From Auraticoccus monumenti (GTDB taxonomy: Bacteria > Actinomycetota > Actinomycetes > Propionibacteriales > Propionibacteriaceae), in assembly GCF_900101785.1 (NCBI RefSeq), contig NZ_LT629688.1, forward strand, positions 2,790,001 through 2,854,000: a DNA stretch of 64,000 nucleotides, read 5' to 3'. The position numbers and the translations under genes were made by a program. This document shows, piece by piece, positions 1-64,000 of this stretch; the stretch's first letter is position 1, and each line of letters begins with the position of its first letter. The notes beneath the pieces are model-generated. The model saw only the letters and a list, made by a program, of their open reading frames with translations. It made no database searches and had not been told where the DNA came from.

Positions 1-1604
1 TGTCGGCTGACCGTGACGGTGATGGAGCCGTCTGCTGCTGCCTGCCGCCAAAATTTCAGCCAGTCGGTTACCTGGGTGCCGAACTCGGTGGTGCCGACCG
101 TGATCGAGAGCATCTTCTGGCCGTGGCAGGCGATGTCGACAAGTTCGGTGAACCGAGCTCCCAGCTCGTCGGCCTGAGCCTGAGCTACGGAGGCGTCCGA
201 GTCGGCGGAGTCGAGAGCCCGGAGTCGTTCGTCAGTGTCGCGGATGGAGTCGTTGACTGTCGCCCGGTAGGCCTTGTACAGGGTGTCGAGGTCGCTGCGA
301 CCGTGGATGATCTTCTCAAAGTCGGCAAGGTGGAAGTGCTTGTACAGCACCAGCGACAGCAAAGTGTCCGGGCTCAGGTCCGGAGCACCCTTGCCCTGCA
401 CGAGGAGCTGTTCGGAGAAGACGCAGTACTCGTTGCGGATATTCTTCAGCATCCGCATGTCCGGGACGTGCCGGGCGACCCGATCGATCAGCTCGTCGGA
501 GGGACGGTGGGCCTCCCCCTCCGGGAACAGCTTGGCGAGCAGTTCGTGCGCGGAACGGTGGGTGATGAACGGGACCAGGGGGATGACCAGGTCAAAGAAC
601 TTGGTGCGGTTCGCTCGTTCGACCTCCGCCTGCGCCGCGTCGACGTCACCCTGCAAGTTAGTGGTAGACGCTCCGTCAGTGCCGCTGGACGACTCTTCCT
701 CACCTCCATCGGGGCCGGGGGCCGTCGAGGTGGGTTCCTGGCCAAGCTTCTCGAAGACGCTGTCTCGGACCGCGTACACGAACCGCACTTTCCGACCCAC
801 CTGATTCGACTCGTTCAGGATCGTGTTCAACTCGCGCAACGCCTCGAAGATACCTGGGTTCTCGAACCGGTCGAGGTCCTCGAAGACGACCACGTCATAG
901 TCGGTGACCTCGAAGAAGTACACGATCTCGGCCAGGTACTTGTCAAAGTAGCTGGTCGGGCGCTGTGCGAGGGTGACGGAAGCGCCGACAGCTGACAGCT
1001 GACTGACTGAGAACCGCTGATGCAGGAAGGCACGCACAGTCGTCAGCCCGGCCGTAGCAATACCGAGGGCGCCGGCGCCGGTCAGCCATTCCTCCGCACC
1101 CTGCCCGAGGAAATCAAGGTTCCATCCCAGGAGCACCGGTATCGCTACGGCGCCCGCGACCCCTGCCGCCGACGTCAGCGTCGCCCGCACGACCGGGAAC
1201 TTCGAGTGCCGGTGGAAGTCCGAGGCAGGGAGCTTCTTCGGGGACTCTCTGTAGAGCAGTTGCTTGACGATCGCCTTCTCGATGCGGTTCGTGAGGTCCG
1301 CACCCTTGCTGGCCCCCTTCGCCGCCGAGCCGGGCTCTCCGAGATCGTTACCGAGGCTGGAGATGGCGACGTTCAATACCGTGAGCTCTTTGGAGTTCTC
1401 GATGTATTCGATGACGCTGGACTTGCCAGACCCGTAGCCGCCGGTCAGAGCGATGTTGAACACCTTGGGCTGCTGGAGTCCCGCTGTGAGGTATCGGGCG
1501 TACGTGCCGTGCTCGACCTCCTGATAGCCCGACGAGAGCGGCGTCAGGGTCCTGGATACCAGGTCGGTCGGCGAGGTTGGCGGCACAGAGGTGTCCTCGT
1601 TCAT
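1..1604 (-). CDS. YobI-like/KAP-type membrane P-loop NTPase, 3' end outside window
   Basis: The reading frame opens at ATG 1604 and stays open to the left edge, giving 534 codons without a stop. The N-terminus resembles YobI-type P-loop proteins (LTPLSSGY, then FNIALTGGYGSGKSSVIEYI); Walker A lies at residues 55-63. A Walker B-like VVVFEDLDRF follows near residues 238-247. Two hydrophobic stretches sit between the two motifs (about residues 142-165 and 177-192), as expected for KAP-family NTPases, which insert membrane helices between Walker A and B. The protein is probably an inner-membrane ATPase with its nucleotide site in the cytoplasm. Its function is unknown; relatives occur on mobile elements and in phage-exclusion contexts. 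Codon use is less extreme than in the rest of the window, and a broken recombinase lies next door, so recent acquisition is likely. Confidence 0.85.
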   Translation of the reverse strand, partial: MNEDTSVPPTSPTDLVSRTLTPLSSGYQEVEHGTYARYLTAGLQQPKVFNIALTGGYGSGKSSVIEYIENSKELTVLNVAISSLGNDLGEPGSAAKGASKGADLTNRIEKAIVKQLLYRESPKKLPASDFHRHSKFPVVRATLTSAAGVAGAVAIPVLLGWNLDFLGQGAEEWLTGAGALGIATAGLTTVRAFLHQRFSVSQLSAVGASVTLAQRPTSYFDKYLAEIVYFFEVTDYDVVVFEDLDRFENPGIFEALRELNTILNESNQVGRKVRFVYAVRDSVFEKLGQEPTSTAPGPDGGEEESSSGTDGASTTNLQGDVDAAQAEVERANRTKFFDLVIPLVPFITHRSAHELLAKLFPEGEAHRPSDELIDRVARHVPDMRMLKNIRNEYCVFSEQLLVQGKGAPDLSPDTLLSLVLYKHFHLADFEKIIHGRSDLDTLYKAYRATVNDSIRDTDERLRALDSADSDASVAQAQADELGARFTELVDIACHGQKMLSITVGTTEFGTQVTDWLKFWRQAAADGSITVTVSR

Positions 1605-1981
1605 CTCAATCCACCCCGTTCCTCGAGACGGCGGTGCCGTCACCGCCAATGTCTTGATCGTTCTTATCCACAGCGTCCTTACGGTTGACACCTGCGTCCT
1701 GATCAGACGCTACCGGCGCCCACCGACATGTCCGGTTCGTCGTGCCGGCGCTAGCTCACTCAGCGTGTGTTGCGAGGGGAGCGTCTTTCAGCACCTCTTG
1801 GCAGGCGTCGTGTAACGAACGGCCAGAGGATGGCCAGTTCGTAAGCCGGTCCCTCACCAGGACAGCCTTTGCCGGCTCGCGACTACAACGAGCAACCATG
1901 CCGGCCGCCGGACCTCGATTCCCGTAACACCCGCCCGCAAAAAAGCCCGGTCAACGTCCCTCAAACGCTACAGTCCGCAGC
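1605..1981. other. Intergenic region between the NTPase and the recombinase
   Basis: This 377-bp stretch separates two divergent genes. I see no credible coding frame in it; the short frames have no codon bias and no recognisable domain. It should hold the promoter of the minus-strand NTPase and, at its right end, the promoter of the recombinase. If the recombinase was once a resolvase, its res site would be expected here, but I cannot delimit paired subsites by eye. Confidence 0.5.
1969..1974 (+). promoter_or_regulatory. -10 box of the broken recombinase (leaderless type)
   Basis: TACAGT lies 7 nt before the ATG at 1982. That spacing puts the transcription start on or beside the start codon, as in actinobacterial leaderless genes. 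No convincing -35 was identified. Confidence 0.4.
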
Positions 1982-2575
1982 ATGCTGATCGGCTACGCCC
2001 GGGTGTCCACCACAGAGCAGGACCTCACCGCCCAACGAAACGGCCTCCTCGCCCTCGGCGTCAGTGCCGAGCAGGTCTACGTCGACCACGGCCTCACCGG
2101 CACCCACCGGTCCCGACCCGGCCTGCGCGAAGCCCTCGCCGCCTGCCGCCGCGGCGACACCCTCGTCGTCACCAAGCTCGACCGCCTCGCCCGGTCCCTG
2201 CCCGACGCCCGCGACATCGCCGACGAGCTCACCGCCAAGGGCGTCGCCCTCAGCCTCGGCGGCAGCGTCTAGGACCCCACCGACCCGATCGGCCGGCTCC
2301 TGTTCAACGTCCTCGGCATGGTCGCGGAGTTCGAAGCCGACCTCATCCGAGCCCGCACCCGCGAAGGCATGGCCGTGGCCAAGGCAAAGGGCCGACTCCG
2401 AGGCAAGAAGCCCAAGCTGTCCCCAGCCCAGGAAGCCCACCTGGTCAAGCTCCACCAGCAAGGAACCCACACCACCACCGAGATAGCCGAGCTGTTCGGC
2501 GTCGCCAGATCGACGGTCTACCGAGCCATCGGCCGAGCAGGAGCATCTACCCTCGACTCCCACGTGGTGCGTTGA
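1982..2575 (+). pseudogene. Serine recombinase/resolvase split by an in-frame TAG
   Basis: One frame (198 codons including both stops) reads as a complete small serine recombinase of the TnpR/Hin type. It has the catalytic YARVST motif (Ser9), the KLDRLARS segment, the long E-helix region around EFEADLIRARTREGMAVA, and a C-terminal helix-turn-helix (EIAELFGVARSTVYRAI). The frame is interrupted at 2270-2272 by TAG, where relatives have an aromatic residue or His before DPTDP. A single TAC to TAG change would explain it. Both halves are in the same frame and keep coding character, so the lesion looks recent. Translation could restart at ATG 2318, but that fragment would lack the catalytic serine. 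Suppression of the TAG or a sequencing error cannot be excluded. Confidence 0.85.
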
Positions 2576-2649
2576 CCGGTTGAGACCGCCATCGTTTTCG
2601 AGCAGATCATCGACGGCCCGCAGATTGGCCTTCACAGGAGTACTAAAGG

Positions 2650-2666
2650 CCTACTCAGTGAGTAGG
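2650..2666. repeat. 17-nt perfect palindrome CCTACTC-AGT-GAGTAGG
   Basis: The arms are perfect 7-mers with a 3-nt centre. It lies in the 178-bp gap between the recombinase remnant and the first conserved chromosomal gene. It could be a regulator or recombinase binding site, or a remnant element boundary. It is too short and lacks a T-tract to be called a terminator. Confidence 0.5.
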
Positions 2667-2753
2667 TCGTACGAAATGGTCAAGACGGTCCAGATTCGAG
2701 CACGAGATACACCCGCACCGCGCCCTACCTCTCCTGCAGGGGACCCTTCGGCC

Positions 2754-3170
2754 CTACCGGTCGTCGGGGTCCGGCCCGGGTCCCGGACGGGCGGCCTGGT
2801 CGCGGACGAGGGCGGCGGGGGCGCAGGCCAGCCAGGCGTCCCCGACGAGCTCCTCGAGGCGGACGGGGTCGATCTCGTCCAGCCGGGCCAGCACGATCGG
2901 GTAGCCGTGCAGGTGCTCGATGGTGAGCAGCACGTCCGGGTCGGCGGTCAGGGCGGCGTCCTTGGCGTCGAGGTCGGCCACCCGGGCGGCCAGGATGGTG
3001 CCGGCCGGCACCGGTCGGTCCCCGAAGCGGCGTCGGTCCGCCCCGCTGAAGGGGCGCTCCCAGACGAACGCCTTGCCCGCCACCGCCCAGGCCACCTGGC
3101 CGTAGGAGGTCGTCTCGCTGACCCCCGGGAGCTCCCGGGCCAGGCGTCGCACGTCGTCGAGGTCGGCCAC
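2754..3170 (-). CDS. MmcQ/YjbR-like protein
   Basis: A 138-residue protein of the MmcQ/YjbR fold, a double-wing DNA-binding-like domain of unknown cellular role. Characteristic parts are the N-terminal DDVRRLARELPGVSETTSYG, the mid-region AFVWERPF and the GYPIVLARLDEI segment. I chose GTG 3170 because it gives the usual family N-terminus and lies after the stop of the upstream gene; a longer frame to 3272 would only add shadow sequence. It follows the Gfo/Idh/MocA gene by 22 bp and is probably co-transcribed with it. Nothing in the sequence shows what it binds. Confidence 0.8.
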   Translation of the reverse strand: MADLDDVRRLARELPGVSETTSYGQVAWAVAGKAFVWERPFSGADRRRFGDRPVPAGTILAARVADLDAKDAALTADPDVLLTIEHLHGYPIVLARLDEIDPVRLEELVGDAWLACAPAALVRDQAARPGPGPDPDDR

Positions 3171-3192
3171 GAGCCGACCGTACCGCGTCGGC

Positions 3193-4365
3193 TCAGTCCC
3201 CGACCTGGCCCCGCTCGAAGTAGTCCACGAGGTCCGGCGGCAGCGGCGGGACCTCCAGGGTGGCGCCGTCACCCCGGAGCGAGGCGGTGGCCAGCACGCC
3301 GGCCGCGACGGCCATCCGGGCCGCCACCGGCGAGGTCCGGGTGGGCCCGCCGCCGGCCGCGAAGCGCAGGAACTCCGCGACCAGCCGCGGGTCGGCGCCG
3401 GCGTGGTCGCCCTCGGCGGCCTCGATCGGCACCCGCTCGTCGGGCTCGGCGTGGCCGCGGTGGCGCCGGTCCCACACGGCGACGTGCCCGCCGGGGCCGT
3501 CGCCGAGGTTCTCGATCCGGCCCTCGGTGCCGATCACGGTGTAGTTGCGCCAGTAGTCGGGGGTGAAGTGGCACTGCTGGTAGGAGGCGAGCACCCCGTT
3601 GTCCAGCTGCATGGTCATCATCGAGAGGTCCTCGACGTCGACCACCGGGTTGAGCCCGGTCTGGCTGGCCGGCGGCCAGTTCCCGACGTCGAGCCAGTCA
3701 CCCATCCGCTCACCGGTCCGGTCGCGACGGTCGGTCACGTCGCCGTAGACGGCGAGGGCCCCCATCGCCTGCACCCGCTGGGTGTACCCCCCGGCCAGCC
3801 AGTGGATGACGTCGAGGTCGTGGGCGCCCTTCTGCAGCAGCAGGCTCGTGGTGTTGCGTCGGTCGGCGTGCCAGTCCTTGAAGTAGTAGTCCCCGCCGTT
3901 GCCGACGAAGTGGCGGCACCAGACCGCCTTGACCGCGCCGATCCGGCCGGACCGGACGAGGTCGCGCATCTGGGTGACCACCGGCATGTGGCGCATGTTG
4001 TGACCGACGTAGAGCCGGCTGCCGGTCCGCCGGGCGGTGTGCAGCAGCTCGTCGCAGTGCTCCAGCGTGGTGGCCAGCGGCTTCTCGCAGAAGACCGCGG
4101 TCCCGGCCTCCAGGGCCGCCAGCGCCGGGCCGTGGTGCCGGTGGTCCGGGGTGAGCACCAGCACCGCGTCCAGGCCGAGGGCGAGCAGCTCGTCGAGGTC
4201 GGCGGTCACCAGGACGTCCTCCGGCACCTCGGCCCGGGCGTCGGCACGGCCGCGCTCGGAGGTGTCGCACACCGCGACCACCTCCGAGCCCCGGTCGGGC
4301 TGGTGGGCGTGGCGCCACAGGGAGGAGCGGGCGCCGAAGCCGACGATGCCGGTGCGGATGGTCAC
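3193..4365 (-). CDS. Gfo/Idh/MocA family NAD(P)-dependent oxidoreductase
   Basis: A 390-residue cytoplasmic dehydrogenase. The N-terminal Rossmann fold starts with IRTGIVGFGARSS, an atypical glycine-rich loop. The family EKP motif (FCEKPLATTLEHCDELL), which carries a catalytic-site lysine, follows around residue 93. The C-terminal alpha/beta domain contains KGAHDLDVIHWL with the histidine and aspartate typical of the active site. The family oxidises or reduces sugars, inositols and sugar derivatives. The substrate cannot be read from sequence, and no sugar transporter or kinase lies beside it. It is probably co-transcribed with the YjbR-like gene downstream. Confidence 0.9.
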   Translation of the reverse strand: MTIRTGIVGFGARSSLWRHAHQPDRGSEVVAVCDTSERGRADARAEVPEDVLVTADLDELLALGLDAVLVLTPDHRHHGPALAALEAGTAVFCEKPLATTLEHCDELLHTARRTGSRLYVGHNMRHMPVVTQMRDLVRSGRIGAVKAVWCRHFVGNGGDYYFKDWHADRRNTTSLLLQKGAHDLDVIHWLAGGYTQRVQAMGALAVYGDVTDRRDRTGERMGDWLDVGNWPPASQTGLNPVVDVEDLSMMTMQLDNGVLASYQQCHFTPDYWRNYTVIGTEGRIENLGDGPGGHVAVWDRRHRGHAEPDERVPIEAAEGDHAGADPRLVAEFLRFAAGGGPTRTSPVAARMAVAAGVLATASLRGDGATLEVPPLPPDLVDYFERGQVGD

Positions 4366-4528
4366 GGGGAGCCTCCCGGGTGCGTGGACGGTGGCCCGCC
4401 GGGCACGACCGCCGGTGACCGAGCGTCATCGTCGCACGCTCGCCGTGACCACCGGGCCCCGGCCCCACGTGCGGGTCGCGCCCGTACCCGACCCGGTCAG
4501 CTGTGGCGCGCAGCCGCACCGGACGGGG

Positions 4529-5587
4529 TCAGAGCGCCTGGCGCAGCAGCTCCAGGGTCTGCTCGCGGGCCGGCGAGCGGTCGGCCGGGTCGGACCGGGT
4601 GGCCCCGGCCACCGGGTGCACCATCACCTCGTCCACGCCGTGCTCAGCGGCCAGCGCGCGCAGCCGGGCCGCCGCGGTCTCGGGGTCGCCGACCACCCAG
4701 GGCTGGGTGAAGGCGCCGGCCATGTGGTCGTGGGTGACGCTCAGGGTGGTCTCGGCGGCGTCCTCGACCAGGGCCTGCGGGCCGAACTCCCCGCCGGTGC
4801 GCAGCGCGATCATCGACAGCAGGTGCGGACGGGCCAGCCGCTCGGCCTCCTCCGTGGTGGGGGCGACGGCGACGTTGACGGTCAGGAAGGTGGTCGGGCT
4901 CCCGGGGTGCTCGGCCAGCCGCCAGCCGTGCCGGTACAGCGACAGCGCCTCGGCGGTGCCCTGGCCGGCGAAGTGGTGGGCGAAGACGTAGGGAAGCCCG
5001 AGCTTGGCGGCCAGCCGCGCGGAGTAGTCCGAGGAGCCCAGCAGCCACACCGGCGGGCTGTCGACGGCGTGCGGGGTGGCGAGCAGGGCCTGGTGGCGGG
5101 CGGGTCGGCCACCTCCCGCGGGCAGGGAGATGGCGGCGCCGTCGGGGTGCATCATCGCCATCACCTCGGTGACGTCGTTCTCGAAGCGCTGGACCGCCGC
5201 GCCCTCTTCCATGCCGTGGCGCAGCACCCAGTTGGTCACCGGGTCCGTGCCCGGGGCGCGTCCGATGCCGAGGTCGATCCGGCCCGGGTGCGCGGCCTCC
5301 AGCAGGGCGAACTGCTCGGCGACGACGAGGGGGGCGTGGTTGGGCAGCATCACCCCGCCGGACCCGACCCGGATCCGCTCGGTGGCCGAGGCCAGCAGGG
5401 CGATCAGCACCGGCGGGTTGGTCGAGGCCACGGCCCGGGTGTTGTGGTGCTCGGCCACCCAGTAGCGCCGGTAGCCCAGCCGGTCGGCGGTCCGGGCCAG
5501 CTCGACGGAGGCCCGCAGCGCCTGGGCGGTGGTCTGCACGTCACGGACGGGGATGAGGTCGAGGACGGAGAGCGCGAGAGAGGTCAC
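4529..5587 (-). CDS. Luciferase-like (LLM class) flavin-dependent oxidoreductase
   Basis: A 352-residue TIM-barrel flavoprotein of the bacterial luciferase-like superfamily, group without bound-F420 assignment. Typical segments are LALSVLDLIPV at the N-terminus, RYWVAEHHN, IRVGSGGVMLPNHAPLVVAE and GRIDLGIGRAPG. These match the YhbW/MsnO8-type branch that usually uses reduced FMN. The substrate is unknown. The gene stands between the helicase terminator and the Gfo/Idh/MocA gene, with 163 bp of non-coding sequence below it. Confidence 0.9.
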   Translation of the reverse strand: MTSLALSVLDLIPVRDVQTTAQALRASVELARTADRLGYRRYWVAEHHNTRAVASTNPPVLIALLASATERIRVGSGGVMLPNHAPLVVAEQFALLEAAHPGRIDLGIGRAPGTDPVTNWVLRHGMEEGAAVQRFENDVTEVMAMMHPDGAAISLPAGGGRPARHQALLATPHAVDSPPVWLLGSSDYSARLAAKLGLPYVFAHHFAGQGTAEALSLYRHGWRLAEHPGSPTTFLTVNVAVAPTTEEAERLARPHLLSMIALRTGGEFGPQALVEDAAETTLSVTHDHMAGAFTQPWVVGDPETAAARLRALAAEHGVDEVMVHPVAGATRSDPADRSPAREQTLELLRQAL

Positions 5588-5634
5588 CCCAGGGCCAACC
5601 CGACCGGTGGTCGCGTTGTTCCGCCCGGACGCGG

Positions 5635-5672
5635 CCGACGCCGCCCTCCCGGTGTCGGGAGGACGGCGTCGG
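5635..5672 (-). terminator. Hairpin terminator after the RNA helicase gene
   Basis: A 16-bp stem (5635-5650 with 5657-5672) closes a 6-nt loop. The single non-Watson-Crick position becomes a G-U pair in minus-strand RNA but C-A in plus-strand RNA, so it fits the minus-strand helicase transcript that stops at 5689. There is no clear U-tract, as is common in high-GC actinobacteria. Confidence 0.75.
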
Positions 5673-5688
5673 TCGCTGCTGCGCTCGT

Positions 5689-7479
<1,791 letters not shown>

Positions 7480-7620
7480 GATCGTCAGCCTTTGTGCGAT
7501 CGGTGCGCCGCACCGAAGTCATCGAACCCGGCCAGCACGTCACCGCAGCCACCTCGTCCTCGCGGACGCGGGCCGTGGGAGCGCCAGGGCGGGGACGCAC
7601 AGGTGTGCGTGCCACCGGCC

Positions 7621-7649
7621 AGTCTAGACCCCGGGGCCGCAGGCACGAA
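7621..7649 (-). promoter_or_regulatory. Possible promoter of the RNA helicase gene
   Basis: Read on the minus strand, TTCGTG (7644-7649), a 17-nt spacer and TAGACT (7621-7626) form a plausible sigma-70-type promoter. It would give a leader of about 130 nt, which would be in line with the long leaders often seen on cold-responsive helicase genes. The -35 match is weak. Confidence 0.35.
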
Positions 7650-7682
7650 CCTGACGCGCCACGCCGTGCGCGCCGGACAGCC

Positions 7683-8414
7683 TCAGGAGGCCAGCCCGAG
7701 CTGGGCCATCCGGACCGTGTGCTCCTCGACCAACCGGGAGAACATCCGCGAGATCGCGGCCAGATCCATCCCGGGACGGTCCACCGTGCCGGCGAGCAGG
7801 TCGGTCAGGTGGTCGCGGTCCGCGGCCACGCGCTGGGCCTGGCTGAGGGCCTCGCCGACCAGCCGGCGTCCCCAGAGGGCGAGCCGGCCGGCGATCGCCG
7901 GGTCGTCCTCGATCCCGGCCCGGACCCGGGCCACGATGTAGTCCGACTGCGCCTCGTTGGCCAGCACGGTGTGCACCACGGCGCGGGTCTCGGCGTCGAC
8001 GTAGGCGGCCACCTCCCGGTAGAAGTCCGCGGCGAACCCGTCGCCCACGAACGTCTTGACCAGACCCTCCAGCCAGGAGCGGGGCGCGGTCTGGCGGTGG
8101 AAGGTGTCGAAGGGGGAGCGGAACGGGGCCATCGCGTCCATCACGTCGGCCCCGAGCTCGGCCAGGCGCGTCGAGACCAGCTGGAAGTGGGTGAACTCAC
8201 CCGAGGCCATGGCCGCCATCTGCACCTTGTCGGCCAGGGTGGGTGAGGTGCTGGCGTCCTCGGCGAGACGCTCGAAGGCGCTCAGCTCGCCGTAGGCGAC
8301 CAGACCCAGCAGGTCGATGCTGCCCTGCCGGTAGGACGCCGACGCCCCGTCCGCGGGCGGACCCGCCTCGGACGCCGCAGCGCCCTCCGGCGTCCCGACC
8401 GGCCCCGACGTCAC
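7683..8414 (-). CDS. Ferritin-like-fold protein
   Basis: A 243-residue protein whose middle part resembles the ferritin-like four-helix proteins annotated in actinobacteria next to DUF3107 genes. Recognisable segments are GLVAYGELSAFERLAEDA, MAAMASGEFTHFQLVSTRL and a later helix with ANEAQSDYIVARV. Glu and His residues in these helices (GELSAFE, GEFTHF) are placed as in di-metal ferritin-like proteins, but metal binding is inferred. GTG 8414, 7 nt after the DUF3107 stop, is taken as the start; a longer frame to 8522 would overlap the DUF3107 gene by about 100 nt. Its role is unknown. Confidence 0.8.
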   Translation of the reverse strand: MTSGPVGTPEGAAASEAGPPADGASASYRQGSIDLLGLVAYGELSAFERLAEDASTSPTLADKVQMAAMASGEFTHFQLVSTRLAELGADVMDAMAPFRSPFDTFHRQTAPRSWLEGLVKTFVGDGFAADFYREVAAYVDAETRAVVHTVLANEAQSDYIVARVRAGIEDDPAIAGRLALWGRRLVGEALSQAQRVAADRDHLTDLLAGTVDRPGMDLAAISRMFSRLVEEHTVRMAQLGLAS

Positions 8415-8421
8415 GTCCGGC

Positions 8422-8646
8422 TCAGCCGGCGCCGAAGCCGACGCGGCGGGTGGTCTCCTCGCCGACCTCGAGGTAGGCGATCTTCGAGGCGGGCACCAGG
8501 ACGGTGCGGCCGCGGGCGTCACGCAGGGTCAGCAGCCCGTCGTCGGCCACGGCCTTCTCGAGCTCGGCCCGGACGTCGTCCGCGGTGGCCTCGGACTCGA
8601 CCGTGACCTCTCGCCCGATGTGCTGGATCCCGACCTTGATCTCCAC
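8422..8646 (-). CDS. DUF3107 family small protein
   Basis: A 74-residue protein that matches the compact actinobacterial DUF3107 family: EIKVGIQHIGREVTVES at the N-terminus, then a central ADDVRAELEKAV helix and a closing IAYLEVGEE strand. Start GTG 8646 is preceded by AGGAGG at a normal distance and gives the family length; the longer frame to 8778 adds no conserved sequence. It probably forms an operon with the ferritin-like gene 7 nt downstream. The family has no established function; some DUF3107 proteins are described as ATP-binding, which I cannot judge here. Confidence 0.85.
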   Translation of the reverse strand: MEIKVGIQHIGREVTVESEATADDVRAELEKAVADDGLLTLRDARGRTVLVPASKIAYLEVGEETTRRVGFGAG

Positions 8647-8755
8647 GTGGCTCCTCCTGTGCCGGGCAGCGCCCGGCGTCGTCGTCTCCGGCCAGCCTGC
8701 CATGCCGGACGGCCCGCCCACGGCCCTGTTCGCCCACGGCGCAGCCGCAGGGGGG

Positions 8756-9676
8756 TCAGCCCAGGCCCTCGACCTCACCGGGCGCGGCCCGGCGCAGCAC
8801 CATCCGGGTCCAGGCGCCGACGTACAGGCGGTCGTGCTCGCCCACCTCGACCCGCTGGCCCGGGGTCACCGGGTCCGACGGGAGCGGCCCGCTCGCCGGT
8901 CCCACGAAGGTGCCGTTGGCCGACTGCAGGTCCTCGACGAACCAGCGGGTGCCGTCGGTGGTGAGCTGGGCCTGGCGGCGGCTGACCCCGGAGTCGGCCT
9001 CGCAGTCGATGTCGGGGTGGATGCCGCGGCTGCGCGAGACCCGCCCGACCAGCAGCGACCGACCGCGCAGCGCCACCACCTCGGGCAGCCCCGGTGAGGG
9101 CATCGGGTCGGCGCTGTCCTGCAGGGCGTACCAGTCGGGGTCGATCCAGATCTCGGCCACCCACTCCGCCGCGCCCGGGGCCGCCGCGGGCGGGGCTGCG
9201 GCGGGCGAAGGGGCTGGTGCGGACGGTGCCGGCGCGGGGACGTCCGCGGCGGCGGCCAGGGCCTCCGGGGCGGAGGCCTGCGGCGGGGCGGGCTCCGATG
9301 AGGCGGGCTGCGGCGCAGCGGGCCCCGGGGCGGCGGGCTGCGGGGCGGCGGGCTGCGGGCCCGACCCGGGCTCGTCCAGCTCGTCGGGTCGGGTGGGGGT
9401 GGGGATCGAGCTCGCCTCCGGTCGCGGCATGGTCCCGGTGGTGAAGTCGTAGCCGCAGGCCTCGCAGAAGAGGGCGTCGGCCACGTTGACCGCCCCACAG
9501 TGGGGGCAGTCGCGGGTCTGCGCGGCCGGCGGCACGGTGGTGCCCGGTCCCGGTGCCGCACCAGGTGCCGGTGCGCCGAGGGCCGGTGCCGCCGCGGGGG
9601 CGGCGGTGACCGGGGCCCCGCAGACGTCGCAGTAGTCCTCGGCCGAGGTCTGGTGGCCCTGGGGGCAGGTGGTCAT
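8756..9676 (-). CDS. FHA-domain protein with N-terminal zinc ribbons
   Basis: A 306-residue protein, last in the signalling operon. The N-terminus has two short Cys clusters (C4...CDVCG and CPHCG...CEACG), each a probable zinc ribbon. A long Ala/Pro linker follows (about residues 80-170). The C-terminal FHA domain shows LVGRVSRSRG, SGVSRRQAQL and DLQSANGTFVG, the conserved Arg, Ser/His-region and Asn-Gly positions that bind phosphothreonine peptides. It starts 1 nt after the stop of the vWA gene. As the only phosphopeptide reader in the cluster, it is a likely partner or substrate of the PknG homologue, in the way mycobacterial GarA is, but it is not a GarA orthologue by architecture. Confidence 0.88.
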   Translation of the reverse strand: MTTCPQGHQTSAEDYCDVCGAPVTAAPAAAPALGAPAPGAAPGPGTTVPPAAQTRDCPHCGAVNVADALFCEACGYDFTTGTMPRPEASSIPTPTRPDELDEPGSGPQPAAPQPAAPGPAAPQPASSEPAPPQASAPEALAAAADVPAPAPSAPAPSPAAAPPAAAPGAAEWVAEIWIDPDWYALQDSADPMPSPGLPEVVALRGRSLLVGRVSRSRGIHPDIDCEADSGVSRRQAQLTTDGTRWFVEDLQSANGTFVGPASGPLPSDPVTPGQRVEVGEHDRLYVGAWTRMVLRRAAPGEVEGLG

Positions 9677-9677
9677 C

Positions 9678-10958
9678 TCAGCTCCGGATCCGGGTCGTCT
9701 TGGTCGAGGCGGTGTCCAGGGCCATCTCGTCGGCCCGGTCCACCTCTCGCTTGAGCCGCACCGTGCCGGTGCCCTCGTCCTCCACCTCGACCACCTTGCG
9801 GAGCCGCGTGGTGGCCTCCTCGTTGCCGGTGGCCGCCGCCAGCTGGACCGCCCGGCCCAGCCGCAGGGTGGCGGTGCCCTCGTCCCCGACCGCCTTGGCC
9901 GCCAGCCCCTCCTGGATGGCCTCGGCCAGCTCGGTCTGCCCGGTGTAGTGGGCGACCTCGGGGTTGATCCGGGTGGTCAGGAGCTCGTCGGCCGACCACT
10001 GCGCCTTGACCAGCGCCTGGGCCTGCACCTCGTCGCGGACCACCACCTGGACCCGGGCGGCGAGCTGCTCCTGGCCCAGCGCGCGGGCGGCCAGCCGGAC
10101 CGCGACGTGGTAGTCGCGTGACTCGTCGGCCCAGGAGCCGGTGGGGAAGTCTCGGGTCAGGTCGTTGACCGGGGTGCCGCGCCCGGTGAGCTCCTCCACG
10201 GTGGGGGCGACCTGGCGGACGAAGAGCACCTGGGAGCCCTGCGGCGCCCAGACCCGGAGCCGGGCCTCGGCCACGCCGCGGGCCATCGAGGCCTGCATCA
10301 GCTCGGCGAAGACGGCCGCCATCTGGTTGGGGTGGGGGATGATGTCGACGGTGCCGAGCAGCGCCTGGGCGATCTTGCGGACCTCGCTGACCTTCCAGGC
10401 CACCCCGACCCCGCGGCAGTCGCACTGGAACACCCCGGTGGCCCGCTGGATCGCGGCGTCGAGCTGGACCTCGGACTCGTTGTGGTTCTCGCCGTCGGTG
10501 AGCAGGACGGCGTGCTTCTGCGCCAGCCCGGGCACCGAGCCGAACAGGTCGCGGGTCAGCAGCAGCCAGCTGCCGATGGCGGTGCCGCCGTCGGGGCGGA
10601 AGGAGGCGATCGCGCGGCCGGCCATCGCCCGGGTCTGGGCGTTCATCCGCACCATGCCCGGACCGCTCTGCACCGTCGGGTAGGCCAGGTAGGCGCGGTG
10701 GTTGCCGGCCACCACCGCGAACCAGGTGCCGTCGACGATCTGGCCCAGGGCCACGGTGGCGGCCTGCTTGGCCGCCTCCATTCCCGCGTGGCCCATCGAG
10801 CCGGAGGTGTCGACGATGATGATCTCCCCGGCGTCGCCCTGACCGCCCTGGCCGGCCACACCGGCCTCGGTGCAGGCGACGGTCACGATGGCGTGCACGT
10901 CGGTGCCCCCGTCGGGCAGGAACTCGTTCTGGTAGACGTCGGCGCTGAACCGGGCCAT
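9678..10958 (-). CDS. von Willebrand factor A (vWA) domain protein, TerY-like context
   Basis: A 426-residue protein with a vWA domain from about residue 20 to 215. The metal-ion-dependent adhesion motif is intact (IIIVDTSGSMG, D50-x-S52-x-S54), with the later conserved Thr in RPDGGTAIGSWL and Asp in VLLTDGENHNE. The second half is a beta-rich region of unknown fold ending in a helical tail. ATG 10958 has GAGGAG upstream. Together with the PP2C gene 25 nt before it and the PknG gene further up, it gives the vWA-phosphatase-kinase combination known from TerY-associated systems. It would act in the cytoplasm as a scaffold; the ligand is unknown. Confidence 0.88.
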   Translation of the reverse strand: MARFSADVYQNEFLPDGGTDVHAIVTVACTEAGVAGQGGQGDAGEIIIVDTSGSMGHAGMEAAKQAATVALGQIVDGTWFAVVAGNHRAYLAYPTVQSGPGMVRMNAQTRAMAGRAIASFRPDGGTAIGSWLLLTRDLFGSVPGLAQKHAVLLTDGENHNESEVQLDAAIQRATGVFQCDCRGVGVAWKVSEVRKIAQALLGTVDIIPHPNQMAAVFAELMQASMARGVAEARLRVWAPQGSQVLFVRQVAPTVEELTGRGTPVNDLTRDFPTGSWADESRDYHVAVRLAARALGQEQLAARVQVVVRDEVQAQALVKAQWSADELLTTRINPEVAHYTGQTELAEAIQEGLAAKAVGDEGTATLRLGRAVQLAAATGNEEATTRLRKVVEVEDEGTGTVRLKREVDRADEMALDTASTKTTRIRS

Positions 10959-10983
10959 GGTGCTCCTCGGGGGTCGTCGGGTG

Positions 10984-12189
10984 TCAGTATGCCGCAGGGC
11001 CGGGGTGACCGGCGGACAGGTTGCGGGTGGGCTGGTCGGCCTCCAGCGGGTGCTCCGGGTCGGGCTGCTCGTCCTGCCCGGCCAGGGCCACCGAGGGGTC
11101 CGGGCGGCGCGGCGGGCCGATCCGGGCCAGGGCGGCGGTGATGTTGTCCCGGCCGCCCTGCTCGTTGGCCCAGTCCACCAGCGACCCGGCCAGCGGGGTC
11201 GGCTCGACCAGCCCGGCGGCGGCCCGGTCGGCCACCAGCTGCTGCAGCCGCGCGGGCTCGGAGGCGTAGTTCCAGAGCCCGTCGGAGCAGACCAGCACCC
11301 AGCCGGGACGGTCCAGGGCCACCGTCCCGGTGCGGGCCTCGGTGTCGGGGGAGTCCTGCCCCAGCCAGCGGGTGATGGCGTGGGCGCCGGGTCCGGTCTC
11401 GGCCTGCTCCCGCTCCACCCCGGCCGCCATCCGCATGGCGGCCACCGAGTCGTCCTCGCCGAGCTGGACGGCCTCGCCGACGTCGGGCAGCCAGTAGGCC
11501 CGGGAGTCCCCGACCAGCCCCCACACGCACAGGTCGCCGTCCACCACGGCGGCGGCGAAGGTGCAGGAGGGGGCGTTGTCGGTGCCGGGGTCGTGACCGG
11601 CGACCACGGCCCGGTTGGCGGCGTGGGCGGCGTCGACCAGGGTGGCGGCCAGCGCGCTGCCCCGGCTCTCCGGGGTGCCCAGACCGGTCGGCCGGTGCCG
11701 GACCAGGACCTCGCGGGCGGCGGTCACCGCAGACATCGAGGCCACGTCGGAGTCGGGGGCGGTGGAGACGCCGTCGCAGACCACCAGCACCGCCCGCTGA
11801 CCGGGCGCGGGGTCGGAGTCCAGCGCCATCGCGTCCTCGTTGCGGTGGTGGCGCCGACCCCGGTCGCAGACCCCGCCGACCCAGGAGGAGGGGGTCTGCT
11901 CGAAGTGGTCGCGCTCCCGCGGGGCCTTCGCGCCGCAGGTCTGGCAGTACCCGTCGGGGCCGACGACGCCGCCGCACTCGGTGCAGGGCCGGGCCTGCAC
12001 CGACGGGGCGGTGGCGGCGGTCGCCGGGCCAGGGGCCCGGACCGAGCGGCTGAGCTCGATCGGAGCCTCGGTGCCGGCGTCCCGGGGTGCCGCCTCGGTC
12101 GGGGTCAGGTCACCGCCGCAGGCCTCGCAGAAGCTGTCGGAGGGGGTGACCTCGGCGCCGCAGTGCGGGCAGCGGGTGGACGTCGTCAT
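10984..12189 (-). CDS. PP2C-type serine/threonine phosphatase with zinc ribbons
   Basis: A 401-residue protein. Two N-terminal Cys4 clusters (CPHCG...CEACG and CTECGG...CQTCG) precede a PP2C domain beginning near residue 120 with GGVCDRGRRHHRNEDA. The metal-binding Asp residues are seen in RNEDAMAL, VVCDGVSTAPDSD and WVLVCSDGLWNYA, followed by GGRDNITAAL. It should remove phosphate from Ser/Thr substrates of the neighbouring kinase. ATG 12189 overlaps the pknG stop in an ATGA, so translation is probably coupled; the upstream in-frame GTG would start inside pknG. It has no membrane segment, unlike the PstP-type phosphatases of actinobacteria. Confidence 0.93.
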   Translation of the reverse strand: MTTSTRCPHCGAEVTPSDSFCEACGGDLTPTEAAPRDAGTEAPIELSRSVRAPGPATAATAPSVQARPCTECGGVVGPDGYCQTCGAKAPRERDHFEQTPSSWVGGVCDRGRRHHRNEDAMALDSDPAPGQRAVLVVCDGVSTAPDSDVASMSAVTAAREVLVRHRPTGLGTPESRGSALAATLVDAAHAANRAVVAGHDPGTDNAPSCTFAAAVVDGDLCVWGLVGDSRAYWLPDVGEAVQLGEDDSVAAMRMAAGVEREQAETGPGAHAITRWLGQDSPDTEARTGTVALDRPGWVLVCSDGLWNYASEPARLQQLVADRAAAGLVEPTPLAGSLVDWANEQGGRDNITAALARIGPPRRPDPSVALAGQDEQPDPEHPLEADQPTRNLSAGHPGPAAY

Positions 12190-14702
12190 GTTCGGGACCA
12201 CTTCCTGACGTGGTTGGCGGTGTCGACCAGCCGGGTCCGCTCGTCGCGGTCGGAGGTGCGGCGGGCCATCCGGCGGTAGGTGCTCTCCAGCCCGTCGCGC
12301 AGGCCGTCCTCGGTGGAGCGCCAGGCCCCGAGGGTGGTGGGCGGCAGGTCGGGCCGGCGCTGCCTGGCCAGCAGGGCGGCGTCCAGGATGTCGACGGTGA
12401 GCCGGTCGCGCTCGGCGTCCCCGAGCCGGGCCGCCTCGATGCTGCGCAGCGCCTCGGCGTAGTCCTCCATGCTGCCGCCGAGGACGATCAGGTGCTGGGC
12501 CCTCAGCCGGCGGGAGTCGGCGTAGCCGCGGCTGGTGGCCGGCACCAGGTCCAGCGCCTCCAGGGAGCCCGCCAGGTCACCGGCCCGGGCCCGGATCCGG
12601 GCCAGGCCGAAGGCGGCGGGGGAGACGTAGTTGGCGTCGGTGCTGGCGCAGCGGCGGTACAGCGACTCGGCGAGGTCGGAGTCGCTGCCCTGCTCGCAGG
12701 CCAGGGCCAGGGCCAGCTTGGGTGCCAGCTCACCGGGGACCTGGCCGTAGACGGCGTTGAAGGAGGCCGAGGCGGCGGCGTGGTCGCCGGACTGGATGGC
12801 GCCGAGACCGGCCATCCAGACCGCCCGCCACTCCCAGGGGTCGACGGCCAGCAGCTCACCGACGTAGCTCTGCAGCAGCGCCCGGTCCCCGATCTCCAGG
12901 GCGCAGCGGCACAGGGCCAGCAGCACCTCCGCCGAGCGGCCCGGGGCGTCGCGCTCGAGCACGGTCAGCCGCTCGCGGGGGTCCGGGACGCTGGTGGACT
13001 GCAGCCAGGTGTGCTGGGGGTCGGTGCTGTCGGCGCGCAGCTGCGGCAGGTCGGCCCAGCCCAGGGTGTCGGCGCTGGCCGCCGGGGACTCGAACAGCAC
13101 CGACGCGGCCGAGGTCAGCGCGGTGCCGGTGGTGCGGGCGGCGACCTCCTCGCGCAGCAGCCCCAGCAGCTGGACCCGCAGCTCGTCGGCGGAGGCGAAG
13201 CGGTCGGCCGGGTCCGGGGCGCAGCAGCGCGACAGCAGCCGGAACAGCGAGTCGTGCTCCTGGAACAGCTCGGTCTCCGCCACCGGGGGGAGGCTGAACT
13301 GGTAGGTGGTCTGGTAGCCGCGGAACTCCGCGCCGAGCACCATCAGCGTCCGGCCGACGGTGTAGATGTCGGAGGCCACGGTGGTGCCCTGGCTGGCCAC
13401 CTCCGGGGCCTGGTAGCCGATGGTGCCGAAGATCGCCGAGTCCTGGTCGTCGACCCGGCGGACGCCGCCGAGGTCGATCAGCTTGAGGGCGTCACCGACC
13501 TGGACCACGTTGTCGGGCTTGAAGTCGCAGTAGACCAGCCCCATGTCGTGCAGGTACTGGAAGGCGGGCAGCACCTCCAGCACGTAGGCGATCGCCTGGT
13601 CCGGGGGCAGCGGGTCGTAGACCCCGCCGGCGGTGCGCATCCGCTCCTTGAGCAGGTCCTTGAGGGAGCGTCCGCCGACGTACTCCATCACGATGTAGCC
13701 GGCGCCCTCGTGGGTGACGAAGTTGTAGATCTCGACGATCAGTGGGTGCTCGACCTGGGCCAGGAACTGCGACTCGGAGATGGCCGCGGCCAGGGCGTCG
13801 GCGTCACCGGAGTTGAGCAGGCCCTTGAGCACCACCCAGCGGTCGGACACGTTCTTGTCCCGGGCCAGGTAGATCCAGCCCATGCCGCCGTGGGCCAGGC
13901 AGCCCGCCACCTGGTACTGCCCGGCGACCAGGTCCCCGGCCACCAGCTTGGGGGTGAAGGAGTAGGGGCTGCGGCACTGCGGGCAGAAGCCCTCCGCGCG
14001 GCCCGGTCGCCCCTCGCGCGAGCGACCGACCGGGGCCCCGCAGCTGGGGCAGTTCCGCCGCCGCTCCGGCACCGACGGGTCGACCATCACCGCGGCGGCG
14101 GCGTCGACCACCGGGGCCGGGGGCACCCGGGTCAGCCCGGCACCGATCCGGGCGTGGCGCAGCCGGGCCGAGCCGGTGGTGCGCCGGGTGGCCTGGCTGC
14201 CGGAGGTGCGGGCGCGGGCCGAGCCGAGCTGGATGGAGTCCAGCCGGGACGAGCCCCGGGTCACGGTCGAGCCGACACCGCCGGTGTCCAGCGGGGTGGC
14301 CGCGCTCGGGGCCGAGGCGGTGGGGCCGGGCGCACCGGTGTGGGCGCGGCGGGCGGCGGAGGGGGAGGAGCTCGGGGCCGGGGCGCCGGCCGCGGAGGGC
14401 GCGGCGGTCGCCGGGCCCTGGGCGGGCGTCACCGGGGCGGAGGTCGCGGGGCCGGGGGCCGGGCTGCCGCAGACGTCGCACCAGCCGTCGACCAGGGTGC
14501 CCTGGCAGCCGGGCTGGGCGCACGGGCGCGGGCCGCCGGAGGTCGGCCCCGCACTGGTGGGCGCGGCACCGGCGGGCGGCTGGGCCGCGTCCGGGGCGGA
14601 CTGGGCGGCGTCCGTGGCCGACCGGGGACCGGGGCTGCCGCAGACGTCGCACCAGCCGTCGACCACGCTCCCGGAGCACCCGGGCTGGCTGCACCTGATC
14701 AC
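12186..14702 (-). CDS. pknG: PknG-type serine/threonine protein kinase
   Basis: An 838-residue soluble kinase with PknG architecture. Residues 218-243 carry the rubredoxin-like CPSC...CPQC pair. The kinase domain (about 258-515) has the ATP lysine K293 in VVLKGLLNSGD, the catalytic loop YCDFKPDN (D393) and DLGG (D410), with DIYTVGRTL beyond. A TPR-like helical C-terminus follows from about 560. In mycobacteria PknG signals amino-acid status to GarA/OdhI and so controls 2-oxoglutarate use. Unusual here are two extra N-terminal C-x4-C-x8-C-x2-C clusters (C4-C21 and C61-C78), near-identical to each other, joined by a long Ala/Pro/Ser linker that also holds many Thr/Ser. GTG 14702 overlaps the preceding stop (GTGA). 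It is probably regulated through GlnH/GlnX encoded upstream. Confidence 0.95.
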   Translation of the reverse strand: MIRCSQPGCSGSVVDGWCDVCGSPGPRSATDAAQSAPDAAQPPAGAAPTSAGPTSGGPRPCAQPGCQGTLVDGWCDVCGSPAPGPATSAPVTPAQGPATAAPSAAGAPAPSSSPSAARRAHTGAPGPTASAPSAATPLDTGGVGSTVTRGSSRLDSIQLGSARARTSGSQATRRTTGSARLRHARIGAGLTRVPPAPVVDAAAAVMVDPSVPERRRNCPSCGAPVGRSREGRPGRAEGFCPQCRSPYSFTPKLVAGDLVAGQYQVAGCLAHGGMGWIYLARDKNVSDRWVVLKGLLNSGDADALAAAISESQFLAQVEHPLIVEIYNFVTHEGAGYIVMEYVGGRSLKDLLKERMRTAGGVYDPLPPDQAIAYVLEVLPAFQYLHDMGLVYCDFKPDNVVQVGDALKLIDLGGVRRVDDQDSAIFGTIGYQAPEVASQGTTVASDIYTVGRTLMVLGAEFRGYQTTYQFSLPPVAETELFQEHDSLFRLLSRCCAPDPADRFASADELRVQLLGLLREEVAARTTGTALTSAASVLFESPAASADTLGWADLPQLRADSTDPQHTWLQSTSVPDPRERLTVLERDAPGRSAEVLLALCRCALEIGDRALLQSYVGELLAVDPWEWRAVWMAGLGAIQSGDHAAASASFNAVYGQVPGELAPKLALALACEQGSDSDLAESLYRRCASTDANYVSPAAFGLARIRARAGDLAGSLEALDLVPATSRGYADSRRLRAQHLIVLGGSMEDYAEALRSIEAARLGDAERDRLTVDILDAALLARQRRPDLPPTTLGAWRSTEDGLRDGLESTYRRMARRTSDRDERTRLVDTANHVRKWSRT

Positions 14703-15934
14703 GAGACCTCCTGGGGGGTGGCGGGGGTGTCGGGGAGCGTGCCCCGGGGGACGTCGCGGGCATCGGGCCGCGGGGGCACGACCGTACCGGTACCGCCGCG
14801 CTCACCGGCCCACCCCAGCGCGTCGCGGTAGGTGGCGACCAGGGCGTCGGCGATCCGCACCGGGCAGGGACGCTGCTCCAGCACCGCCAGCAGGGCGTCC
14901 TCGACCGCGCGCAGCACGGGGTGGTCGGCCACCCCGAGGGCCCGGGCCTTGGCCACGTAGCCGCCGAGACCGCCGGTGACGGCGTCGAGCTCGGCCAGGG
15001 CGCCGCTGTAGGCGTGCTGGACCACCTGCATCGCCCGGCTGACCTGCTCCAGCCGGGCCAGGTAGGCCTGCACCTCCGCGGTGGTCTGCGGCACCGGACC
15101 CAGCGCCTCCACCTCCGGCACCGCGTAGCGGGGTGCCGGGGTGACCTGCTCCACGCAGCGACGGACCAGGCTGGTCAGGGCCTGCCCCCGCCCGTCCAGG
15201 TCGGCCCGCAGCTCGGTGGCCCGCTCGACCAGCCCACGGGCCTCGCGGCGGGTGGCCCCGGCGACGATCAGGTCCCGCTCGGTGGTGGCGGCGTCGTGCT
15301 CCAGCGGCCCGAGCAGCCCGCCGACGTCGCCGCCGCGCTGGGCCTTCGCCGCGACCGCCTCGACCCGGGACACCAGCGCGGACAGCCGCTGCTCCGCGGC
15401 CGGCCGCAGCGCCGCGGGCTCGAGGGCGACCTGGTCGCGGACCCGCTCGCAGGTGGCCCGCAGGGTGGCGATCCGGACGGTCTGGCGGTCCAGGGCCGGG
15501 TCCAGGGCCAGCCTGCTGCGCAGCTGGGCGGCGAGGGCGTCGGACAGCCGACAGGCCTCGGGCAGCGAGACGCTCAGCGCGGAGGCGTCGGGGCCGCGGG
15601 AGGCCAGCACGGAGGGGTCCAGGGTGGCGTCCAGACGTCCCCACACCAGCGCGGAGAGGCGCTGGCGCTCGGTCAGCCCGACCCGGCCGGAGTCCCAGGT
15701 GGCCAGCAGCAGCTCGTGGCGGTCCGAGACGGCCTGCCACAGCGCGAGGGAGAGGGTGACGTCGGTGGTCAGCTGGTCGCGCAGGGTGGAGCGCAGCACC
15801 GCGTCGTCGAGCTCGTCCAGCTCGCGGCGCCGGTCGGTCAGCCACTCACCCAGCAGCTCGAGGTAGACCAGCAGCTCGCGCGGCTCGGCGGCCTCCCCCA
15901 GCCGGGCGGGGGCGGCCGGGGCGGTGGCCGTCAT
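14699..15934 (-). CDS. Helical protein of unknown function between glnH and pknG
   Basis: A 411-residue protein that I do not recognise. It is almost wholly alpha-helical in appearance, rich in Ala, Leu, Arg and Glu, with long heptad-like stretches (for example around ELRADLDGRGQALTSLVRRC) and no obvious signal peptide, membrane segment or catalytic motif. A Pro-rich tail ends it. ATG 15934 overlaps the glnH stop (ATGA), and its own stop overlaps the pknG start (GTGA), so it is translationally locked between the two. This position suggests an adaptor between the sensor and the kinase. A longer frame to 16417 only overlaps glnH and lacks support. Confidence 0.8.
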   Translation of the reverse strand: MTATAPAAPARLGEAAEPRELLVYLELLGEWLTDRRRELDELDDAVLRSTLRDQLTTDVTLSLALWQAVSDRHELLLATWDSGRVGLTERQRLSALVWGRLDATLDPSVLASRGPDASALSVSLPEACRLSDALAAQLRSRLALDPALDRQTVRIATLRATCERVRDQVALEPAALRPAAEQRLSALVSRVEAVAAKAQRGGDVGGLLGPLEHDAATTERDLIVAGATRREARGLVERATELRADLDGRGQALTSLVRRCVEQVTPAPRYAVPEVEALGPVPQTTAEVQAYLARLEQVSRAMQVVQHAYSGALAELDAVTGGLGGYVAKARALGVADHPVLRAVEDALLAVLEQRPCPVRIADALVATYRDALGWAGERGGTGTVVPPRPDARDVPRGTLPDTPATPQEVS

Positions 15935-16929
15935 CGTCCGTAGACCTGCCGGGGCGGCTCCGGGGCCGGCCCCAGCGAGCGGCGCAGCCACCGGTCGTAG
16001 CTGGCCTCCCACTCGCCGTCGGCGATCCGGTCGGCCAGCACCCGGTTGGCGAAGGCGACCAGGTCGGTCTGCTCGGCGTTGAACCCGATCCCGTACGGCT
16101 CGGCCGACAGCGGCTCCATCTCCAGCACCCGGGCGTAGGGGTCCTGGACCACCAGCCCGGCGAGCACGGTGTCGTCGCCGGTGATCGCGTCGACCTGCCC
16201 GCCCTGGAAGAGGATCAGGCAGCCGGTGTGGTTGGCCGCGCCCACGGCCTCGGCCTCGGGGAGCTCGCGGCGCAGCAGCTCGATGCTGGAGGTGCTCTCC
16301 GGCGCGCAGACCCGGCGTCCGGCCAGGTCGGCCACCGTGTCGATGCTGGAGCCCCTGCGCACCAGCACCTTCTGCCCGGAGCGGTAGTACTCCGCGGAGA
16401 AGGCGATGTCCTGCCACCGCTGGCAGTTGATGGTCATGTTCCGGGCCACCATGTCGACCTCGCCCTCCTGCAGCAGCTCGATCCGTTGCTGGGCGGTGAT
16501 GACGCGCAGCTCGTAGGCGTCCTCGTCGCCGAGGATCGCCTCGGCCATGGCCTTGACCAGGTCGATGTCGTAGCCCTCGATCTGACCGGTGGCGGGGTTG
16601 CGCGACCCCATCAGGTAGGTGTCGGCCGACACCCCGGCGACCACCCGGCCGCGCTCGGCGATCCGGGCCATCGTCGAGCCGGACGGCATGTCACCGGGTC
16701 GGGGGTTCTCCCGCGGCGGGTCGTAGCTGCGCAGCGGGTCGGGGTCCTCGCAGGGGGCCGGGGTGCTGGTGGACCCACCGCCGCCCGGGCTGGTGGGAGG
16801 AGCCGGCGGGTCCGGCACCACGGTGGCGTCGTAGCCGGGGGCGCAGGCCGCCAGCAGGACGAGCAGGGCGGCGACCAGCAGCCCCGCGGGCCGGGTCGGC
16901 GGACGCGCGGCCCGGTGGTGGGTGGCCAT
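15931..16929 (-). CDS. glnH: GlnH-type amino-acid-binding lipoprotein
   Basis: A 332-residue extracytoplasmic solute-binding protein of the polar amino acid (SBP_bac_3) family. The N-terminus has a basic start, a hydrophobic core and a lipobox LAAC with Cys29, so it should be lipid-anchored outside the membrane. The binding domain contains IEGYDIDLVKAMAEA, QQRIELLQEGEVDMVARNMT and AFSAEYYRSGQ, typical of this fold. In mycobacteria GlnH binds Asp/Glu/Gln and acts through GlnX on PknG rather than with an ABC permease. No permease or ATPase gene of a transporter accompanies it here, which agrees with a sensory role. Its ATG shares one base with the glnX stop (TGATG). Confidence 0.93.
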   Translation of the reverse strand: MATHHRAARPPTRPAGLLVAALLVLLAACAPGYDATVVPDPPAPPTSPGGGGSTSTPAPCEDPDPLRSYDPPRENPRPGDMPSGSTMARIAERGRVVAGVSADTYLMGSRNPATGQIEGYDIDLVKAMAEAILGDEDAYELRVITAQQRIELLQEGEVDMVARNMTINCQRWQDIAFSAEYYRSGQKVLVRRGSSIDTVADLAGRRVCAPESTSSIELLRRELPEAEAVGAANHTGCLILFQGGQVDAITGDDTVLAGLVVQDPYARVLEMEPLSAEPYGIGFNAEQTDLVAFANRVLADRIADGEWEASYDRWLRRSLGPAPEPPRQVYGR

Positions 16930-18305
16930 CACTCGTACTCCCGTCGTCGGGTCTGCAGGCCCTGCAGGGCCGCACCGGTGCCCACCAGGGTGGCCAGCGC
17001 GACTCCGCCGGCGACCACCCACAGGACGACCCGCTGGTCCGACAGCGCCCCGTCGGCGGCGACCACGTCGGCGTCCAGCACCGGGGCGAGCGCGTCCTGG
17101 AAGGCGGTGGAGGTGGTGTTGGAGCGTCCGTCGCCGTCGCGGGTGGCCGAGGCGACCGCGTCGTCCCAGCGGCCGCCGTCGTCGAGCTCGCGGATCTTCT
17201 GGTGGGCGGTGACGTGGGCCTGCCAGGAGGTGAGCAGGTCGTCCTCGCCGGCCGCCTGCAGGGCCCCGACCACGGTGTCGGACTGCTGCACCCAGGACTG
17301 CTCGTAGGCGTCACCGGAGCCCCGGGAGATGAGCGTCAGGCTCTCCAGGGCCTTGGCGTCGTAGCCGGCGGTGCGTGCGGCGGAGAGCTGGCGGATGCCG
17401 TTCAGGGCGCCTCCCTCCAGGTCGTCGACGGTCCGGGCCAGGGAGGCCAGGACGCCGACCGAGGCCAGCAGCCCGAGCAGCACCATCGCGGCGGCCACGG
17501 CCAGGCCCACGTTGACCGTGCGCCGGAACCGCAGGGCGACCACGCGCAGCGTCCAGCCCAGCACGGCGAGGGCGAGCACCCCGACCACGACCACCACGAC
17601 CAGCGAGCCGCTGCCGGTCTCCCGGGCGATCCGCTGGGTGTTGGCCTCGGCCATGGCGTCCAGGGCCGGCACCGCGCGCTCGCGCAGCTGGGCGCTGGCC
17701 TGGTTCAGGTAGGAGGCGCCGACCGGGTAGCCCTGACGGTTGTTGGCCCGGGCCTGGGCCATCGAGGTGGAGTAGAGCACCAGCTCGCTGTTGACCACCC
17801 GCAGCGCCTCGGCGTCGGCGGGCTGGGCCTCGCTGGCCTGCACCAGCAGCCCGGCGGCGTCGTCGACGGCGTCGTCGTAGGCGCTGCGGGCCTGGGCGCT
17901 CTCGAGCCCGCCGACCAGGAAGGCGTTGGTGGCCAGGGCGTCGGCCCGCAGCAGCTGGGCCTTGATGTTCTGCACCCGGACCAGCTGCTGGGCGTTGTGG
18001 CTGGCCCGGTCCATGGCGCCGGCGCTGCTGACCAGGACGGTGGTGGCGGCGGTGCCGAAGAGGAGCACCGCGGCCGCGCACAGCGCCATCAGGGCCAGCA
18101 GCAGCCGTGGGGTGCTGGTGCCGGAGAGCCGGCTGCCGACGTCCTTGGTCTGCCCGGGACGGGTGATCACCTTGGGTCCGCCGGGGGAGGAGGCGCGGGC
18201 GGGGAAGGCGACCCGCTGCTGCAGGTAGGCCGGGGTCGCCGTCCGGGGGGCGCCGGTGCCGGCCGGAGGGGCCTGCTGCCCGGCGAGACCGGGTTGCTGG
18301 CTCAT
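16929..18305 (-). CDS. glnX: GlnX-type four-helix transmembrane sensor
   Basis: A 458-residue membrane protein with four transmembrane segments near residues 68-93, 234-256, 266-290 and 424-445. The two intervening loops (about 94-233 and 291-423) are helical and would lie outside the membrane. They resemble the four-helix-bundle sensor domains of chemoreceptors, as described for mycobacterial GlnX, the partner of GlnH. The N-terminal 60 residues are a Pro/Gly-rich cytoplasmic tail. ATG 18305 overlaps the stop of the AAA+ gene in ATGA; longer frames only shadow that gene. It probably passes the GlnH ligand state to PknG or the helical adaptor at the cytoplasmic face. Confidence 0.9.
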   Translation of the reverse strand: MSQQPGLAGQQAPPAGTGAPRTATPAYLQQRVAFPARASSPGGPKVITRPGQTKDVGSRLSGTSTPRLLLALMALCAAAVLLFGTAATTVLVSSAGAMDRASHNAQQLVRVQNIKAQLLRADALATNAFLVGGLESAQARSAYDDAVDDAAGLLVQASEAQPADAEALRVVNSELVLYSTSMAQARANNRQGYPVGASYLNQASAQLRERAVPALDAMAEANTQRIARETGSGSLVVVVVVGVLALAVLGWTLRVVALRFRRTVNVGLAVAAAMVLLGLLASVGVLASLARTVDDLEGGALNGIRQLSAARTAGYDAKALESLTLISRGSGDAYEQSWVQQSDTVVGALQAAGEDDLLTSWQAHVTAHQKIRELDDGGRWDDAVASATRDGDGRSNTTSTAFQDALAPVLDADVVAADGALSDQRVVLWVVAGGVALATLVGTGAALQGLQTRRREYE

Positions 18306-19990
18306 CGGGCGTCCCCCTCGTCGTCGCTGGTCGCCACCGGCTGGTCGGGCCAGGTGACGTGCTCGGGCACAGTCTGCACCGCCGCGGTGCCGGGGGCCTG
18401 CAACCGCGGCAGCTCGAGGTCCTCGGCGACCAGGGTGCGCAGCGTGGCGACGTCGGGGTCGCTCACCCCGCGCAGCCGCCAGGCGTGGTGGCCGATGGCC
18501 GCCTCCAGGCAGTTGCGGGCGAAGCGGCCGTTGCCGAACCCCTGGTCGCGGGGGGTCAGGGCCAGGATCTCGGCGAAGCGCTCCGCGGCCCCGGGGGCGA
18601 GGTCGTAGTCGGCCTGGCGGCAGAGCAGCTCCAGGATCTGGGAGAGCTCGGTGTCGGTGTAGTCCTGGAACTCGATGGTGGTGCGGAACCGGCTGGCCAG
18701 ACCCGGGTTCTGGGCCACGAACAGGCTCATCGGCAGCGGGTAGCCGGCCACGATCACCACCAGGTCGTCGCGGCGGTCCTCCATCTCCTTGACCAGGGTG
18801 TCGACGGCCTCGGTGCCGTACTGGTCGCCGGTCAGGCTGTAGGCCTCGTCGACGAAGAGCACCCCGCCCTCGGCGCGGGCCACCACCTCGGCGGTCTTCA
18901 GCGCGGTCTGGCCCAGGTAGCCGGCCACCAGCTCGGAGCGGTCCACCTCCACCAGCTGGCCCTTGGACAGCAGCCCGAGGGCGCGGTAGATCCCGGCGAC
19001 GAGCCGGGCCACGGTGGTCTTGCCGGTGCCGGGGTTGCCGGTGAAGACGAGGTGCCGGGTCAGGGTGGCGTTCTTCAGCCCCTTCTCCGCGCGCAGCTTC
19101 TCCACCGACAGCACCGCGGCCTGGCGGTGGATCTCGGCCTTGACCGTCTCCAGCCCGACCAGGGCGTCCAGCTCGGCCAGCAGCTCCTCCAGGGTGGGTG
19201 CCGGCTCCGTCTCCTCCTCCGCCGGGGGGTCGGCGTCGGCGGCCCGGCCCAGGGGCTCCGGGTCGCCGGCGGACGTCCGCTCGGGTGCCGTCGGCCCGGG
19301 GTCGACCGCGTCGGGCCGTCCCGGCTGGGGCCCGGTGGGTCGGCTGCCGAGGGTGGACAGGTCGCCGAAGGCGCCGGGGGCGAACGGGGTGCCGGGGTCG
19401 AGGTCGAGGTTCCACGGTGCCTGCTGCACGCGGCGCCGCTGGGTCTCGGCGGCCTCGCGGTCGACCTCGGTCAACCGGTCCAGGACGCGGGTGAGCAGCG
19501 CCGGGGCCTGGGACAGGAAGGAGTCCTCGCCGGTCGGGGCGCTGACGTCGTCGGCCGGCACGTCACCGGTGGCGGGGGTCGGGGGCGGCGACGTCGGGCG
19601 GACGGCGGCGAGCTGGGCGGCGGCCGCCAGCTGCGACGTCCCCAGCACCTGCTCGCCCGGTCGACCCAGGGTGGCCGCGGCGGTGCAGACGTCGACCAGG
19701 GCCTCGGCCAGGGCCGGTGCGTGCTGGGAGCGGCGCCGGACCAGCTCGGCCAGGGCGGGTGTGGGTGCGCTGCGCCACCGGCGCCCGCGGTGCGCCGTGG
19801 CCATGAACGCCTCGGCGCTCGGCTCCCCGCCGAGGGCCTCGGCCCAGTCGACGAAGGCGCCCGGGGAGGACTCGGCCACCGAGGCGGCCAGCTGGGTGGC
19901 CTCGGTGCGGGCGGTGTCGGGGTCGGTGCCGGCCAGCCGGGCGGCTGCGGCCACGGCGTCGAGGGCCCGGGCGAGGGCGGGGTCGGTCAT
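18302..19990 (-). CDS. CbxX/CfxQ-type AAA+ ATPase
   Basis: A 562-residue protein. The N-terminal 190 residues form a helical domain, followed by a Pro-rich linker (about 195-262) and an AAA+ core. The core has Walker A GNPGTGKTT (318-326), Walker B GVLFVDEAYSL (377-387) and the sensor/arginine segment NPGLASRFRTTIEF. The core with its linker start LDALVGLETVKAEI is the CbxX type, also found in EccA of type VII secretion and in SpoVK. Such ATPases remodel proteins as hexamers. ATG 19990 has GGAGG five bases upstream. Position between TelA and GlnX suggests that it acts on a component of the signalling complex. No type VII secretion genes are nearby. Confidence 0.92.
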   Translation of the reverse strand: MTDPALARALDAVAAAARLAGTDPDTARTEATQLAASVAESSPGAFVDWAEALGGEPSAEAFMATAHRGRRWRSAPTPALAELVRRRSQHAPALAEALVDVCTAAATLGRPGEQVLGTSQLAAAAQLAAVRPTSPPPTPATGDVPADDVSAPTGEDSFLSQAPALLTRVLDRLTEVDREAAETQRRRVQQAPWNLDLDPGTPFAPGAFGDLSTLGSRPTGPQPGRPDAVDPGPTAPERTSAGDPEPLGRAADADPPAEEETEPAPTLEELLAELDALVGLETVKAEIHRQAAVLSVEKLRAEKGLKNATLTRHLVFTGNPGTGKTTVARLVAGIYRALGLLSKGQLVEVDRSELVAGYLGQTALKTAEVVARAEGGVLFVDEAYSLTGDQYGTEAVDTLVKEMEDRRDDLVVIVAGYPLPMSLFVAQNPGLASRFRTTIEFQDYTDTELSQILELLCRQADYDLAPGAAERFAEILALTPRDQGFGNGRFARNCLEAAIGHHAWRLRGVSDPDVATLRTLVAEDLELPRLQAPGTAAVQTVPEHVTWPDQPVATSDDEGDAR

Positions 19991-20006
19991 CGGTCCTCCA
20001 GGAGGG

Positions 20007-20564
20007 TCACGGCAGGTCGAGGGGGTTGGCCGGCCCGGGGGTCCGCGGGGCGGGCGGCGGCGCTGCGGTCGCGTGCACGTCCCCGCTCCCACCGCCGAAC
20101 TTCGCGGCCAGGAAGCGGCCGTGCTGGATCAGCGCCTGGGCGTCGGCGCGGGCCGCGGCGTCCAGGATCTGCTCGGTGCTGGCGGCCAGCAGGTCCAGCT
20201 GGTCCACCAGCAGCATCAGCGAGGTGCGGCCGCGGTCCACCGGACGCTGGTCGGCCCAGTCGCGGGGGAGCCGGAGGTAGGCCTCCAGCGCCTCCGGCAG
20301 GTAGCTGAGGGCGGTGGCCACCACGGCGTAGCCCTCGTAGGAGCCGAGCCCGAAGGTGCGCAGCCGGGGGAGCGTGGTGCGGATGGCCCGGTCGATCCGG
20401 GCGATCCGGGTCAGCACCGCCACCGCCAGCCCCTCGCTGCGCGCCCGCTCGCCCAGCCGGTCCAGGGCCGCCAGCACGTCGGCCTCGGTCGGGGCCGGGG
20501 GTGCTGGCGGCTCGGGCTCGGGCTCGTCGCGGCCGCGCCCGGTCAGCCAGCCCCACAACCCCAT
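20007..20564 (-). CDS. Conserved-looking protein of unknown function next to telA
   Basis: A 185-residue protein that I do not recognise. After MGLWGWLTGRG and an acidic/Pro stretch, residues 28-160 look helical (LAALDRLGERARSEGLAVAV, LRTFGLGSYEGYAVVATAL). The tail is Pro-rich. There are no Cys clusters, membrane segments or catalytic motifs. It lies 19 nt after telA and 17 nt before the AAA+ gene. Small helical genes beside telA are common (XpaC-type partners in Firmicutes), so it may be a TelA partner; this is inference from position only. Confidence 0.75.
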   Translation of the reverse strand: MGLWGWLTGRGRDEPEPEPPAPPAPTEADVLAALDRLGERARSEGLAVAVLTRIARIDRAIRTTLPRLRTFGLGSYEGYAVVATALSYLPEALEAYLRLPRDWADQRPVDRGRTSLMLLVDQLDLLAASTEQILDAAARADAQALIQHGRFLAAKFGGGSGDVHATAAPPPAPRTPGPANPLDLP

Positions 20565-20583
20565 CGCGTCCTGTCCGTCCGGC

Positions 20584-21837
20584 TCAGACCCGGCCGTCGG
20601 CGTCCAGGTCGAGCTGGGCCTCCACCCGGCCGGCCTCGGAGCGGCGGGCGCGGTCGAGGTAGTCCCGGGACTTCACGACCTCCGACTCCAGCGTGCCGAT
20701 GGTGCTGGCCATGGTGTCCAGGGCCTGCAGCTTGAAGGTGTCGATGGAGTCCATGGTGGCGTAGATGTTCTGGAAGGCCGCCTGCAGCTGGGGCATCCCG
20801 ATGGTGGCCGAGGCCGCCTGCTGCTGGATCTGCGCGGAGTTGTCGCGCAGCATCTCCGAGGTCTTCTGGATCATGTCGGAGGTGGTGGTGTTGAGGGCGG
20901 TGATCTGGTCCAGCACCAGCTTCTGGTTGCCCAGCGCCTGGGCCACGATGACGGCGGTCCGCAGCGCCGAGACCGTGGTGGTGGTGGCACGGTCCACGCC
21001 CTTGATCAGCTCGATGTTGTTCTTGATGATGATGTCGATGGCCAGGTAGCTCTGGATCGAGACCGCCAGCTGGGTGAGCAGGTCCTGGTGCTTCTGGCGG
21101 ACGTAGAAGAGCACGTCCTGCTTGAGCACCCGCGCCTTGTCCGGGTCGCTCAGCTCGAGCTCGGCGGCCTTGGCGCTGAGCGCCGCGTCGAGGCGCTCGG
21201 CGATGTAGACGTACTGGTTCAGCCGGCCCATGGAGGCCCACAGGTTCTGCTTCTCCATGGTCAGCGAGACGTTGTCCCGGGTCAGCTCGTCCTGGCCGTT
21301 GCGCAGGCTGTGCAGGATCCCGTCCAGCTGGGCCTGGGAGGACTGGTAGCGGCGGAAGTAGTCCACCACCTGGTCCCCGAAGGGGATGATCCCGAACAGC
21401 TTGCGGGTGCCGGTGGCCTGGCTGGGGTCGAGGTCCTCGACGGTGCGGCGCAGCGCCAGCAGCGAGCGCCCGACCTGGGAGCCCTCGGAGATGCCGCCCT
21501 CCTTGAGCGCCTTCACCGGGGTCTGCAGCAGCCGGTTGGAGGACTCCGCGGCACGGCGGATGTCGGAGTCGCCCATGGTGCGGACGGCGTCGGCCTGCGC
21601 GCTGAACTGCGGCGACCCGGCCTGGGCACCCTCGAGGGCGCGGAGGAAGCCGTCCACCTTGGCGTCCAGGGCGGGGACCTGGTCGGGGGCCACCTGCGGG
21701 GCCATCGCCGGGGCCTGGGTGGCGGTCACCACCGGGGGCGCCGCCGGGGCGTCGAGCGTCAGCCCGGCACCGGGGGGCGGGGAGAGCGGGGCGGGGGCGA
21801 CGGCCGCGGACGGGTCGGGGGGCTGGGGAGTGGTCAC
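20584..21837 (-). CDS. TelA-family (toxic anion resistance) protein
   Basis: A 417-residue protein of the TelA/toxic anion resistance family. The core, from about residue 85, is long coiled-coil helices with the family landmarks GIIPFGDQVVDYFRRYQSSQ, NLWASMGRLNQYVYIAERLD and VARATTTTVSALRTAV-like text near residue 275. The first 75 residues are a Pro/Ala-rich linker. I take GTG 21837, which has GAAGGG 6 nt upstream, rather than GTG 21855. TelA proteins are linked to tellurite and cell-envelope stress tolerance and occur in Ter gene neighbourhoods; the biochemical function is unsettled. It is the first gene of the operon. Confidence 0.92.
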   Translation of the reverse strand: MTTPQPPDPSAAVAPAPLSPPPGAGLTLDAPAAPPVVTATQAPAMAPQVAPDQVPALDAKVDGFLRALEGAQAGSPQFSAQADAVRTMGDSDIRRAAESSNRLLQTPVKALKEGGISEGSQVGRSLLALRRTVEDLDPSQATGTRKLFGIIPFGDQVVDYFRRYQSSQAQLDGILHSLRNGQDELTRDNVSLTMEKQNLWASMGRLNQYVYIAERLDAALSAKAAELELSDPDKARVLKQDVLFYVRQKHQDLLTQLAVSIQSYLAIDIIIKNNIELIKGVDRATTTTVSALRTAVIVAQALGNQKLVLDQITALNTTTSDMIQKTSEMLRDNSAQIQQQAASATIGMPQLQAAFQNIYATMDSIDTFKLQALDTMASTIGTLESEVVKSRDYLDRARRSEAGRVEAQLDLDADGRV

Positions 21838-21902
21838 GGTCGTCCCTTCGAGCACGGTCCGCGCTGGCGGCGGCCGACCGCCTCGGGGGCGGCCGTGGGC
21901 TC

Positions 21903-21908
21903 AATCTA
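21903..21908 (-). promoter_or_regulatory. Possible -10 box of the telA-to-FHA operon
   Basis: TAGATT on the minus strand, in one of the few AT-containing spots upstream of telA, would give a leader of about 60 nt. No good -35 hexamer precedes it, so the promoter may be activator-dependent or read by another sigma factor. Confidence 0.35.
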
Positions 21909-21943
21909 GCGGTCGGGGGTGGCGCGGAGGGCGGCCCACGAGC

Positions 21944-22600
21944 TCATCCGGGGGTGGTCCGGGGGAACCCCCGCACCCCGCGCCAGGCCAGCGTGCTGCT
22001 CAGCTCCACGGCGCGCTCGCGGCTGATGCCGGCCGGGTCGTCCACCCAGTACCGCGCACCCGTCTCGGCCATCCCGATCAGGGAGAAGCCGAGCAGCTCC
22101 GCCTCCTGGTCCGGCAGGCCGGTGTCGGCGGCGATCACCGCGCCGATCTGGGCGGCGAGGTCCTGGTGCACGGCCCGGATCCGCAGGTCCACCTCGGGCT
22201 CGGTGCGCAGGTCGGACTCGAAGACGAAGCGGAAGCTGCTGCCGCGCCCGGCCACGAAACCGAAGAAGGCCGCCATCGCCGCGGCGACCCGGTCGCTGTT
22301 GCGGGTGGTGGAGGCGATGGCCGAGCGCACCACCTCGAGCAGCTCGGCGCAGGCCACGTCGAGCAGGGCCAGGTAGAGCTCGAGCTTGGAGGCGAAGTGC
22401 TGGTACAGCACCGGCTTGGACACCCCGGCGCCCACCGCGACGTCGTCCATGGCCACGGAGTGGAAGCCGCGGCTGGCGAACTCCCGGGTCGCCGCCGCCA
22501 GCAGCTGGGCCCGCCGCTGGTCGCGGGGGAGGCGTTGCGCGCGAGCCGTGTCCACCTCGGCAGGGTAGTACGAGGCTGCCGCCGCACGGTCCTCGTCCAC
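21944..22600 (-). CDS. TetR-family transcriptional regulator
   Basis: A 218-residue repressor-type regulator. The N-terminal DNA-binding domain shows the TetR signature RRAQLLAAATREFASRGFHS followed by the helix-turn-helix VAVGAGVSKPVLYQHFASK. The ligand domain is helical and not assignable. GTG 22600 has GGAGG 5 nt upstream; GTG 22555 is a weaker choice. It is divergent from the VOC gene, 36 bp apart, so it may control that promoter as well as its own. It reads toward telA, so the signalling operon could receive read-through. Confidence 0.9.
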   Translation of the reverse strand: MDEDRAAAASYYPAEVDTARAQRLPRDQRRAQLLAAATREFASRGFHSVAMDDVAVGAGVSKPVLYQHFASKLELYLALLDVACAELLEVVRSAIASTTRNSDRVAAAMAAFFGFVAGRGSSFRFVFESDLRTEPEVDLRIRAVHQDLAAQIGAVIAADTGLPDQEAELLGFSLIGMAETGARYWVDDPAGISRERAVELSSTLAWRGVRGFPRTTPG

Positions 22601-22624
22601 CGTCCTCCCTGGCGCCTCCGGTCC

Positions 22625-22630
22625 TAGGCT
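22625..22630 (+). promoter_or_regulatory. -10 box of the VOC gene (leaderless type)
   Basis: TAGGCT ends 6 nt before GTG 22637, which places the transcription start at the start codon. The region also separates the TetR gene from its divergent neighbour. Confidence 0.5.
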
Positions 22631-22636
22631 GAGGAC

Positions 22637-23356
22637 GTGCAGCTGGAGAACGTGGTGGTGGACGCGCTCGAGCCCGCCCGGGTCGGCGCGTTCTGGCGTG
22701 CGGCCCTGGACCTGGAGCTGCTGAGCGACGACCCCGGGGGCTACGAGGCCCGGCTGTCGGTGCCGGACGGACCCTGGCTCGACCTCTGCGTCCAGCCGGT
22801 CCGCGAGCCGGCCACGGCGCCGCCCCGCCTGCACCTGGACCTCTCCGGCCAGGGAGACCCCCAGGCGGTGGTGCAGCGGTTGCTGTCGCTGGGGGCCAGC
22901 CACCTCGACATCGGCCAGCAGGACGTCCCCTGGACCGTGCTGGCCGATCCCGAGGGCAACCCGTTCTGCGTGCTGGAGGACCGGGCCCGCCACCAGGGCA
23001 CCGGACCGGTGGCCGAGGTGCCGATCGACTCCGCCGACCCGTCGCGGGACCAGGCGTTCTGGGCGGCGCTGACCGGGTGGGTGCCCACCTCGGAGGGGAG
23101 CGAGCGGCTGCTGCGCCACCCCTCGGGGCGCGGGCCGTGGCTGTCCTTCTGCCCGGAGCCGGAGGCGAGGACGTCGGCGAAGAACCGGATGCACCTGGAC
23201 GTGCGGCTGGAGCCCGGGGACGACCTCGACGACGTGCTGGCCGACCTCGAGCGGCAGGGTGCCCGACGCTTCGACCCCGGCTGGGGCGACCTGCCGTGGA
23301 CGCTGCTGCGCGACCCGTCGGGCAACGAGCTCTGCCTGCTGCCCAGCACGTCCTGA
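22637..23356 (+). CDS. Two-domain VOC (glyoxalase-like) protein
   Basis: A 239-residue protein made of two related vicinal-oxygen-chelate halves (about 1-118 and 125-239). Each half ends in a matching segment: DVPWTVLADPEGNPFCVL and DLPWTLLRDPSGNELCLL. This is the glyoxalase-like domain group common in actinobacteria, often of unknown substrate. The metal ligands expected of true glyoxalases are only partly evident (HLDL and HLDV histidines, one per half). It may bind or detoxify a small hydrophobic compound. It is probably leaderless and may be controlled by the divergent TetR regulator. Confidence 0.85.
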   Translation: MQLENVVVDALEPARVGAFWRAALDLELLSDDPGGYEARLSVPDGPWLDLCVQPVREPATAPPRLHLDLSGQGDPQAVVQRLLSLGASHLDIGQQDVPWTVLADPEGNPFCVLEDRARHQGTGPVAEVPIDSADPSRDQAFWAALTGWVPTSEGSERLLRHPSGRGPWLSFCPEPEARTSAKNRMHLDVRLEPGDDLDDVLADLERQGARRFDPGWGDLPWTLLRDPSGNELCLLPSTS

Positions 23357-23429
23357 GCCCGGGAGGCCCGCACGTAGGCTGGGGCGTCGCGGCAGCCGTC
23401 CCCGGTGCCGCTCGGAGGAGGAGACGCCG

Positions 23430-24584
23430 ATGAGCACGCTGCCACCGCTGGTGGAGCCGGCCGGTCAGCTGAGCGAGGAGGAGCTGGTCCGCTACGACCG
23501 GCACCTGCTGCTGCCCCAGATCGGGCTGCAGGGCCAGCTCCGGCTGCGGAACGCGCGGGTGCTGGTGGTCGGGGCGGGCGGTCTCGGCAGCCCGGCGCTG
23601 GCCTACCTGGCCGCGGCCGGGGTCGGGGTGCTCGGCGTGGTCGACGACGACCGGGTCGAGGTGTCCAACCTGCAGCGCCAGATCCTGCACGGCACCGAGG
23701 ACGTCGGACGCCCCAAGGTGGAGTCCGCCGCCGACGCGGTGGCCCGCTGGAACCCCCACGTCGAGGTCCGCACCCACCCCGTCCGGCTAACCTCGGAGAA
23801 CGCGATGGAGATCGTCGCCGGGTACGACCTGGTGCTCGACGGCACCGACAACTTCGCCACCCGCTACCTCGTCAACGACGCCTGCGCGCTGTCCGGCATC
23901 CCCTACGTCTGGGCCTCGATCCTGCGCTTCGACGGCCAGGTGAGCGTGTTCTGGGCCGGTCACGGCCCCTGCTACCGCTGCCTGTTCCCCGAGCCGCCGC
24001 CGCCGGGGATGGTGCCCAGCTGCGCCGAGGGCGGGGTGCTGGGGGTGCTCTGCGCCGCGCTCGGCTCCGCGCAGGTCAACGAGGCGATCAAGCTGGTGAC
24101 CGGGGCGGGGGAGCCGCTGCTGGGACGGCTGCAGATCCACGACGCGCTCGCCGCGACCTGGCACACGCTGGAGTTCGCCGCCGACCCCGACTGCGCGCTG
24201 TGCGGCACGGACCCGACGATCACCGAGCTGCAGGACTACGAGGAGCTGTGTGGTCTGCCGCCGGTCCAGGAGCCGGTGCCGACGGTGGAGGTGGCCGAGC
24301 TCCGGACGATGCTGGCCGAGCGCGCGGAGGGGCGTCGCCGGTTCACGCTGGTGGACGTCCGGGAGCCGCACGAGCGGGAGGTGTCGCTGATCGACGGCTC
24401 GGTGCTGGTGCCCAAGGGTGCGATCGAGTCCGGCGACGGGGTGGCGCTGCTGCCCCGCGACGAGCCGCTGGTGCTCTACTGCCGGAGCGGGGCGCGCTCG
24501 GAGCAGAGCCTGCGGGCCCTCCGGGCGGCGGGGTTCGCCGAGGTGAGCCACCTCGAGGGCGGCATCCTGGCCTGGCAGGCCTGA
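23430..24584 (+). CDS. moeZ: MoeZ: adenylyltransferase/sulfurtransferase
   Basis: A 384-residue fusion of a MoeB/ThiF (E1-like) domain and a C-terminal rhodanese domain. The first part has the ATP loop VVGAGGLGSPALAYLAAAGVG and two Cys pairs for zinc (CYRCLF, then CALCGT near residue 255). The rhodanese part (about 285-384) has the active-site cysteine in LYCRSGARSEQ. In actinobacteria MoeZ activates and sulfurates ubiquitin-like sulfur carriers for molybdopterin, cysteine (CysO) and thio-modified metabolites. ATG 23430 has GGAGGAGG upstream; a TAGGCT at 23375-23380 is a likely -10 box, giving a leader of about 40 nt. No carrier protein gene is adjacent. Confidence 0.94.
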   Translation: MSTLPPLVEPAGQLSEEELVRYDRHLLLPQIGLQGQLRLRNARVLVVGAGGLGSPALAYLAAAGVGVLGVVDDDRVEVSNLQRQILHGTEDVGRPKVESAADAVARWNPHVEVRTHPVRLTSENAMEIVAGYDLVLDGTDNFATRYLVNDACALSGIPYVWASILRFDGQVSVFWAGHGPCYRCLFPEPPPPGMVPSCAEGGVLGVLCAALGSAQVNEAIKLVTGAGEPLLGRLQIHDALAATWHTLEFAADPDCALCGTDPTITELQDYEELCGLPPVQEPVPTVEVAELRTMLAERAEGRRRFTLVDVREPHEREVSLIDGSVLVPKGAIESGDGVALLPRDEPLVLYCRSGARSEQSLRALRAAGFAEVSHLEGGILAWQA

Positions 24585-24590
24585 GACGCA

Positions 24591-24624
24591 CCACACCCCC
24601 CGGACCGAGGTCCGGGGGGTGTGG
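24591..24624. terminator. Bidirectional hairpin terminator between moeZ and the cold-shock gene
   Basis: A perfect 15-bp stem (24591-24605 with 24610-24624) closes a CGAG tetraloop. It begins 7 nt after the moeZ stop and sits in the convergent gap, so it can serve both strands. No U-tract follows on either side. Confidence 0.85.
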
Positions 24625-24666
24625 AGAAGTCGTGGGATGACTCAGACGGTCATCAGCTCGCGACGA

Positions 24667-24870
24667 TCAGAGCGGGACGACCCGGTCTGCCTGCGGACCC
24701 TTGGGGCCCTGGGTGGTCTCGAACTCGACGCGCTGACCCTCATCGAGGGACTTGAAGCCGTGGCTGTCGATGGCGCTGTAGTGCACGAAGACATCCGCAC
24801 CCCCACCGTCGACGGCGATGAAGCCGTAGCCCTTCTCGGCGTTGAACCACTTGACGGTTCCCTGTGCCAT
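24667..24870 (-). CDS. Cold-shock protein, CspA family
   Basis: A 67-residue single OB-fold protein. It opens with [20 protein letters not shown], containing RNP1 (KGYGFI), followed by RNP2 in DVFVHYSAI and ending with [10 protein letters not shown]. It binds single-stranded RNA and DNA and acts as an RNA chaperone. Full family length is present. A long frame upstream to 25215 is not coding. The 209-nt region upstream, free of genes on this strand, is its leader and promoter. Confidence 0.96.
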
Positions 24871-25079
24871 GAACGATCTCTCTCTCAGAAACTGCTCCGG
24901 ACGGCACTTCACTGCCCGGGACTGATGGGAGTTGTCACCAACGCCCTCGCAAACCACCGACGACGCAGCATGAACCACGACACAGCTTTCTTGCTTCAGT
25001 GATCCCACCCTTGCACATCGCGGGGCCGGAAGGAACCCGACCCCCCGCATCGGTGTCGATCGGGTCGCCCCGGAGGGGC
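24871..25079 (-). promoter_or_regulatory. Upstream region and probable long leader of the cold-shock gene
   Basis: The 209 bp are less GC-rich than the surroundings and have no credible coding frame. Cold-shock genes often carry long structured leaders. A weak purine-rich GAGAGAGA lies before the ATG instead of a strong Shine-Dalgarno. The transcription start cannot be placed by eye. Confidence 0.4.
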
Positions 25080-25412
25080 TCAGGGCTGCCAGCGGTGGGC
25101 CCTCATGTCGACCCGTCCGTCCCTGACCAGGACCCCCTCGGCGACCAGCAGCGGCGCCGCCCGGTCGCGCACCGGATCGGCCAGCCGGCCGTCGGCACGG
25201 ACCACCCGCCACCACGGCACCCCGTCCCCGTGCCGGGCTATGATCGCCGCCACCTGACGCGGTCCGCCGCGCTCGACCAGCTCCGCGACGTCGCCGTAGC
25301 TGACCACGCAGCCCGGTGGCACCTGCTCCACCAGGGTCAGCACCGCCTCGACCAGGTCGGCGTCCAGCGGCGCCCGCTGCCCGCTGATCCCGCGGTCCTC
25401 GTCCGGCTGCAC
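25080..25412 (-). CDS. Alkyltransferase-like (ATL) protein
   Basis: A 110-residue protein with the C-terminal DNA-binding fold of O6-methylguanine methyltransferases. It shows [19 protein letters not shown] and [20 protein letters not shown]. The active-site PCHR of true methyltransferases is replaced by PWWR, so the acceptor cysteine is absent. ATL proteins bind alkylated guanine and hand it to nucleotide excision repair. GTG 25412 is chosen; TTG 25424 is an alternative and neither has a strong ribosome site. It lies divergent from the S51 gene, 42 bp away. Confidence 0.88.
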
Positions 25413-25454
25413 GCGGACATTCAAGCAGTTCCGGGGAGGTGGCAGGCTCGGGCC

Positions 25455-26087
25455 GTGCGGCTCTACCTGTCCTCCTACCAGCTGGGCGACCACCCCGAGG
25501 TGCTCAGCGCGATGGTGCGTGGGTCCCGGCGCGGCTGGGTGGTGCTGAACGCCCTGGACGGGGCGGAGCCGGCCCGCCGCGAGGCCGAGGCCGAGCGCCA
25601 GGTGGCCGCGCTGGCCGCGATCGGTCTCCACGCCGAGGAGCTGGACCTGCGCGACCTGGAGCCGGGCGGTGTCACCGCCGCGGTGGGCGAGCCCGACTTC
25701 GTGTGGGTGCGCGGGGGCAACGTGTTCACGCTGCGGATGGCCATGGCCCGGTCGGGGTTCGACGCCCTGGTCGTCGAGGGACTGGCCGCGGACGCGTTCG
25801 TGTACGCGGGCTTCAGCGCCGGACCCTGCGTGCTGGCCCCCAGCCTGCGGGGTCTGGAGCTCTGCGACCCCGTCGAGGACTGCGTCGCGGTGCACGGTGC
25901 GGTGAGGTTCGACGGTCTCGGGGTGCTGGACCGTCCGGTGGTCCCGCACCTGCGCTCACCCGCCCACCCCGAGACCGCCCTGCTGGGCGAGGTGGCTGCC
26001 GGGTACGAGCGGGAGGGACAGCCCTGCTGGGCGCTGCGCGACGGTCAGGTGCTGGTGGTGGACGGTGACGACCGGTCGGTCCGCTGA
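25455..26087 (+). CDS. Peptidase S51-type (class I glutamine-amidotransferase-like) protein
   Basis: A 210-residue protein of the PepE/cyanophycinase superfamily. The nucleophile elbow is [13 protein letters not shown], with the serine in the family G-x-S-A-G context near residue 121. Earlier, [18 protein letters not shown] matches the PepE GGN-x-F/L turn. A histidine further on (VVPHLRSP) may complete the active site. It may cleave Asp-containing dipeptides, but specificity cannot be read. GTG 25455 is 6 nt after a weak -10 (CAGGCT), so it may be leaderless. Confidence 0.82.
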
Positions 26088-26116
26088 GCGGGGAATCGTC
26101 GGTGGCGTCTGGTTGC

Positions 26117-29100
26117 ATGTCCGTCGTGAGCACCACCGCCCGGCACGACCGTCCTCCGCACGACTCCGTGGACGGTCGTCGGGCGCCCGCGCCCGAGCGG
26201 TACACGCTGCTCCCCCCGGCCCCGGTGAGCAGCACACCGCCGGTCCTGGACGCCCACCAGCAGGCCGTGGTCGACCACCGCGACGGACCGCTGCTGGTGC
26301 TGGCCGGCCCCGGCACCGGCAAGACGACGACCCTGGTGGAGGCCTGTGCGGCCCGGCTGCAGGGCTCCACCGGCGAGGACGGGACGGGGACGCCGGCCGG
26401 GGTGCTGGTGCTGACCTTCTCCCGCCGTGCCGCCGCCGACCTGCGTCGGCGGATCGCCGCCCGGCTGGGCCGGTCCACGGTGACCCCGACCGCGATGACC
26501 TTCCACTCCTTCTGCCTGGCCGTGGTGCGGCGGTTCGCCGACCCGGAGCTGTTCGGCTCCGGGCTGCGGCTGCTCACCGCCCCCGAGCAGGAGTTCCGGG
26601 TCCGGGAGACCCTGGCCGGCACCGAGCGGGTGGAGTGGCCCACCTCCTTCGACCGCGCCGTCGGCACCCGCGCCTTCGCCGCCGAGGTCCGTGCCGTCAT
26701 CGCCCGCGCCCGCCAGCTGGGGATGGACCCCGAGGACGTCGTGGAGGCCGGTGAGCGCGCCGGCAGGGCGGACTGGACGGCGGTGGGGGAGTTCTTCGAG
26801 GAGTACCTCACCGTCCTCGACGCCGAGGAGGTGATCGACTACACCGAGCTGGTGCACCGCTGCCGGCTGCTGCTGCTCGACCCCTACGTCCGCGACACCC
26901 TGCGACGCGAGCACGGCTCGGTGCTGGTCGACGAGTACCAGGACACCGACCCCGCCCAGGTCGAGGTGCTGCGGGCCCTGGCCGGGGACGGGCGCGACCT
27001 CGTCGTGGTGGGCGACCCGGACCAGTCGATCTACGCCTTCCGCGGCGCCGACAGCAGCGTGCTCTCGGCCTTCCCCACCACCTTCCGCACCCGCACCGGG
27101 GAGCCGGCGCCGGTGCTGGCCCTGGCCGCCACCCGCCGGTTCGGCCGCCGGATCGCCCACGCCACCCGGCTGGTGGCCCGGCGGCTGCCCGCCCCGCCCG
27201 GGCTGGGGGCGGAGCAGGTGCAGGCCTTCCGCGACCCCGAGGTGGTCGACACCGGCCACGGCAGCGGCCGGGTCGAGGTGCTCAGCTGCGACTCCACCGG
27301 TGCGGAGGCCGAGCACATCGCCGACGTGCTGCGCACCGCCCACCTCCGCGACGGGCTGGACTGGTCGGAGATGGCGGTCCTGGTCCGCTCCGGTCGGATC
27401 AGCATCCCCCCGCTGAGCCGGGCCCTGACCGCCGCGGGGGTGCCGGTGGAGGTGGCCGGTGACGAGATCCCGCTCGGGGCCGAGCTCGCGGTGCGGCCGC
27501 TGCTGCTGGCCCTGCAGGTGGTGACCCGCGGCCGGCGGCTGGACGCGGACGAGGCGGCCCGGCTGGTGGTCTCCCCGCTGGGCGGGCTGGACGGCCTCGG
27601 GCTGCGTCGGCTGGGGCGGGCGCTGCGCGACGCCGAGCGTCGCGAGCTCGCCGGTGCCGCGCTGCCCCGCTCCTCGGCCGAGCTGGTCCGCCGGGCGCTG
27701 GTCGACCCGGCGCTGCTGGAGGAGTGCGAGCCGTCGGTCGAGGTCGACCGGGCGGGTCGGCTGGCCGCGCTGCTGCAGCGGGTGGAGCAGGTGGTCGCCC
27801 GCGGCGCCACCGCCGAGGAGGCGCTGTGGGAGCTGTGGACGGGGACCGGCTGGCCGCAGCGGCTGCGCGCCGGTGCCGGTGCGGGCGGCGACGTCGGGGT
27901 CCGCAGCGACCGTGACCTGGACGCCGTCTGCGCCCTGTTCGAGCTCGCCGCCCGCTCCCAGGAGGTGATCGGCACCCGCGGTCTGGAGGGGTTCATCGCC
28001 GAGGTCGAGGGGCAGCAGATCCCCGCCGACACCCAGCGCGAGGCCGACGTGCGGGGGTCGGCGGTCCGGCTGCTGACCGCGCACCGGTCCAAGGGGCTGG
28101 AGTGGCCGCTGGTGGTGGTCGCCTCGGTGCAGGAGGGGCTCTGGCCGGACCTGCGCCGCCGCGGCTCCCTGCTGGAGGCGGACCGGCTGGGGCGTGACGG
28201 GCTGTCCGAGCCCGAGCCCACCCGGGTCCGGCTGGCCGAGGAACGACGGCTCTTCTACGTCGCCTGCACCCGGGCCCGGCAGCGGCTCGTGGTCACCTCG
28301 GTGGCCGGCACCGAGGGGGAGGGTGACCAGCCCTCGCGGTTCCTCACCGAGCTGGGGGTGGACGTCCAGCAGCTGACCGGACGTCCGCGGCGCCCGCTCA
28401 CCCTGCCGGCGCTGGTCGGCGAGCTGCGCCGGGTCAGCGTCGACCCCGAGACCCCGCCGGCGCTGCGCGAGGCGGCCTGCGTGCGGCTGGCCCGGCTGGC
28501 CGACGCCCGCGACGAGGACGGCCGCCCGGTCGCCCCGGCCGCGGACCCGGCCCGCTGGTGGGGCATGGACGACCTGACCCGGGCCGACCGCCCGGTGGTG
28601 GCGCCCGGCGCGCCGGTCCGGATCACCGGCAGCTCGCTGGAGGCGCTGCTGGCCTGCCCGCGGCGCTGGTTCCTCGGGCGGCGGGCGCAGGCGGAGTCCG
28701 GACGCAGCAGCGCGGCCAGCGTGGGCTCGGTGGTGCACGTGCTGGTGGAGCACGCCGCCCGCGGCTCGATCACCGCCGTGGACGTCCGGGAGCACCTGGA
28801 CCGGGTCTGGGAGCAGATCTCCTTCGACGCCAACTGGATGGAGGCCGGGGAGCGGCTGGAGGCCGAGCTGGCCCTGGAGCGCTACTTCGGCTGGCAGCAG
28901 CGCAGCTCCACCCGCACCCTGCTGGGCACCGAGGTGCCCTTCGAGGTGACGGTGGAGGCGGCCGGGGAGCCGGTGGTGCTGACCGGGTCGGTGGACCGGC
29001 TGGAGCGCACCCCGGACGGGCGGCTGCAGATCGTGGACTTCAAGACCTCCCGGCGGCTGCCGCGCCCGGAGGAGGTGCTGGGGATGGACCAGCTCGGCGT

Positions 29101-29434
29101 CTACCAGCTCGCCGCCCAGCACGGCGCCTTCGAGGCGGTGGCCGGGACGCGCGCGGTGGCCGGGGCGGAGCTGGTGTTCCTGCGTCAGCAGGACGGGGAC
29201 GGGGTGCCCTACCCGCGGGTCCTCAGCCAGCCCTCGCTGGACGAGGTGCCGCACCTGCCCGAGGCCGACGACGAGCAGCGCAGCGTGCCGACCTGGGTGC
29301 ACGAGCGGCTGGCCCGCGCGGTGGCGGTGGTGCGCGGTGAGCAGTTCGACGCCCGGGCCGGGGACGCCTGCCGCTACTGCGCCTTCACCGCCAGCTGCCC
29401 GGCGGTGGGCCGCGGCGCCCAGGTGGTGCGGTGA
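26117..29434 (+). CDS. adnA: AdnA: helicase-nuclease subunit of the AdnAB end-resection complex
   Basis: About 1105 residues. The N-terminal UvrD/PcrA-like motor has Walker A AGPGTGKTTT, VLTFSRRAA, Walker B VLVDEYQDTDPAQ and VVGDPDQSIYAFRGA, with LLTAHRSKGLEWP further on. The C-terminal RecB-type nuclease has LQIVDFKTSRR. Four cysteines typical of an iron-sulfur nuclease are present: one in LLACPRRW and three in CRYCAFTASC. In mycobacteria AdnA pairs with AdnB to unwind and resect double-strand breaks. ATG 26117 is chosen over GTG 26102, with weak ribosome sites for both. It overlaps adnB by 4 bp, which suggests coupled synthesis of the heterodimer. Confidence 0.93.
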   Translation: MSVVSTTARHDRPPHDSVDGRRAPAPERYTLLPPAPVSSTPPVLDAHQQAVVDHRDGPLLVLAGPGTGKTTTLVEACAARLQGSTGEDGTGTPAGVLVLTFSRRAAADLRRRIAARLGRSTVTPTAMTFHSFCLAVVRRFADPELFGSGLRLLTAPEQEFRVRETLAGTERVEWPTSFDRAVGTRAFAAEVRAVIARARQLGMDPEDVVEAGERAGRADWTAVGEFFEEYLTVLDAEEVIDYTELVHRCRLLLLDPYVRDTLRREHGSVLVDEYQDTDPAQVEVLRALAGDGRDLVVVGDPDQSIYAFRGADSSVLSAFPTTFRTRTGEPAPVLALAATRRFGRRIAHATRLVARRLPAPPGLGAEQVQAFRDPEVVDTGHGSGRVEVLSCDSTGAEAEHIADVLRTAHLRDGLDWSEMAVLVRSGRISIPPLSRALTAAGVPVEVAGDEIPLGAELAVRPLLLALQVVTRGRRLDADEAARLVVSPLGGLDGLGLRRLGRALRDAERRELAGAALPRSSAELVRRALVDPALLEECEPSVEVDRAGRLAALLQRVEQVVARGATAEEALWELWTGTGWPQRLRAGAGAGGDVGVRSDRDLDAVCALFELAARSQEVIGTRGLEGFIAEVEGQQIPADTQREADVRGSAVRLLTAHRSKGLEWPLVVVASVQEGLWPDLRRRGSLLEADRLGRDGLSEPEPTRVRLAEERRLFYVACTRARQRLVVTSVAGTEGEGDQPSRFLTELGVDVQQLTGRPRRPLTLPALVGELRRVSVDPETPPALREAACVRLARLADARDEDGRPVAPAADPARWWGMDDLTRADRPVVAPGAPVRITGSSLEALLACPRRWFLGRRAQAESGRSSAASVGSVVHVLVEHAARGSITAVDVREHLDRVWEQISFDANWMEAGERLEAELALERYFGWQQRSSTRTLLGTEVPFEVTVEAAGEPVVLTGSVDRLERTPDGRLQIVDFKTSRRLPRPEEVLGMDQLGVYQLAAQHGAFEAVAGTRAVAGAELVFLRQQDGDGVPYPRVLSQPSLDEVPHLPEADDEQRSVPTWVHERLARAVAVVRGEQFDARAGDACRYCAFTASCPAVGRGAQVVR

Positions 29435-32400
29435 GCGCGCCGACCCGGGCCGGACGCCGTCTGGACGGGCCCGAGGACCTCTGCGCGGCGCTGGGCATCG
29501 ACTTCTCCGCCGAGCAGCTGGCCGCCATCACCGCCCCGCTGGAGCCGGGCGTGATCATCGCCGGCGCCGGCTCGGGCAAGACCACCGTGATGGCCGCCCG
29601 GGTGGTCTGGCTGGTGGGCACGGGGGCCGTCCGTCCGGAGGAGGTGCTGGGCCTGACCTTCACCCGCAAGGCCGCTGCCGAGCTGTCCACCCGGGTCCGC
29701 GCCGCGCTGTCGGTGGCCGGGGTGCTGGACACCGCCGGCGTCGACGAGGCCGGGGAGCAGGTGATCATGACCTACGACGCCTTCGCCGCCCGGCTGGTGT
29801 CCGAGCACGGTCTGCGGATCGGCGTCGAGTCCGACCCGACCATGATCACCGGCGCCACCCGCTACCGGCTGGCCTCGCGGGTGGTCCGGGCCGCCGCCGG
29901 GCCGTTCGAGCAGATCAGCCGGTTCCGCCCGGCCACGGTGACCGAGCGGGTGCTGCGGCTGGACGCGGAGATGCGCTCGCACCTGGTGGAGTCCGAGCAC
30001 CTGGACGCCCACGCCCGCGAGATGCGGCTCGGTCTCGCCACCGCGCCGCCGACCCGGACCGGCACCCCCTACGTGGCGGTGCGCAACGCCTCGGTCCGGC
30101 TCGAGGAGCGGCTCGAGCTGGCCAGCCTGGTGCGGGACTACCAGCGGCTCAAGGAACGTCTCGGCGTGGTCGAGTTCGCCGACCAGATGGCGGTGGCGGC
30201 ACGGCTGGCCGGGGAGGTGCCGGAGGTCTCCACGATCCTGCGCTCCCAGTACAAGGTGGTGCTGCTGGACGAGTACCAGGACACCTCCTCGGCCCAGGCG
30301 CGGCTGCTGCAGAGCCTGTTCTCCGGACGCACCCCGATCAGCGGGCGCGGCCACCCGGTGACGGCGGTGGGCGACCCCTTCCAGGCCATCTACGGCTGGC
30401 GCGGGGCGGCGGCCAGCAACATCATGGCCTTCGCCGACGACTTCCCCGACGGCACCGGTCGTGCGGCCCGCACCTTCTCCCTGACGGTCAACCGCCGCTC
30501 GGGGCAGACCATCCTCGACGTGGCCAACGTGCTCGCGGTGCCGTTGCGGACCGGTGACTCCGTGGTCGACCTGACCGAGACCCTGCTGAGGGCCCCGGAG
30601 AGCGCCGGTGCCGGGCAGGTGCGGGCCGCCTCCTTCGACACCTGGCCCGACGAGGTGGCCTGGATCGCCGACCAGGTGGTCGCCGCCCGCGAGGGTGAGG
30701 AGGTCCCGGCCTGGTCCGACGTCGCCGTCCTGACCCGCCGCAACGCCGACATCGCCCGGCTCTACGCCGAGCTGACCAGCCGCGACGTGCCCTGCGAGAT
30801 CGTCGGGCTGGGCGGTCTGCTGGACCTTCCCGAGGTGGCCGACGTGGTCAGCACGCTGTCGGTGCTGGACGACGTCACCGCCAACCCCGACCTGGTGCGG
30901 CTGCTGACCGGGCCGCGGTGGCGGGTCGGCCCGCGCGACCTGGCGCTGCTCGGGTCCCGGGCCCGGGAGCTGGCCGAGCAGCGCGGCACCACCCCCGACC
31001 CCGACGACGACCGGCTGCTGAGCGACCTCGACGAGGCGGTGGCCGACGTCGACCCGACCGAGGTCACCAGCCTGCTGGACGCCCTGGAGGACCCGGGGGA
31101 GGGCCCCTGCTCCGAGGAGGCCCGGCACCGCTTCGCCCGGCTGGCCGGTGAGCTGGCCGCGCTCCGGGCCCACGTCGACGAGCCGGTGCTGGACCTGACC
31201 CGGCGGGTGGTCGCCACCCTCGGCCTCGACGTCGAGCTGGTGGCGACCCCCGAGCTCGAGCGGGCCCAGCGCCGCGACCAGCTCGCCGCCTTCCTCGACG
31301 CCATCGCCGGCTACGTCGACGTCGACGGCGACGCCTCGCTGGCCGGTCTGCTGGCCTACCTGCGGGCCGAGCTGGAGCAGGGCACCGGGCTGGACCAGGC
31401 GGTGCCGTCGGACCACGACGCGGTCAAGCTGCTCACCGTGCACCGGGCCAAGGGGCTGGAGTGGCGGATGGTGTTCCTGCCCGCGCTGGTGGAGGGGGTC
31501 TTCCCCAGCGACCGGGTCACCGACAACTGGCTGACCAACGCCGCGGTGGTGCCGGCCGAGCTGCGCGGGGACGCCGACTCGGTGCCGCAGCTGGTCGAGG
31601 TCAGCAACCCGGCCTTCACCGAGTACGCCGGGGACCTGAAGCGGGAGGCCCGTCGGGCGGAGGACCGGCTGGCCTACGTGGCCGCCACCCGGGCCAAGCG
31701 GGTCCTGGTCGGCAGCTGCCACCGCTGGCGGGAGGGGGTGCAGAAGCCGCGGAAGCCCTCGCCGTACCTGCAGGCCATCTGGGCCGAGGCCGAGCGCCAG
31801 GAGCGGGTGCTGCACACCGCCTCGGTGGTCGAGCCCGGCTCGGCGAACCCGCTGATCGTGGCCCGCACCCCGGTGCCGTGGCCGGCACCCCTGGACCCCG
31901 ACGCCCTCCGACGCCGGCGCGAGGCCGCGGCCGCGGTGGGCGCGGCCCGGCGCCGGGCGGCGGCCGGGGGCGGGCACGAGGCCACCGGGGAGGAGCCGCT
32001 GCTGCTGGACCAGGAGGTGCAGCTGGCCGCCTGGGACGCCGACCTGGACCGGCTGGTCGCCGAGGCGGTGCAGCACCGCTCCACCCGGCGGGCGGTGCGG
32101 ATGCCGGGCAACCTCAGCGCCACCGACCTGGTCCGCGCGCACGCCGACCCGGCCGGGTACGCCGCCGAGCTGCTCCGCCCGATGCCGCGGCCACCGTCGC
32201 GCGGTGCCCTGCTGGGGACCCGGTTCCACCGCTGGGTGGAGACGTTCCTCGGCTCCACCGCCCTGGTCGACCTGGACGAGCTGCCCGGGCGCGCCGACGC
32301 CGACCTGGTCGACGAGCGCGACCTGGACGAGCTGACCCGGGCCTTCGCCGCCGGGCAGTTCGCCGGCCGACGCCCGCGGCACCTCGAGCTGCCCTTCACC

Positions 32401-32715
32401 ACCGTGCTGGGGTCCCAGGTGGTGCGCGGCCGGATCGACGCGGTCTACTGCCGCGACGAGCACGGCCTCCCGGGCCCGGAGGGTGACGCGGGCGACGAGC
32501 CCTGCTGCCTGGTGGTCGACTGGAAGACCAGCCGGGCGGGGGAGGCGGACCCGATGCAGCTGGCGGTGTACCGGGCGGCCTGGGCCGAGCTGGCGGGCGT
32601 CGCGGTGGAGCGGGTGCGGGCTGCCTTCTACTGGGTGCGGGAGGACCGGCTGGAGGTGCGCGAGGACCTCCCGGTAGCCGCCGAGCTGGCGCGGCTGCTG
32701 ACCCCCGCAGGGTGA
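29431..32715 (+). CDS. adnB: AdnB: helicase-nuclease subunit of AdnAB
   Basis: A 1094-residue UvrD-like helicase with a RecB-type nuclease. Motor motifs are AGAGSGKTTVMAARV, GLTFTRKAAAEL, VLLDEYQDTSSAQ and VGDPFQAIYGWRGAA, with LLTVHRAKGLEWRM. The nuclease active site includes CLVVDWKTSRAGE. It has no Cys cluster like that of AdnA. In mycobacterial AdnAB, the AdnB motor is the main driver of translocation. GTG 29431 overlaps the adnA stop (GTGA). NudC follows, as in mycobacteria, though there with another gene between them. Confidence 0.93.
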   Translation: MSAPTRAGRRLDGPEDLCAALGIDFSAEQLAAITAPLEPGVIIAGAGSGKTTVMAARVVWLVGTGAVRPEEVLGLTFTRKAAAELSTRVRAALSVAGVLDTAGVDEAGEQVIMTYDAFAARLVSEHGLRIGVESDPTMITGATRYRLASRVVRAAAGPFEQISRFRPATVTERVLRLDAEMRSHLVESEHLDAHAREMRLGLATAPPTRTGTPYVAVRNASVRLEERLELASLVRDYQRLKERLGVVEFADQMAVAARLAGEVPEVSTILRSQYKVVLLDEYQDTSSAQARLLQSLFSGRTPISGRGHPVTAVGDPFQAIYGWRGAAASNIMAFADDFPDGTGRAARTFSLTVNRRSGQTILDVANVLAVPLRTGDSVVDLTETLLRAPESAGAGQVRAASFDTWPDEVAWIADQVVAAREGEEVPAWSDVAVLTRRNADIARLYAELTSRDVPCEIVGLGGLLDLPEVADVVSTLSVLDDVTANPDLVRLLTGPRWRVGPRDLALLGSRARELAEQRGTTPDPDDDRLLSDLDEAVADVDPTEVTSLLDALEDPGEGPCSEEARHRFARLAGELAALRAHVDEPVLDLTRRVVATLGLDVELVATPELERAQRRDQLAAFLDAIAGYVDVDGDASLAGLLAYLRAELEQGTGLDQAVPSDHDAVKLLTVHRAKGLEWRMVFLPALVEGVFPSDRVTDNWLTNAAVVPAELRGDADSVPQLVEVSNPAFTEYAGDLKREARRAEDRLAYVAATRAKRVLVGSCHRWREGVQKPRKPSPYLQAIWAEAERQERVLHTASVVEPGSANPLIVARTPVPWPAPLDPDALRRRREAAAAVGAARRRAAAGGGHEATGEEPLLLDQEVQLAAWDADLDRLVAEAVQHRSTRRAVRMPGNLSATDLVRAHADPAGYAAELLRPMPRPPSRGALLGTRFHRWVETFLGSTALVDLDELPGRADADLVDERDLDELTRAFAAGQFAGRRPRHLELPFTTVLGSQVVRGRIDAVYCRDEHGLPGPEGDAGDEPCCLVVDWKTSRAGEADPMQLAVYRAAWAELAGVAVERVRAAFYWVREDRLEVREDLPVAAELARLLTPAG

Positions 32716-32762
32716 GCCCGGGAGCCGTCGGGCGGGGTGCGGTCACCAGCCCGTGCATGCCC

Positions 32763-32768
32763 TACCCT
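32763..32768 (+). promoter_or_regulatory. -10 box of nudC (leaderless type)
   Basis: TACCCT ends 6 nt before GTG 32775. This supports GTG 32775 as the nudC start rather than ATG 32757 or the GTG at 32712, both of which would lie on the wrong side of the promoter. Confidence 0.45.
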
Positions 32769-32774
32769 GCTTCG

Positions 32775-33638
32775 GTGAGCATCTGGGGTCTCGGCAGCGA
32801 GCTCGATCGCGTCCCTGAGCACCGACGCAACTCCGAGTGGGTCCACCAGCTGTGGCAGCAGGAGAACGCGCGGTTGCTCAAGGTCACCGAGGCGGGGGAG
32901 TTCTACTCCTGCGAGGAGGGCCGCCGGCTGCGGCTCCCGAAGCCGTTCGTGGCCTTCGACCCGCAGCGCCACTACCTGCTGGGTCTGGTGGCCGACGTCC
33001 CCGTCTTCACGGTGCTGTCGCTGCCCGAGGGCGAGACCTCCTCCCTGCGGACCGTGGGGCACCAGCTGGAGGAGCGCGAGCGCGACCTGGCCACCGCCGC
33101 GGTCGCCCTGGTCAACTGGCACCGGCAGGGGTCCTTCTGCCCGGTCTGCGGTGGCACCACCCGGGTGGTCAACGGCGGTTTCGGCCGGGTCTGCGAGAAG
33201 TGCGGGGAGCAGCTGTTCCCCCGCACCGACCCCGCGGTCATCGTGGCCATCCTGGACGCCCGCGACCGGCTGCTGCTGGCCCGTCAGAGCACCTGGCCGA
33301 AGGGGCGGGCGTCCATCCTGGCCGGCTTCGTCGAGGTCGGGGAGTCGCTGGAGCAGGCGGTGCACCGCGAGATGCTCGAGGAGGCCGACGTGGAGCTGAC
33401 CGACCTCCGCTACTGGGGCAGCCAGCCGTGGCCGATGCCGCGCTCGCTGATGGTCGGGTTCACCGCGCGCACCGAGGCCGACCGGGTCAGCGTCGACGGC
33501 GAGGAGCTGGTCGAGGGCCGGTTCTGGAGCCGGGAGGAGGTCCGGGCGGCCGTGGCCGAGGGCTCCTTGGTGCTGCCGATGAGCTCCTCGATCGCCTCCC
33601 GTATGGTCGCCGCCTGGCTGGACGGCGAGCTGGCCTGA
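32775..33638 (+). CDS. nudC: NudC: NAD(H) pyrophosphatase / RNA deNADding Nudix hydrolase
   Basis: A 287-residue Nudix enzyme. The zinc finger is CPVCGG...CEKCGEQ. The Nudix box is GFVEVGESLEQAVHREMLEE, and the NudC-specific SQPWPMPRSLM follows it. The enzyme hydrolyses NADH to NMNH and AMP and can remove NAD caps from RNA. In the Nudix box the usual small residue after EE-x is Asp (EEADV), a mild departure that leaves the catalytic Glu residues in place. The start at GTG 32775 is favoured by the -10 box 6 nt upstream. It follows adnB closely but may have its own leaderless transcript. Confidence 0.94.
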   Translation: MSIWGLGSELDRVPEHRRNSEWVHQLWQQENARLLKVTEAGEFYSCEEGRRLRLPKPFVAFDPQRHYLLGLVADVPVFTVLSLPEGETSSLRTVGHQLEERERDLATAAVALVNWHRQGSFCPVCGGTTRVVNGGFGRVCEKCGEQLFPRTDPAVIVAILDARDRLLLARQSTWPKGRASILAGFVEVGESLEQAVHREMLEEADVELTDLRYWGSQPWPMPRSLMVGFTARTEADRVSVDGEELVEGRFWSREEVRAAVAEGSLVLPMSSSIASRMVAAWLDGELA

Positions 33639-33787
33639 GCGGTCCTCCCGAACGCCCCGACGCACCGGAGGCGTCGTGTGGCGCGGCGCGGTACCCAGGT
33701 ACTGCCCGGCGGGCGCCGGCTGTACCGCCGTCCGATGTGCCCGCGGTGCAGGCCGCCTAGCGTCGTCGGCATGCGAGGGAAGAGAAC

Positions 33788-34717
33788 GTGATCACTGCAG
33801 AGGCGCTGACCAAGCGCTACGGGACCAAGGTCGCCGTCGACGCGATCGACTTCACGGTGAGGCCCGGTCAGGTCACCGGCTTCCTGGGGCCGAACGGGGC
33901 GGGGAAGTCCACCACGATGAGGATGATCGTCGGGCTGGACCGGCCGAGCGCCGGCCGGGTCGAGGTGAACGGGCGGCCGTACCGGGAGCACCGCGCCCCG
34001 CTGCGCGAGGTCGGGGTGCTGCTCGACGCCAGAGCCGCCCACCCCGGACGCTCGGCCTACAAGCACCTGCTCGCGATCGCGGCGACCCACCGCATCGGGG
34101 CGTCCCGGGTGCGCGAGGTGATCGGTCTGGCCGGCCTCGACCTCGTGGCCGGCAAGCGGGTCGGCGGGTTCTCGTTGGGGATGGGCCAGCGGCTCGGGAT
34201 CGCCACCGCCCTCCTCGGGGACCCGGCCACGGTCATCCTGGACGAGCCGGTGAACGGGCTGGACCCCGAGGGGGTGCGCTGGGTGCGGACGCTGATCCGC
34301 GGGCTGGCGGCGGAGGGGCGCACGGTGCTGCTGTCGTCGCACCTGATGAGCGAGATGGCCCAGACCGCCGACCGGCTGATCGTGATCGGGCGTGGCCGGA
34401 TCCTGGCCGACGACCCGGTGGAGGACGTCGTCGCCGGCGCCACCCGCTCGCTGGTCCGCGTCCGGACGCGGGAGACGGGACGTCTCCCCGCCCTCCTGGC
34501 CGGGCCCGACGTGGTCGTCACGGTGCGCTCCGACGGTGCCGTCGAGGTGTCCGGCCTGACCGCCGAGCAGGTCGCCGACGCGGCCTCCGCGGCCGGGATC
34601 GTCCTGCACGAGCTGGCGACGGTGACCGGCTCGCTGGAGGACGCCTACCTGGCGCTCACCGCCGGGGACGTGGAGTACCGCTCGTCGCAGTCGGTCGGGA
34701 CGGGGGACCACCGGTGA
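33788..34717 (+). CDS. ABC transporter ATP-binding protein (exporter type)
   Basis: A 309-residue ATPase of the drug/bacteriocin-export class. Walker A is GPNGAGKSTTMRM, the signature is GGFSLGMGQRLGIA (LSGGQ replaced by FSLGMGQ, common in this subfamily), and Walker B is VILDEPVNGLDPEG. The C-terminal 80 residues are variable. GTG 33788 has GAGGGAAGAG upstream. It is first in a four-gene operon with its permease, a sensor kinase and a response regulator, linked by 4-bp overlaps. Confidence 0.93.
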   Translation: MITAEALTKRYGTKVAVDAIDFTVRPGQVTGFLGPNGAGKSTTMRMIVGLDRPSAGRVEVNGRPYREHRAPLREVGVLLDARAAHPGRSAYKHLLAIAATHRIGASRVREVIGLAGLDLVAGKRVGGFSLGMGQRLGIATALLGDPATVILDEPVNGLDPEGVRWVRTLIRGLAAEGRTVLLSSHLMSEMAQTADRLIVIGRGRILADDPVEDVVAGATRSLVRVRTRETGRLPALLAGPDVVVTVRSDGAVEVSGLTAEQVADAASAAGIVLHELATVTGSLEDAYLALTAGDVEYRSSQSVGTGDHR

Positions 34718-35556
34718 CCGCGCTCGAGACCCCACCTCCCACCCGCTCCGCAGGGGCTCGGTCGGGGTTCGTCCCCGTCCTGCGCTCGGAGCTGGTCAAG
34801 CTGACCAGCCTGCGCTCGACGGTGGCCCTGCTGCTGGCGATGGTCCTGCTCGGGCTCGCGGTGAGCGTCGCGCTGGCGGTGACCGCCCCCGGTGCGGGCC
34901 TGCCTGACGGCCCCTCGGCGGGGTTCCTGCTGGACCAGGTGACCATCGGGACGGTCCTGTTCAGTCAGCTGGTGGGGGGCGTCCTGGGCGTCCTGGTGAT
35001 CAGCGGGGAGTACTCCAGCGGGACGATCCGACCGACACTGGCCGCCGTCCCGTCCCGGGTCACCGTGCTCGCCGCGAAGGCGGTGGTGCTGTTCCTCGCC
35101 GTGACCGCGGCCGGTCTGGTCGCCACCTTCGGGTCGTGGGCGGTCACCTACCCGCTGTTCGCGGGCTACGGCGTCGGGGTCGGGCTGGGGGCGCCGGGAC
35201 TGGTGCTGGCCCTGACCGGGGGAGCGGTGTACGTCGGCCTGTGCGCCGTCCTGGGTCTGGGCGTCGGCACCATCCTGCGCTCCGTCGCCGCCGGGGTGAC
35301 CACCGTGATCTCGGTGATCCTGCTGGTGCCGATCGTGCTGTCGGTCCTGCCCGCCTCCCAGGTGATGAGGAACCTGCACCTGCTGACGATGACCAAGGCC
35401 GGTGACGCCATGGTCGGGCTGGTCGAGCCCGGAGGGGTCTTCCTGGACCTCGCCGACGGCTACGTGAGCACGGCCGCCGGGTGGCTGGTGGCCGTGCTCT
35501 GGGCCGCCGTGCCCCTGGTGGTCGGTGGCTGGCTGTTCCGACGGAGGGACGCCTGA
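34714..35556 (+). CDS. ABC-2-type permease
   Basis: A 280-residue membrane protein with about six hydrophobic segments: near residues 34-55, 75-95 (QLVGGVLGVLVISGEY), 120-140, 150-170, 180-205 and 250-270. The segment ISGEYSSGTIRPTLAAVPSR is typical of ABC-2 permeases that work with DrrA/CcmA-like ATPases. Start GTG 34714 overlaps the ATPase stop (GTGA). The exported compound is unknown; linkage to a LuxR-type two-component system suggests export of an antimicrobial or lipid. Confidence 0.9.
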   Translation: MTALETPPPTRSAGARSGFVPVLRSELVKLTSLRSTVALLLAMVLLGLAVSVALAVTAPGAGLPDGPSAGFLLDQVTIGTVLFSQLVGGVLGVLVISGEYSSGTIRPTLAAVPSRVTVLAAKAVVLFLAVTAAGLVATFGSWAVTYPLFAGYGVGVGLGAPGLVLALTGGAVYVGLCAVLGLGVGTILRSVAAGVTTVISVILLVPIVLSVLPASQVMRNLHLLTMTKAGDAMVGLVEPGGVFLDLADGYVSTAAGWLVAVLWAAVPLVVGGWLFRRRDA

Positions 35557-36827
35557 TCCCCCTGCGGGACGGGACGCGCGGGGCCCCGACCGGGGCGCCG
35601 CGCGGTTCCGGCGTCCCCGACGACCTCCGCCGACGTCGCCGCCGACGTGCGGCGGACACCGTCGTCGCGCTGGTGTACGCGCTGGTCGCCGTCGCCGCGG
35701 CGGTGCTCTCGCTCGAGCCACCGCACGTGACCCCGCTGTGGCCGATGGTCGTGCTGGGCCTCTGCGGTCTCACCGTCCTCCTGGTGCACCGCAGGTACCC
35801 GCGGCTGGCCTTCGCCGGTGCGGTGGTGCTGGCGGTGCTCTCCCTGGCGACCGGGTCCGGGGCGGAGTCGCTGCTGGCGGTGCTCGCGGTGCACGCGGCG
35901 GGCGTCCGCCGCAGCGCGCGGGGAGCCTGGCTGGCCCTCGGTGTCGCACTGGTCTGCGGTGGCCTGGCGGCGCTCGCGGTCGGCGTCCGGAGCCGCACCG
36001 GGCCACCGGTCCTGGGTCTGGCGCCGCCGGTCTCGCCCCGGGACTCGCTGCTGGACTGGCTCAACGTGTTCGCGGTCGTCGCCGTGGTCCTGCTGGTCGC
36101 CACGCTGCTCGGGCTGGACCGGGGGCACCGGCGACGACACGTCGCCGAGCTGGTGGACCGGGCCGAGCGGCTGGCCCGGGAGCGCGACCAGCAGGCCGAG
36201 ATCGCCAGGGCCCTGGAGCGCGAGCGCATCGCCAGGGAGATGCACGACGTGATCGCCCACAGCCTCTCGGTGATGATCGCCATCTCCGACGGCGCCCACG
36301 CCGCCGCGGACGAGCGTCCGGCGGAGTCGAAGGAGGCGATCGCCCGGGTCGCCGAGACCGGGCGCCGCACCCTCGGGGAGGTCCGCCGCCTGCTCGGAAC
36401 CGTCCGCGGGGAGGACGGGAGGGTGGCGGTCGAGCACGGGCCGCAGCCCGACGCGTCCCAGCTGACCTCGCTGGCGGCCGAGTTCGTGGCCGCGGGGCTG
36501 CCGGTGCGCCTGGTGGTGACGGGGACCCCGTCGCAGGACCCGGCCCTGGGGCTCACCGTGTACCGGATCGTGCAGGAGTCCCTGACCAACGTGCTGCGCC
36601 ACGCCAGGCGGGTCAGGTCGGCGACGGTCGCGGTGACGTGGACGGCCGACGACGTGACGGTCCTCGTCCGCGACACCGGCTCGGCGGTGCCGCCGTCCTC
36701 ACGTCCGGGCCGTGGCATCCTCGGCATGCGGGAGCGGGTGGCGCTCTACGACGGCACGGTCGAGGCTGGCCCCGGCGAGGACGGCGGCTGGCGCGTCCTC
36801 GCCCGACTGAGGCAGGGGGAGCGGTGA
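35553..36827 (+). CDS. Sensor histidine kinase, HisKA_3 type
   Basis: About 424 residues. The N-terminal half has four to five membrane segments. The HisKA_3 motif REMHDVIAHSLSVM carries the phosphorylated His near residue 231. The HATPase part has YRIVQESLTNVLRHA and closes with GRGILGMRERVALYDG. The start is not standard: CTG 35553 overlaps the permease stop (CTGA) and is preceded by GGAGGG at 5 nt. The nearest standard start, GTG 35481, would overlap the permease by 76 nt. It phosphorylates the response regulator encoded 4 bp into its end. Confidence 0.9.
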   Translation: MIPLRDGTRGAPTGAPRGSGVPDDLRRRRRRRAADTVVALVYALVAVAAAVLSLEPPHVTPLWPMVVLGLCGLTVLLVHRRYPRLAFAGAVVLAVLSLATGSGAESLLAVLAVHAAGVRRSARGAWLALGVALVCGGLAALAVGVRSRTGPPVLGLAPPVSPRDSLLDWLNVFAVVAVVLLVATLLGLDRGHRRRHVAELVDRAERLARERDQQAEIARALERERIAREMHDVIAHSLSVMIAISDGAHAAADERPAESKEAIARVAETGRRTLGEVRRLLGTVRGEDGRVAVEHGPQPDASQLTSLAAEFVAAGLPVRLVVTGTPSQDPALGLTVYRIVQESLTNVLRHARRVRSATVAVTWTADDVTVLVRDTGSAVPPSSRPGRGILGMRERVALYDGTVEAGPGEDGGWRVLARLRQGER

Positions 36828-37495
36828 GCGTGGGCGAGGACGTCCGGGTGCTGCTCGTCGACGACCAGGAGCTCGTCCGCTACGGCTTCCGGCTGCTGCT
36901 CGACGCCGAGCCGGGGCTGGTCGTGGTGGGCGAGGCGGCCGACGGTGCCGAGGCGGTGGGCCTGGTCCAGCGGGTCCGGCCCGACGTCGTGCTGATGGAC
37001 GTCCGGATGCCCGGGGTCGGTGGCATCGAGGCGACCCGACGGATCACCAGCCTCCGTCCGGACGTGCGGGTGCTGGTGCTCACGACCTACGACCTCGACG
37101 AGTACGCCTTCGGCGCTCTCGGCGCCGGGGCGGCCGGGTTCCTGCTCAAGGACACCCGCCCCGCCGACCTCGTCGCGGCGATCCAGGCGGTCGCCTCCGG
37201 TGACGCGGTCGTCTCCCCCCGGATCACCGCCAGGCTGATCGAGGTCGCCGCCCCGCACCTCGGGGTCCGTCGTGACGCCGACGCCGAGCAGGCGCTGTCG
37301 GAGCTGACCCCGCGCGAGCGCGAGATCTTCGTCCTGGTCGGGCGCGGGGCGACGAACGGCGAGATCGCCGCGTCGCTGTACCTGAGCGAGTCGACGGTCA
37401 AGGCCAACGTCGGTCGGGTGCTGGCCAAGCTGGAGCTCCGCAACCGCGTCGAGGCGGTGATCCGGGCCTACGAGCTCGGCGTCGTCGGTCACTGA
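36824..37495 (+). CDS. NarL/FixJ-type response regulator
   Basis: A 223-residue two-domain regulator. The receiver has acidic residues DD at 13-14 (VLLVDDQELV), the phospho-acceptor Asp near residue 59 (VVLMDVRMPG) and the conserved Thr and Lys (VLTTYD, FLLKDTRP). The C-terminal LuxR-type HTH is LTPREREIFVLVGRG with NGEIAASLYLSESTVKANVGRVLAKL. GTG 36824 overlaps the kinase stop. The likely targets include its own operon promoter, in the 149-bp gap before the ATPase gene. Confidence 0.95.
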   Translation: MSVGEDVRVLLVDDQELVRYGFRLLLDAEPGLVVVGEAADGAEAVGLVQRVRPDVVLMDVRMPGVGGIEATRRITSLRPDVRVLVLTTYDLDEYAFGALGAGAAGFLLKDTRPADLVAAIQAVASGDAVVSPRITARLIEVAAPHLGVRRDADAEQALSELTPREREIFVLVGRGATNGEIAASLYLSESTVKANVGRVLAKLELRNRVEAVIRAYELGVVGH

Positions 37496-37637
37496 GCCGG
37501 GCGGGAGGTACCTGTCGAGGGAGTGACCGGCCGCGCGGCGGTCGGGTCGTCCGCACGTCCGGGTCGGCCTCACCGGCCGGCGCCGCACTGAGGACCGGAA
37601 CCTGGCCCGCTCGACGGGCGGTTGCTGTGCGAACATC

Positions 37638-37675
37638 TGTCAATGTAGCGTTGACGCATGCAAGATGTGTTGACA
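37638..37675 (+). promoter_or_regulatory. Leaderless-type promoter overlapped by TGTCAA/TTGACA half-sites
   Basis: The -10 box TAGCGT (37646-37651) ends 6 nt before ATG 37658. TGTCAA at 37638-37643 is mirrored by TTGACG at 37651-37656 (N7 centre, one mismatch) and by a perfect TTGACA at 37670-37675 inside the coding region. The half-sites cover both the -10 box and the start codon, a fitting place for a repressor, perhaps the HTH protein itself. Confidence 0.5.
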
Positions 37676-38260
37676 GAAGCGGTGCGTACGTTGCGGGCCC
37701 ACACCGATGCGCTGCTCGCCGCGCGGGTGCTCACCAGCGGCGACCAGGTCGGCTCGATCCGGCGGGCGGTGAGCCTCCAGGCAGCGGCGGACGACGTCGT
37801 GCGTGCGGTGGTGCAGCAGGCCCGGGAGGAGGGCGCCACCTGGCAGGTCGTCGGTGCGGCGCTCGGTGTGAGCCGGCAGGCGGCGTTCCAGCGCTACGGC
37901 AGGCCGACCGATCCGAGAACAGGAGAACCCATGGACACCACACCACTGGACGGGGTGGCCGAGCTGGCCGCCTCCGTGATCGAGGACCTGGCGACGGGGC
38001 GGTGGTCTCGGGTCACCGACCAGTTCGACCCGACCATGCGCGACGGCCTGTCCGAGGACGCGCTCGCCGCCGCATGGGCGCAGATCGTCGGTCTGTCGGG
38101 GGCCTACGAGGGGCACGGGGAGCCGACGGCCGTCCGCGCCGGCGACGTGACCATCACCACCACGGCGCTCGCCCTGGAAGCGGGGGACTACACGGTGCGG
38201 ACCACCTTCCGAGACGACCGGACCATCGCCGGCCTGCACATCCTCGAGGGGCAGTCGTGA
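37658..38260 (+). CDS. HTH plus DUF3887 protein
   Basis: A 200-residue protein of two parts. The N-terminal 75 residues are a helical DNA-binding-like domain with ATWQVVGAALGVSRQAAFQRYG, a clear helix-turn-helix. The C-terminal half (about 95-200) is a DUF3887 domain, with ELAASVIEDLATGRWSRVTDQFDP and the TITTTALALEAGDYTVRTTF strands. DUF3887 has a small alpha/beta cone-like fold found in sensor and hydrolase-linked proteins. It overlaps the CPBP protease gene by 4 bp (GTGA). It may sense a small molecule and regulate the promoter just described; this is inference. Confidence 0.82.
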   Translation: MQDVLTEAVRTLRAHTDALLAARVLTSGDQVGSIRRAVSLQAAADDVVRAVVQQAREEGATWQVVGAALGVSRQAAFQRYGRPTDPRTGEPMDTTPLDGVAELAASVIEDLATGRWSRVTDQFDPTMRDGLSEDALAAAWAQIVGLSGAYEGHGEPTAVRAGDVTITTTALALEAGDYTVRTTFRDDRTIAGLHILEGQS

Positions 38261-39336
38261 CCGTCCAGCACCCGGCCGGCGCTCCCGTCCGACCACACCG
38301 GGGCGCGGCGGGCGGCCGTCACCGCGACCTGGTGGCGGTCGTCGTCTTCGTCGCGCTCGCCTTCGCGCTCGGTTGGCTGGTCGCGCTCCCGCTCTGGCTC
38401 GGTGACGGTCTCACCAGCCCCTGGTTCCCGGTCGTGGCCGTCGCCCTGATGACCACCCCGACCATCGCCGCCCTCGCCGTGGTGCTGCTGGTGGAGCGTC
38501 CGCAGCGGAAGGCGGAGACCCTCGGGCTGTGGCCGCTGACCCCGCTCCGCAGGGTGCTCGGCTACGGCGCGCTGGGCGTCTTCGTGCCCATCGCGCTGGT
38601 CCTGGTGGCGCTCCCGGTGGGCGCGCTGCTCGGGGTGTACCCGGCCGACTTCGTCGGTCTGTCGGCCTTCCGGCAGCTGCTCGACGCGCAGGCCGGCGCC
38701 GCAGGTGTCGGCGAGCTCCCCCTCTCGGTCGGCGCGATCGTGGCCCTCCAGCTCGCCACCCTGCCCCTGGCGGCGGTCCTCAACCTCATCCCTGCGCTGG
38801 GGGAGGAGATCGGGTGGAGGGGCTGGCTGCTGCCGAAGCTGATGCCGCTGGGCACGGTCCCGGCCCTCCTGGTCTCGGGCGTGGTGTGGGGTCTGTGGCA
38901 CGCCCCGGTGATCCTGCTGGGCTACAACTACCCCGACGCACCAGGCTGGCTGGGCCTCACCATGATGGTCGGCACCTGCACCGTGTTCGGCGCGGTCTTC
39001 GGCTGGCTGCGGCTCCGGTCGGGCTCGGTGTGGCCCGCGGCCCTCGCGCACGCCGCCTTCAACGGGGCGGCCGGGACGTACCTGCTGTTCGCCCGGGCCG
39101 GTGAGCGCGTCGACACCACGCAGGCGACGGTCCTCGGCTGGAGCGGGTGGATCGTGCCCCTGGTGCTGGTGGCGGTCCTCCTGGCCACCGGACGGCTCGC
39201 TCCCGCGGCAGAGCCCTCCGGCCCTGCGAGAGGGGCGTCCGTACCTGTGGCAGAGCCCTCCGGTTCCGCGGCAGAGCCCTCCGGCCCTGCGGCAGAGCCC
39301 TCCAACCCCGCGCCGGTCGAACCGCGGCAGGACTGA
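38257..39336 (+). CDS. CPBP-family intramembrane protease
   Basis: A 359-residue membrane protein with about eight hydrophobic segments. The family motifs are EEIGWRGWLLPKL (the EExxxR catalytic Glu pair) and VVWGLWHAPVILLGYN, with HAAFNGAAGTYLLFA later on. CPBP proteases are homologues of eukaryotic Rce1 and bacterial bacteriocin-immunity proteins. The last 40 residues are a soluble tail made of AEPSGPA-type heptapeptides, encoded by 21-bp tandem repeats. GTG 38257 overlaps the stop of the HTH/DUF3887 gene, so the two are co-expressed. Substrate and regulation are unknown. Confidence 0.9.
   Translation: MTVQHPAGAPVRPHRGAAGGRHRDLVAVVVFVALAFALGWLVALPLWLGDGLTSPWFPVVAVALMTTPTIAALAVVLLVERPQRKAETLGLWPLTPLRRVLGYGALGVFVPIALVLVALPVGALLGVYPADFVGLSAFRQLLDAQAGAAGVGELPLSVGAIVALQLATLPLAAVLNLIPALGEEIGWRGWLLPKLMPLGTVPALLVSGVVWGLWHAPVILLGYNYPDAPGWLGLTMMVGTCTVFGAVFGWLRLRSGSVWPAALAHAAFNGAAGTYLLFARAGERVDTTQATVLGWSGWIVPLVLVAVLLATGRLAPAAEPSGPARGASVPVAEPSGSAAEPSGPAAEPSNPAPVEPRQD
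39208..39312 (+). repeat. Five 21-bp units encoding the AEPSGPA-type tail of the CPBP protein
   Basis: The units begin at 39208, 39229, 39250, 39271 and 39292. Units 1 and 4 are identical in sequence; unit 2 is diverged; units 3 and 5 differ from 1 and 4 by a few bases. Each unit encodes seven residues and keeps the frame, so copy number can vary without a frameshift. Confidence 0.85.
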
Positions 39337-39356
39337 TCGCCGGCCGCGGACCGCGC

Positions 39357-41516
39357 TCAGAGCCGCTGCCGCAGGCCCGAGGCGCGGTTCACCGGGCGCT
39401 GGATGGCCTGGCGCAGGGCGTCCTCGGTGCCGATGATCTCCACCCGCTCCCGGGCCCGGGTGACTGCGGTGTAGAGCAGCTCGCGGGTGAGCAGGGCCGA
39501 CTCCAGCGGCGGGAGCACGAAGGTGACCTCGCCGAACTGGCTGCCCTGGGCCTTGTGCACGGTCATGGCGTGCACGGACTGGACGGCGTCGAGGTGGATC
39601 AGCGGGTGGATGGTGGGCTGCTGCCCGCGGGCGAAGGCGGCCTGGGCGCCGCGGGGGGTGTCGACCACCACCCCGGTGTCGCCGTTGTAGAGACCGATCT
39701 CGGGGTCGTTGGCCGTCACCAGCAGCGGACGGCCGAGGTACCACTCGCCCTCCTCGCCGTAGCCGGGCACCTCCTCGCGCAGCCACTCCTCGACCGTGTG
39801 GCTCCAACGGGCCACGCCGAAGGGGCCGGCGCGGTGGGCGCACAGCACCCGGTGCTGCTCCATCGCGCTGACGGCCCCGGCTGCGTCGCCCTCCCGGGCC
39901 CGGTCGACCACCGAGCGCCCCGTGCGCTGGACCACCGCCCGCAGCTCGGGGAAGGCGACCGGGTCGGTCTCGGACAGGTCGGCCTCGACCCAGCCCACGT
40001 GGTCCCCGCCGGCGCGCAGCACCGCCAGGGCCGCCTCCGCGTCCCCGGCGCGCACCGCCCGCGCCAGCGCCCCGATCTCGTGCCCGAAGCGCCAGGTGTG
40101 GGTGAGCTCGACCACGCCGCGGACCACCGCGCTCATGGACGGCGGCACCGTCTCGCCAGGACCCTCCGCTGCGGTGCCCTGAGCGGGTGCAGAGCCGGCG
40201 GCGGCCACCGGCTGGAGGTCCGGGATCCGAGAGCGCCCGGCCGACAGGGCGCCCGGCGCCCCGGCCGGCGCCGGATCCGTGGTCCCACCAGACAGGGCAC
40301 CCGGCGTCCCGTTCGACGCTGCGCCCACCCGGCCGTCGGTCGCAAGCGGGGTGGTGCGGCGTGGGCTCGGCTGCCGGTCGTCGGCGTGCACGTGCAGCAG
40401 GGCGCGCCAGCGGGGGTCGTCGACGGGGACCGGCTGGCGGTTGGAGTCGGCGTGGGTGACGTCGGCCATCACCGCGCCGGCCTCCACCGAGGTGAGCTGA
40501 TCGGGGTCGCCGACCAGGATGACCCGGGTGCCGGACCGGGTCGCCTCGAGCAGCCGGGCCATCATAGGCAGCGACACCATCGACATCTCGTCCAGCACGA
40601 TGACGTCCCAGGGCAGCGGGTGGGCGGCGTCGTGGCGGAACCGGGTCCGCGACTCCGGCCGCCAGCCGAGCACCCGGTGCAGGGTGGTGGCGGTCAGACC
40701 GGACAGCGGGGCTCGCAGGTCCTCCGGCAGCCGGGCGGACTCGGCCCGCACGGCCTCCTCCAGCCGGGCGGCCGCCTTCCCGGTGGGGGCGGCCAGGGTG
40801 ATCCGGAGCCGCCCCTCGTGCAGGGCCTGCAGGCTGGCCAGCACCTTGGCCACGGTGGTGGTCTTGCCGGTGCCGGGCCCGCCGGCCACCACCGAGACCC
40901 AGTTGAGCACGCTGTTGGCCGCGGCGATGCGCTGCCAGTTGGGCTCGTCGGTGGCGAGGTCGGCGCGGTCGAACAGCCGGTCCAGCAGCGCCTCGACCCG
41001 GTCCAGGTCGACTCCCGGCGGGGTGGCCCGGCGGCGTCGGAGCAGCTGGGAGCGGACCGACTCCTCGTGCTCGAAGTAGCGGTCCAGGTACAGCCGGGAG
41101 CCGAGCAGCCGCAGCGGCCGTGGTTCGTCGTCGTCGGGACCGGTCCCCACGCCCCCACCCGACGGTGCCGGGGCGTCGGCGTCCGCGGTGGGCTCGACCC
41201 GCACCATCGGGCTCTCGCGCAGACCCTGCAGCCAGCGGCCGGGCTCGGGCCAGGGCAGCGCCGCGGTGTCCACCAGCGCCTCCTCGACGTCGAAGCCGTC
41301 CTCGGCCACGCTGGTCAGGTCGAGGCAGACCGAGCCGCCGCGGAGCGCCCGCACCGTCAGGGCCAGCGCCAGGGTGTTGTCCGGCGAGGGCTCACGGCAG
41401 AGCTGGGCGATGCTGACGGCCACGTTGACGTCGGCGACCGCCAGCACGCCGCTGGTGTTGAAGTCCGCCAGCACCCCGGTGGCCCGGACCGCCGTCTCGT
41501 GCACCGGTGCGGTCAC
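39357..41516 (-). CDS. recD: RecD: exodeoxyribonuclease V alpha subunit
   Basis: A 719-residue SF1 helicase, the 5'-3' motor of RecBCD. Walker A is VAGGPGTGKTTT (about 210-220) and Walker B is VIVLDEMSMV; VGDPDQL follows, with VHKAQGSQF and AVTRARERVEI near the end. Its odd feature is an insertion of about 80 residues (roughly 378-458, bases 40145-40385) between the DPDQL motif and the next helicase segment (ELTHTWRFG). This insertion is Ala/Pro/Gly-rich and unordered in appearance, with internal near-repeats GTPGALSGG and GAPGALSAG. Some insertion occurs here in other actinobacterial RecD proteins; this size is notable. GTG 41516 overlaps the recB stop (GTGA). Confidence 0.93.
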   Translation of the reverse strand: MTAPVHETAVRATGVLADFNTSGVLAVADVNVAVSIAQLCREPSPDNTLALALTVRALRGGSVCLDLTSVAEDGFDVEEALVDTAALPWPEPGRWLQGLRESPMVRVEPTADADAPAPSGGGVGTGPDDDEPRPLRLLGSRLYLDRYFEHEESVRSQLLRRRRATPPGVDLDRVEALLDRLFDRADLATDEPNWQRIAAANSVLNWVSVVAGGPGTGKTTTVAKVLASLQALHEGRLRITLAAPTGKAAARLEEAVRAESARLPEDLRAPLSGLTATTLHRVLGWRPESRTRFRHDAAHPLPWDVIVLDEMSMVSLPMMARLLEATRSGTRVILVGDPDQLTSVEAGAVMADVTHADSNRQPVPVDDPRWRALLHVHADDRQPSPRRTTPLATDGRVGAASNGTPGALSGGTTDPAPAGAPGALSAGRSRIPDLQPVAAAGSAPAQGTAAEGPGETVPPSMSAVVRGVVELTHTWRFGHEIGALARAVRAGDAEAALAVLRAGGDHVGWVEADLSETDPVAFPELRAVVQRTGRSVVDRAREGDAAGAVSAMEQHRVLCAHRAGPFGVARWSHTVEEWLREEVPGYGEEGEWYLGRPLLVTANDPEIGLYNGDTGVVVDTPRGAQAAFARGQQPTIHPLIHLDAVQSVHAMTVHKAQGSQFGEVTFVLPPLESALLTRELLYTAVTRARERVEIIGTEDALRQAIQRPVNRASGLRQRL

Positions 41517-44500
41517 GGTCGTCCTCCCGGGGTCCTCGTGACGGCCCGGCGCGGGGCGCCCGGCCCGTGGGCCAGCAGCGCCGACAGGTCCTCCACCATG
41601 GCCGCCGGCGGGTGCCAGCTGAACACCCCGCAGGGCACCCCGTCGCTGAGCGGGGTGTCCGGGCCGGCCATCCCGCGGACGAAGAGGTAGAGCACGCCAC
41701 CGAGGTGGTCCCCGGGGCGGTAGCCGGGCAGTCGCCAGCGCAGGTAGCGGTGCAGGGCGACGCAGTACAGCACCGCCTGCAGCGGGTAGTGCGAGGCCAT
41801 CATGGCCTCGGCCATGGCGGTGCGGCCGTAGCGGCCGAGGGTGAGCGGGCTGTCGTCGCGGGGACCGAGCCAGTTCGTCTTGTAGTCCACCACCAGGTGC
41901 CGGGTCGGCTCCTCGCCCACCCGCAGCACGGCGTCGACCGAGCCGGTCAGGAAGCCCCGCAGCGTCTCCTGGCCCAGGGCGGGGTCACGCAGCCGCTCGG
42001 GGTAGCTGACCAGCGGGTCGTCCGCGGGCAGGTGGCGCTCCAGGCAGTCGGCCACGTCGGCCAGGGTGGCCGACCGTCCGGGCGTCGTGCCCCCGGCCAG
42101 CGGGAGCTCGAAGTCCAGCTCGGGCAGCCGGTCCGTCGGGGCCACGTCGGCCAGGCTCCGGTCACCGGCCAGCGGCCCGAGGGGGGTGCGGACGGCCGGG
42201 GTCAGGGCCTCGGCCAGCTCGCGGGCGGAGAACCCGGCGGCCGGGAGCCGGGCCAGCTCGCGGGCGGCCAGCCCGGTGAGCTCGGCGGTCACGTCCTCGG
42301 CGGTGGGGTCGGCGTACTCCAGCAGGGAGTGCACCAGGGAGCCGAAGGCGGTGCCTCCGGGGAAGTCCTGCAGCGGGGACACCCGGGACAGGCCCTCGCC
42401 GCCGTCGGCCGCCGGCGTGGTCGTCACCTCGTCGGTGACGGGCTCGTCGTCCTCCCGGGCCCGCAGCGGCTCGCTGCCCACCCCCGGGCTGGCCGGTGCC
42501 GCGCCGTGGGCGGCGGCGGTCAGCGAGGAGTAGGAGGTCCGCCGCCAGGACAGGTCCAGCTCGCGCTGGAAGAGGCGCACCCGCAGCGCCTCCGGCGGGT
42601 CCTCCGGCGGGGAGCTGACCGGCAGCTGGCGCGGGCCGATGGCCTCCACCGCGACCAGCCGCCGCGGCAGGCCGTCCAGGGCCAGCGGCGACCGCTCGGC
42701 CGGGTACTCCGGCTCGGGGTGGGCCTGCTGGCGGTCGCGCTGCAGCAACCGGTGCAGCGCGCTGGCCGGGGTGTTGCGGGAGGCCGCACCCCACCAGGCC
42801 ACCACCTGGCACTGGGCCCGGGTGAGGGCGACGTAGAGCAGCCTCAGGTCGTCCCCGGAGTCCTCGGCCCGGGCGCGGGCGAACCGCTGGGCGCGTCCCT
42901 GGCCCTCCCGGCCGCCGACGTCGATCACCCGCTGCCCGGCGTCGTCGTGCAGCCGGAGCACGCCGCCGCCGTCCTCGTCGAGGTAGCGGTCCCAGCCCGA
43001 GGGGAGGTAGACGATGGGGAACTGCAGACCCTTGCTGTGGTGGTAGGTGAGGATCTGCACCGCGTCGGCGTCGGTCTCCAGCCGGCGCGAGCGCTGGTCG
43101 CTGTCGGCGCGGGCCTGGCTGATCCGCTCCCGCAGCCAGGCCAGCAGCGCGGCCGTCCCCAGCCCCGCGCTGGTGCGCTCCTGGTGCAGCCCCTCGGCGA
43201 CGTGGCGCAGGTCGGTCAGCTCGCGCTCACCACCGGGGCGGCGCAGCAGCCGGGCGGCCAGACCGGTGCCGGTGGAGACGGCCTCCATCAGCGCGGCGAC
43301 GCCCTGGCGCTCCAGCACCCGCGACCACGTCTTGAGGGTGCGGCGCAGCTCACCCAGCTCCTGGTCGTCGGCGGCGGCGAGCTGGTTGAGGCTCCAGCCC
43401 ACCAGCGGGGTGAGCGCGGCGGCGCGGACCGAGCGCTGGTGCGGCTCGAGCAGCGCCTCCAGCAGGGTGGCCCAGGCCAGCGCGGACTCCGAGGCGTGCA
43501 CCGAGCGGGTGCCGTTGACCACCGCGGGGATGCCGGCCGCGGCCAGCGCGGTGCGGATCTCCTCCGCGCGCGCGTTGGCCCGGACCAGCACCGCCACGTC
43601 GCTGGCCCGGACCGGGCGCCACTCGCCGTCCAGGCACAGCTCGGCGTCGCCGGAGACCAGCGTCCCGAGCTCGCGGACCAGGTCCTCCTGCAGCTGCCGG
43701 CGCACCTCGCCCACCCGCCCGGCCCGGCCCTCGGCGGCCCGGATCCGCAGCGGCGTGGTGGGGTAGCGCCCGGAGTGGCTGCGCATCCGGGGGCCCGGGA
43801 GGGCCGCCTCCACCGCGCGGACCATGATGCGGTCGTCGCCCAGGGCCGCCCCCTCGAACAGCGCGAGCACGGCGGCGACCACCGCCGGGTCGGAGCGCCA
43901 GTTGCGGCCCAGGGTGTGGGTGGCCTCGGCCTCGGCGACGGCCTGGAGGTAGGAGTGCACGTCGGCGCCGCGGAAGCCGTACACCGCCTGCTTGGGGTCG
44001 CCGATCAGGATCAGCGTGGAGTGGCCGTGGAAGGCCTCGCGGACGATGTGCCACTGCACCGGGTCGGTGTCCTGGAACTCGTCGATCAGCACCACGGGAT
44101 AGCGCTCCCGCAGCCGGGTGCGCGCGGCCTCCCCGTGCTCGCGGTGGTCCAGGGTGTCCTGCAGGCCCGACAGCATGTCGTCGAAGGTGGACAGCCGCAG
44201 CCACCGCTTGCGCCGGGCCACCTCGGCGCGGACACCCAGGGCGAAGTCGACCCGGGCCCGGACCCGCGGGTCGGGGTCGTCGGAGGGCACCAGCTCCAAC
44301 CCCTGGGCGTCCACCACCGAGCGGGCCAGCACCAGCGCCTCGTCGAAGGACAGCCACGGCCGCGGCGCCGGCTCGCCGTCGGTGGCTGGACGGGCGAAGT
44401 GCTGCAGGTAGTGGTCGGCCACCACCTCCCGGGTCAGCTGGTCCAGGTTCTCCACCAGCGTGGCGTCGGGATCGGTGTCGGCCAGCACGCCGAGTGAGTC

Positions 44501-44911
44501 CAGCATCCGCTGGCAGAACTCGTGGGTGGTGGCGATGGTGGCGGAGTCGAAGTCCGACAGCGCCGCGGCCACCCGGTCGAACCGCTCGCGGAGCTCGGCA
44601 GGCGACCCGGTGGTGAGCAGGACGTCCACCGCGTCCTCGCTGCCGACCGGCCGGCCCGCGACCGCGTCGGCCAGCACCGAGCGGGTGGACTCCAGCCGCT
44701 GCCGGATCCGCATCCGCAGCTCCTGGCTGGCGGCGCGGCTGAAGGTGACCATCATCAGCGAGGCCAGATCCACCCCCTCGGCCACGAACCGCGCGGCGAG
44801 CGCGGCGATGGTCCAGGTCTTGCCGGTGCCCGCGCTGGCCTCGAGCACGCACGTGCCCTCCGGCAGCGGCCCGCAGACGTCGAAGACGGGGATCTCGGTG
44901 GGACTGCTCAC
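41513..44911 (-). CDS. recB: RecB: exodeoxyribonuclease V beta subunit
   Basis: An 1132-residue helicase-nuclease. Walker A is VLEASAGTGKTWTIAALA, followed by MMVTFSRAASQEL, VLIDEFQDTDPVQW and IGDPKQAVYGFRGADV. LTYHHSKGLQFPIVYLP and LYVALTRAQCQVV lie later. The C-terminal nuclease shows HLVVDYKTNWLG with the catalytic Asp and Lys. In RecBCD it is the 3'-5' motor and the only nuclease. GTG 44911 overlaps the recC stop (GTGA); a frame to 44944 would extend into recC. Expression with recC and recD is clearly coupled. Confidence 0.95.
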   Translation of the reverse strand: MSSPTEIPVFDVCGPLPEGTCVLEASAGTGKTWTIAALAARFVAEGVDLASLMMVTFSRAASQELRMRIRQRLESTRSVLADAVAGRPVGSEDAVDVLLTTGSPAELRERFDRVAAALSDFDSATIATTHEFCQRMLDSLGVLADTDPDATLVENLDQLTREVVADHYLQHFARPATDGEPAPRPWLSFDEALVLARSVVDAQGLELVPSDDPDPRVRARVDFALGVRAEVARRKRWLRLSTFDDMLSGLQDTLDHREHGEAARTRLRERYPVVLIDEFQDTDPVQWHIVREAFHGHSTLILIGDPKQAVYGFRGADVHSYLQAVAEAEATHTLGRNWRSDPAVVAAVLALFEGAALGDDRIMVRAVEAALPGPRMRSHSGRYPTTPLRIRAAEGRAGRVGEVRRQLQEDLVRELGTLVSGDAELCLDGEWRPVRASDVAVLVRANARAEEIRTALAAAGIPAVVNGTRSVHASESALAWATLLEALLEPHQRSVRAAALTPLVGWSLNQLAAADDQELGELRRTLKTWSRVLERQGVAALMEAVSTGTGLAARLLRRPGGERELTDLRHVAEGLHQERTSAGLGTAALLAWLRERISQARADSDQRSRRLETDADAVQILTYHHSKGLQFPIVYLPSGWDRYLDEDGGGVLRLHDDAGQRVIDVGGREGQGRAQRFARARAEDSGDDLRLLYVALTRAQCQVVAWWGAASRNTPASALHRLLQRDRQQAHPEPEYPAERSPLALDGLPRRLVAVEAIGPRQLPVSSPPEDPPEALRVRLFQRELDLSWRRTSYSSLTAAAHGAAPASPGVGSEPLRAREDDEPVTDEVTTTPAADGGEGLSRVSPLQDFPGGTAFGSLVHSLLEYADPTAEDVTAELTGLAARELARLPAAGFSARELAEALTPAVRTPLGPLAGDRSLADVAPTDRLPELDFELPLAGGTTPGRSATLADVADCLERHLPADDPLVSYPERLRDPALGQETLRGFLTGSVDAVLRVGEEPTRHLVVDYKTNWLGPRDDSPLTLGRYGRTAMAEAMMASHYPLQAVLYCVALHRYLRWRLPGYRPGDHLGGVLYLFVRGMAGPDTPLSDGVPCGVFSWHPPAAMVEDLSALLAHGPGAPRRAVTRTPGGRP

Positions 44912-47900
44912 CGCTGCCCCCGGTGCTGCAGGAGCGGCTGCCACACGGTGAGCGCGAGCGCGCCGAAGCGGTGCCGGACGCCGGTGGCCGCGTGCAGCCG
45001 CTCGCCGGCCTCCTCGGCGGTGAGGTCCTCCAGGGTGGTGCCCACCAGGGTGCTCCAGGTCTTGTCGCGGGACAGCTCGCGGGCGGCGGAGCTCTCCACC
45101 TGCCGCTGGGCCAGCGCCTCGTCGTCACCGTGACCGGCGGCGCGGGCGCGGGCGTAGGACTCCGCGGTCTGCACCGGCAGCGGCGCGGGCCGCTGCAGCC
45201 CCTCCAGGTGCAGCGCGACCAGCTGGGCCAGCAGCTGCCGGGCCCGTTCCGGGGCCACCGGGGCCAGCTCGACCGGCTGGGACCACCGGTCCACCCGACC
45301 GATGGAGCGCGCCCGCCACTCGGTGTCCGGTCTCCCGGCGGCGAGCAGCAGCAGGTCCACCCACGCCTCGAGCTGGTGCCGGGCCCCGACCTTGGAGTAG
45401 CGCAGCGCGGTCACGGTGTCCTCGCGCACCCCGGTCACCGCCCCGCTCAGGGTCTGCGCGCCGAGGTCGACCCGGGCCTTCACGGTGGTCGGCACCTGAT
45501 GCGGGTCGATGCCGGCCACCCGGACGATGCCGTCGATGTGCTCGCGGACCTCCTCCAGCAGGGCCTCGCCCAGCGGCCCCGGCGGCAGGTCGCCGCGCAG
45601 CAGCTCGGCGCGGCGGAGACGGGACCAGCTCTGGCCCTGCAGGGCGCCGGCCAGGACCCGGCTGCCGATGGCCCAGCGCTGCAGGCCGTCCGGGGCGATG
45701 GGCATCTCGTCGGGCCGCTCCTCCTCGTCGCGCCCGGGCACCAGCCCGAACCGGGCCCGGACGAAGGCCTGGCCGGGGTGGGTCAGGAAGCGCTTCAGGT
45801 CGCTGACCTCCACCGTGCTGGACGGATCGAGCACCGGCAGCGCGGTCACGTCCAGACCCGGCTCGGGCACCCGGGGACGGGCGGCGGCCCGCGCCCCCTG
45901 CAGCGCGGTGGCGTCGAAGCTCAGCGGCTCGCCGCCTCCCGGGCCGACGGTGAAGTTGGCGGGAGCGAAGGGCTGCAGCGGGTGCCGGGTGCGGACCAGC
46001 TCGCTGACCGGCGTCTCCCGCCCGTCACGTCCCGCCCGCCCGGTCGTCGCCGTCTCGTCCAGGGCGTCCAGCAGCTCCCGCAGCGGGACCGCGTCGGGGC
46101 GGCGGTCGTTGGTGCGCGGGTCCGCCCCGGAGTGCACCACCACCAGCCGCTCGCGGGCCGACATCACCGCGTCGAGCAGCAGCTGGCGGTCCTCGCTGAG
46201 CCGGTCGCGGTCGCCGACCACGGGCTCGCGGGCCAGCACGTCGTCGCCGTCCACGGCGCCGCGGCGGGGGAAGACCCCGTCGTCGACGCCGAGCAGGCAG
46301 ACCACCCGGTGCGGCACCGAGCGCATCGGGGACAGGGTGCACATGGTCAGCGAACCGGTGCGGAAGTTGCCGCGGCTGGGCCGCCCGCGGAGCTCGTCGG
46401 CGAGCAGCGCCCGGAAGTCGCTGGGGCTGAGCGCCGGCGAGGGCTCCGGCGGGTGCGCGCCCACCAGGTCGGCCAGCTGGCCGAAGGCGTGGGACAGCTG
46501 CCACTGCTCGTCGGTCGGCACCGCGGTCAGCGACTCCAGCGCCGTCCGGCAGGCCTCCACCCACTGCTGCACGCCCTGGGGCTCGGAGAAGGACGTCACC
46601 GCGCGCCGGACCCGGCTGACCAGCTCGGCCAGCCCGCCGACCAGCTCCACCTCCGAGCTGTCCACGCCGTCCAGCGGGAGCACGTGCCCGATGCTGGGCT
46701 GGCCGTCCTCGCTCATCGCGACGCCGAGCAGCATCCGCTGCAGCCCCGCGGCCCAGGTGTTCTGCGCGAACCCGCCCATGCCGAACTGGGCCCGGTGCAG
46801 GTGGTCCAGCCCCCAGCGCACGCCGGACTGCTCGAGCAGCTCGGCCAGCCGCAGCTGGTCGTCGGCGCGGAAGCCGAAGCGGCGGGCGACCGCGGGGGCG
46901 GCGGCCAGGTCGAGCAGGGACGCGGCGCCGGCTCTGGCCGTGGCGAGGTCGAGCAGGTCGACCAGCAGCTCCAGCAGCGGGTTCACCTGCCGCAGGGAGC
47001 GGTCGGCGAGTCGCACCCGCAACCGGTGACCGGGGTGCACCGGACCCTCCTCGTCCTCGGTGGCCAGCCCGAAGCAGGCCTGGACCAGCGGGGCGAAGGT
47101 CTCGATGTCGGGGCACATCACCACGACGTCGCGTGGCTCGAGGGTGGGGTCGTCGCTGAGCAGGCCGAGCAGGACGTCGCGCAGCACCTCGACCTGGCGG
47201 TCCGGGCCGTGGGAGGAGTGCAGCTGCACCGAGGTGTCGTCCACACGCAGCTGGTGGCGCTGGTCACCCGGTCGGGCGTGGTCGGCCTGGACGTCGGCCT
47301 GCAGCCAGCCCAGCAGCGTGTCGGGGGTGGGTGCGGCCACCGGCTCCTGCTGGCGGGTGGGCAGCGCGGCGAGCAGCAGCTGGAGCTCGCGCTGGTCGCG
47401 GCCCAGCCGCTCGTTGAGCCGGTGCCGGGCCGCGGTGGTGGCCGAGGTGGGCCGGCGGTGGCTGGAGCGCGGGAGGAGGCCGTCCGGGCCGGGCGCGACG
47501 GAGAGCGGCTCGTCGTCCAGACGCCGCCACAGCCCGGGAGAGGAGTGCGGCAGCCACAGGTGGACCTCGCGGTCGTGTGCCAGCGCCTCCAGCAGCCGGA
47601 GCTGGCGGCGGTCGATCCGGCTGGGCCCGAAGACGGAGAACCGGGGCGGCAGTCCGGCCCGCTCGGGCTCGGCGTGCAGGGTGCGGCAGGCTGCCTCCAG
47701 GCGGGCCGCCGGGTGCGGGGCGTCGAGCCGGGCGGCCACCGCCCGCCACAGCGGGGGCTGCCAGGCCAGGTCCGGCTCGAGGGCGCCGAGGGTGGAGCCG
47801 ACGTCGCGACCGGCGGCCCAGGCCGTCAGCATGCCGGGGCGCTCGGCGGCGTACCCGGCGAAGAGGCGGGCCAGCCGGCGGGCGGTCGTCCACCGGCGCC

Positions 47901-48372
47901 CGACCCGGCGTCCGCTGGCGTCCTCCTCGCCCAGGTGGGCCGCGACCGGCGCGAACCAGGGCTCGGCGGCCAGCTCGTCGAAGACGGCGAGCAGGGTCCA
48001 GACCAGGCGGCGGGGGTGCCAGGGGTCGCCGTCCTCGTCCTCGCCCAGGACCCGGCGGACCGTGTCGTCGAGCAGTCGGCTGAGGGTGGGCATGGCCACC
48101 CCGGCGCAGATGCCCTCACCGCCGGCGTCGAGCCGCTCGGCCAGGGACTGGGCCAGCCAGCGCTCCACCCCGGGGGTGGGGACGCAGACCAGCTCGGTGG
48201 CGAAGGGGTCGCTGCCGGGGGCGGGGGTGGCGAGCAGCGCCGCCAGCCCGTCGGCCAGCAGGTCGCCCCGGGCGCTGCGGTGCAGGACGATGCCGGGCGC
48301 GCGCGCGGGAGGCGCGCTCGGCGGGAGCGGGGCGTCGGCGGGCTCGAGGCCGTCCAGCAGGTCCTGGGTCAT
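44908..48372 (-). CDS. recC: RecC: exodeoxyribonuclease V gamma subunit
   Basis: An 1154-residue RecC. The landmarks are IVLHRSARGDLLADGLAALL, TPGVERWLAQSLAERL, MPTLSRLLDDTVRRV and a helicase-like fold without Walker motifs. The C-terminal RecB-like nuclease fold (SDLKRFLTHPGQAFVRARFG) lacks catalytic residues, as in E. coli RecC, which scans for Chi. ATG 48372 has a -10-like TAGGGT about 9 nt upstream, so its transcript probably has almost no leader. recC is the first gene of the recCBD operon. Confidence 0.93.
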   Translation of the reverse strand: MTQDLLDGLEPADAPLPPSAPPARAPGIVLHRSARGDLLADGLAALLATPAPGSDPFATELVCVPTPGVERWLAQSLAERLDAGGEGICAGVAMPTLSRLLDDTVRRVLGEDEDGDPWHPRRLVWTLLAVFDELAAEPWFAPVAAHLGEEDASGRRVGRRWTTARRLARLFAGYAAERPGMLTAWAAGRDVGSTLGALEPDLAWQPPLWRAVAARLDAPHPAARLEAACRTLHAEPERAGLPPRFSVFGPSRIDRRQLRLLEALAHDREVHLWLPHSSPGLWRRLDDEPLSVAPGPDGLLPRSSHRRPTSATTAARHRLNERLGRDQRELQLLLAALPTRQQEPVAAPTPDTLLGWLQADVQADHARPGDQRHQLRVDDTSVQLHSSHGPDRQVEVLRDVLLGLLSDDPTLEPRDVVVMCPDIETFAPLVQACFGLATEDEEGPVHPGHRLRVRLADRSLRQVNPLLELLVDLLDLATARAGAASLLDLAAAPAVARRFGFRADDQLRLAELLEQSGVRWGLDHLHRAQFGMGGFAQNTWAAGLQRMLLGVAMSEDGQPSIGHVLPLDGVDSSEVELVGGLAELVSRVRRAVTSFSEPQGVQQWVEACRTALESLTAVPTDEQWQLSHAFGQLADLVGAHPPEPSPALSPSDFRALLADELRGRPSRGNFRTGSLTMCTLSPMRSVPHRVVCLLGVDDGVFPRRGAVDGDDVLAREPVVGDRDRLSEDRQLLLDAVMSARERLVVVHSGADPRTNDRRPDAVPLRELLDALDETATTGRAGRDGRETPVSELVRTRHPLQPFAPANFTVGPGGGEPLSFDATALQGARAAARPRVPEPGLDVTALPVLDPSSTVEVSDLKRFLTHPGQAFVRARFGLVPGRDEEERPDEMPIAPDGLQRWAIGSRVLAGALQGQSWSRLRRAELLRGDLPPGPLGEALLEEVREHIDGIVRVAGIDPHQVPTTVKARVDLGAQTLSGAVTGVREDTVTALRYSKVGARHQLEAWVDLLLLAAGRPDTEWRARSIGRVDRWSQPVELAPVAPERARQLLAQLVALHLEGLQRPAPLPVQTAESYARARAAGHGDDEALAQRQVESSAARELSRDKTWSTLVGTTLEDLTAEEAGERLHAATGVRHRFGALALTVWQPLLQHRGQR

Positions 48373-48442
48373 CGTGGGCCAACCCTAGGCAACCCCGCTG
48401 ACAGTTCCCGCCGACGCCCGTCCGGCGGATGGGACGGGGCCC

Positions 48443-48688
48443 TCAGGCCAGGCTGTTCAGCTTCTGCATCACCTGCACGGCGCTGGGGTTGGTGGCGCTG
48501 GTGCCGTCGGCGAAGACGAGCGTGGGCACCGTCCGGTTGCCGCCGTTGATCCTGGTCACCACCGAGGCCGCCTCGGGCTGGTCCTCGATGTCGACCTCGT
48601 CGTAGGCGATGCCGTTGCGGTCGAGCTGGCTCTTCAGGCGTCGGCAGTAGCCGCACCAGGAGGTGGTGTACATCGTCACGTCGGTCAT
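48443..48688 (-). CDS. Mycoredoxin (glutaredoxin-like)
   Basis: An 81-residue glutaredoxin-fold protein with active site SWCGYC and the cis-proline segment RTVPTLVFADG. The CGYC motif and size match mycoredoxin-1, which reduces mycothiol-protein mixed disulfides in actinobacteria. It lies 70 bp upstream of recC, on the same strand, but does not read into it by overlap. A hairpin with alternative arms lies immediately before its start codon. Confidence 0.93.
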   Translation of the reverse strand: MTDVTMYTTSWCGYCRRLKSQLDRNGIAYDEVDIEDQPEAASVVTRINGGNRTVPTLVFADGTSATNPSAVQVMQKLNSLA

Positions 48689-48689
48689 G

Positions 48690-48753
48690 GCTGCGGAACG
48701 GGCCGGTGGCGTCCGGCATTCCCGCCGAAGCCGTTCCGCAGCCGTTCCGCAGC
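48690..48753 (-). repeat. 12-nt inverted repeat with duplicated arm before the mycoredoxin start
   Basis: GCTGCGGAACGG at 48690-48701 is the exact complement of CCGTTCCGCAGC at 48731-48742 and again at 48742-48753. The arms can pair in two ways, with loops of 29 or 40 nt. The element ends 1 nt before the mycoredoxin ATG on the minus strand and 14 nt after the upstream gene's stop. It may act as the terminator of that gene, or as a leader structure controlling mycoredoxin translation. Confidence 0.6.
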
Positions 48754-48766
48754 CGCCGTGGACCGT

Positions 48767-50197
48767 TCAGCGGCGGGTCAGCCAGTCCAGCTGGACGTAG
48801 TCGATGTTGAAGTTCTGGTACTCCGTGGACGGCATCTCGATCCGCAGCCGGTGCGCCCCGCGGTCGAACCAGCGCTCCTCGACCGCGACCCGACGCAGGG
48901 CGTTGTGGTCGGTGGTGTTGGGCACCGAGAGGGTCGCGCCGGGCTCGCCGTCCCACGTCATGACCATCGTCCCCGCGGGGTCGTAGGGGCTGGACACCCG
49001 GGCCGAGACGGCGTAACGCCCGGGGACCACCACCTCCACGTCGTACTCGACCCACTCCCCGCCGCGGATCCACCCCAGCGACCGGGCACCACGCAGGGTG
49101 CAGACGTCGAGGCGGTCCTGCTCGGGGGAGACGGAGGCGCAGCGGTTGTCGTCGGTGTCGTGGTAGGCGACGCCCTCCCCGCCGGCCCGCGGCTCCTCGG
49201 CCTGGACCCGCACGGTGCGGGGGCCGCGCTGACGGTCCCAGAACCGGATGTCGCCACGGTCGCGCCAGTGGACGAGGGCCTCGACGTTGTCGGTCTGGAT
49301 CATCGACGCGCGGTAGCGCTGCACCACCGTCTCCCAGCCGAGGTCGGGATCCCTCCGCAGCGAGGTCTCGTCGGTGTGGCCCGCGGCCAGGGACTCCCAC
49401 ATCGTGTTGATCCAGACCCGGCCCCGCCCAGCCAGCTGGCTCAGGTACTCCGGCTGGGCCTGCGCGTCCGTGGCCCGGTCGAAGATGACCTCCACGGCGA
49501 CCGGCTGGCGGCCGGAGAACTGCAGGGCCTGGGCCCAGGTGCCGTCGTCGACCACGTGCATGTACTCGATCTCGGGGTCGCGGGCCATGAAGGCCTCGGC
49601 CTGGGCGACGTCCGGGCTGCCCTTGAACAGGCCGTGGTCGACCGTGCCCGTCTGCTGCAGCACCTGCAGGATCTCCTCGCGGAAGGGCCAGCCCTTGTCC
49701 AGGTTCACGAGCGCCCGGCCCCGGACGACCTCCATCGCCTCGGCGAGGGTGGGCACGGGGTGCTCGGTGACCCGGGCGGCGGCGCCCCCCAGGCCCTCCT
49801 TCAGGTGCAGACGTCGGACCTGCTCCAGGGTGAGGGAGCTGACCGCGCCCGACCCGTCGGTGGTCCGGTTGACCGAGGTGTCGTGCATCAGGACCGGGAC
49901 GCCGTCGGAGGTGAGCCGGACGTCGATCTCGACGACCTCGGCCCCGTCCTCGACGGCCGCCTCGATCGCGGCCAGCGAGTTCTCCGGGGCGTCGCGCCAC
50001 TGCCCACGGTGCGCGGCCACGAGCAGGTCGGCGCCAGGGCCGTGGCGGTGCAGCTCGGTGCGGATCCGGTCGATGCCGGCCAGGGCCCCGTCTCGACCCG
50101 CCGCGTCAGCGGCGACGGGTAGCGGGCCGGCTGCGAGGACGGCGGCGGTGAGGGTGGCGATGGTGAGGACGAGGGCGCTGCGGACGCGGATGGGCAC
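48767..50197 (-). CDS. Secreted glycerophosphodiester phosphodiesterase with CBM6-like domain
   Basis: A 476-residue exported enzyme. A signal peptide at the N-terminus (RVRSALVLTIATLTAAVLAA) is followed by a GDPD TIM barrel with VAAHRGQWRDAPENSL, VVEIDVRLTSDGVPVLMHD and the catalytic His, Glu and Asp positions. The C-terminal domain (about 325-476) is beta-rich, with RVQAEEPRAGGEGVAYHD and WVEYDVEVVVPGRYAVSARV, typical of family 6 carbohydrate-binding modules. It probably acts on cell-wall or environmental glycerophosphodiesters. GTG 50197 has AAGGGA 6 nt upstream; the longer frame to 50251 has no better signal peptide. It is separate from the sugar operon by 171 bp. Confidence 0.9.
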   Translation of the reverse strand: MPIRVRSALVLTIATLTAAVLAAGPLPVAADAAGRDGALAGIDRIRTELHRHGPGADLLVAAHRGQWRDAPENSLAAIEAAVEDGAEVVEIDVRLTSDGVPVLMHDTSVNRTTDGSGAVSSLTLEQVRRLHLKEGLGGAAARVTEHPVPTLAEAMEVVRGRALVNLDKGWPFREEILQVLQQTGTVDHGLFKGSPDVAQAEAFMARDPEIEYMHVVDDGTWAQALQFSGRQPVAVEVIFDRATDAQAQPEYLSQLAGRGRVWINTMWESLAAGHTDETSLRRDPDLGWETVVQRYRASMIQTDNVEALVHWRDRGDIRFWDRQRGPRTVRVQAEEPRAGGEGVAYHDTDDNRCASVSPEQDRLDVCTLRGARSLGWIRGGEWVEYDVEVVVPGRYAVSARVSSPYDPAGTMVMTWDGEPGATLSVPNTTDHNALRRVAVEERWFDRGAHRLRIEMPSTEYQNFNIDYVQLDWLTRR

Positions 50198-50368
50198 AGG
50201 GGTCCCTTTCTGGACGGGGATGGTGTCCCCATCCGACCGGTCACGAGCCACGCGCCGGTGACGCCCTGCCCACCAGCGGGTGATGGCTCGACGGCGGGTG
50301 GACGTCGCCCGAACCGCGTGGTGGCGACCCCGGTCCCCGCTGAGCGCGAGCGACGGACCCAGCCCGCC

Positions 50369-51343
50369 TCAGCTGGCCGGGACGGTGGCTCCCGGGGGCG
50401 ACCAGGACAGCCACCGCGCGGGGTTCTCCACCAGCACGGCCTCCGTGGCCTCGTCCCCGATCGCCGAACGGACCCGCGGGAGGTAGCGCTCGGTGAGGTA
50501 GCGCATCCCCGGGAACCCGCCGTAGCCCCGGTAGCGGCTGGCCCGGGCGACGTCCCCACCCAGGAGCAGCCGGTCGCCGTGCCCGAGGTCCACGACGGCG
50601 GCCAGGCAGGCCACCAGCTCCGACTCCGGGACCGCGGCGTAGCGGGCGGCGCCGTCGTGGCCGAGGTAGGCGCCGCGCCCGGCCAGCGAGGCGTGCAGCC
50701 CGGGGTCGGGGACCCGGTCGACGTGGGCGAGCGCGACGGCGTCGGCGGGGACGCCCTCGGCAGCGAGGAGGTCCAGCACCTCGTGACCGGCCGAGCAGTG
50801 CTCCAGGTGCACCACCACCGGCGCACCGGTGGCGGCGTGGGCGGCCCCGACCGCGGTGACGGCGCGACGGGTCAGCGGTGGCAGCGACCAGTAGCCGGCG
50901 GCCACCTTGAGCACCCCCGCGCGGACGCCGGTGTGCTCACCGCCGCCGCGGGCCGAGGTCGCGTCGTCGGCGACTGCGCAGCCCTGCACCAGGTCGCGGG
51001 TGAGGCGGTCGGCCAGCTGCTCCTCGGTCAGCCCGTGCACCCAGTGCCCGTCCCCGTAGTGCTCCGGACGGTGCAGCCCGGTGGTCGCCACCACGGCCAG
51101 CCCGGAGGCCGCCGACAGCCGGGCCAGCGCGGCCGGTGACCGCCCGAGCCCCAGCGGGGTGGCGTCCACCACGGTGTCGGTGCCGTGCGCGCGGACGTCA
51201 GCCGCCTCGGCGGTGGAGGCGTCCTCGTCGTCCAGCTCGTCCCCGGGCAGCAGCGGGCTCACCTGGAAGAAGTGCTCGTGGTAGTTCACCCGCCCGAGCC
51301 GGTCGGCCGCGACGTCACCGAGCACCGTGCGGACGGTCCCCAT
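50369..51343 (-). CDS. Phosphotriesterase-family metal hydrolase
   Basis: A 324-residue amidohydrolase-fold protein of the phosphotriesterase-like group. It starts with a short strand and VNYHEHFFQ, the HxH metal pair. KVAAGYWSLPPL is near the carboxylated Lys region, and VVVHLEHCSAGHE and VALAHVDRVPD give further His ligands; LLLGGDVARAS provides the Asp. In sugar operons such proteins are usually lactonases, or hydrolases of phosphorylated sugars. It is the last gene of the catabolic operon; ATG 51343 shares one base with the stop of the gene upstream (TGATG). Confidence 0.85.
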   Translation of the reverse strand: MGTVRTVLGDVAADRLGRVNYHEHFFQVSPLLPGDELDDEDASTAEAADVRAHGTDTVVDATPLGLGRSPAALARLSAASGLAVVATTGLHRPEHYGDGHWVHGLTEEQLADRLTRDLVQGCAVADDATSARGGGEHTGVRAGVLKVAAGYWSLPPLTRRAVTAVGAAHAATGAPVVVHLEHCSAGHEVLDLLAAEGVPADAVALAHVDRVPDPGLHASLAGRGAYLGHDGAARYAAVPESELVACLAAVVDLGHGDRLLLGGDVARASRYRGYGGFPGMRYLTERYLPRVRSAIGDEATEAVLVENPARWLSWSPPGATVPAS

Positions 51344-52287
51344 CAGCCCGGGTCGGCGGCCAGGGCGCTCAGCCGCTCCACGGTCGCGGGAGGCATCTCG
51401 ACGTGGAACACCTCGGCGATGACCTGGGTCCAGCCGTGGATGAAGTAGCGCCACCCGTCGACGACGGTCAGGTCGCGCTCCTCCTGCTGGGCCCGGGCGT
51501 CGGCCAGCAGCTCCAGGCTGCCGCGGTAGTTCAGCTCCCACACCCACGAGGAGCGGGGGAAGGTGACCCCGCGCGAGAGCGGGGAGCCGGGACGGTCCTT
51601 GCCCAGACCGGTGGCGTTGACCACCAGCGAGCCGGCCGGCAGGTCGGCCAGCAGGTGGTCGGCGGGGCCGTCGACGAGCTCGTAGCCGAACAGGTCGGGG
51701 TCGAGACCGCCGCGCCGGTGGACCCCGGCGAGGTGGTCCAGCCGGGGCTGGTCGACGTCGGTGCAGACGATCCGGGCCGGCGGGTCGGCGCGCTGGGCCA
51801 GGCACCAGGTGATGGCGGCCCCCGCACCCCCCGACCCGAGGCACAGCACCTGGGCCGGGGACCCGCTGAAGTGCCCCTCGGGGAGGAACTCGGCCATGGC
51901 CAGGGCCGCGGTGACCGGGTCCTTCGCGTGGCCCAGCAGCCGGCCGTCGCGCTTGGAGATGGAGGAGACCTCACCGCACAGCCGCGCGAAGTCGTCCAGC
52001 TCGTCGAAGAGGTCCGCGGCCGCGGCGTGCACTGAGATCTTGTGGGTGGTCACCAGCGCGCCCAGGTGGTCCGGGTCGTCGCGGATGGACTCGACCAGGG
52101 CGCGGTAGGTCTCCGGCGGGGCGTCCAGGGCGACGTCGTGGCCCTGCATCCGCCGGGTGGGCAGGCCGAGCTCCTCGGCCCAGCGCGGGAAGATGCGCAT
52201 GATCGAGGACGAGCCGGTGCTCACCCCCACGAAACCCATCCGCGGGCCGGTGGCCGACGGGTCGGTGGTCAGCGGGTCGGTGGTCAC
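51343..52287 (-). CDS. Shikimate dehydrogenase-like oxidoreductase
   Basis: A 314-residue protein with the AroE-like two-domain fold. N-terminal marks are FVGVSTGSSSIMRIFPRWAEELG and ALVTTHKISVHAA, where the Lys takes the place of the AroE catalytic lysine. The NAD(P) domain has VLCLGSGGAGAAITWCLA. The AroE substrate residues are not cleanly matched (GSSS instead of the SxS context), and it sits in a sugar operon, so a sugar-acid or cyclitol substrate is more likely than shikimate. GTG 52287 overlaps the aldolase stop (GTGA). Confidence 0.8.
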   Translation of the reverse strand: MTTDPLTTDPSATGPRMGFVGVSTGSSSIMRIFPRWAEELGLPTRRMQGHDVALDAPPETYRALVESIRDDPDHLGALVTTHKISVHAAAADLFDELDDFARLCGEVSSISKRDGRLLGHAKDPVTAALAMAEFLPEGHFSGSPAQVLCLGSGGAGAAITWCLAQRADPPARIVCTDVDQPRLDHLAGVHRRGGLDPDLFGYELVDGPADHLLADLPAGSLVVNATGLGKDRPGSPLSRGVTFPRSSWVWELNYRGSLELLADARAQQEERDLTVVDGWRYFIHGWTQVIAEVFHVEMPPATVERLSALAADPG

Positions 52288-52949
52288 AGGGCCGCCTCCT
52301 GCCAGGCGCGCTGGTACTCCCCGGCGCGGGTGGTCAGGGCGTCCCAGTCCCCGGCGGCCACGGCGGCCGGGGGGCAGAGGTCGCTGCCCGCCCCGACCGC
52401 GGCCACCCCCGCCTTCCGCCAGGCGGGGAGGTTGTCGGGGGAGACGCCGCCGGTGGGCATGAAGGCCACCGTGGGGAACGGCCCGCGCAGCGCGCCGAGG
52501 TAGGCGGGTCCGCCCAGGGAGGCCGGGAACAGCTTGACCACGTCCGCGCCCAGCGCCAGCGCGGTCATCACCTCGCTGGGGGTGATGGCCCCCAGCAGGC
52601 AGGCGACCCCGGTCTCCTTCATCGCCCCGGCCAGCTCGGCGGTGGTGCCGGGGCTGACCAGGAAGGTGGCGCCCGCCTCGACCGCGGTCCGGGCCTGCTC
52701 GGCGGTGGTCACCGTGCCCGCCCCGAGCACCGCCCCCTCCGGCAGCGACTCCCGCAGCGCCGCGATGGCCCGCGTCGCCTCCGGGGTGGAGAAGGTGACC
52801 TCGATGCCCAGCACGCCGCCGGCGGCCAGGGCCTCCGCGGCGCTGACGCAGGAGCGCCAGTCCGGGGCGCGGAGGACGGCGACCACGCCGACCTCCTGCA
52901 GACGGCGGACGGTACCGGTCGGTGTCGGGGGGCTGGTCGGTGTCGTCAT
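52284..52949 (-). CDS. KDPG/KHG-type aldolase
   Basis: A 221-residue class I aldolase of the 2-keto-3-deoxy-6-phosphogluconate / 4-hydroxy-2-oxoglutarate family. The conserved parts are VVAVLRAPDW, GIEVTFSTPEATRAI with the catalytic Glu, GAGTVTTAEQ, ATFLVSPGTT and the Schiff-base Lys in ADVVKLFPAS, then FMPTGGVSPDNL. It would cleave a 2-keto-3-deoxy sugar acid, or its phosphate, to pyruvate and an aldehyde. ATG 52949 overlaps the preceding stop (ATGA). Confidence 0.93.
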   Translation of the reverse strand: MTTPTSPPTPTGTVRRLQEVGVVAVLRAPDWRSCVSAAEALAAGGVLGIEVTFSTPEATRAIAALRESLPEGAVLGAGTVTTAEQARTAVEAGATFLVSPGTTAELAGAMKETGVACLLGAITPSEVMTALALGADVVKLFPASLGGPAYLGALRGPFPTVAFMPTGGVSPDNLPAWRKAGVAAVGAGSDLCPPAAVAAGDWDALTTRAGEYQRAWQEAAL

Positions 52950-53899
52950 CGGGTGACCTCTCGGACTCGGTGGGAGGGTGGACGACCGGCCAGGACGGCC
53001 AGCACGTCGTCGACGGCCATGGTGCCCATCAGGTCGATGGCCTGCACGGTCTGGGCCGCGCTGTGCGGGGTGAGCAGGACCCGGTCGCGGAGGTCCTCGG
53101 CCAGCAGCGGGCCCGGGACGTCGCGGCCCTCGCCCTGCAGGGTGTCGGCAGCGTAGCCGCCGAGCCGGCCCGCGCGCAGGGCGTCGGCCACGGCGTGCTC
53201 GTCGACCAGGTCGGCCCGGGCCGTGTTGACCAGCAGCGCGGAGGGTCGCAGCAGACCGAGCAGGCGCCGGTCGACCACCGTGGCCCCGCCGGGGACGTGC
53301 AGGCTGACCAGGTCCGCGCGGCGGGCCAGCTCCTCCAGCCCCACCAGCGGCAGGTCGCCGGCCTCGTCGAGGAAGGGGTCGTGGCCCACGACGCTGCACC
53401 CGAGGGCCGCCACCCGCGAGGCGAACGCCCGGCCCACCCGCCCGGCCCCGACCACGCCGACGGTCAGGGCGGAGAGCTCGCGACCGCGTCGCGGGGACCA
53501 GTCCCCGCCGCGCACCGCCCGGTCACCGGGGGCGACCTGGCGCAGGACGGCCAGGGCCAGGGCCAGCGCGTGGTCGGCCACGGCACCGGTGTTGGCCCCC
53601 GGGGTGTGGGTGACCACGACACCCCGCTCCGCGGCGGCGGCCAGGTCGACGGCGTCCACCCCGACCCCGTAGCGGGCCAGCACCCGCAGCCCCGGTGCGG
53701 CGTCGAGGTGCTCGGCGGTGACCGGCCCGACCCCGGCCACCCAGGCCGAGGCCCCGGCCAGGGTGTCGCGGCAGGCGTCCAACGGGTGGTCCGGGGGGAG
53801 CCGCCGCACCGTGCACCCGGCCACCCGGAGCCGGTCGAGCAGGTCGACCTCGCCGGAGGAGAAGGACCGGCTGGAGACGACGACCAGCGGAGCGGTCAC
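52946..53899 (-). CDS. D-2-hydroxyacid dehydrogenase (first of two)
   Basis: A 317-residue NAD-dependent dehydrogenase of the phosphoglycerate-dehydrogenase family. RYGVGVDAVDLAAA, the Rossmann loop VGVVGAGRVGRAFASRV and LVNTARADLVDE are present. The catalytic Arg, Glu and His are found in the last of these (NTAR), in LQGEGRD and in LLTPHSAAQT. It would interconvert a 2-oxo acid and a D-2-hydroxy acid. A second, divergent copy lies at 60324-61295 in the same operon. GTG 53899 overlaps the kinase stop (GTGA). Confidence 0.9.
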   Translation of the reverse strand: MTAPLVVVSSRSFSSGEVDLLDRLRVAGCTVRRLPPDHPLDACRDTLAGASAWVAGVGPVTAEHLDAAPGLRVLARYGVGVDAVDLAAAAERGVVVTHTPGANTGAVADHALALALAVLRQVAPGDRAVRGGDWSPRRGRELSALTVGVVGAGRVGRAFASRVAALGCSVVGHDPFLDEAGDLPLVGLEELARRADLVSLHVPGGATVVDRRLLGLLRPSALLVNTARADLVDEHAVADALRAGRLGGYAADTLQGEGRDVPGPLLAEDLRDRVLLTPHSAAQTVQAIDLMGTMAVDDVLAVLAGRPPSHRVREVTR

Positions 53900-55392
53900 C
53901 CGTCGCCCCGGGGGAAGGTCGGCTCGAGGGCCCGGTACAGCGCGGACCAGCGCGGCAGGGCGGCCGCGAAGGCCTCGGTCCGGTCCAGGGAGGGCTCGAA
54001 GCGGGCGGTCTCGCGGGCCAGTCCCCGGGCGGCGGTGACGTCGTCCAGCAACCCGGCGCCCACCCCGGCGACCACGGCCGCCCCCAGCGAGTTGGCCTCG
54101 TCGACCACGTCACGACGCACCACCGGGGTGCCGAAGGCGTCGGCGAAGAGCTGCAGCCACAGGTCGCTGCGGGCCCCGCCGCCGATGGCGGTGACCTGGC
54201 CCACGTCGGCGCCGCAGTCGCGGAACGCCTGGACGCAGGTGAGCAGGTTGAGCACCACCCCCTCCAGCACCGCACGCACCAGGTGGCCCCGGCCGTGGGC
54301 GCGGGTCAGCCCGAGGAAGGCCCCGCGGGCGTCGGGCTCCCAGTGCGGGCTCCGCTCGCCGAGCAGGTGGGGGAGGAAGTGCAGGTGGTCGTCCAGGGCG
54401 GTGGCCCCGGCCGCCTCGGCCAGCAGCGCGCTGATCCGGGTGCCGTCGGTGCCGGGCTCCAGCACCTCACCGACCCACTGCAGGGAGCCGGCGCCGGCGA
54501 CCATGGTGGCGGTGGGCACGAAGAGGCCGGGGACGACGTGGTTGAAGGTCATGGTGCGCATGCCCGGGTCGTGCAGCGGCGCGGTGGCGGCGAAGGACAC
54601 CCAGGAGGAGGAGCCGAGGTAGAGGTAGGCGCCGTCCTCCGGTGTCACCACGCCGGCGCCGACGGCGGCCATCGGGCCGTCCCCGCCGCCGAGCACCACC
54701 GGGGTGCCCGCGAGCAGGCCCACCTCCTCGGCGACGGCGGCCCGCACCCCGCCGACGACCGTGGCCGAGGGCACGACCCGCGGCATCAGCGCGGGGTCGA
54801 GGTCGGCGGCGGCGAGCAGCCGTCCGGACCAGGTGCCGGTGCGCTGGTCGAAGGCGTTGGTGGACGAGGCGTCGGACGGGTCGGTGACCAGCTCCCCGGT
54901 GAGCCGGGCCACGACGTGGTCCTTGGCCTGGCAGACAGCGGTGGTGCGGGCGAAGGCCTCCGGCTCGGAGTCGCGGACCCAGGCCACCTTGGTGAGTGAG
55001 TAGGTGGGGTTGAGCCGGTGCCCGGTGATGGCGTAGGTGTCCTCCACCGGCACCGAGCGGGCGATCCGGTCGGCCTGGGCCGAGGAGCGGTGGTCGGCCC
55101 AGATCAGCGCGGGACGGACGGGGCGGTGCGCCCGGTCCAGCAGCACCGCTCCCATCATCTGCCCCGAGAGCCCGACCACCGCGACCTGGTCCGGTGCGGT
55201 GCCGGTCTCGGCGAGCAGCCGACGGGTGGCCTCGCAGCAGGCGCGCCACCAGTCCTCGGGGTCCTGCTCGACGACGCCACCGGGGGCGTAGCGGGTGGGG
55301 TAGCCCACGGTCACGGCGGCCACCAGGTGGCCGTCGTCGGTGTGCAGGGAGGCCTTGTCCCCGGTGGTACCGAGGTCGTGGGCGAGGATCAC
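53896..55392 (-). CDS. FGGY-family carbohydrate kinase (first of two)
   Basis: A 498-residue sugar kinase with the ATPase fold: MILAHDLGTTGDKASLHT (phosphate 1 loop), VVGLSGQMMGAVLLDRAH, ALIWADHRSSAQA, GGGDGPMAAVGAGV and GGGARSDLWLQLFAD. It phosphorylates a pentulose, a polyol or a related sugar. It resembles xylulokinase/gluconokinase-type enzymes, and it differs from its operon partner at 57401-58894, so the two probably use different substrates. GTG 55392 starts 1 nt after the cupin isomerase stop. Confidence 0.92.
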   Translation of the reverse strand: MILAHDLGTTGDKASLHTDDGHLVAAVTVGYPTRYAPGGVVEQDPEDWWRACCEATRRLLAETGTAPDQVAVVGLSGQMMGAVLLDRAHRPVRPALIWADHRSSAQADRIARSVPVEDTYAITGHRLNPTYSLTKVAWVRDSEPEAFARTTAVCQAKDHVVARLTGELVTDPSDASSTNAFDQRTGTWSGRLLAAADLDPALMPRVVPSATVVGGVRAAVAEEVGLLAGTPVVLGGGDGPMAAVGAGVVTPEDGAYLYLGSSSWVSFAATAPLHDPGMRTMTFNHVVPGLFVPTATMVAGAGSLQWVGEVLEPGTDGTRISALLAEAAGATALDDHLHFLPHLLGERSPHWEPDARGAFLGLTRAHGRGHLVRAVLEGVVLNLLTCVQAFRDCGADVGQVTAIGGGARSDLWLQLFADAFGTPVVRRDVVDEANSLGAAVVAGVGAGLLDDVTAARGLARETARFEPSLDRTEAFAAALPRWSALYRALEPTFPRGDG

Positions 55393-55393
55393 C

Positions 55394-55969
55394 TCAGCCC
55401 CCGTAGGGCACGAGCTCGAAGGCGTCGCCCAGGCGCACCGCCCGCGCCCCCATCCCGTGGTCCAGCACCCACTGGTAGTCGTGGCCGGCGCTGCCGGGGT
55501 AGACGGCCAGGAAGCGGTAGGGCTCGTCGGCCGACACGTTGACCGAGCGGTGCGCCCAGCCCGGGGGGATGTAGCCGATGGTGCCCGGCGACATGTCGAG
55601 CCAGGCGTGCTCGGCGCCGTCGAAGAGCAGCAGCCCGCCGGTGCCGGTCAGGCCGAGGTAGATCTCGCCCTGGGGGTCGGGGTGCTGGTGGCCCTTGGTC
55701 ATGAAGAGCTCACCGGACAGCTCGCCGGGGGAGATGGTGGTGATCGACTGGGGCAGCTCCCGTGGCGTCTCGGGCACCGGGGAGGAGTGCACGGAGTAGA
55801 CGACCTTCTCAGAGCCGCGCAGCTCCTGCCAGGCCCGCTGGTCCCGGAACAGCCCCTCGAGGTCGGCCATCCGCCGGGTCAGCACGGGGCCGGCGGGGTC
55901 GACGACGGCGGTGGCGGCGTCGAAGGTGATCTGGAAGGGCCGCAGCGGCGGGGTGGCGTAGCCGCTCAC
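55394..55969 (-). CDS. Cupin-type glucose-6-phosphate isomerase
   Basis: A 191-residue cupin of the archaeal-type phosphoglucose isomerase family. Metal ligands are in GHQHPDPQGEIYLGLTG (two His and the Glu) and in PPGWAHRSVN (the last His). ELRGSEKVVYSVHSS and PYRFLAVYPGSAGHDY are further family segments. It would interconvert an aldose and ketose phosphate; glucose 6-phosphate is the family substrate, but within this operon another sugar phosphate is possible. GTG 55969 overlaps the rpiA stop (GTGA). Confidence 0.88.
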   Translation of the reverse strand: MSGYATPPLRPFQITFDAATAVVDPAGPVLTRRMADLEGLFRDQRAWQELRGSEKVVYSVHSSPVPETPRELPQSITTISPGELSGELFMTKGHQHPDPQGEIYLGLTGTGGLLLFDGAEHAWLDMSPGTIGYIPPGWAHRSVNVSADEPYRFLAVYPGSAGHDYQWVLDHGMGARAVRLGDAFELVPYGG

Positions 55970-56736
55970 CGGTCCTGCTCCGGGCGGGTGAGCGGGAGGT
56001 CCAGGGGGAAGGTGAAGGTGCCGGCGGTGCCGTCGGGCCAGCCGAAGACCACCTCGTCGGCGATGCCCACGAAGAACCCGTTCTCCACCACCCCGGGGAT
56101 GGTGTTGAGCTCCACGGTGAGCTGCTCGATGTCGCGGGCGGTGCCTAGGCGGGCGTCGAGGATGAAGTTGCCGTTGTCGGTCACCACCGGTGAGCCGTCG
56201 CGCTCGCGGCGGTACAGGTCGACGTCGGCGGGGTAGCCGTGCTCGACCAGCAGCCGGCGGACGGCCCGGCGCGTCGTCCCCCAGGAGTACTGCACGACCT
56301 CGATCGGCAGCGGGAAGGCCCCGAGCTGCTCCACCGCCTTGGTGTGGTCGGCCACCACCACCATCGTCGCGCTGGTGCGGGCGACCAGCTTCTCCCACAG
56401 CAGGCAGGCCCCGCCGCCCTTGATCATGGCGCCGTCGCGGTCGATCTCGTCCGGCCCGTCGACGCAGACGTCCAGCTGCTCGACGTCGTCCAGCTCGACC
56501 AGGGTGATGCCGAGCTCCAGGGCCAGGTCCCGGGTGCCGTTGGAGGTGGGCACCCCCACGACGTCCAGACCGTCGGCGACCAGCTCGGCCAGGGCGCGGA
56601 CGAAGTAGTGCGAGGTGGTGCCCGAGCCCAGGCCGAGGCGGGCCCCGTCGAAGGCGTGGGTGCGGGCGGCGAAGCGGCCGGCGGCGAGCTTGGCCCGGTC
56701 CTGGTCGCTGCGGGTCTCGATGCTGGGCGTGGTCAT
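55966..56736 (-). CDS. rpiA: Ribose-5-phosphate isomerase A
   Basis: A 256-residue RpiA. The phosphate loop is GLGSGTTSHYFVRAL; the catalytic region shows CVDGPDEID and KGGGACLLWEKL with the Asp and Lys of RpiA, and the catalytic Glu is in LLWEK. TDNGNFILD and TIPGVVENGFF close the family pattern. It interconverts ribose 5-phosphate and ribulose 5-phosphate. It is about 30 residues longer than typical RpiA, mainly at the ends. ATG 56736 overlaps the HAD stop (ATGA). Its place in a dedicated operon suggests pentose phosphates among the intermediates. Confidence 0.93.
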   Translation of the reverse strand: MTTPSIETRSDQDRAKLAAGRFAARTHAFDGARLGLGSGTTSHYFVRALAELVADGLDVVGVPTSNGTRDLALELGITLVELDDVEQLDVCVDGPDEIDRDGAMIKGGGACLLWEKLVARTSATMVVVADHTKAVEQLGAFPLPIEVVQYSWGTTRRAVRRLLVEHGYPADVDLYRRERDGSPVVTDNGNFILDARLGTARDIEQLTVELNTIPGVVENGFFVGIADEVVFGWPDGTAGTFTFPLDLPLTRPEQDR

Positions 56737-57404
56737 CTGGTCTCCGGTCGGGACGGGCGGGGGAGGTCCCCCGCGACGATGGCGGGCAGGTCGGCGTAGC
56801 GGGGGAGGCGGGTGCCGTGCACCTCGGGCGGGGCCCAGGACACGGCCAGGAAGTCCACCCCGGCCGCCTCGGCGCAGCGCTGGTCGATCACGGAGTCCCC
56901 GACCAGGACGCTGGTGGCCGGGTCGGCGCCGATACCGGCCAGGGCGGTGGTCAGGTGCTCGGGGTGCGGCTTGCTGCGGGTGGGCCGGTCCCCGCCCACC
57001 ACCACCGGGAAGAACCGGGCCACGCCCAGCCCCTCCAGCACCTGGTGGGCGATCACCTCGACCTTGTTGGTGCAGACCGCCATCGGCACCCCCGCGACGG
57101 CCAGGGCGTCCAGCGCCTCCGCGACGCCGTCGTAGAGGACCGAGTCCACCACCGGGCGGGCCCGGTACTCCGCGACGTAGGCGGCCGCCACCGCCTCCTC
57201 GGGCGCGCCGGACGCGCCGGAGAGCAGGATGGCGCCCTGGACCAGCGCGGCGACGCCCTCACCGAGCAGCGGCACCACCTCGGCGGCACTCAACGGGCGC
57301 CCGCCCCAGGGGGCGAGAGCGAGGTCGAGGGCGACGGCGATGTCGTGGCTGGAGTCCACGAGGGTCCCGTCCAGGTCGAACACGACACTGGCGTAACCGG
57401 TCAC
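56733..57404 (-). CDS. HAD-family phosphatase (phosphoglycolate-phosphatase-like)
   Basis: A 223-residue HAD hydrolase with VVFDLDGTLVDSS (nucleophile Asp), a helical cap, VAVCTNK-like PMAVCTNKVEVIAHQ (motif II) and SVLVGDSVIDQRCAEAAGV (motif IV). It resembles phosphoglycolate phosphatases (Gph). In this operon it may remove phosphate from a dead-end sugar phosphate or serve as a sugar-acid phosphatase. GTG 57404 overlaps the stop of the second kinase gene (GTGA). Confidence 0.9.
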   Translation of the reverse strand: MTGYASVVFDLDGTLVDSSHDIAVALDLALAPWGGRPLSAAEVVPLLGEGVAALVQGAILLSGASGAPEEAVAAAYVAEYRARPVVDSVLYDGVAEALDALAVAGVPMAVCTNKVEVIAHQVLEGLGVARFFPVVVGGDRPTRSKPHPEHLTTALAGIGADPATSVLVGDSVIDQRCAEAAGVDFLAVSWAPPEVHGTRLPRYADLPAIVAGDLPRPSRPETR

Positions 57405-58894
57405 GGGCGGTCTCCTCCGTACAGGGCGGGGTAGAGGCGGCGGAACTCCGCGTACCCCCGGTCGTGGACGGCCACCCGGTCCGGGTCCGGCTCGGTGGTG
57501 CTGGTGACGTGCACCCGCCGCAGCGCCTCGCGGAGCGAGGGCCACTGCCCGGTGCCGACGCCGGCCAGCAGGGCGGCGCCGTGGGCCGCCCCGTGCTCAC
57601 CGCCGGAGACCGAGCTCACCGGGGTGCCGAGGACGTCGGCCAGGGTCTGGGACCAGATCGGGTAGACCGAGGCGCCACCGGAGATCCGGACGTCGTCGAC
57701 GGCCAGACCGAGGCCGGCCAGCACGTCACGGACCTCGCGGACGTTGAGCAGCGCGCCCTCCACCACCGCGCGGGTCATGTCGGCGACGTCGTGGCGCAGG
57801 TCCAGCCCGACCCAGGCGCCGCGGGCACCGGGGTCCACGTGCGGGCAGCGCTCGCCCACCAGGTAGGGCAGGAACCGCAGTCCCTTGGCCCCCACCGGGG
57901 AGCGGGCGGCGAGCTCGGCGAGGGCCTGCGTCGCGGGCCGCTCGCCGAGCAGCGGGGCCAGCGCGTCGCGCCACCACTGCAGCGCCCCGCCGGTGGTCAG
58001 GGCCACCCCCATCACGTGCCAGCGGTCCGGTGCGTTGCCGCAGGAGACCTGGACCCGGCCGCCGACGTTGTCGGGGCAGTGGTCGACGGCCGCGCCGAGG
58101 ATGCCCGCGGTGCCCAGCGTGATGCCGAGCAGCCCGGGGGACTCGATCCCCATCGAGGTCGTCTGCAGCACGGAGTCCCCGCCACCGCCGACCACCGGCG
58201 TCCCGGCCCGGAGGCCGACCAGAGCGGCCGCCGCGGCGGTGAGCCGTCCGGTCACGTCGGAGGACTCGACCACCGGGGGCAGCAGGCTGGCCGGCAGGTC
58301 GAGGGCGGCGAGGAGGTCGGTGCTCCAGCGCCGGGCGCGGACGTCCAGCAGTCCGGTGCCGGAGGCGTCGGAGACCTCGGTCACCCGGTCACCGGTGAGG
58401 TGCAGCCGCAGCAGGTCCTTGGGGTTCAGCACCACGTCGGTGCGGGCGAAGGTGTCGGGCTCGTGGTTGCGGAGCCAGAGGATCTTGCCCACGGTGTAGC
58501 CCGGCAGCGCGGTGTTGTTGGTCAGGGCCAGCAGCCCGTCCAGACCCCCGACCTGCTCCAGCAGCCACTCGCACTCCGCGCCGTTGCGGTTGTCGTTCCA
58601 CAGCACGGCCCGGCGCAGGACCTGGTTGGCGGCGTCCAGGGCCACCATGCCGTGCATCTGCCCGCAGAGTCCGATGGCCACCACGTCGTCGGGGTCGATC
58701 CGGGCGGCCACCGCGCGGACGGCCTGCACCGTGGCCGACCACCAGTCCGCCGGGTCCTGCTCCACCCAGCCCGGTTCGGGCAGGTGCAGGGGGTAGCCGA
58801 CGGTCTCGGTGGCCAGCACCTCGGCCGACCCGTCCACCGCGACGACCTTGACCCCGGAGGTGCCGAGGTCGATGCCCAGCCAGGTACCGCTCAC
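57401..58894 (-). CDS. xylB: Xylulokinase-like FGGY kinase (second of two)
   Basis: A 497-residue kinase with the xylulokinase pattern: WLGIDLGTSGVKVVAVD, IGLCGQMHGMVALDAA, AVLWNDNRNGAECEWL, NNTALPGYTVGKILWL and VGGGGDSVLQTTSMGI. These match XylB more closely than the first kinase does, especially GQMHG and the LPGxTxxK segment. It would convert D-xylulose to D-xylulose 5-phosphate, but other ketopentoses are possible. GTG 58894 overlaps the aldehyde dehydrogenase stop (GTGA). Confidence 0.9.
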   Translation of the reverse strand: MSGTWLGIDLGTSGVKVVAVDGSAEVLATETVGYPLHLPEPGWVEQDPADWWSATVQAVRAVAARIDPDDVVAIGLCGQMHGMVALDAANQVLRRAVLWNDNRNGAECEWLLEQVGGLDGLLALTNNTALPGYTVGKILWLRNHEPDTFARTDVVLNPKDLLRLHLTGDRVTEVSDASGTGLLDVRARRWSTDLLAALDLPASLLPPVVESSDVTGRLTAAAAALVGLRAGTPVVGGGGDSVLQTTSMGIESPGLLGITLGTAGILGAAVDHCPDNVGGRVQVSCGNAPDRWHVMGVALTTGGALQWWRDALAPLLGERPATQALAELAARSPVGAKGLRFLPYLVGERCPHVDPGARGAWVGLDLRHDVADMTRAVVEGALLNVREVRDVLAGLGLAVDDVRISGGASVYPIWSQTLADVLGTPVSSVSGGEHGAAHGAALLAGVGTGQWPSLREALRRVHVTSTTEPDPDRVAVHDRGYAEFRRLYPALYGGDRP

Positions 58895-60324
58895 CGGCCG
58901 TACCTGACCCGCAGGTGCTTGATGTGCAGGTAGCCGAAGAGACCCTCGCGGCCGTGCTCGTAGCCGTGGCCGGAGCCCTTGCGGCCGCCGTAGGGGGCGT
59001 TCATGATGCCGGCGTCGGGGTTGTTGACCGCCACGTTGCCGAAGTCCAGCGCGTGGCCGATCTCGAACACCTCGGTCAGGTCGCGGGCGTAGAGGTAGGC
59101 GGCCAGCCCGGCGGTGGTGCCGTTGGCCAGGGCCACGGCCTCCTCGGTGGTGTCGTAGGGGGTGACGCCGACCACCGGGCCGAAGGTCTCCTCCTGCGCC
59201 AGCAGGGTGGTGGGCGGCACCTCGTCCACGACGGTGGGGGCGAACCAGGTGCCCGGCCGGTCGATCACGGCGCCGCCGGTGGTGACCCGGGCGCCGTCGG
59301 CCACGGCCTGCTGGACGTGGGCCACGCACCGGTCGCGGATGCCGGCGTTGGTCACCGGGCCCACGTCGGGGTCCTTCGAGCCGGGGCCGACGGTGAGCGC
59401 CTCGACGCCGGCGGTCAGCTTCTCGACGAACTCCCGGTGCACCGAGCGGTGCACGTAGACCCGGTTGATGGCGATGCAGATCTGCCCGGCGTTGCGGAAC
59501 CCGCGACGCAGGCACCCGGCGACCGCCTCGTCGACGTCGGCGCTGGCGGTGACCACCTGGGGGCAGGAGCCGCCCAGCTCCATCGACAGCGGCATCGCCT
59601 TGGCCACCGAGCGGCTGATCGCCGCGCCGGTGGCTGTGGAGCCGGTGAACGCCAGCTTGTCCAGCCCGGGGTGGGAGGCGAGCGCCCGTCCGGCGACCCC
59701 GGCGCCCAGCACGAGGTTGGCCACCCCGTCGGGGAAGCCGGCGGGCTGCAGCAGCGCCATCAGCGCCACGGCGGAGGAGGGGGTGTACTCCGAGGGCTTG
59801 ACCACGATGGTGCAGCCGGCGGCGAGCGCGGCGGCCAGCTTCCAGCCGATCAGCTCCAGCGGGTAGTTCCAGGGGGTGATGGCCCCCACCACGCCGACCG
59901 GCTCGTAGCGGACGATGCTGGTCACGCCGTGCTGCTCGTTGGGGATGGTTTCGCCGTGGACGCGGACGGCCTCCTCGGCGTAGTAGTCGAAGGCGTCGGC
60001 CAGCTTGTCGACCTCGTTGCCGGCCTCCCGCAGGGGCTTGCCCATCTCCAGCGTGACCAGGCCGACGAGCTCGTCGCGGTGCTCGCGGACACCGTCGGCC
60101 AGCCGGTGCAGCAGCGTCGCCCGGTGGAAGGGCGTGGTGGTGCGCCAGTCGGCCAGGGCCTCGCGGGCGGCGGCGACGGCCGCGTCGACGCCGGCGCCGT
60201 CGGTGTCGGGGATCCGGGTGACCACCTCACCGGTGGCGGGGTCGACCACGTCGACGACGGGCTCCCCGGCCTGCACCCAGGACCCGCCGACGAGGTTGAG
60301 CGGTGCGGGGACGGTGGGGGACAT
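58891..60324 (-). CDS. NAD(P)-dependent aldehyde dehydrogenase
   Basis: A 477-residue aldehyde dehydrogenase. Motifs are PVGVVGAITPWNYPLEL (cofactor side), TIVVKPSEYTP, FTGSTATGAAISRS, MELGGSCPQVV with the general-base Glu, RNAGQICIAINR with the catalytic Cys, and EETFGPVVGVTPYD. It is close to succinate-semialdehyde and 2-oxoglutarate-semialdehyde dehydrogenases. If the FAH protein upstream is a keto-deoxy-pentonate dehydratase, oxidation of 2-oxoglutarate semialdehyde would be the natural next step. ATG 60324 shares one base with the preceding stop (TGATG). Confidence 0.92.
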   Translation of the reverse strand: MSPTVPAPLNLVGGSWVQAGEPVVDVVDPATGEVVTRIPDTDGAGVDAAVAAAREALADWRTTTPFHRATLLHRLADGVREHRDELVGLVTLEMGKPLREAGNEVDKLADAFDYYAEEAVRVHGETIPNEQHGVTSIVRYEPVGVVGAITPWNYPLELIGWKLAAALAAGCTIVVKPSEYTPSSAVALMALLQPAGFPDGVANLVLGAGVAGRALASHPGLDKLAFTGSTATGAAISRSVAKAMPLSMELGGSCPQVVTASADVDEAVAGCLRRGFRNAGQICIAINRVYVHRSVHREFVEKLTAGVEALTVGPGSKDPDVGPVTNAGIRDRCVAHVQQAVADGARVTTGGAVIDRPGTWFAPTVVDEVPPTTLLAQEETFGPVVGVTPYDTTEEAVALANGTTAGLAAYLYARDLTEVFEIGHALDFGNVAVNNPDAGIMNAPYGGRKGSGHGYEHGREGLFGYLHIKHLRVRYGR

Positions 60325-61295
60325 CAGCTCTCCTGGGGGGATCGGGTGACGGCGCAGCGCAGCGGCTCGCCCTGCAGCGCGCGGCCGGCCTCCTCCGCGG
60401 CCAGGCGCTGGAGGTTGTCCAGCGAGGTCTCGGAGTAGAAGGCGGCGTGCGGGGTGAGGAGCACGTTGTGGATCTCGCGCAGCGGTGAGGCGTCGCCGAG
60501 CGGTTCGGGGTCGAAGACGTCGAGGCCGGCCCCGGCCAGCCGGCCCGAGGTCAGGGCCTCGGCCAGCGCCGCCTCGTCGACCAGCCCGCCGCGGGAGGTG
60601 TTGACCAGCACGCACCCCTCGCGGACCCGGGCCAGGAGGTCGCGGTCGACCAGGTGGTGGGTCTCCTCGGTGACGGGGACGTGCAGGGAGAGGGCGTGCA
60701 CGGCAGGCAGCAGCTCCTCCAGCCCGACCAGCTCGATGCCGTGCTCGGCCACCCGGGCCGGGTCGGCGTAGGGGTCGGTGGCCAGCAGCCGGAACCCGAA
60801 GGGGCGCAGCCGGTCGGCCAGGGAGCAGGCGATCCGGCCCGCCCCGACCAGACCCACGGTCATGGTGGGGAAGGAGGGAAGCGGCCCGACCCGGCCCGGG
60901 GGCACCCAGCCGTCCTCGCGGATGCCGTGGTCGTAGACGGGCAGGCGGCGCAGCAGGGCCAGCAGCAGGGCGGCAGCGTGGTCGGCGACGGTGTCCACCC
61001 CGTAGTCGGGCACGTTGGCCACCTGGACGCCCAGCCGCTCGGCCGCGGCGAGGTCCACGTTGTCCACCCCGACGCCGTAGCGCACCACGGCGGCGCCGGG
61101 GGCCATCGCCGCCAGCTGCTCGGCACCCATCGGGGCGAAGTTGACCAGGGCGACGTCGGCCCCGCGGACCGCCTCGGTGGTCTCCTCGGCCCCGCTGCAC
61201 TGGTGCACCTGGAGCTCGGCCCCCAGCCCGGCGGCGACGGCCTCCTCGTGGGCGGTGTCGACGAAGGCGTGGTCGGTGACCACCACACGGCTCAT
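60324..61295 (-). CDS. D-2-hydroxyacid dehydrogenase (second of two, CtBP-like)
   Basis: A 323-residue enzyme of the phosphoglycerate-dehydrogenase/CtBP branch. RYGVGVDNVDLAAAERLG, VGLVGAGRIACSLADRLRP, LVNTSRGGLVDE, LDVFDPEPLG and LLTPHAAFYS are present, with catalytic Arg, Glu and His in place. It is clearly related to, but well diverged from, the copy at 52946-53899. The two could act on different 2-oxo acids, or on opposite steps of one pathway. ATG 61295 overlaps the FAH stop (ATGA). Confidence 0.92.
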   Translation of the reverse strand: MSRVVVTDHAFVDTAHEEAVAAGLGAELQVHQCSGAEETTEAVRGADVALVNFAPMGAEQLAAMAPGAAVVRYGVGVDNVDLAAAERLGVQVANVPDYGVDTVADHAAALLLALLRRLPVYDHGIREDGWVPPGRVGPLPSFPTMTVGLVGAGRIACSLADRLRPFGFRLLATDPYADPARVAEHGIELVGLEELLPAVHALSLHVPVTEETHHLVDRDLLARVREGCVLVNTSRGGLVDEAALAEALTSGRLAGAGLDVFDPEPLGDASPLREIHNVLLTPHAAFYSETSLDNLQRLAAEEAGRALQGEPLRCAVTRSPQES

Positions 61296-62470
61296 CGCAG
61301 CAGCCCCCGGCCGGCCAGGTTGGCCACCAGCGCTCGCACGCCGACCGTCCACGGGGGCGCGGTCTCGGAGTGGGTGACCTCGTTGACCAGCGTGCCGAGG
61401 GCGTGGTTGGCGATCAGCACGTGGTCGCCGCGGTGGTGGGTGAACCCCTCGCCGGGGGCGTCGCGGTCCTCGGTGGGGGCGAACATGGTCCCGGTGAACA
61501 GCACGAAGCCGTCCGGGTACTGGTGGTGGTCGCCGTGGGCGTGGCCGACCAGCTCCTCGAAGGTGCGGCTCATCTCGGCCACGTGGGAGACGGCCTCGAC
61601 GGAGAACCCGTCCTCCCCGACGACCCGCATCGAGACGTCGGTGGCGCGCAGGGCGTCCAGGGTGAAGTCGCCGGAGAAGAGCCGGATGAAGGGGCCCAGC
61701 GCGCAGGAGGCGTTGTTGTCCTTGGCCTCGGTCAGCAGCAGGGCGCTGCGGCCCTCGAAGTCGCGCAGGTTGACGTCGTTGCCCAGGGTGGCCCCGACCA
61801 CGCGCCCGGCCGAGGAGCAGGCCAGCACGACCTCGGGCTCGGGGTTGTTCCAGGTGGAGCGGGCCAGCACGCCCACCTGGGCGCCGACGCCGACCGCCGA
61901 CAGGGGCTGTCCCTTGGTGAAGATCTCCGGGTCCGGCCCGATGCCCACCTCCAGGTACTGCGACCACAGCCCCTCGGCGACCAGCCGCTCCTTGATGGCG
62001 GCGGCCTCCGCGGAGCCCGGACGCACCCGGGTCGCCGCCTGGACGGTGTCGCCGAGCCGCCCGCGCAGCGCCAGCGCCTGAGCGGGGTCGCCCTTGGCCT
62101 GCTCCTCGATGACCCGCTCGACCATGCTGCGGGCGAAGGTCACCCCGGCGGCCTTGAGGGCGGACAGGTCGACCGGGGCCAGCAGGTGCGGGCGGTCGAC
62201 GGACCCGGCCAGCGAGGCCTCCAGGACCTCCTCCAGGTCCCAGCTCCCGCTGCCGGCCGCCGCGGTCGCGGCCCCCGCCGGGTCGGCGTGGTCGAGGAGG
62301 TCGCTCATGGTCGGGCCGAGCTCGGCGGTCACGTCCAGCAGGCGGTCCTCGCGGACCACCACGAGGTGCGGTCCGACGCCCGGCACCTCCAGGCGTCCCA
62401 CCAGGACCGCGGTGGCGCGGTCGGGGGGGAGCAGGTCGAAGGGCTTGATCAGCGTCGCGGGGACAGGCAC
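61292..62470 (-). CDS. Fumarylacetoacetate-hydrolase-family protein, XylX-like
   Basis: A 392-residue FAH-fold enzyme, first in the operon. The C-terminal catalytic part has WNNPEPEVVLACSSAG (metal-ligand Glu pair), ATLGNDVNLRDFEGRSALLL, and KDNNASCALGPFIRLF. The N-terminal half includes GVTFARSMVERVIEEQAKGD and GLWSQYLEVGIGPDPEIFTKG. As I recall them, these segments fit the 2-keto-3-deoxy-D-xylonate/L-arabinonate dehydratases (XylX) of the oxidative pentose (Weimberg) route better than true fumarylacetoacetases. Family membership is firm; the reaction is inference. GTG 62470 has GGAG 5 nt upstream. Its promoter, with an operator-like palindrome, lies just before it. Confidence 0.85.
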   Translation of the reverse strand: MPVPATLIKPFDLLPPDRATAVLVGRLEVPGVGPHLVVVREDRLLDVTAELGPTMSDLLDHADPAGAATAAAGSGSWDLEEVLEASLAGSVDRPHLLAPVDLSALKAAGVTFARSMVERVIEEQAKGDPAQALALRGRLGDTVQAATRVRPGSAEAAAIKERLVAEGLWSQYLEVGIGPDPEIFTKGQPLSAVGVGAQVGVLARSTWNNPEPEVVLACSSAGRVVGATLGNDVNLRDFEGRSALLLTEAKDNNASCALGPFIRLFSGDFTLDALRATDVSMRVVGEDGFSVEAVSHVAEMSRTFEELVGHAHGDHHQYPDGFVLFTGTMFAPTEDRDAPGEGFTHHRGDHVLIANHALGTLVNEVTHSETAPPWTVGVRALVANLAGRGLLR

Positions 62471-62506
62471 CGGTTCTCCGTATCGTCGAGCGTCGTTGCT
62501 GGCTCA

Positions 62507-62545
62507 TGAATAACATCAGACAATCTCGTCCGTCAATGTCGGACG
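62507..62545 (-). promoter_or_regulatory. Promoter of the catabolic operon with an overlapping palindrome
   Basis: On the minus strand TTGACG (62531-62536), an 18-nt spacer and TATTCA (62507-62512) form a good -35/-10 pair, giving a leader of about 30 nt. A perfect inverted repeat CGTCCG-N7-CGGACG spans 62527-62545 and covers the -35 box, a suitable place for a repressor. The neighbouring FadR-type regulator is the obvious candidate. Confidence 0.6.
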
Positions 62546-62593
62546 TTACGAAGCGTCTGGAGCGCAGGGTGCCCGCGGATGTGCGATCCGGTG

Positions 62594-62622
62594 TTGCGAG
62601 CCGTGACCGATCGTCGTACCTT
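62594..62622 (+). promoter_or_regulatory. Promoter of the FadR-type regulator gene (leaderless type)
   Basis: TTGCGA (62594-62599), a 17-nt spacer and TACCTT (62617-62622) form a near-ideal promoter. The -10 box ends 6 nt before ATG 62629, so the transcript should start at the start codon. Confidence 0.65.
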
Positions 62623-62628
62623 TGCCGC

Positions 62629-63435
62629 ATGACCCAGAGCCGGGGCAGTCGCCGACGACTGTCAGAGCGCATCGCCGACGACCTCCAGCGGGAGATCGTC
62701 AGCGAGGGCTTCGTCCCGAACCGCCGCCTCGCCACCGAGGTGGAGCTGATGGAGCGCTACTCCGTCAGCCGCACGGTGGTGCGCGAGGCCGCCAAGCTGC
62801 TGGTGCAACGCGGTCTGGTCACCGTGGCGCCCGGGCGCGGCATGGTGGTCGCGGAGTTCGACGGCGCCCAGATCGCCGAGCAGTTCTCCCTCGTGCTGCT
62901 GGCCAGCGACGGCACCTTCGACCAGCTGCTCGAGCTCCGGCTGGCGCTGGAGGTCCAGATCGCCACCGCGGCCGCCGTGCACCCGTCGGTCGCGGCGCTG
63001 GACCGCCTGGAGGAGGCCGTCGCCACCGGTGAGGCGCTGCTGGGTGGGGAGGAGCCGGTGGACACCGACGCCTACCTCGACGCCGACATGACCTTCCACG
63101 AGGCGCTGGCCGAGGCGAGCGGCAACCCGTTCTTCCAGCTGGTCTGCCGCCCCATCAACACCTTCCTGCGCTCCCACTACCTGCACCGCGAGACCTACCC
63201 CTCCGACCCTGCGCGGACGATGGTCGAGCACCGCGAGATCCTCGAGGCCCTCCGTCGCCGTGACACCTTCGGCGCCCGGCAGGCCACCGAGGAGCACCTG
63301 CTGCGCCTGATGCGCAAGTGGCGCAACGCCACCCACCCCGAGACTCCCCCCAGCATCCGCGACCTCAACTCGCAGAACACCAAGCTGTCCGCCGCCCTGA
63401 CGGTCCCGGACGCACCCACGAACCAGGAGGCCTGA
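62629..63435 (+). CDS. FadR/GntR-family transcriptional regulator
   Basis: A 268-residue GntR-type regulator with an FCD ligand domain. The winged helix is LSERIADDLQREIVSEGF... ELMERYSVSRTVVREAAKLL, with the GntR signature VSRTVVREA. The C-terminal FCD domain has DADMTFHEALAEASGNPFF, with Asp and His residues that bind a metal and a carboxylate ligand, and MVEHREILEALRRRD. Such regulators bind sugar acids and dicarboxylates. It is divergent from the catabolic operon and precedes the transporter by 2 nt, so it likely controls both. ATG 62629 is fixed by the promoter; a longer frame to 62506 would include that promoter. Confidence 0.93.
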   Translation: MTQSRGSRRRLSERIADDLQREIVSEGFVPNRRLATEVELMERYSVSRTVVREAAKLLVQRGLVTVAPGRGMVVAEFDGAQIAEQFSLVLLASDGTFDQLLELRLALEVQIATAAAVHPSVAALDRLEEAVATGEALLGGEEPVDTDAYLDADMTFHEALAEASGNPFFQLVCRPINTFLRSHYLHRETYPSDPARTMVEHREILEALRRRDTFGARQATEEHLLRLMRKWRNATHPETPPSIRDLNSQNTKLSAALTVPDAPTNQEA

Positions 63436-63437
63436 CC

Positions 63438-64000
63438 ATGTCCGACCACACCCTCTCGATCAGCCGGCGCACGTTCGGCCTGTCCGCGCTCGGTCTGTCC
63501 CTCGCCGCCGCCACCGGGTGCGGTGCGGAGTCCGGCGGCGGGGCCGGAGGTGGCGAGGGCGGTGGCACGGCCGCCTACTGCAACAAGGGGATGAACTACT
63601 TCTTCTTCGTGGTGCAGAACGAGGCGGTCAAGCGCAAGAGCGAGGAGCTCGGCTTCTCCTACCGCACCACCGACGCCAACTTCGACTCCAGCGCGCAGTT
63701 CGACGACTGGAACTCCCTGCTCATCTCCCAGCCGGCCTTCCTGATCTCGGACCCGATCGACTCCGAGGGCCTGGCCTCGCTGGCCACCAAGTCCAAGAGC
63801 CAGAACGTGCCGGTCGGGATCATCGACACGCCGCTGACCCAGGGCACGGTCGACTTCACCATCGCCTTCGACAACCAGCGCGGCGGCGAGATGGCGGCGG
63901 AGAAGATCGTGGAGCTGCTGGTGGAGAAGTACGGCTCGGAGAAGGGCAAGGTCCTCAACTGCTACGGCGCCCTCTCCTCCTCGGCCTGGCGGGCCCGCAA
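63438..64000 (+). CDS. Sugar ABC transporter substrate-binding lipoprotein, 3' end outside window
   Basis: The first 187 codons of a periplasmic-binding-protein-like lipoprotein. A twin-arginine-like SRRTFG near residue 9 and a lipobox ending ATGC (Cys28) begin it, followed by a Gly/Glu-rich linker. The binding domain starts NYFFFVVQNEAVKRKSEELG and has PAFLISDPIDSEGLASLATK and VGIIDTPL, as in the ribose/xylose type I binding proteins. It would deliver the sugar or sugar acid degraded by the divergent operon. ATG 63438 has AGGAGG 8 nt upstream. Permease and ATPase genes should follow outside the window. Confidence 0.9.
   Translation, partial: MSDHTLSISRRTFGLSALGLSLAAATGCGAESGGGAGGGEGGGTAAYCNKGMNYFFFVVQNEAVKRKSEELGFSYRTTDANFDSSAQFDDWNSLLISQPAFLISDPIDSEGLASLATKSKSQNVPVGIIDTPLTQGTVDFTIAFDNQRGGEMAAEKIVELLVEKYGSEKGKVLNCYGALSSSAWRAR

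Follow-up and report, generated by a model that had tools for sequence, protein, structure and literature searches.

What does an operon of twelve catabolic genes degrade, and is it one pathway or more than one? The window, meaning the whole 64-kb stretch of DNA analysed here, carries twelve open and co-directional genes on its minus strand, from position 62470 down to position 50369. The first-pass annotation had described them as a single operon, and this description holds, as do the families that it named: FAA_hydrolase, two D-2-hydroxyacid dehydrogenases, Aldedh, two FGGY kinases, HAD, RpiA, a GPI cupin, a KDPG aldolase and PTE (Table 1). The same annotation had assigned some of the genes to a “phosphorylated route” and others to an “oxidative route.” This division is not borne out: the operon splits instead at the RpiA/GPI junction into genes 1-6 (module B) and genes 7-12 (module A), each half being equipped with a kinase, an isomerase and a hydroxyacid dehydrogenase, and the halves occur separately elsewhere. 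Since modules A and B are each found elsewhere without the other, the operon very probably joins two catabolic modules that exist independently. The best explanation of the locus as a whole, in which the fused modules share one GntR regulator and one CUT2 transporter and carry out the reactions proposed below, is given a probability of roughly 0.45.

Architecture of the operon

When the junctions are read one by one, the stop and start codons of neighbouring genes overlap by 1-4 bases at 10 of the 11 (ATGA at the FAH/HADH1 junction), and the remaining one, GPI/FGGY2, has a gap of 1 base. Such overlaps are far above chance expectation and support a single translationally coupled transcript. Several of the gene starts in the list of open reading frames had been placed too far upstream. 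The operon diverges from a GntR regulator, for which the ATG at 62629 is the more likely start. The region between them contains a palindrome, CGTCCGTCA-A-TGTCGGACG, at 62527-62545, and our guess is that this is the GntR operator. Downstream of the regulator, a CUT2 (ribose-type) ABC transporter runs beyond the window, with the binding protein, at L003:1039-2142, followed by the ATPase, the permease and then an SDR (to L003:5433). With one regulator, one transporter and overlaps throughout, the twelve genes are almost certainly co-expressed. Solved structures were searched for the ligand with a Rhizobium binding protein and also with that of the window, which had no close relative among them.

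Table 1. Features of the operon and of the divergent regulator and transport genes, in window coordinates
Position in module	Feature	Coordinates	Strand	Remarks
Module B, gene 1	FAH-family protein, 392 aa	61292..62470	-	XylX / D-2-keto-3-deoxypentonate dehydratase-like
Module B, gene 2	HADH1, D-2-hydroxyacid dehydrogenase (“C-terminal binding protein”)	60324..61295	-	55% to Paracoccus CtBP
Module B, gene 3	Aldehyde dehydrogenase, SSADH / alpha-ketoglutarate-semialdehyde-like	58891..60324	-	51% to Paracoccus ALDH
Module B, gene 4	FGGY1, xylulokinase-like	57401..58894	-	51% to Paracoccus xylB
Module B, gene 5	HAD phosphatase, phosphoglycolate-phosphatase-like	56733..57404	-	38% to Paracoccus HAD
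Module B, gene 6	RpiA ribose-5-phosphate isomerase	55966..56736	-	TIGR00021, 235 bits
Module A, gene 1	Cupin phosphoglucose-isomerase-type (GPI)	55394..55969	-	PF06560
Module A, gene 2	FGGY2 ketose kinase	53896..55392	-	
Module A, gene 3	HADH2, phosphoglycerate-dehydrogenase-like D-2-hydroxyacid dehydrogenase	52946..53899	-	
Module A, gene 4	KDPG/KHG-type aldolase	52284..52949	-	TIGR01182, 197 bits (cut-off 156)
Module A, gene 5	AroE-like dehydrogenase, orphan family	51343..52287	-	
Module A, gene 6	PTE-family protein	50369..51343	-	PF02126
	Divergent promoter region	62471..62628	.	Candidate GntR operator inside
	GntR (FadR-type) regulator	62629..63435	+	NanR/LldR-like profile matches
Module B transport	Sugar-binding protein	63438..64000	+	Truncated by window end

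Two modules found apart

Plasmids of Paracoccus kondratievae and P. pantotrophus carry module B without module A. The full Paracoccus set (FAH, CtBP, SDR, ALDH, XylB, HAD, RpiA and CUT2 ABC) is present at the window operon, with 38-57% identity across ten proteins, including 57% for FAH and, in the transport part, 48% for the binding protein, 38% for the ATPase, 49% for the permease and 45% for the SDR. The regulators differ, as the Paracoccus cluster has one of the RpiR family where the window has GntR. RpiA is the sole TIGR00021-type match in the host genome, none of 56 relatives has one, and it is 54% identical to its Paracoccus counterpart, against a maximum of 50% among 396 genomes of the phylum. 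Outside the window, intact module B was seen in Paracoccus only. In a wider check through RpiA homologues in the phylum, those at the nine loci inspected were all lone genes (41-47% identical) without the partners. HADH1 homologues in Roseobacteraceae lie near fucose-type FAH and SDR genes with no module B, there is none in the surroundings of the Rhodococcus opacus homologue, and no HADH1 homologue was found in twelve module A genomes by a search that had no positive control. As for FAH, its homologues elsewhere stand in a standard xylose context (SDR, lactonase, IlvD) or in an altronate-dehydratase/ALDH context; that of Niveispirillum (55% identity) adjoins SDR, gluconolactonase and IlvD/Edd genes. 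The nearest solved FAH structure is 9kkt.

Module A is much more widely seen, with its AroE-like family occurring at a minimum of 573 loci in at least five phyla. In a survey of 80 sampled neighbourhoods, the AroE-like gene has FGGY nearby in 67, HADH in 66, GPI in 62, and PTE or an MBL protein in 65, the complete set of AroE, GPI, FGGY, HADH and lactonase being present in 53. Neither the FAH nor the RpiA of module B occurs in any of the 80. The KDPG aldolase is near the AroE-like gene in 35 loci and absent from 45, and is thus not an obligatory local partner; some loci have DeoC-type or transaldolase-type genes. Within the phylum, the AroE-like gene is present in 8 of 396 genomes and the GPI cupin in 40, including all 8 (P = 5e-9, rising to 5e-8 when the genome that holds the window is left out, by a statistic that ignores kinship), and in 7 of these 8 the pair lies within about 6 kb. 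In alphaproteobacteria, an unrelated metallo-beta-lactamase-fold (MBL) protein stands where the PTE-like protein would, as seen at loci L089, L099, L101 and L102 and at all six annotated plasmid loci.

These distributions bear on the substrate. The earlier suggestion of two converging substrates comes close to the comparative picture, whereas that of a single novel pathway of twelve genes is not supported by it. The mixture of genes had also been taken as a pointer to a branched sugar, and this argument loses its footing because the halves occur separately; the substrate may nevertheless be a rare sugar or polyol.

Proposed reactions and their alternatives

In module B, the SDR would oxidise an imported polyol to a ketopentose, which FGGY1 (453 bits against TIGR01312, cut-off 380) and RpiA would carry into or alongside the pentose phosphates. 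The XylX-type FAH and the ALDH would take a 2-keto-3-deoxypentonate-type acid to alpha-ketoglutarate, D-KDP dehydratases being members of the FAH family (PMC7374468). There is no IlvD/Edd or enolase-family sugar-acid dehydratase among the twelve genes, the transporter genes and the SDR, so the source of the 2-keto-3-deoxypentonate is not accounted for.

In module A, FGGY2 would phosphorylate a ketose, and the cupin, in which the metal motif HxHx6E...H is present, would isomerise the ketose phosphate to an aldose phosphate. Oxidation at C1 by the AroE-like enzyme would then give a lactone phosphate, to be opened to an aldonate phosphate by the PTE-like protein (or the UlaG-like metallo-beta-lactamase in alphaproteobacteria). 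HADH2 would next oxidise C2, and the resulting 2-keto-aldonate phosphate would be cleaved by the KDPG-family aldolase, which from a hexose would release hydroxypyruvate and glyceraldehyde-3-phosphate. This full order of reactions is put forward tentatively; to our knowledge, KDPG-family cleavage of a 2-keto acid that retains its C3 hydroxyl is not established.

For the AroE-like protein there is no match among the Pfam models, PF08501 (Shikimate_dh_N) included, and its scores fall far under every AroE cut-off (29 bits against 200 for TIGR00507); a canonical AroE is encoded elsewhere in the host genome. Its AF2 model (pLDDT 93.5) has the shikimate/quinate dehydrogenase fold, matching quinate dehydrogenase 3jyo with a Z of 28. 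Lys70 and Asp110 are unchanged in ten members of the family and by motif presumably correspond to K65 and D102 of AroE. That an enzyme of this fold performs the C1 oxidation is a guess.

Judging by sequence family, the PTE-family protein is probably a phospho-furanose lactonase: its top NCBIfam model is NF045706 (87.9 bits, cut-off 630), and its putative metal residues H21, H23, K145, H178, H206 and D263 are invariant. The MBL protein matches profiles of UlaG-type metal-dependent hydrolases, including L-ascorbate-6-phosphate lactonase. For both, the score lies well under the curated threshold of the lactonase model concerned. Since both are distant kin of phosphosugar lactonases, it is rather likely that module A has a lactone-phosphate step, in which a phosphorylated sugar lactone is opened.

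Four other readings were weighed. Module A might end in decarboxylation, with a hexulose being phosphorylated, isomerised, oxidised to a lactone-6-phosphate and opened, after which C3 oxidation by the AroE-like enzyme and loss of CO2 would give a pentulose-5-phosphate, passed by RpiA to the pentose phosphates. This accounts for the 45 neighbourhoods without a KDPG aldolase and gives RpiA a function beside module A in the window operon. It is nevertheless unlikely, as it leaves the HADH without explanation (the substrates of these enzymes are 2-hydroxy acids, not 3-hydroxy acids), and RpiA belongs to module B and is missing from all 80 of the sampled module A neighbourhoods.

It is also improbable that the locus combines ordinary phosphorylation of a pentose or hexose, served by the kinases together with RpiA, GPI and HAD, with an ordinary non-phosphorylated Weimberg/Dahms pathway for a pentonate, formed by the other genes. 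FAH is indeed XylX-like, ALDH fits alpha-ketoglutarate semialdehyde, and the KDPG-type aldolase could do a Dahms-type cleavage, but the missing sugar-acid dehydratase of IlvD or enolase type, the kinship of both candidate lactonases with phospho-lactonases and the tight linkage of AroE and GPI argue against it.

There is a small chance that the substrate of the AroE-like enzyme is a ring, either a cyclitol or a quinate-like compound, with module A degrading a cyclitol and PTE/MBL hydrolysing a ring-derived lactone. The nearest folds, quinate and shikimate dehydrogenases (Z 28), are in keeping with this, as is the fact that the alphaproteobacterial binding protein has a Caulobacter myo-inositol-binding protein as one of its matches by fold. 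However, polyol dehydrogenases, FGGY kinases, GPI and mutarotase-type genes are present at the AroE-like loci and typify open-chain sugars, and open sugars too are handled by the AroE fold, as 5-ketofructose reductase illustrates. Least probable is a new linear pathway in which all twelve genes serve one rare or branched sugar, for although there is one regulator and one transporter, with gene overlaps throughout, both halves are complete separate clusters in other bacteria, and a kinase, an isomerase and a hydroxyacid dehydrogenase are found in each of them.

The fusion of modules A and B is therefore preferred, and it places two complete catabolic modules under one regulator. If the proposed reading of module A is true, a carbohydrate pathway absent from the literature searched is encoded at over 570 sequenced loci from five or more phyla, and functions would be obtained together for AroE, PTE and UlaG-like subfamilies. 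The central enzyme of module A currently appears as “shikimate dehydrogenase” in public records.

Comparison with known systems

The first-pass annotation knew of no operon with this gene set, and the open-access literature searched likewise yielded no counterpart, nor any published operon matching module A or B. No matching pathway was found in the papers on apiose, lactone-5-phosphate lactonase, pentonate-5-phosphate and VEIS_2079, or for the combinations of shikimate-dehydrogenase-like protein with FGGY and of FAH with RpiA and xylulokinase. As for the pathways of D-apiose, erythritol/threitol and D-altritol/galactitol, AroE, GPI and lactonase are, as we understand it, missing from their gene sets, and they were rejected on this ground.

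Module B recalls the Weimberg pathway (xylXABCD, Caulobacter-type) in that it has one protein from the family of the XylX-type FAH dehydratase and one from that of the alpha-ketoglutarate-semialdehyde dehydrogenase, a pair that may lead to alpha-ketoglutarate. Unlike that pathway, it has no sugar-acid dehydratase or lactonase, and it adds an FGGY kinase, RpiA, a HAD phosphatase and a hydroxyacid dehydrogenase.

The window PTE shares its fold and the putative metal residues with the phospho-furanose lactonase of NF045706, but at 88 bits against 630 it fails the curated test; structures 3msr and 3ovg are, we assume, of D-xylono-1,4-lactone-5-phosphate lactonase. The alphaproteobacterial MBL is distantly related to UlaG, the L-ascorbate-6-phosphate lactonase (44 bits, cut-off 306), and its gene neighbours are unlike those in the ascorbate operon. 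With the AroE superfamily (shikimate/quinate dehydrogenase, 5-ketofructose reductase), the AroE-like protein shares the fold (Z 25-28) and the Lys/Asp pair, yet it is only about 20% identical to these enzymes and sits in sugar clusters.

The proposed module A resembles the Entner-Doudoroff pathway in that a sugar phosphate would be converted to a lactone, opened and split by a KDPG-family aldolase, and it differs in the enzyme families used at each step before the aldolase. Edd (6-phosphogluconate dehydratase) was not found in the operon or in the inspected module A loci, except in Marinovum, where a separate TRAP/IlvD gene group lies beside module A. It is doubtful, though conceivable, that module A is an undescribed and widespread route of this kind for sugar phosphates, with AroE-like lactone formation, either lactonase, HADH2 and a KDPG-family aldolase releasing hydroxypyruvate. 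In such a route, the C2 dehydrogenase HADH2 would stand where the Entner-Doudoroff pathway has its dehydratase.

Operon structure and enzyme families

The twelve genes are open and continuous and all run in one direction on the minus strand, as the first-pass annotation had rightly observed. When each stop/start junction was read, ten of the eleven were seen to overlap as ATGA, GTGA or TGATG, and a gap of one base separates the GPI cupin gene from that of the second FGGY kinase (FGGY2). We read the set as a textbook translationally coupled operon. The 158 bases between it and a GntR regulator gene contain a palindrome, which we guess to be a candidate operator. The divergent transporter genes (binding protein, ATPase, permease, then an SDR) extend beyond the window end, and unrelated genes start after the SDR. 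The phosphodiesterase downstream carries DUF4996, a weak C-terminal CBM6/CBM35-like domain and an apparent signal peptide, and might supply the operon with a polyol, free or phosphorylated, from a source such as teichoic acid.

Coordinates of the features (window positions unless a locus is named)
Feature	Position	Strand	Remark
Twelve-gene operon	62470-50369	-	
GntR regulator	start 62629, likelier than 62506		divergent from operon
Palindrome	62527-62545		
Glycerophosphodiester phosphodiesterase	48767-50251	-	immediately 3' of operon, same strand
Three long genes	39357-48372	-	precede the region; read as RecD-, RecB-, RecC-like exonuclease subunits
ABM-domain protein	L043:11866-12240		comes after PTE
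UlaG-like lactonase homologue	L107:11440-12783		Shinella zoogloeoides; fused with low-molecular-weight phosphatase domain
Second XylX-like FAH	G000:C1:1204262-1205419 (L114)		same genome as window

Families were assigned by Pfam and NCBIfam models, which matched FAA_hydrolase (FAH), two D-2-hydroxyacid dehydrogenases (HADH1, HADH2), Aldedh (ALDH), HAD, RpiA, GPI cupin, KDPG aldolase and a phosphotriesterase-like protein (PTE). Both FGGY kinases attain the xylulokinase model, the second barely, and the best-scoring model for HADH2 is phosphoglycerate dehydrogenase, an enzyme whose own substrate is a different phosphorylated 2-hydroxy acid. The AroE-like protein is matched by no Pfam model, and all NCBIfam shikimate dehydrogenase models score far under cut-off. 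Its AlphaFold model (pLDDT 93.5) has the shikimate/quinate dehydrogenase fold when compared with known structures (Z 28 against quinate dehydrogenase 3jyo, Z 26 against 5-ketofructose reductase 7cok), at about 20% identity. A Lys and an Asp that match the AroE catalytic pair by motif do not vary across ten members of the family. A canonical AroE is encoded elsewhere in the genome, so the biosynthetic role does not fall to this gene.

Two modules in one operon

With the AroE-like protein as marker for genes 7-12 (module A), a scan of GTDB representative genomes gave at least 573 loci. The 80 kept for neighbourhood counts span Actinomycetota, Chloroflexota, Bacillota, Spirochaetota and Pseudomonadota. 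An FGGY kinase is found near 67 of them, a HADH near 66, PTE or a metallo-beta-lactamase-fold protein (MBL) near 65, the GPI cupin near 62 and a KDPG-type aldolase near 35; AroE-like, GPI, FGGY, HADH and lactonase genes occur all together in 53. ALDH appears in one neighbourhood, and FAH and RpiA in none of the 80. Within the phylum, the GPI cupin is present in 40 of 396 genomes, yet in all eight that have the AroE-like gene (hypergeometric P = 5e-9; 5e-8 when the window's own genome is left out; kinship being ignored), and in seven of these eight the two genes are no more than about 6 kb apart. This co-occurrence makes genes 7-12 a recurrent unit.

Its composition varies. Nine loci (L064, L078, L079, L083, L087, L090, L099, L101, L105) carry a DeoC-type aldolase and a second FGGY type, in several of them between GPI and AroE. 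An ABM-domain protein, which has the LsrG fold, is present in some Microbacterium clusters (L043 and eleven other loci). In L022, from the window's genus, the AroE-like gene is accompanied by a KDPG aldolase, a tagatose-3-epimerase-like gene and a PfkB kinase that appears to stand in for the FGGY kinase; FucU adjoins.

A search with the window's FAH sequence led to clusters on plasmids of Paracoccus kondratievae and P. pantotrophus that resemble genes 1-6 (module B) with the transporter and SDR. They are ordered ABC permease, ATPase, binding protein, rpiA, RpiR regulator, HAD, xylB and ALDH, with a divergent arm of FAH, C-terminal binding protein (a HADH) and SDR. Identities with the window are 57% for FAH, 55% for HADH1, 54% for RpiA, 51% for ALDH and FGGY1, 49% for the permease, 48% for the binding protein, 45% for SDR, and 38% for the ATPase and HAD. 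Since no module A gene is among the annotated genes of these clusters, genes 1-6, the transporter and the SDR form a second, independent unit. The window's RpiA is closer to Paracoccus (54%) than to any in the 396 genomes of its own phylum (at most 50%), where homologues stand alone in each of nine loci inspected, and RpiA is found in none of 56 relatives at the threshold used. These observations point to acquisition of module B. The genome also encodes a second FAH, with about 60% identity, and a CaiB-type CoA-transferase-like gene is situated a few kb away from it.

The comparison does not support taking the enzyme mixture for one pathway: both modules are found apart elsewhere, and the mixture exists because the two are fused. 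At the level of sequence, the families, operon structure, two modules and lactonase replacement can be considered established.

Lactonase replacement and proposed chemistry

On annotated alphaproteobacterial plasmids, module A mostly follows the order GPI, (KDPG aldolase), AroE-like, HADH and MBL, near or beside FGGY kinase, sugar ABC transporter, polyol dehydrogenase, SDR or HAD genes. PTE is absent there and MBL takes its place, as it does in four more of the 80 loci; in L045 (Microbacterium sp. Bi121) a single 20 kb stretch contains a pair of AroE-like genes together with both PTE and MBL. The window's PTE scores best against the NCBIfam model "phospho-furanose lactonase" (88 bits); the MBL matches include "L-ascorbate 6-phosphate lactonase" (44 bits) and, among structures, UlaG. 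As both scores fall short of the curated cut-offs, the two proteins do not count as members of the named families. Because two unrelated folds, both distant kin of phosphosugar lactonases, share one slot, the replacement is our best clue to module A chemistry and points to the opening of a lactone phosphate.

We infer the reaction order from family knowledge, each of the six enzymes being employed once. FGGY2 would phosphorylate a ketose, and the GPI cupin would convert the ketose phosphate to an aldose phosphate, which the AroE-like enzyme would oxidize to a lactone phosphate. PTE or MBL would then give the aldonate phosphate, and HADH2 the 2-keto-aldonate phosphate, which would undergo aldol cleavage. 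This scheme is weakest at the aldolase, which 45 of the 80 loci lack nearby, and in requiring a KDPG-family enzyme to act on a substrate bearing a C3 hydroxyl. In module B, the window's FAH resembles D-2-keto-3-deoxypentonate dehydratases, an activity demonstrated for FAH-family proteins (PMC7374468). A homologue of this FAH in Niveispirillum adjoins SDR, lactonase and IlvD genes. Together with ALDH the window's FAH would lead to alpha-ketoglutarate; a dehydratase producing its substrate is not among the operon genes.

Substrates and relation to known pathways

The transporter in the window belongs with module B, and its binding protein has no close relative among solved structures. Beside module A, the binding proteins of a Rhizobium (L108) and a Mesorhizobium (L102) share about 60% identity with VEIS_2079, whose structure (4ry9) may hold D-talitol, and the nearby polyol dehydrogenases are consistent with a polyol substrate. 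The neighbours of module A in many actinobacteria include, to judge from sequence, a D-tagatose-3-epimerase-like gene, a FucU/RbsD mutarotase or L-fucose-type genes. Our best guess is that module A serves a polyol or rare ketose and module B a pentitol or pentose. The earlier doubt that any standard pathway has this gene set was justified, within the open-access papers searched. The new part is module A, a widespread unit that we could match to no pathway described in them.
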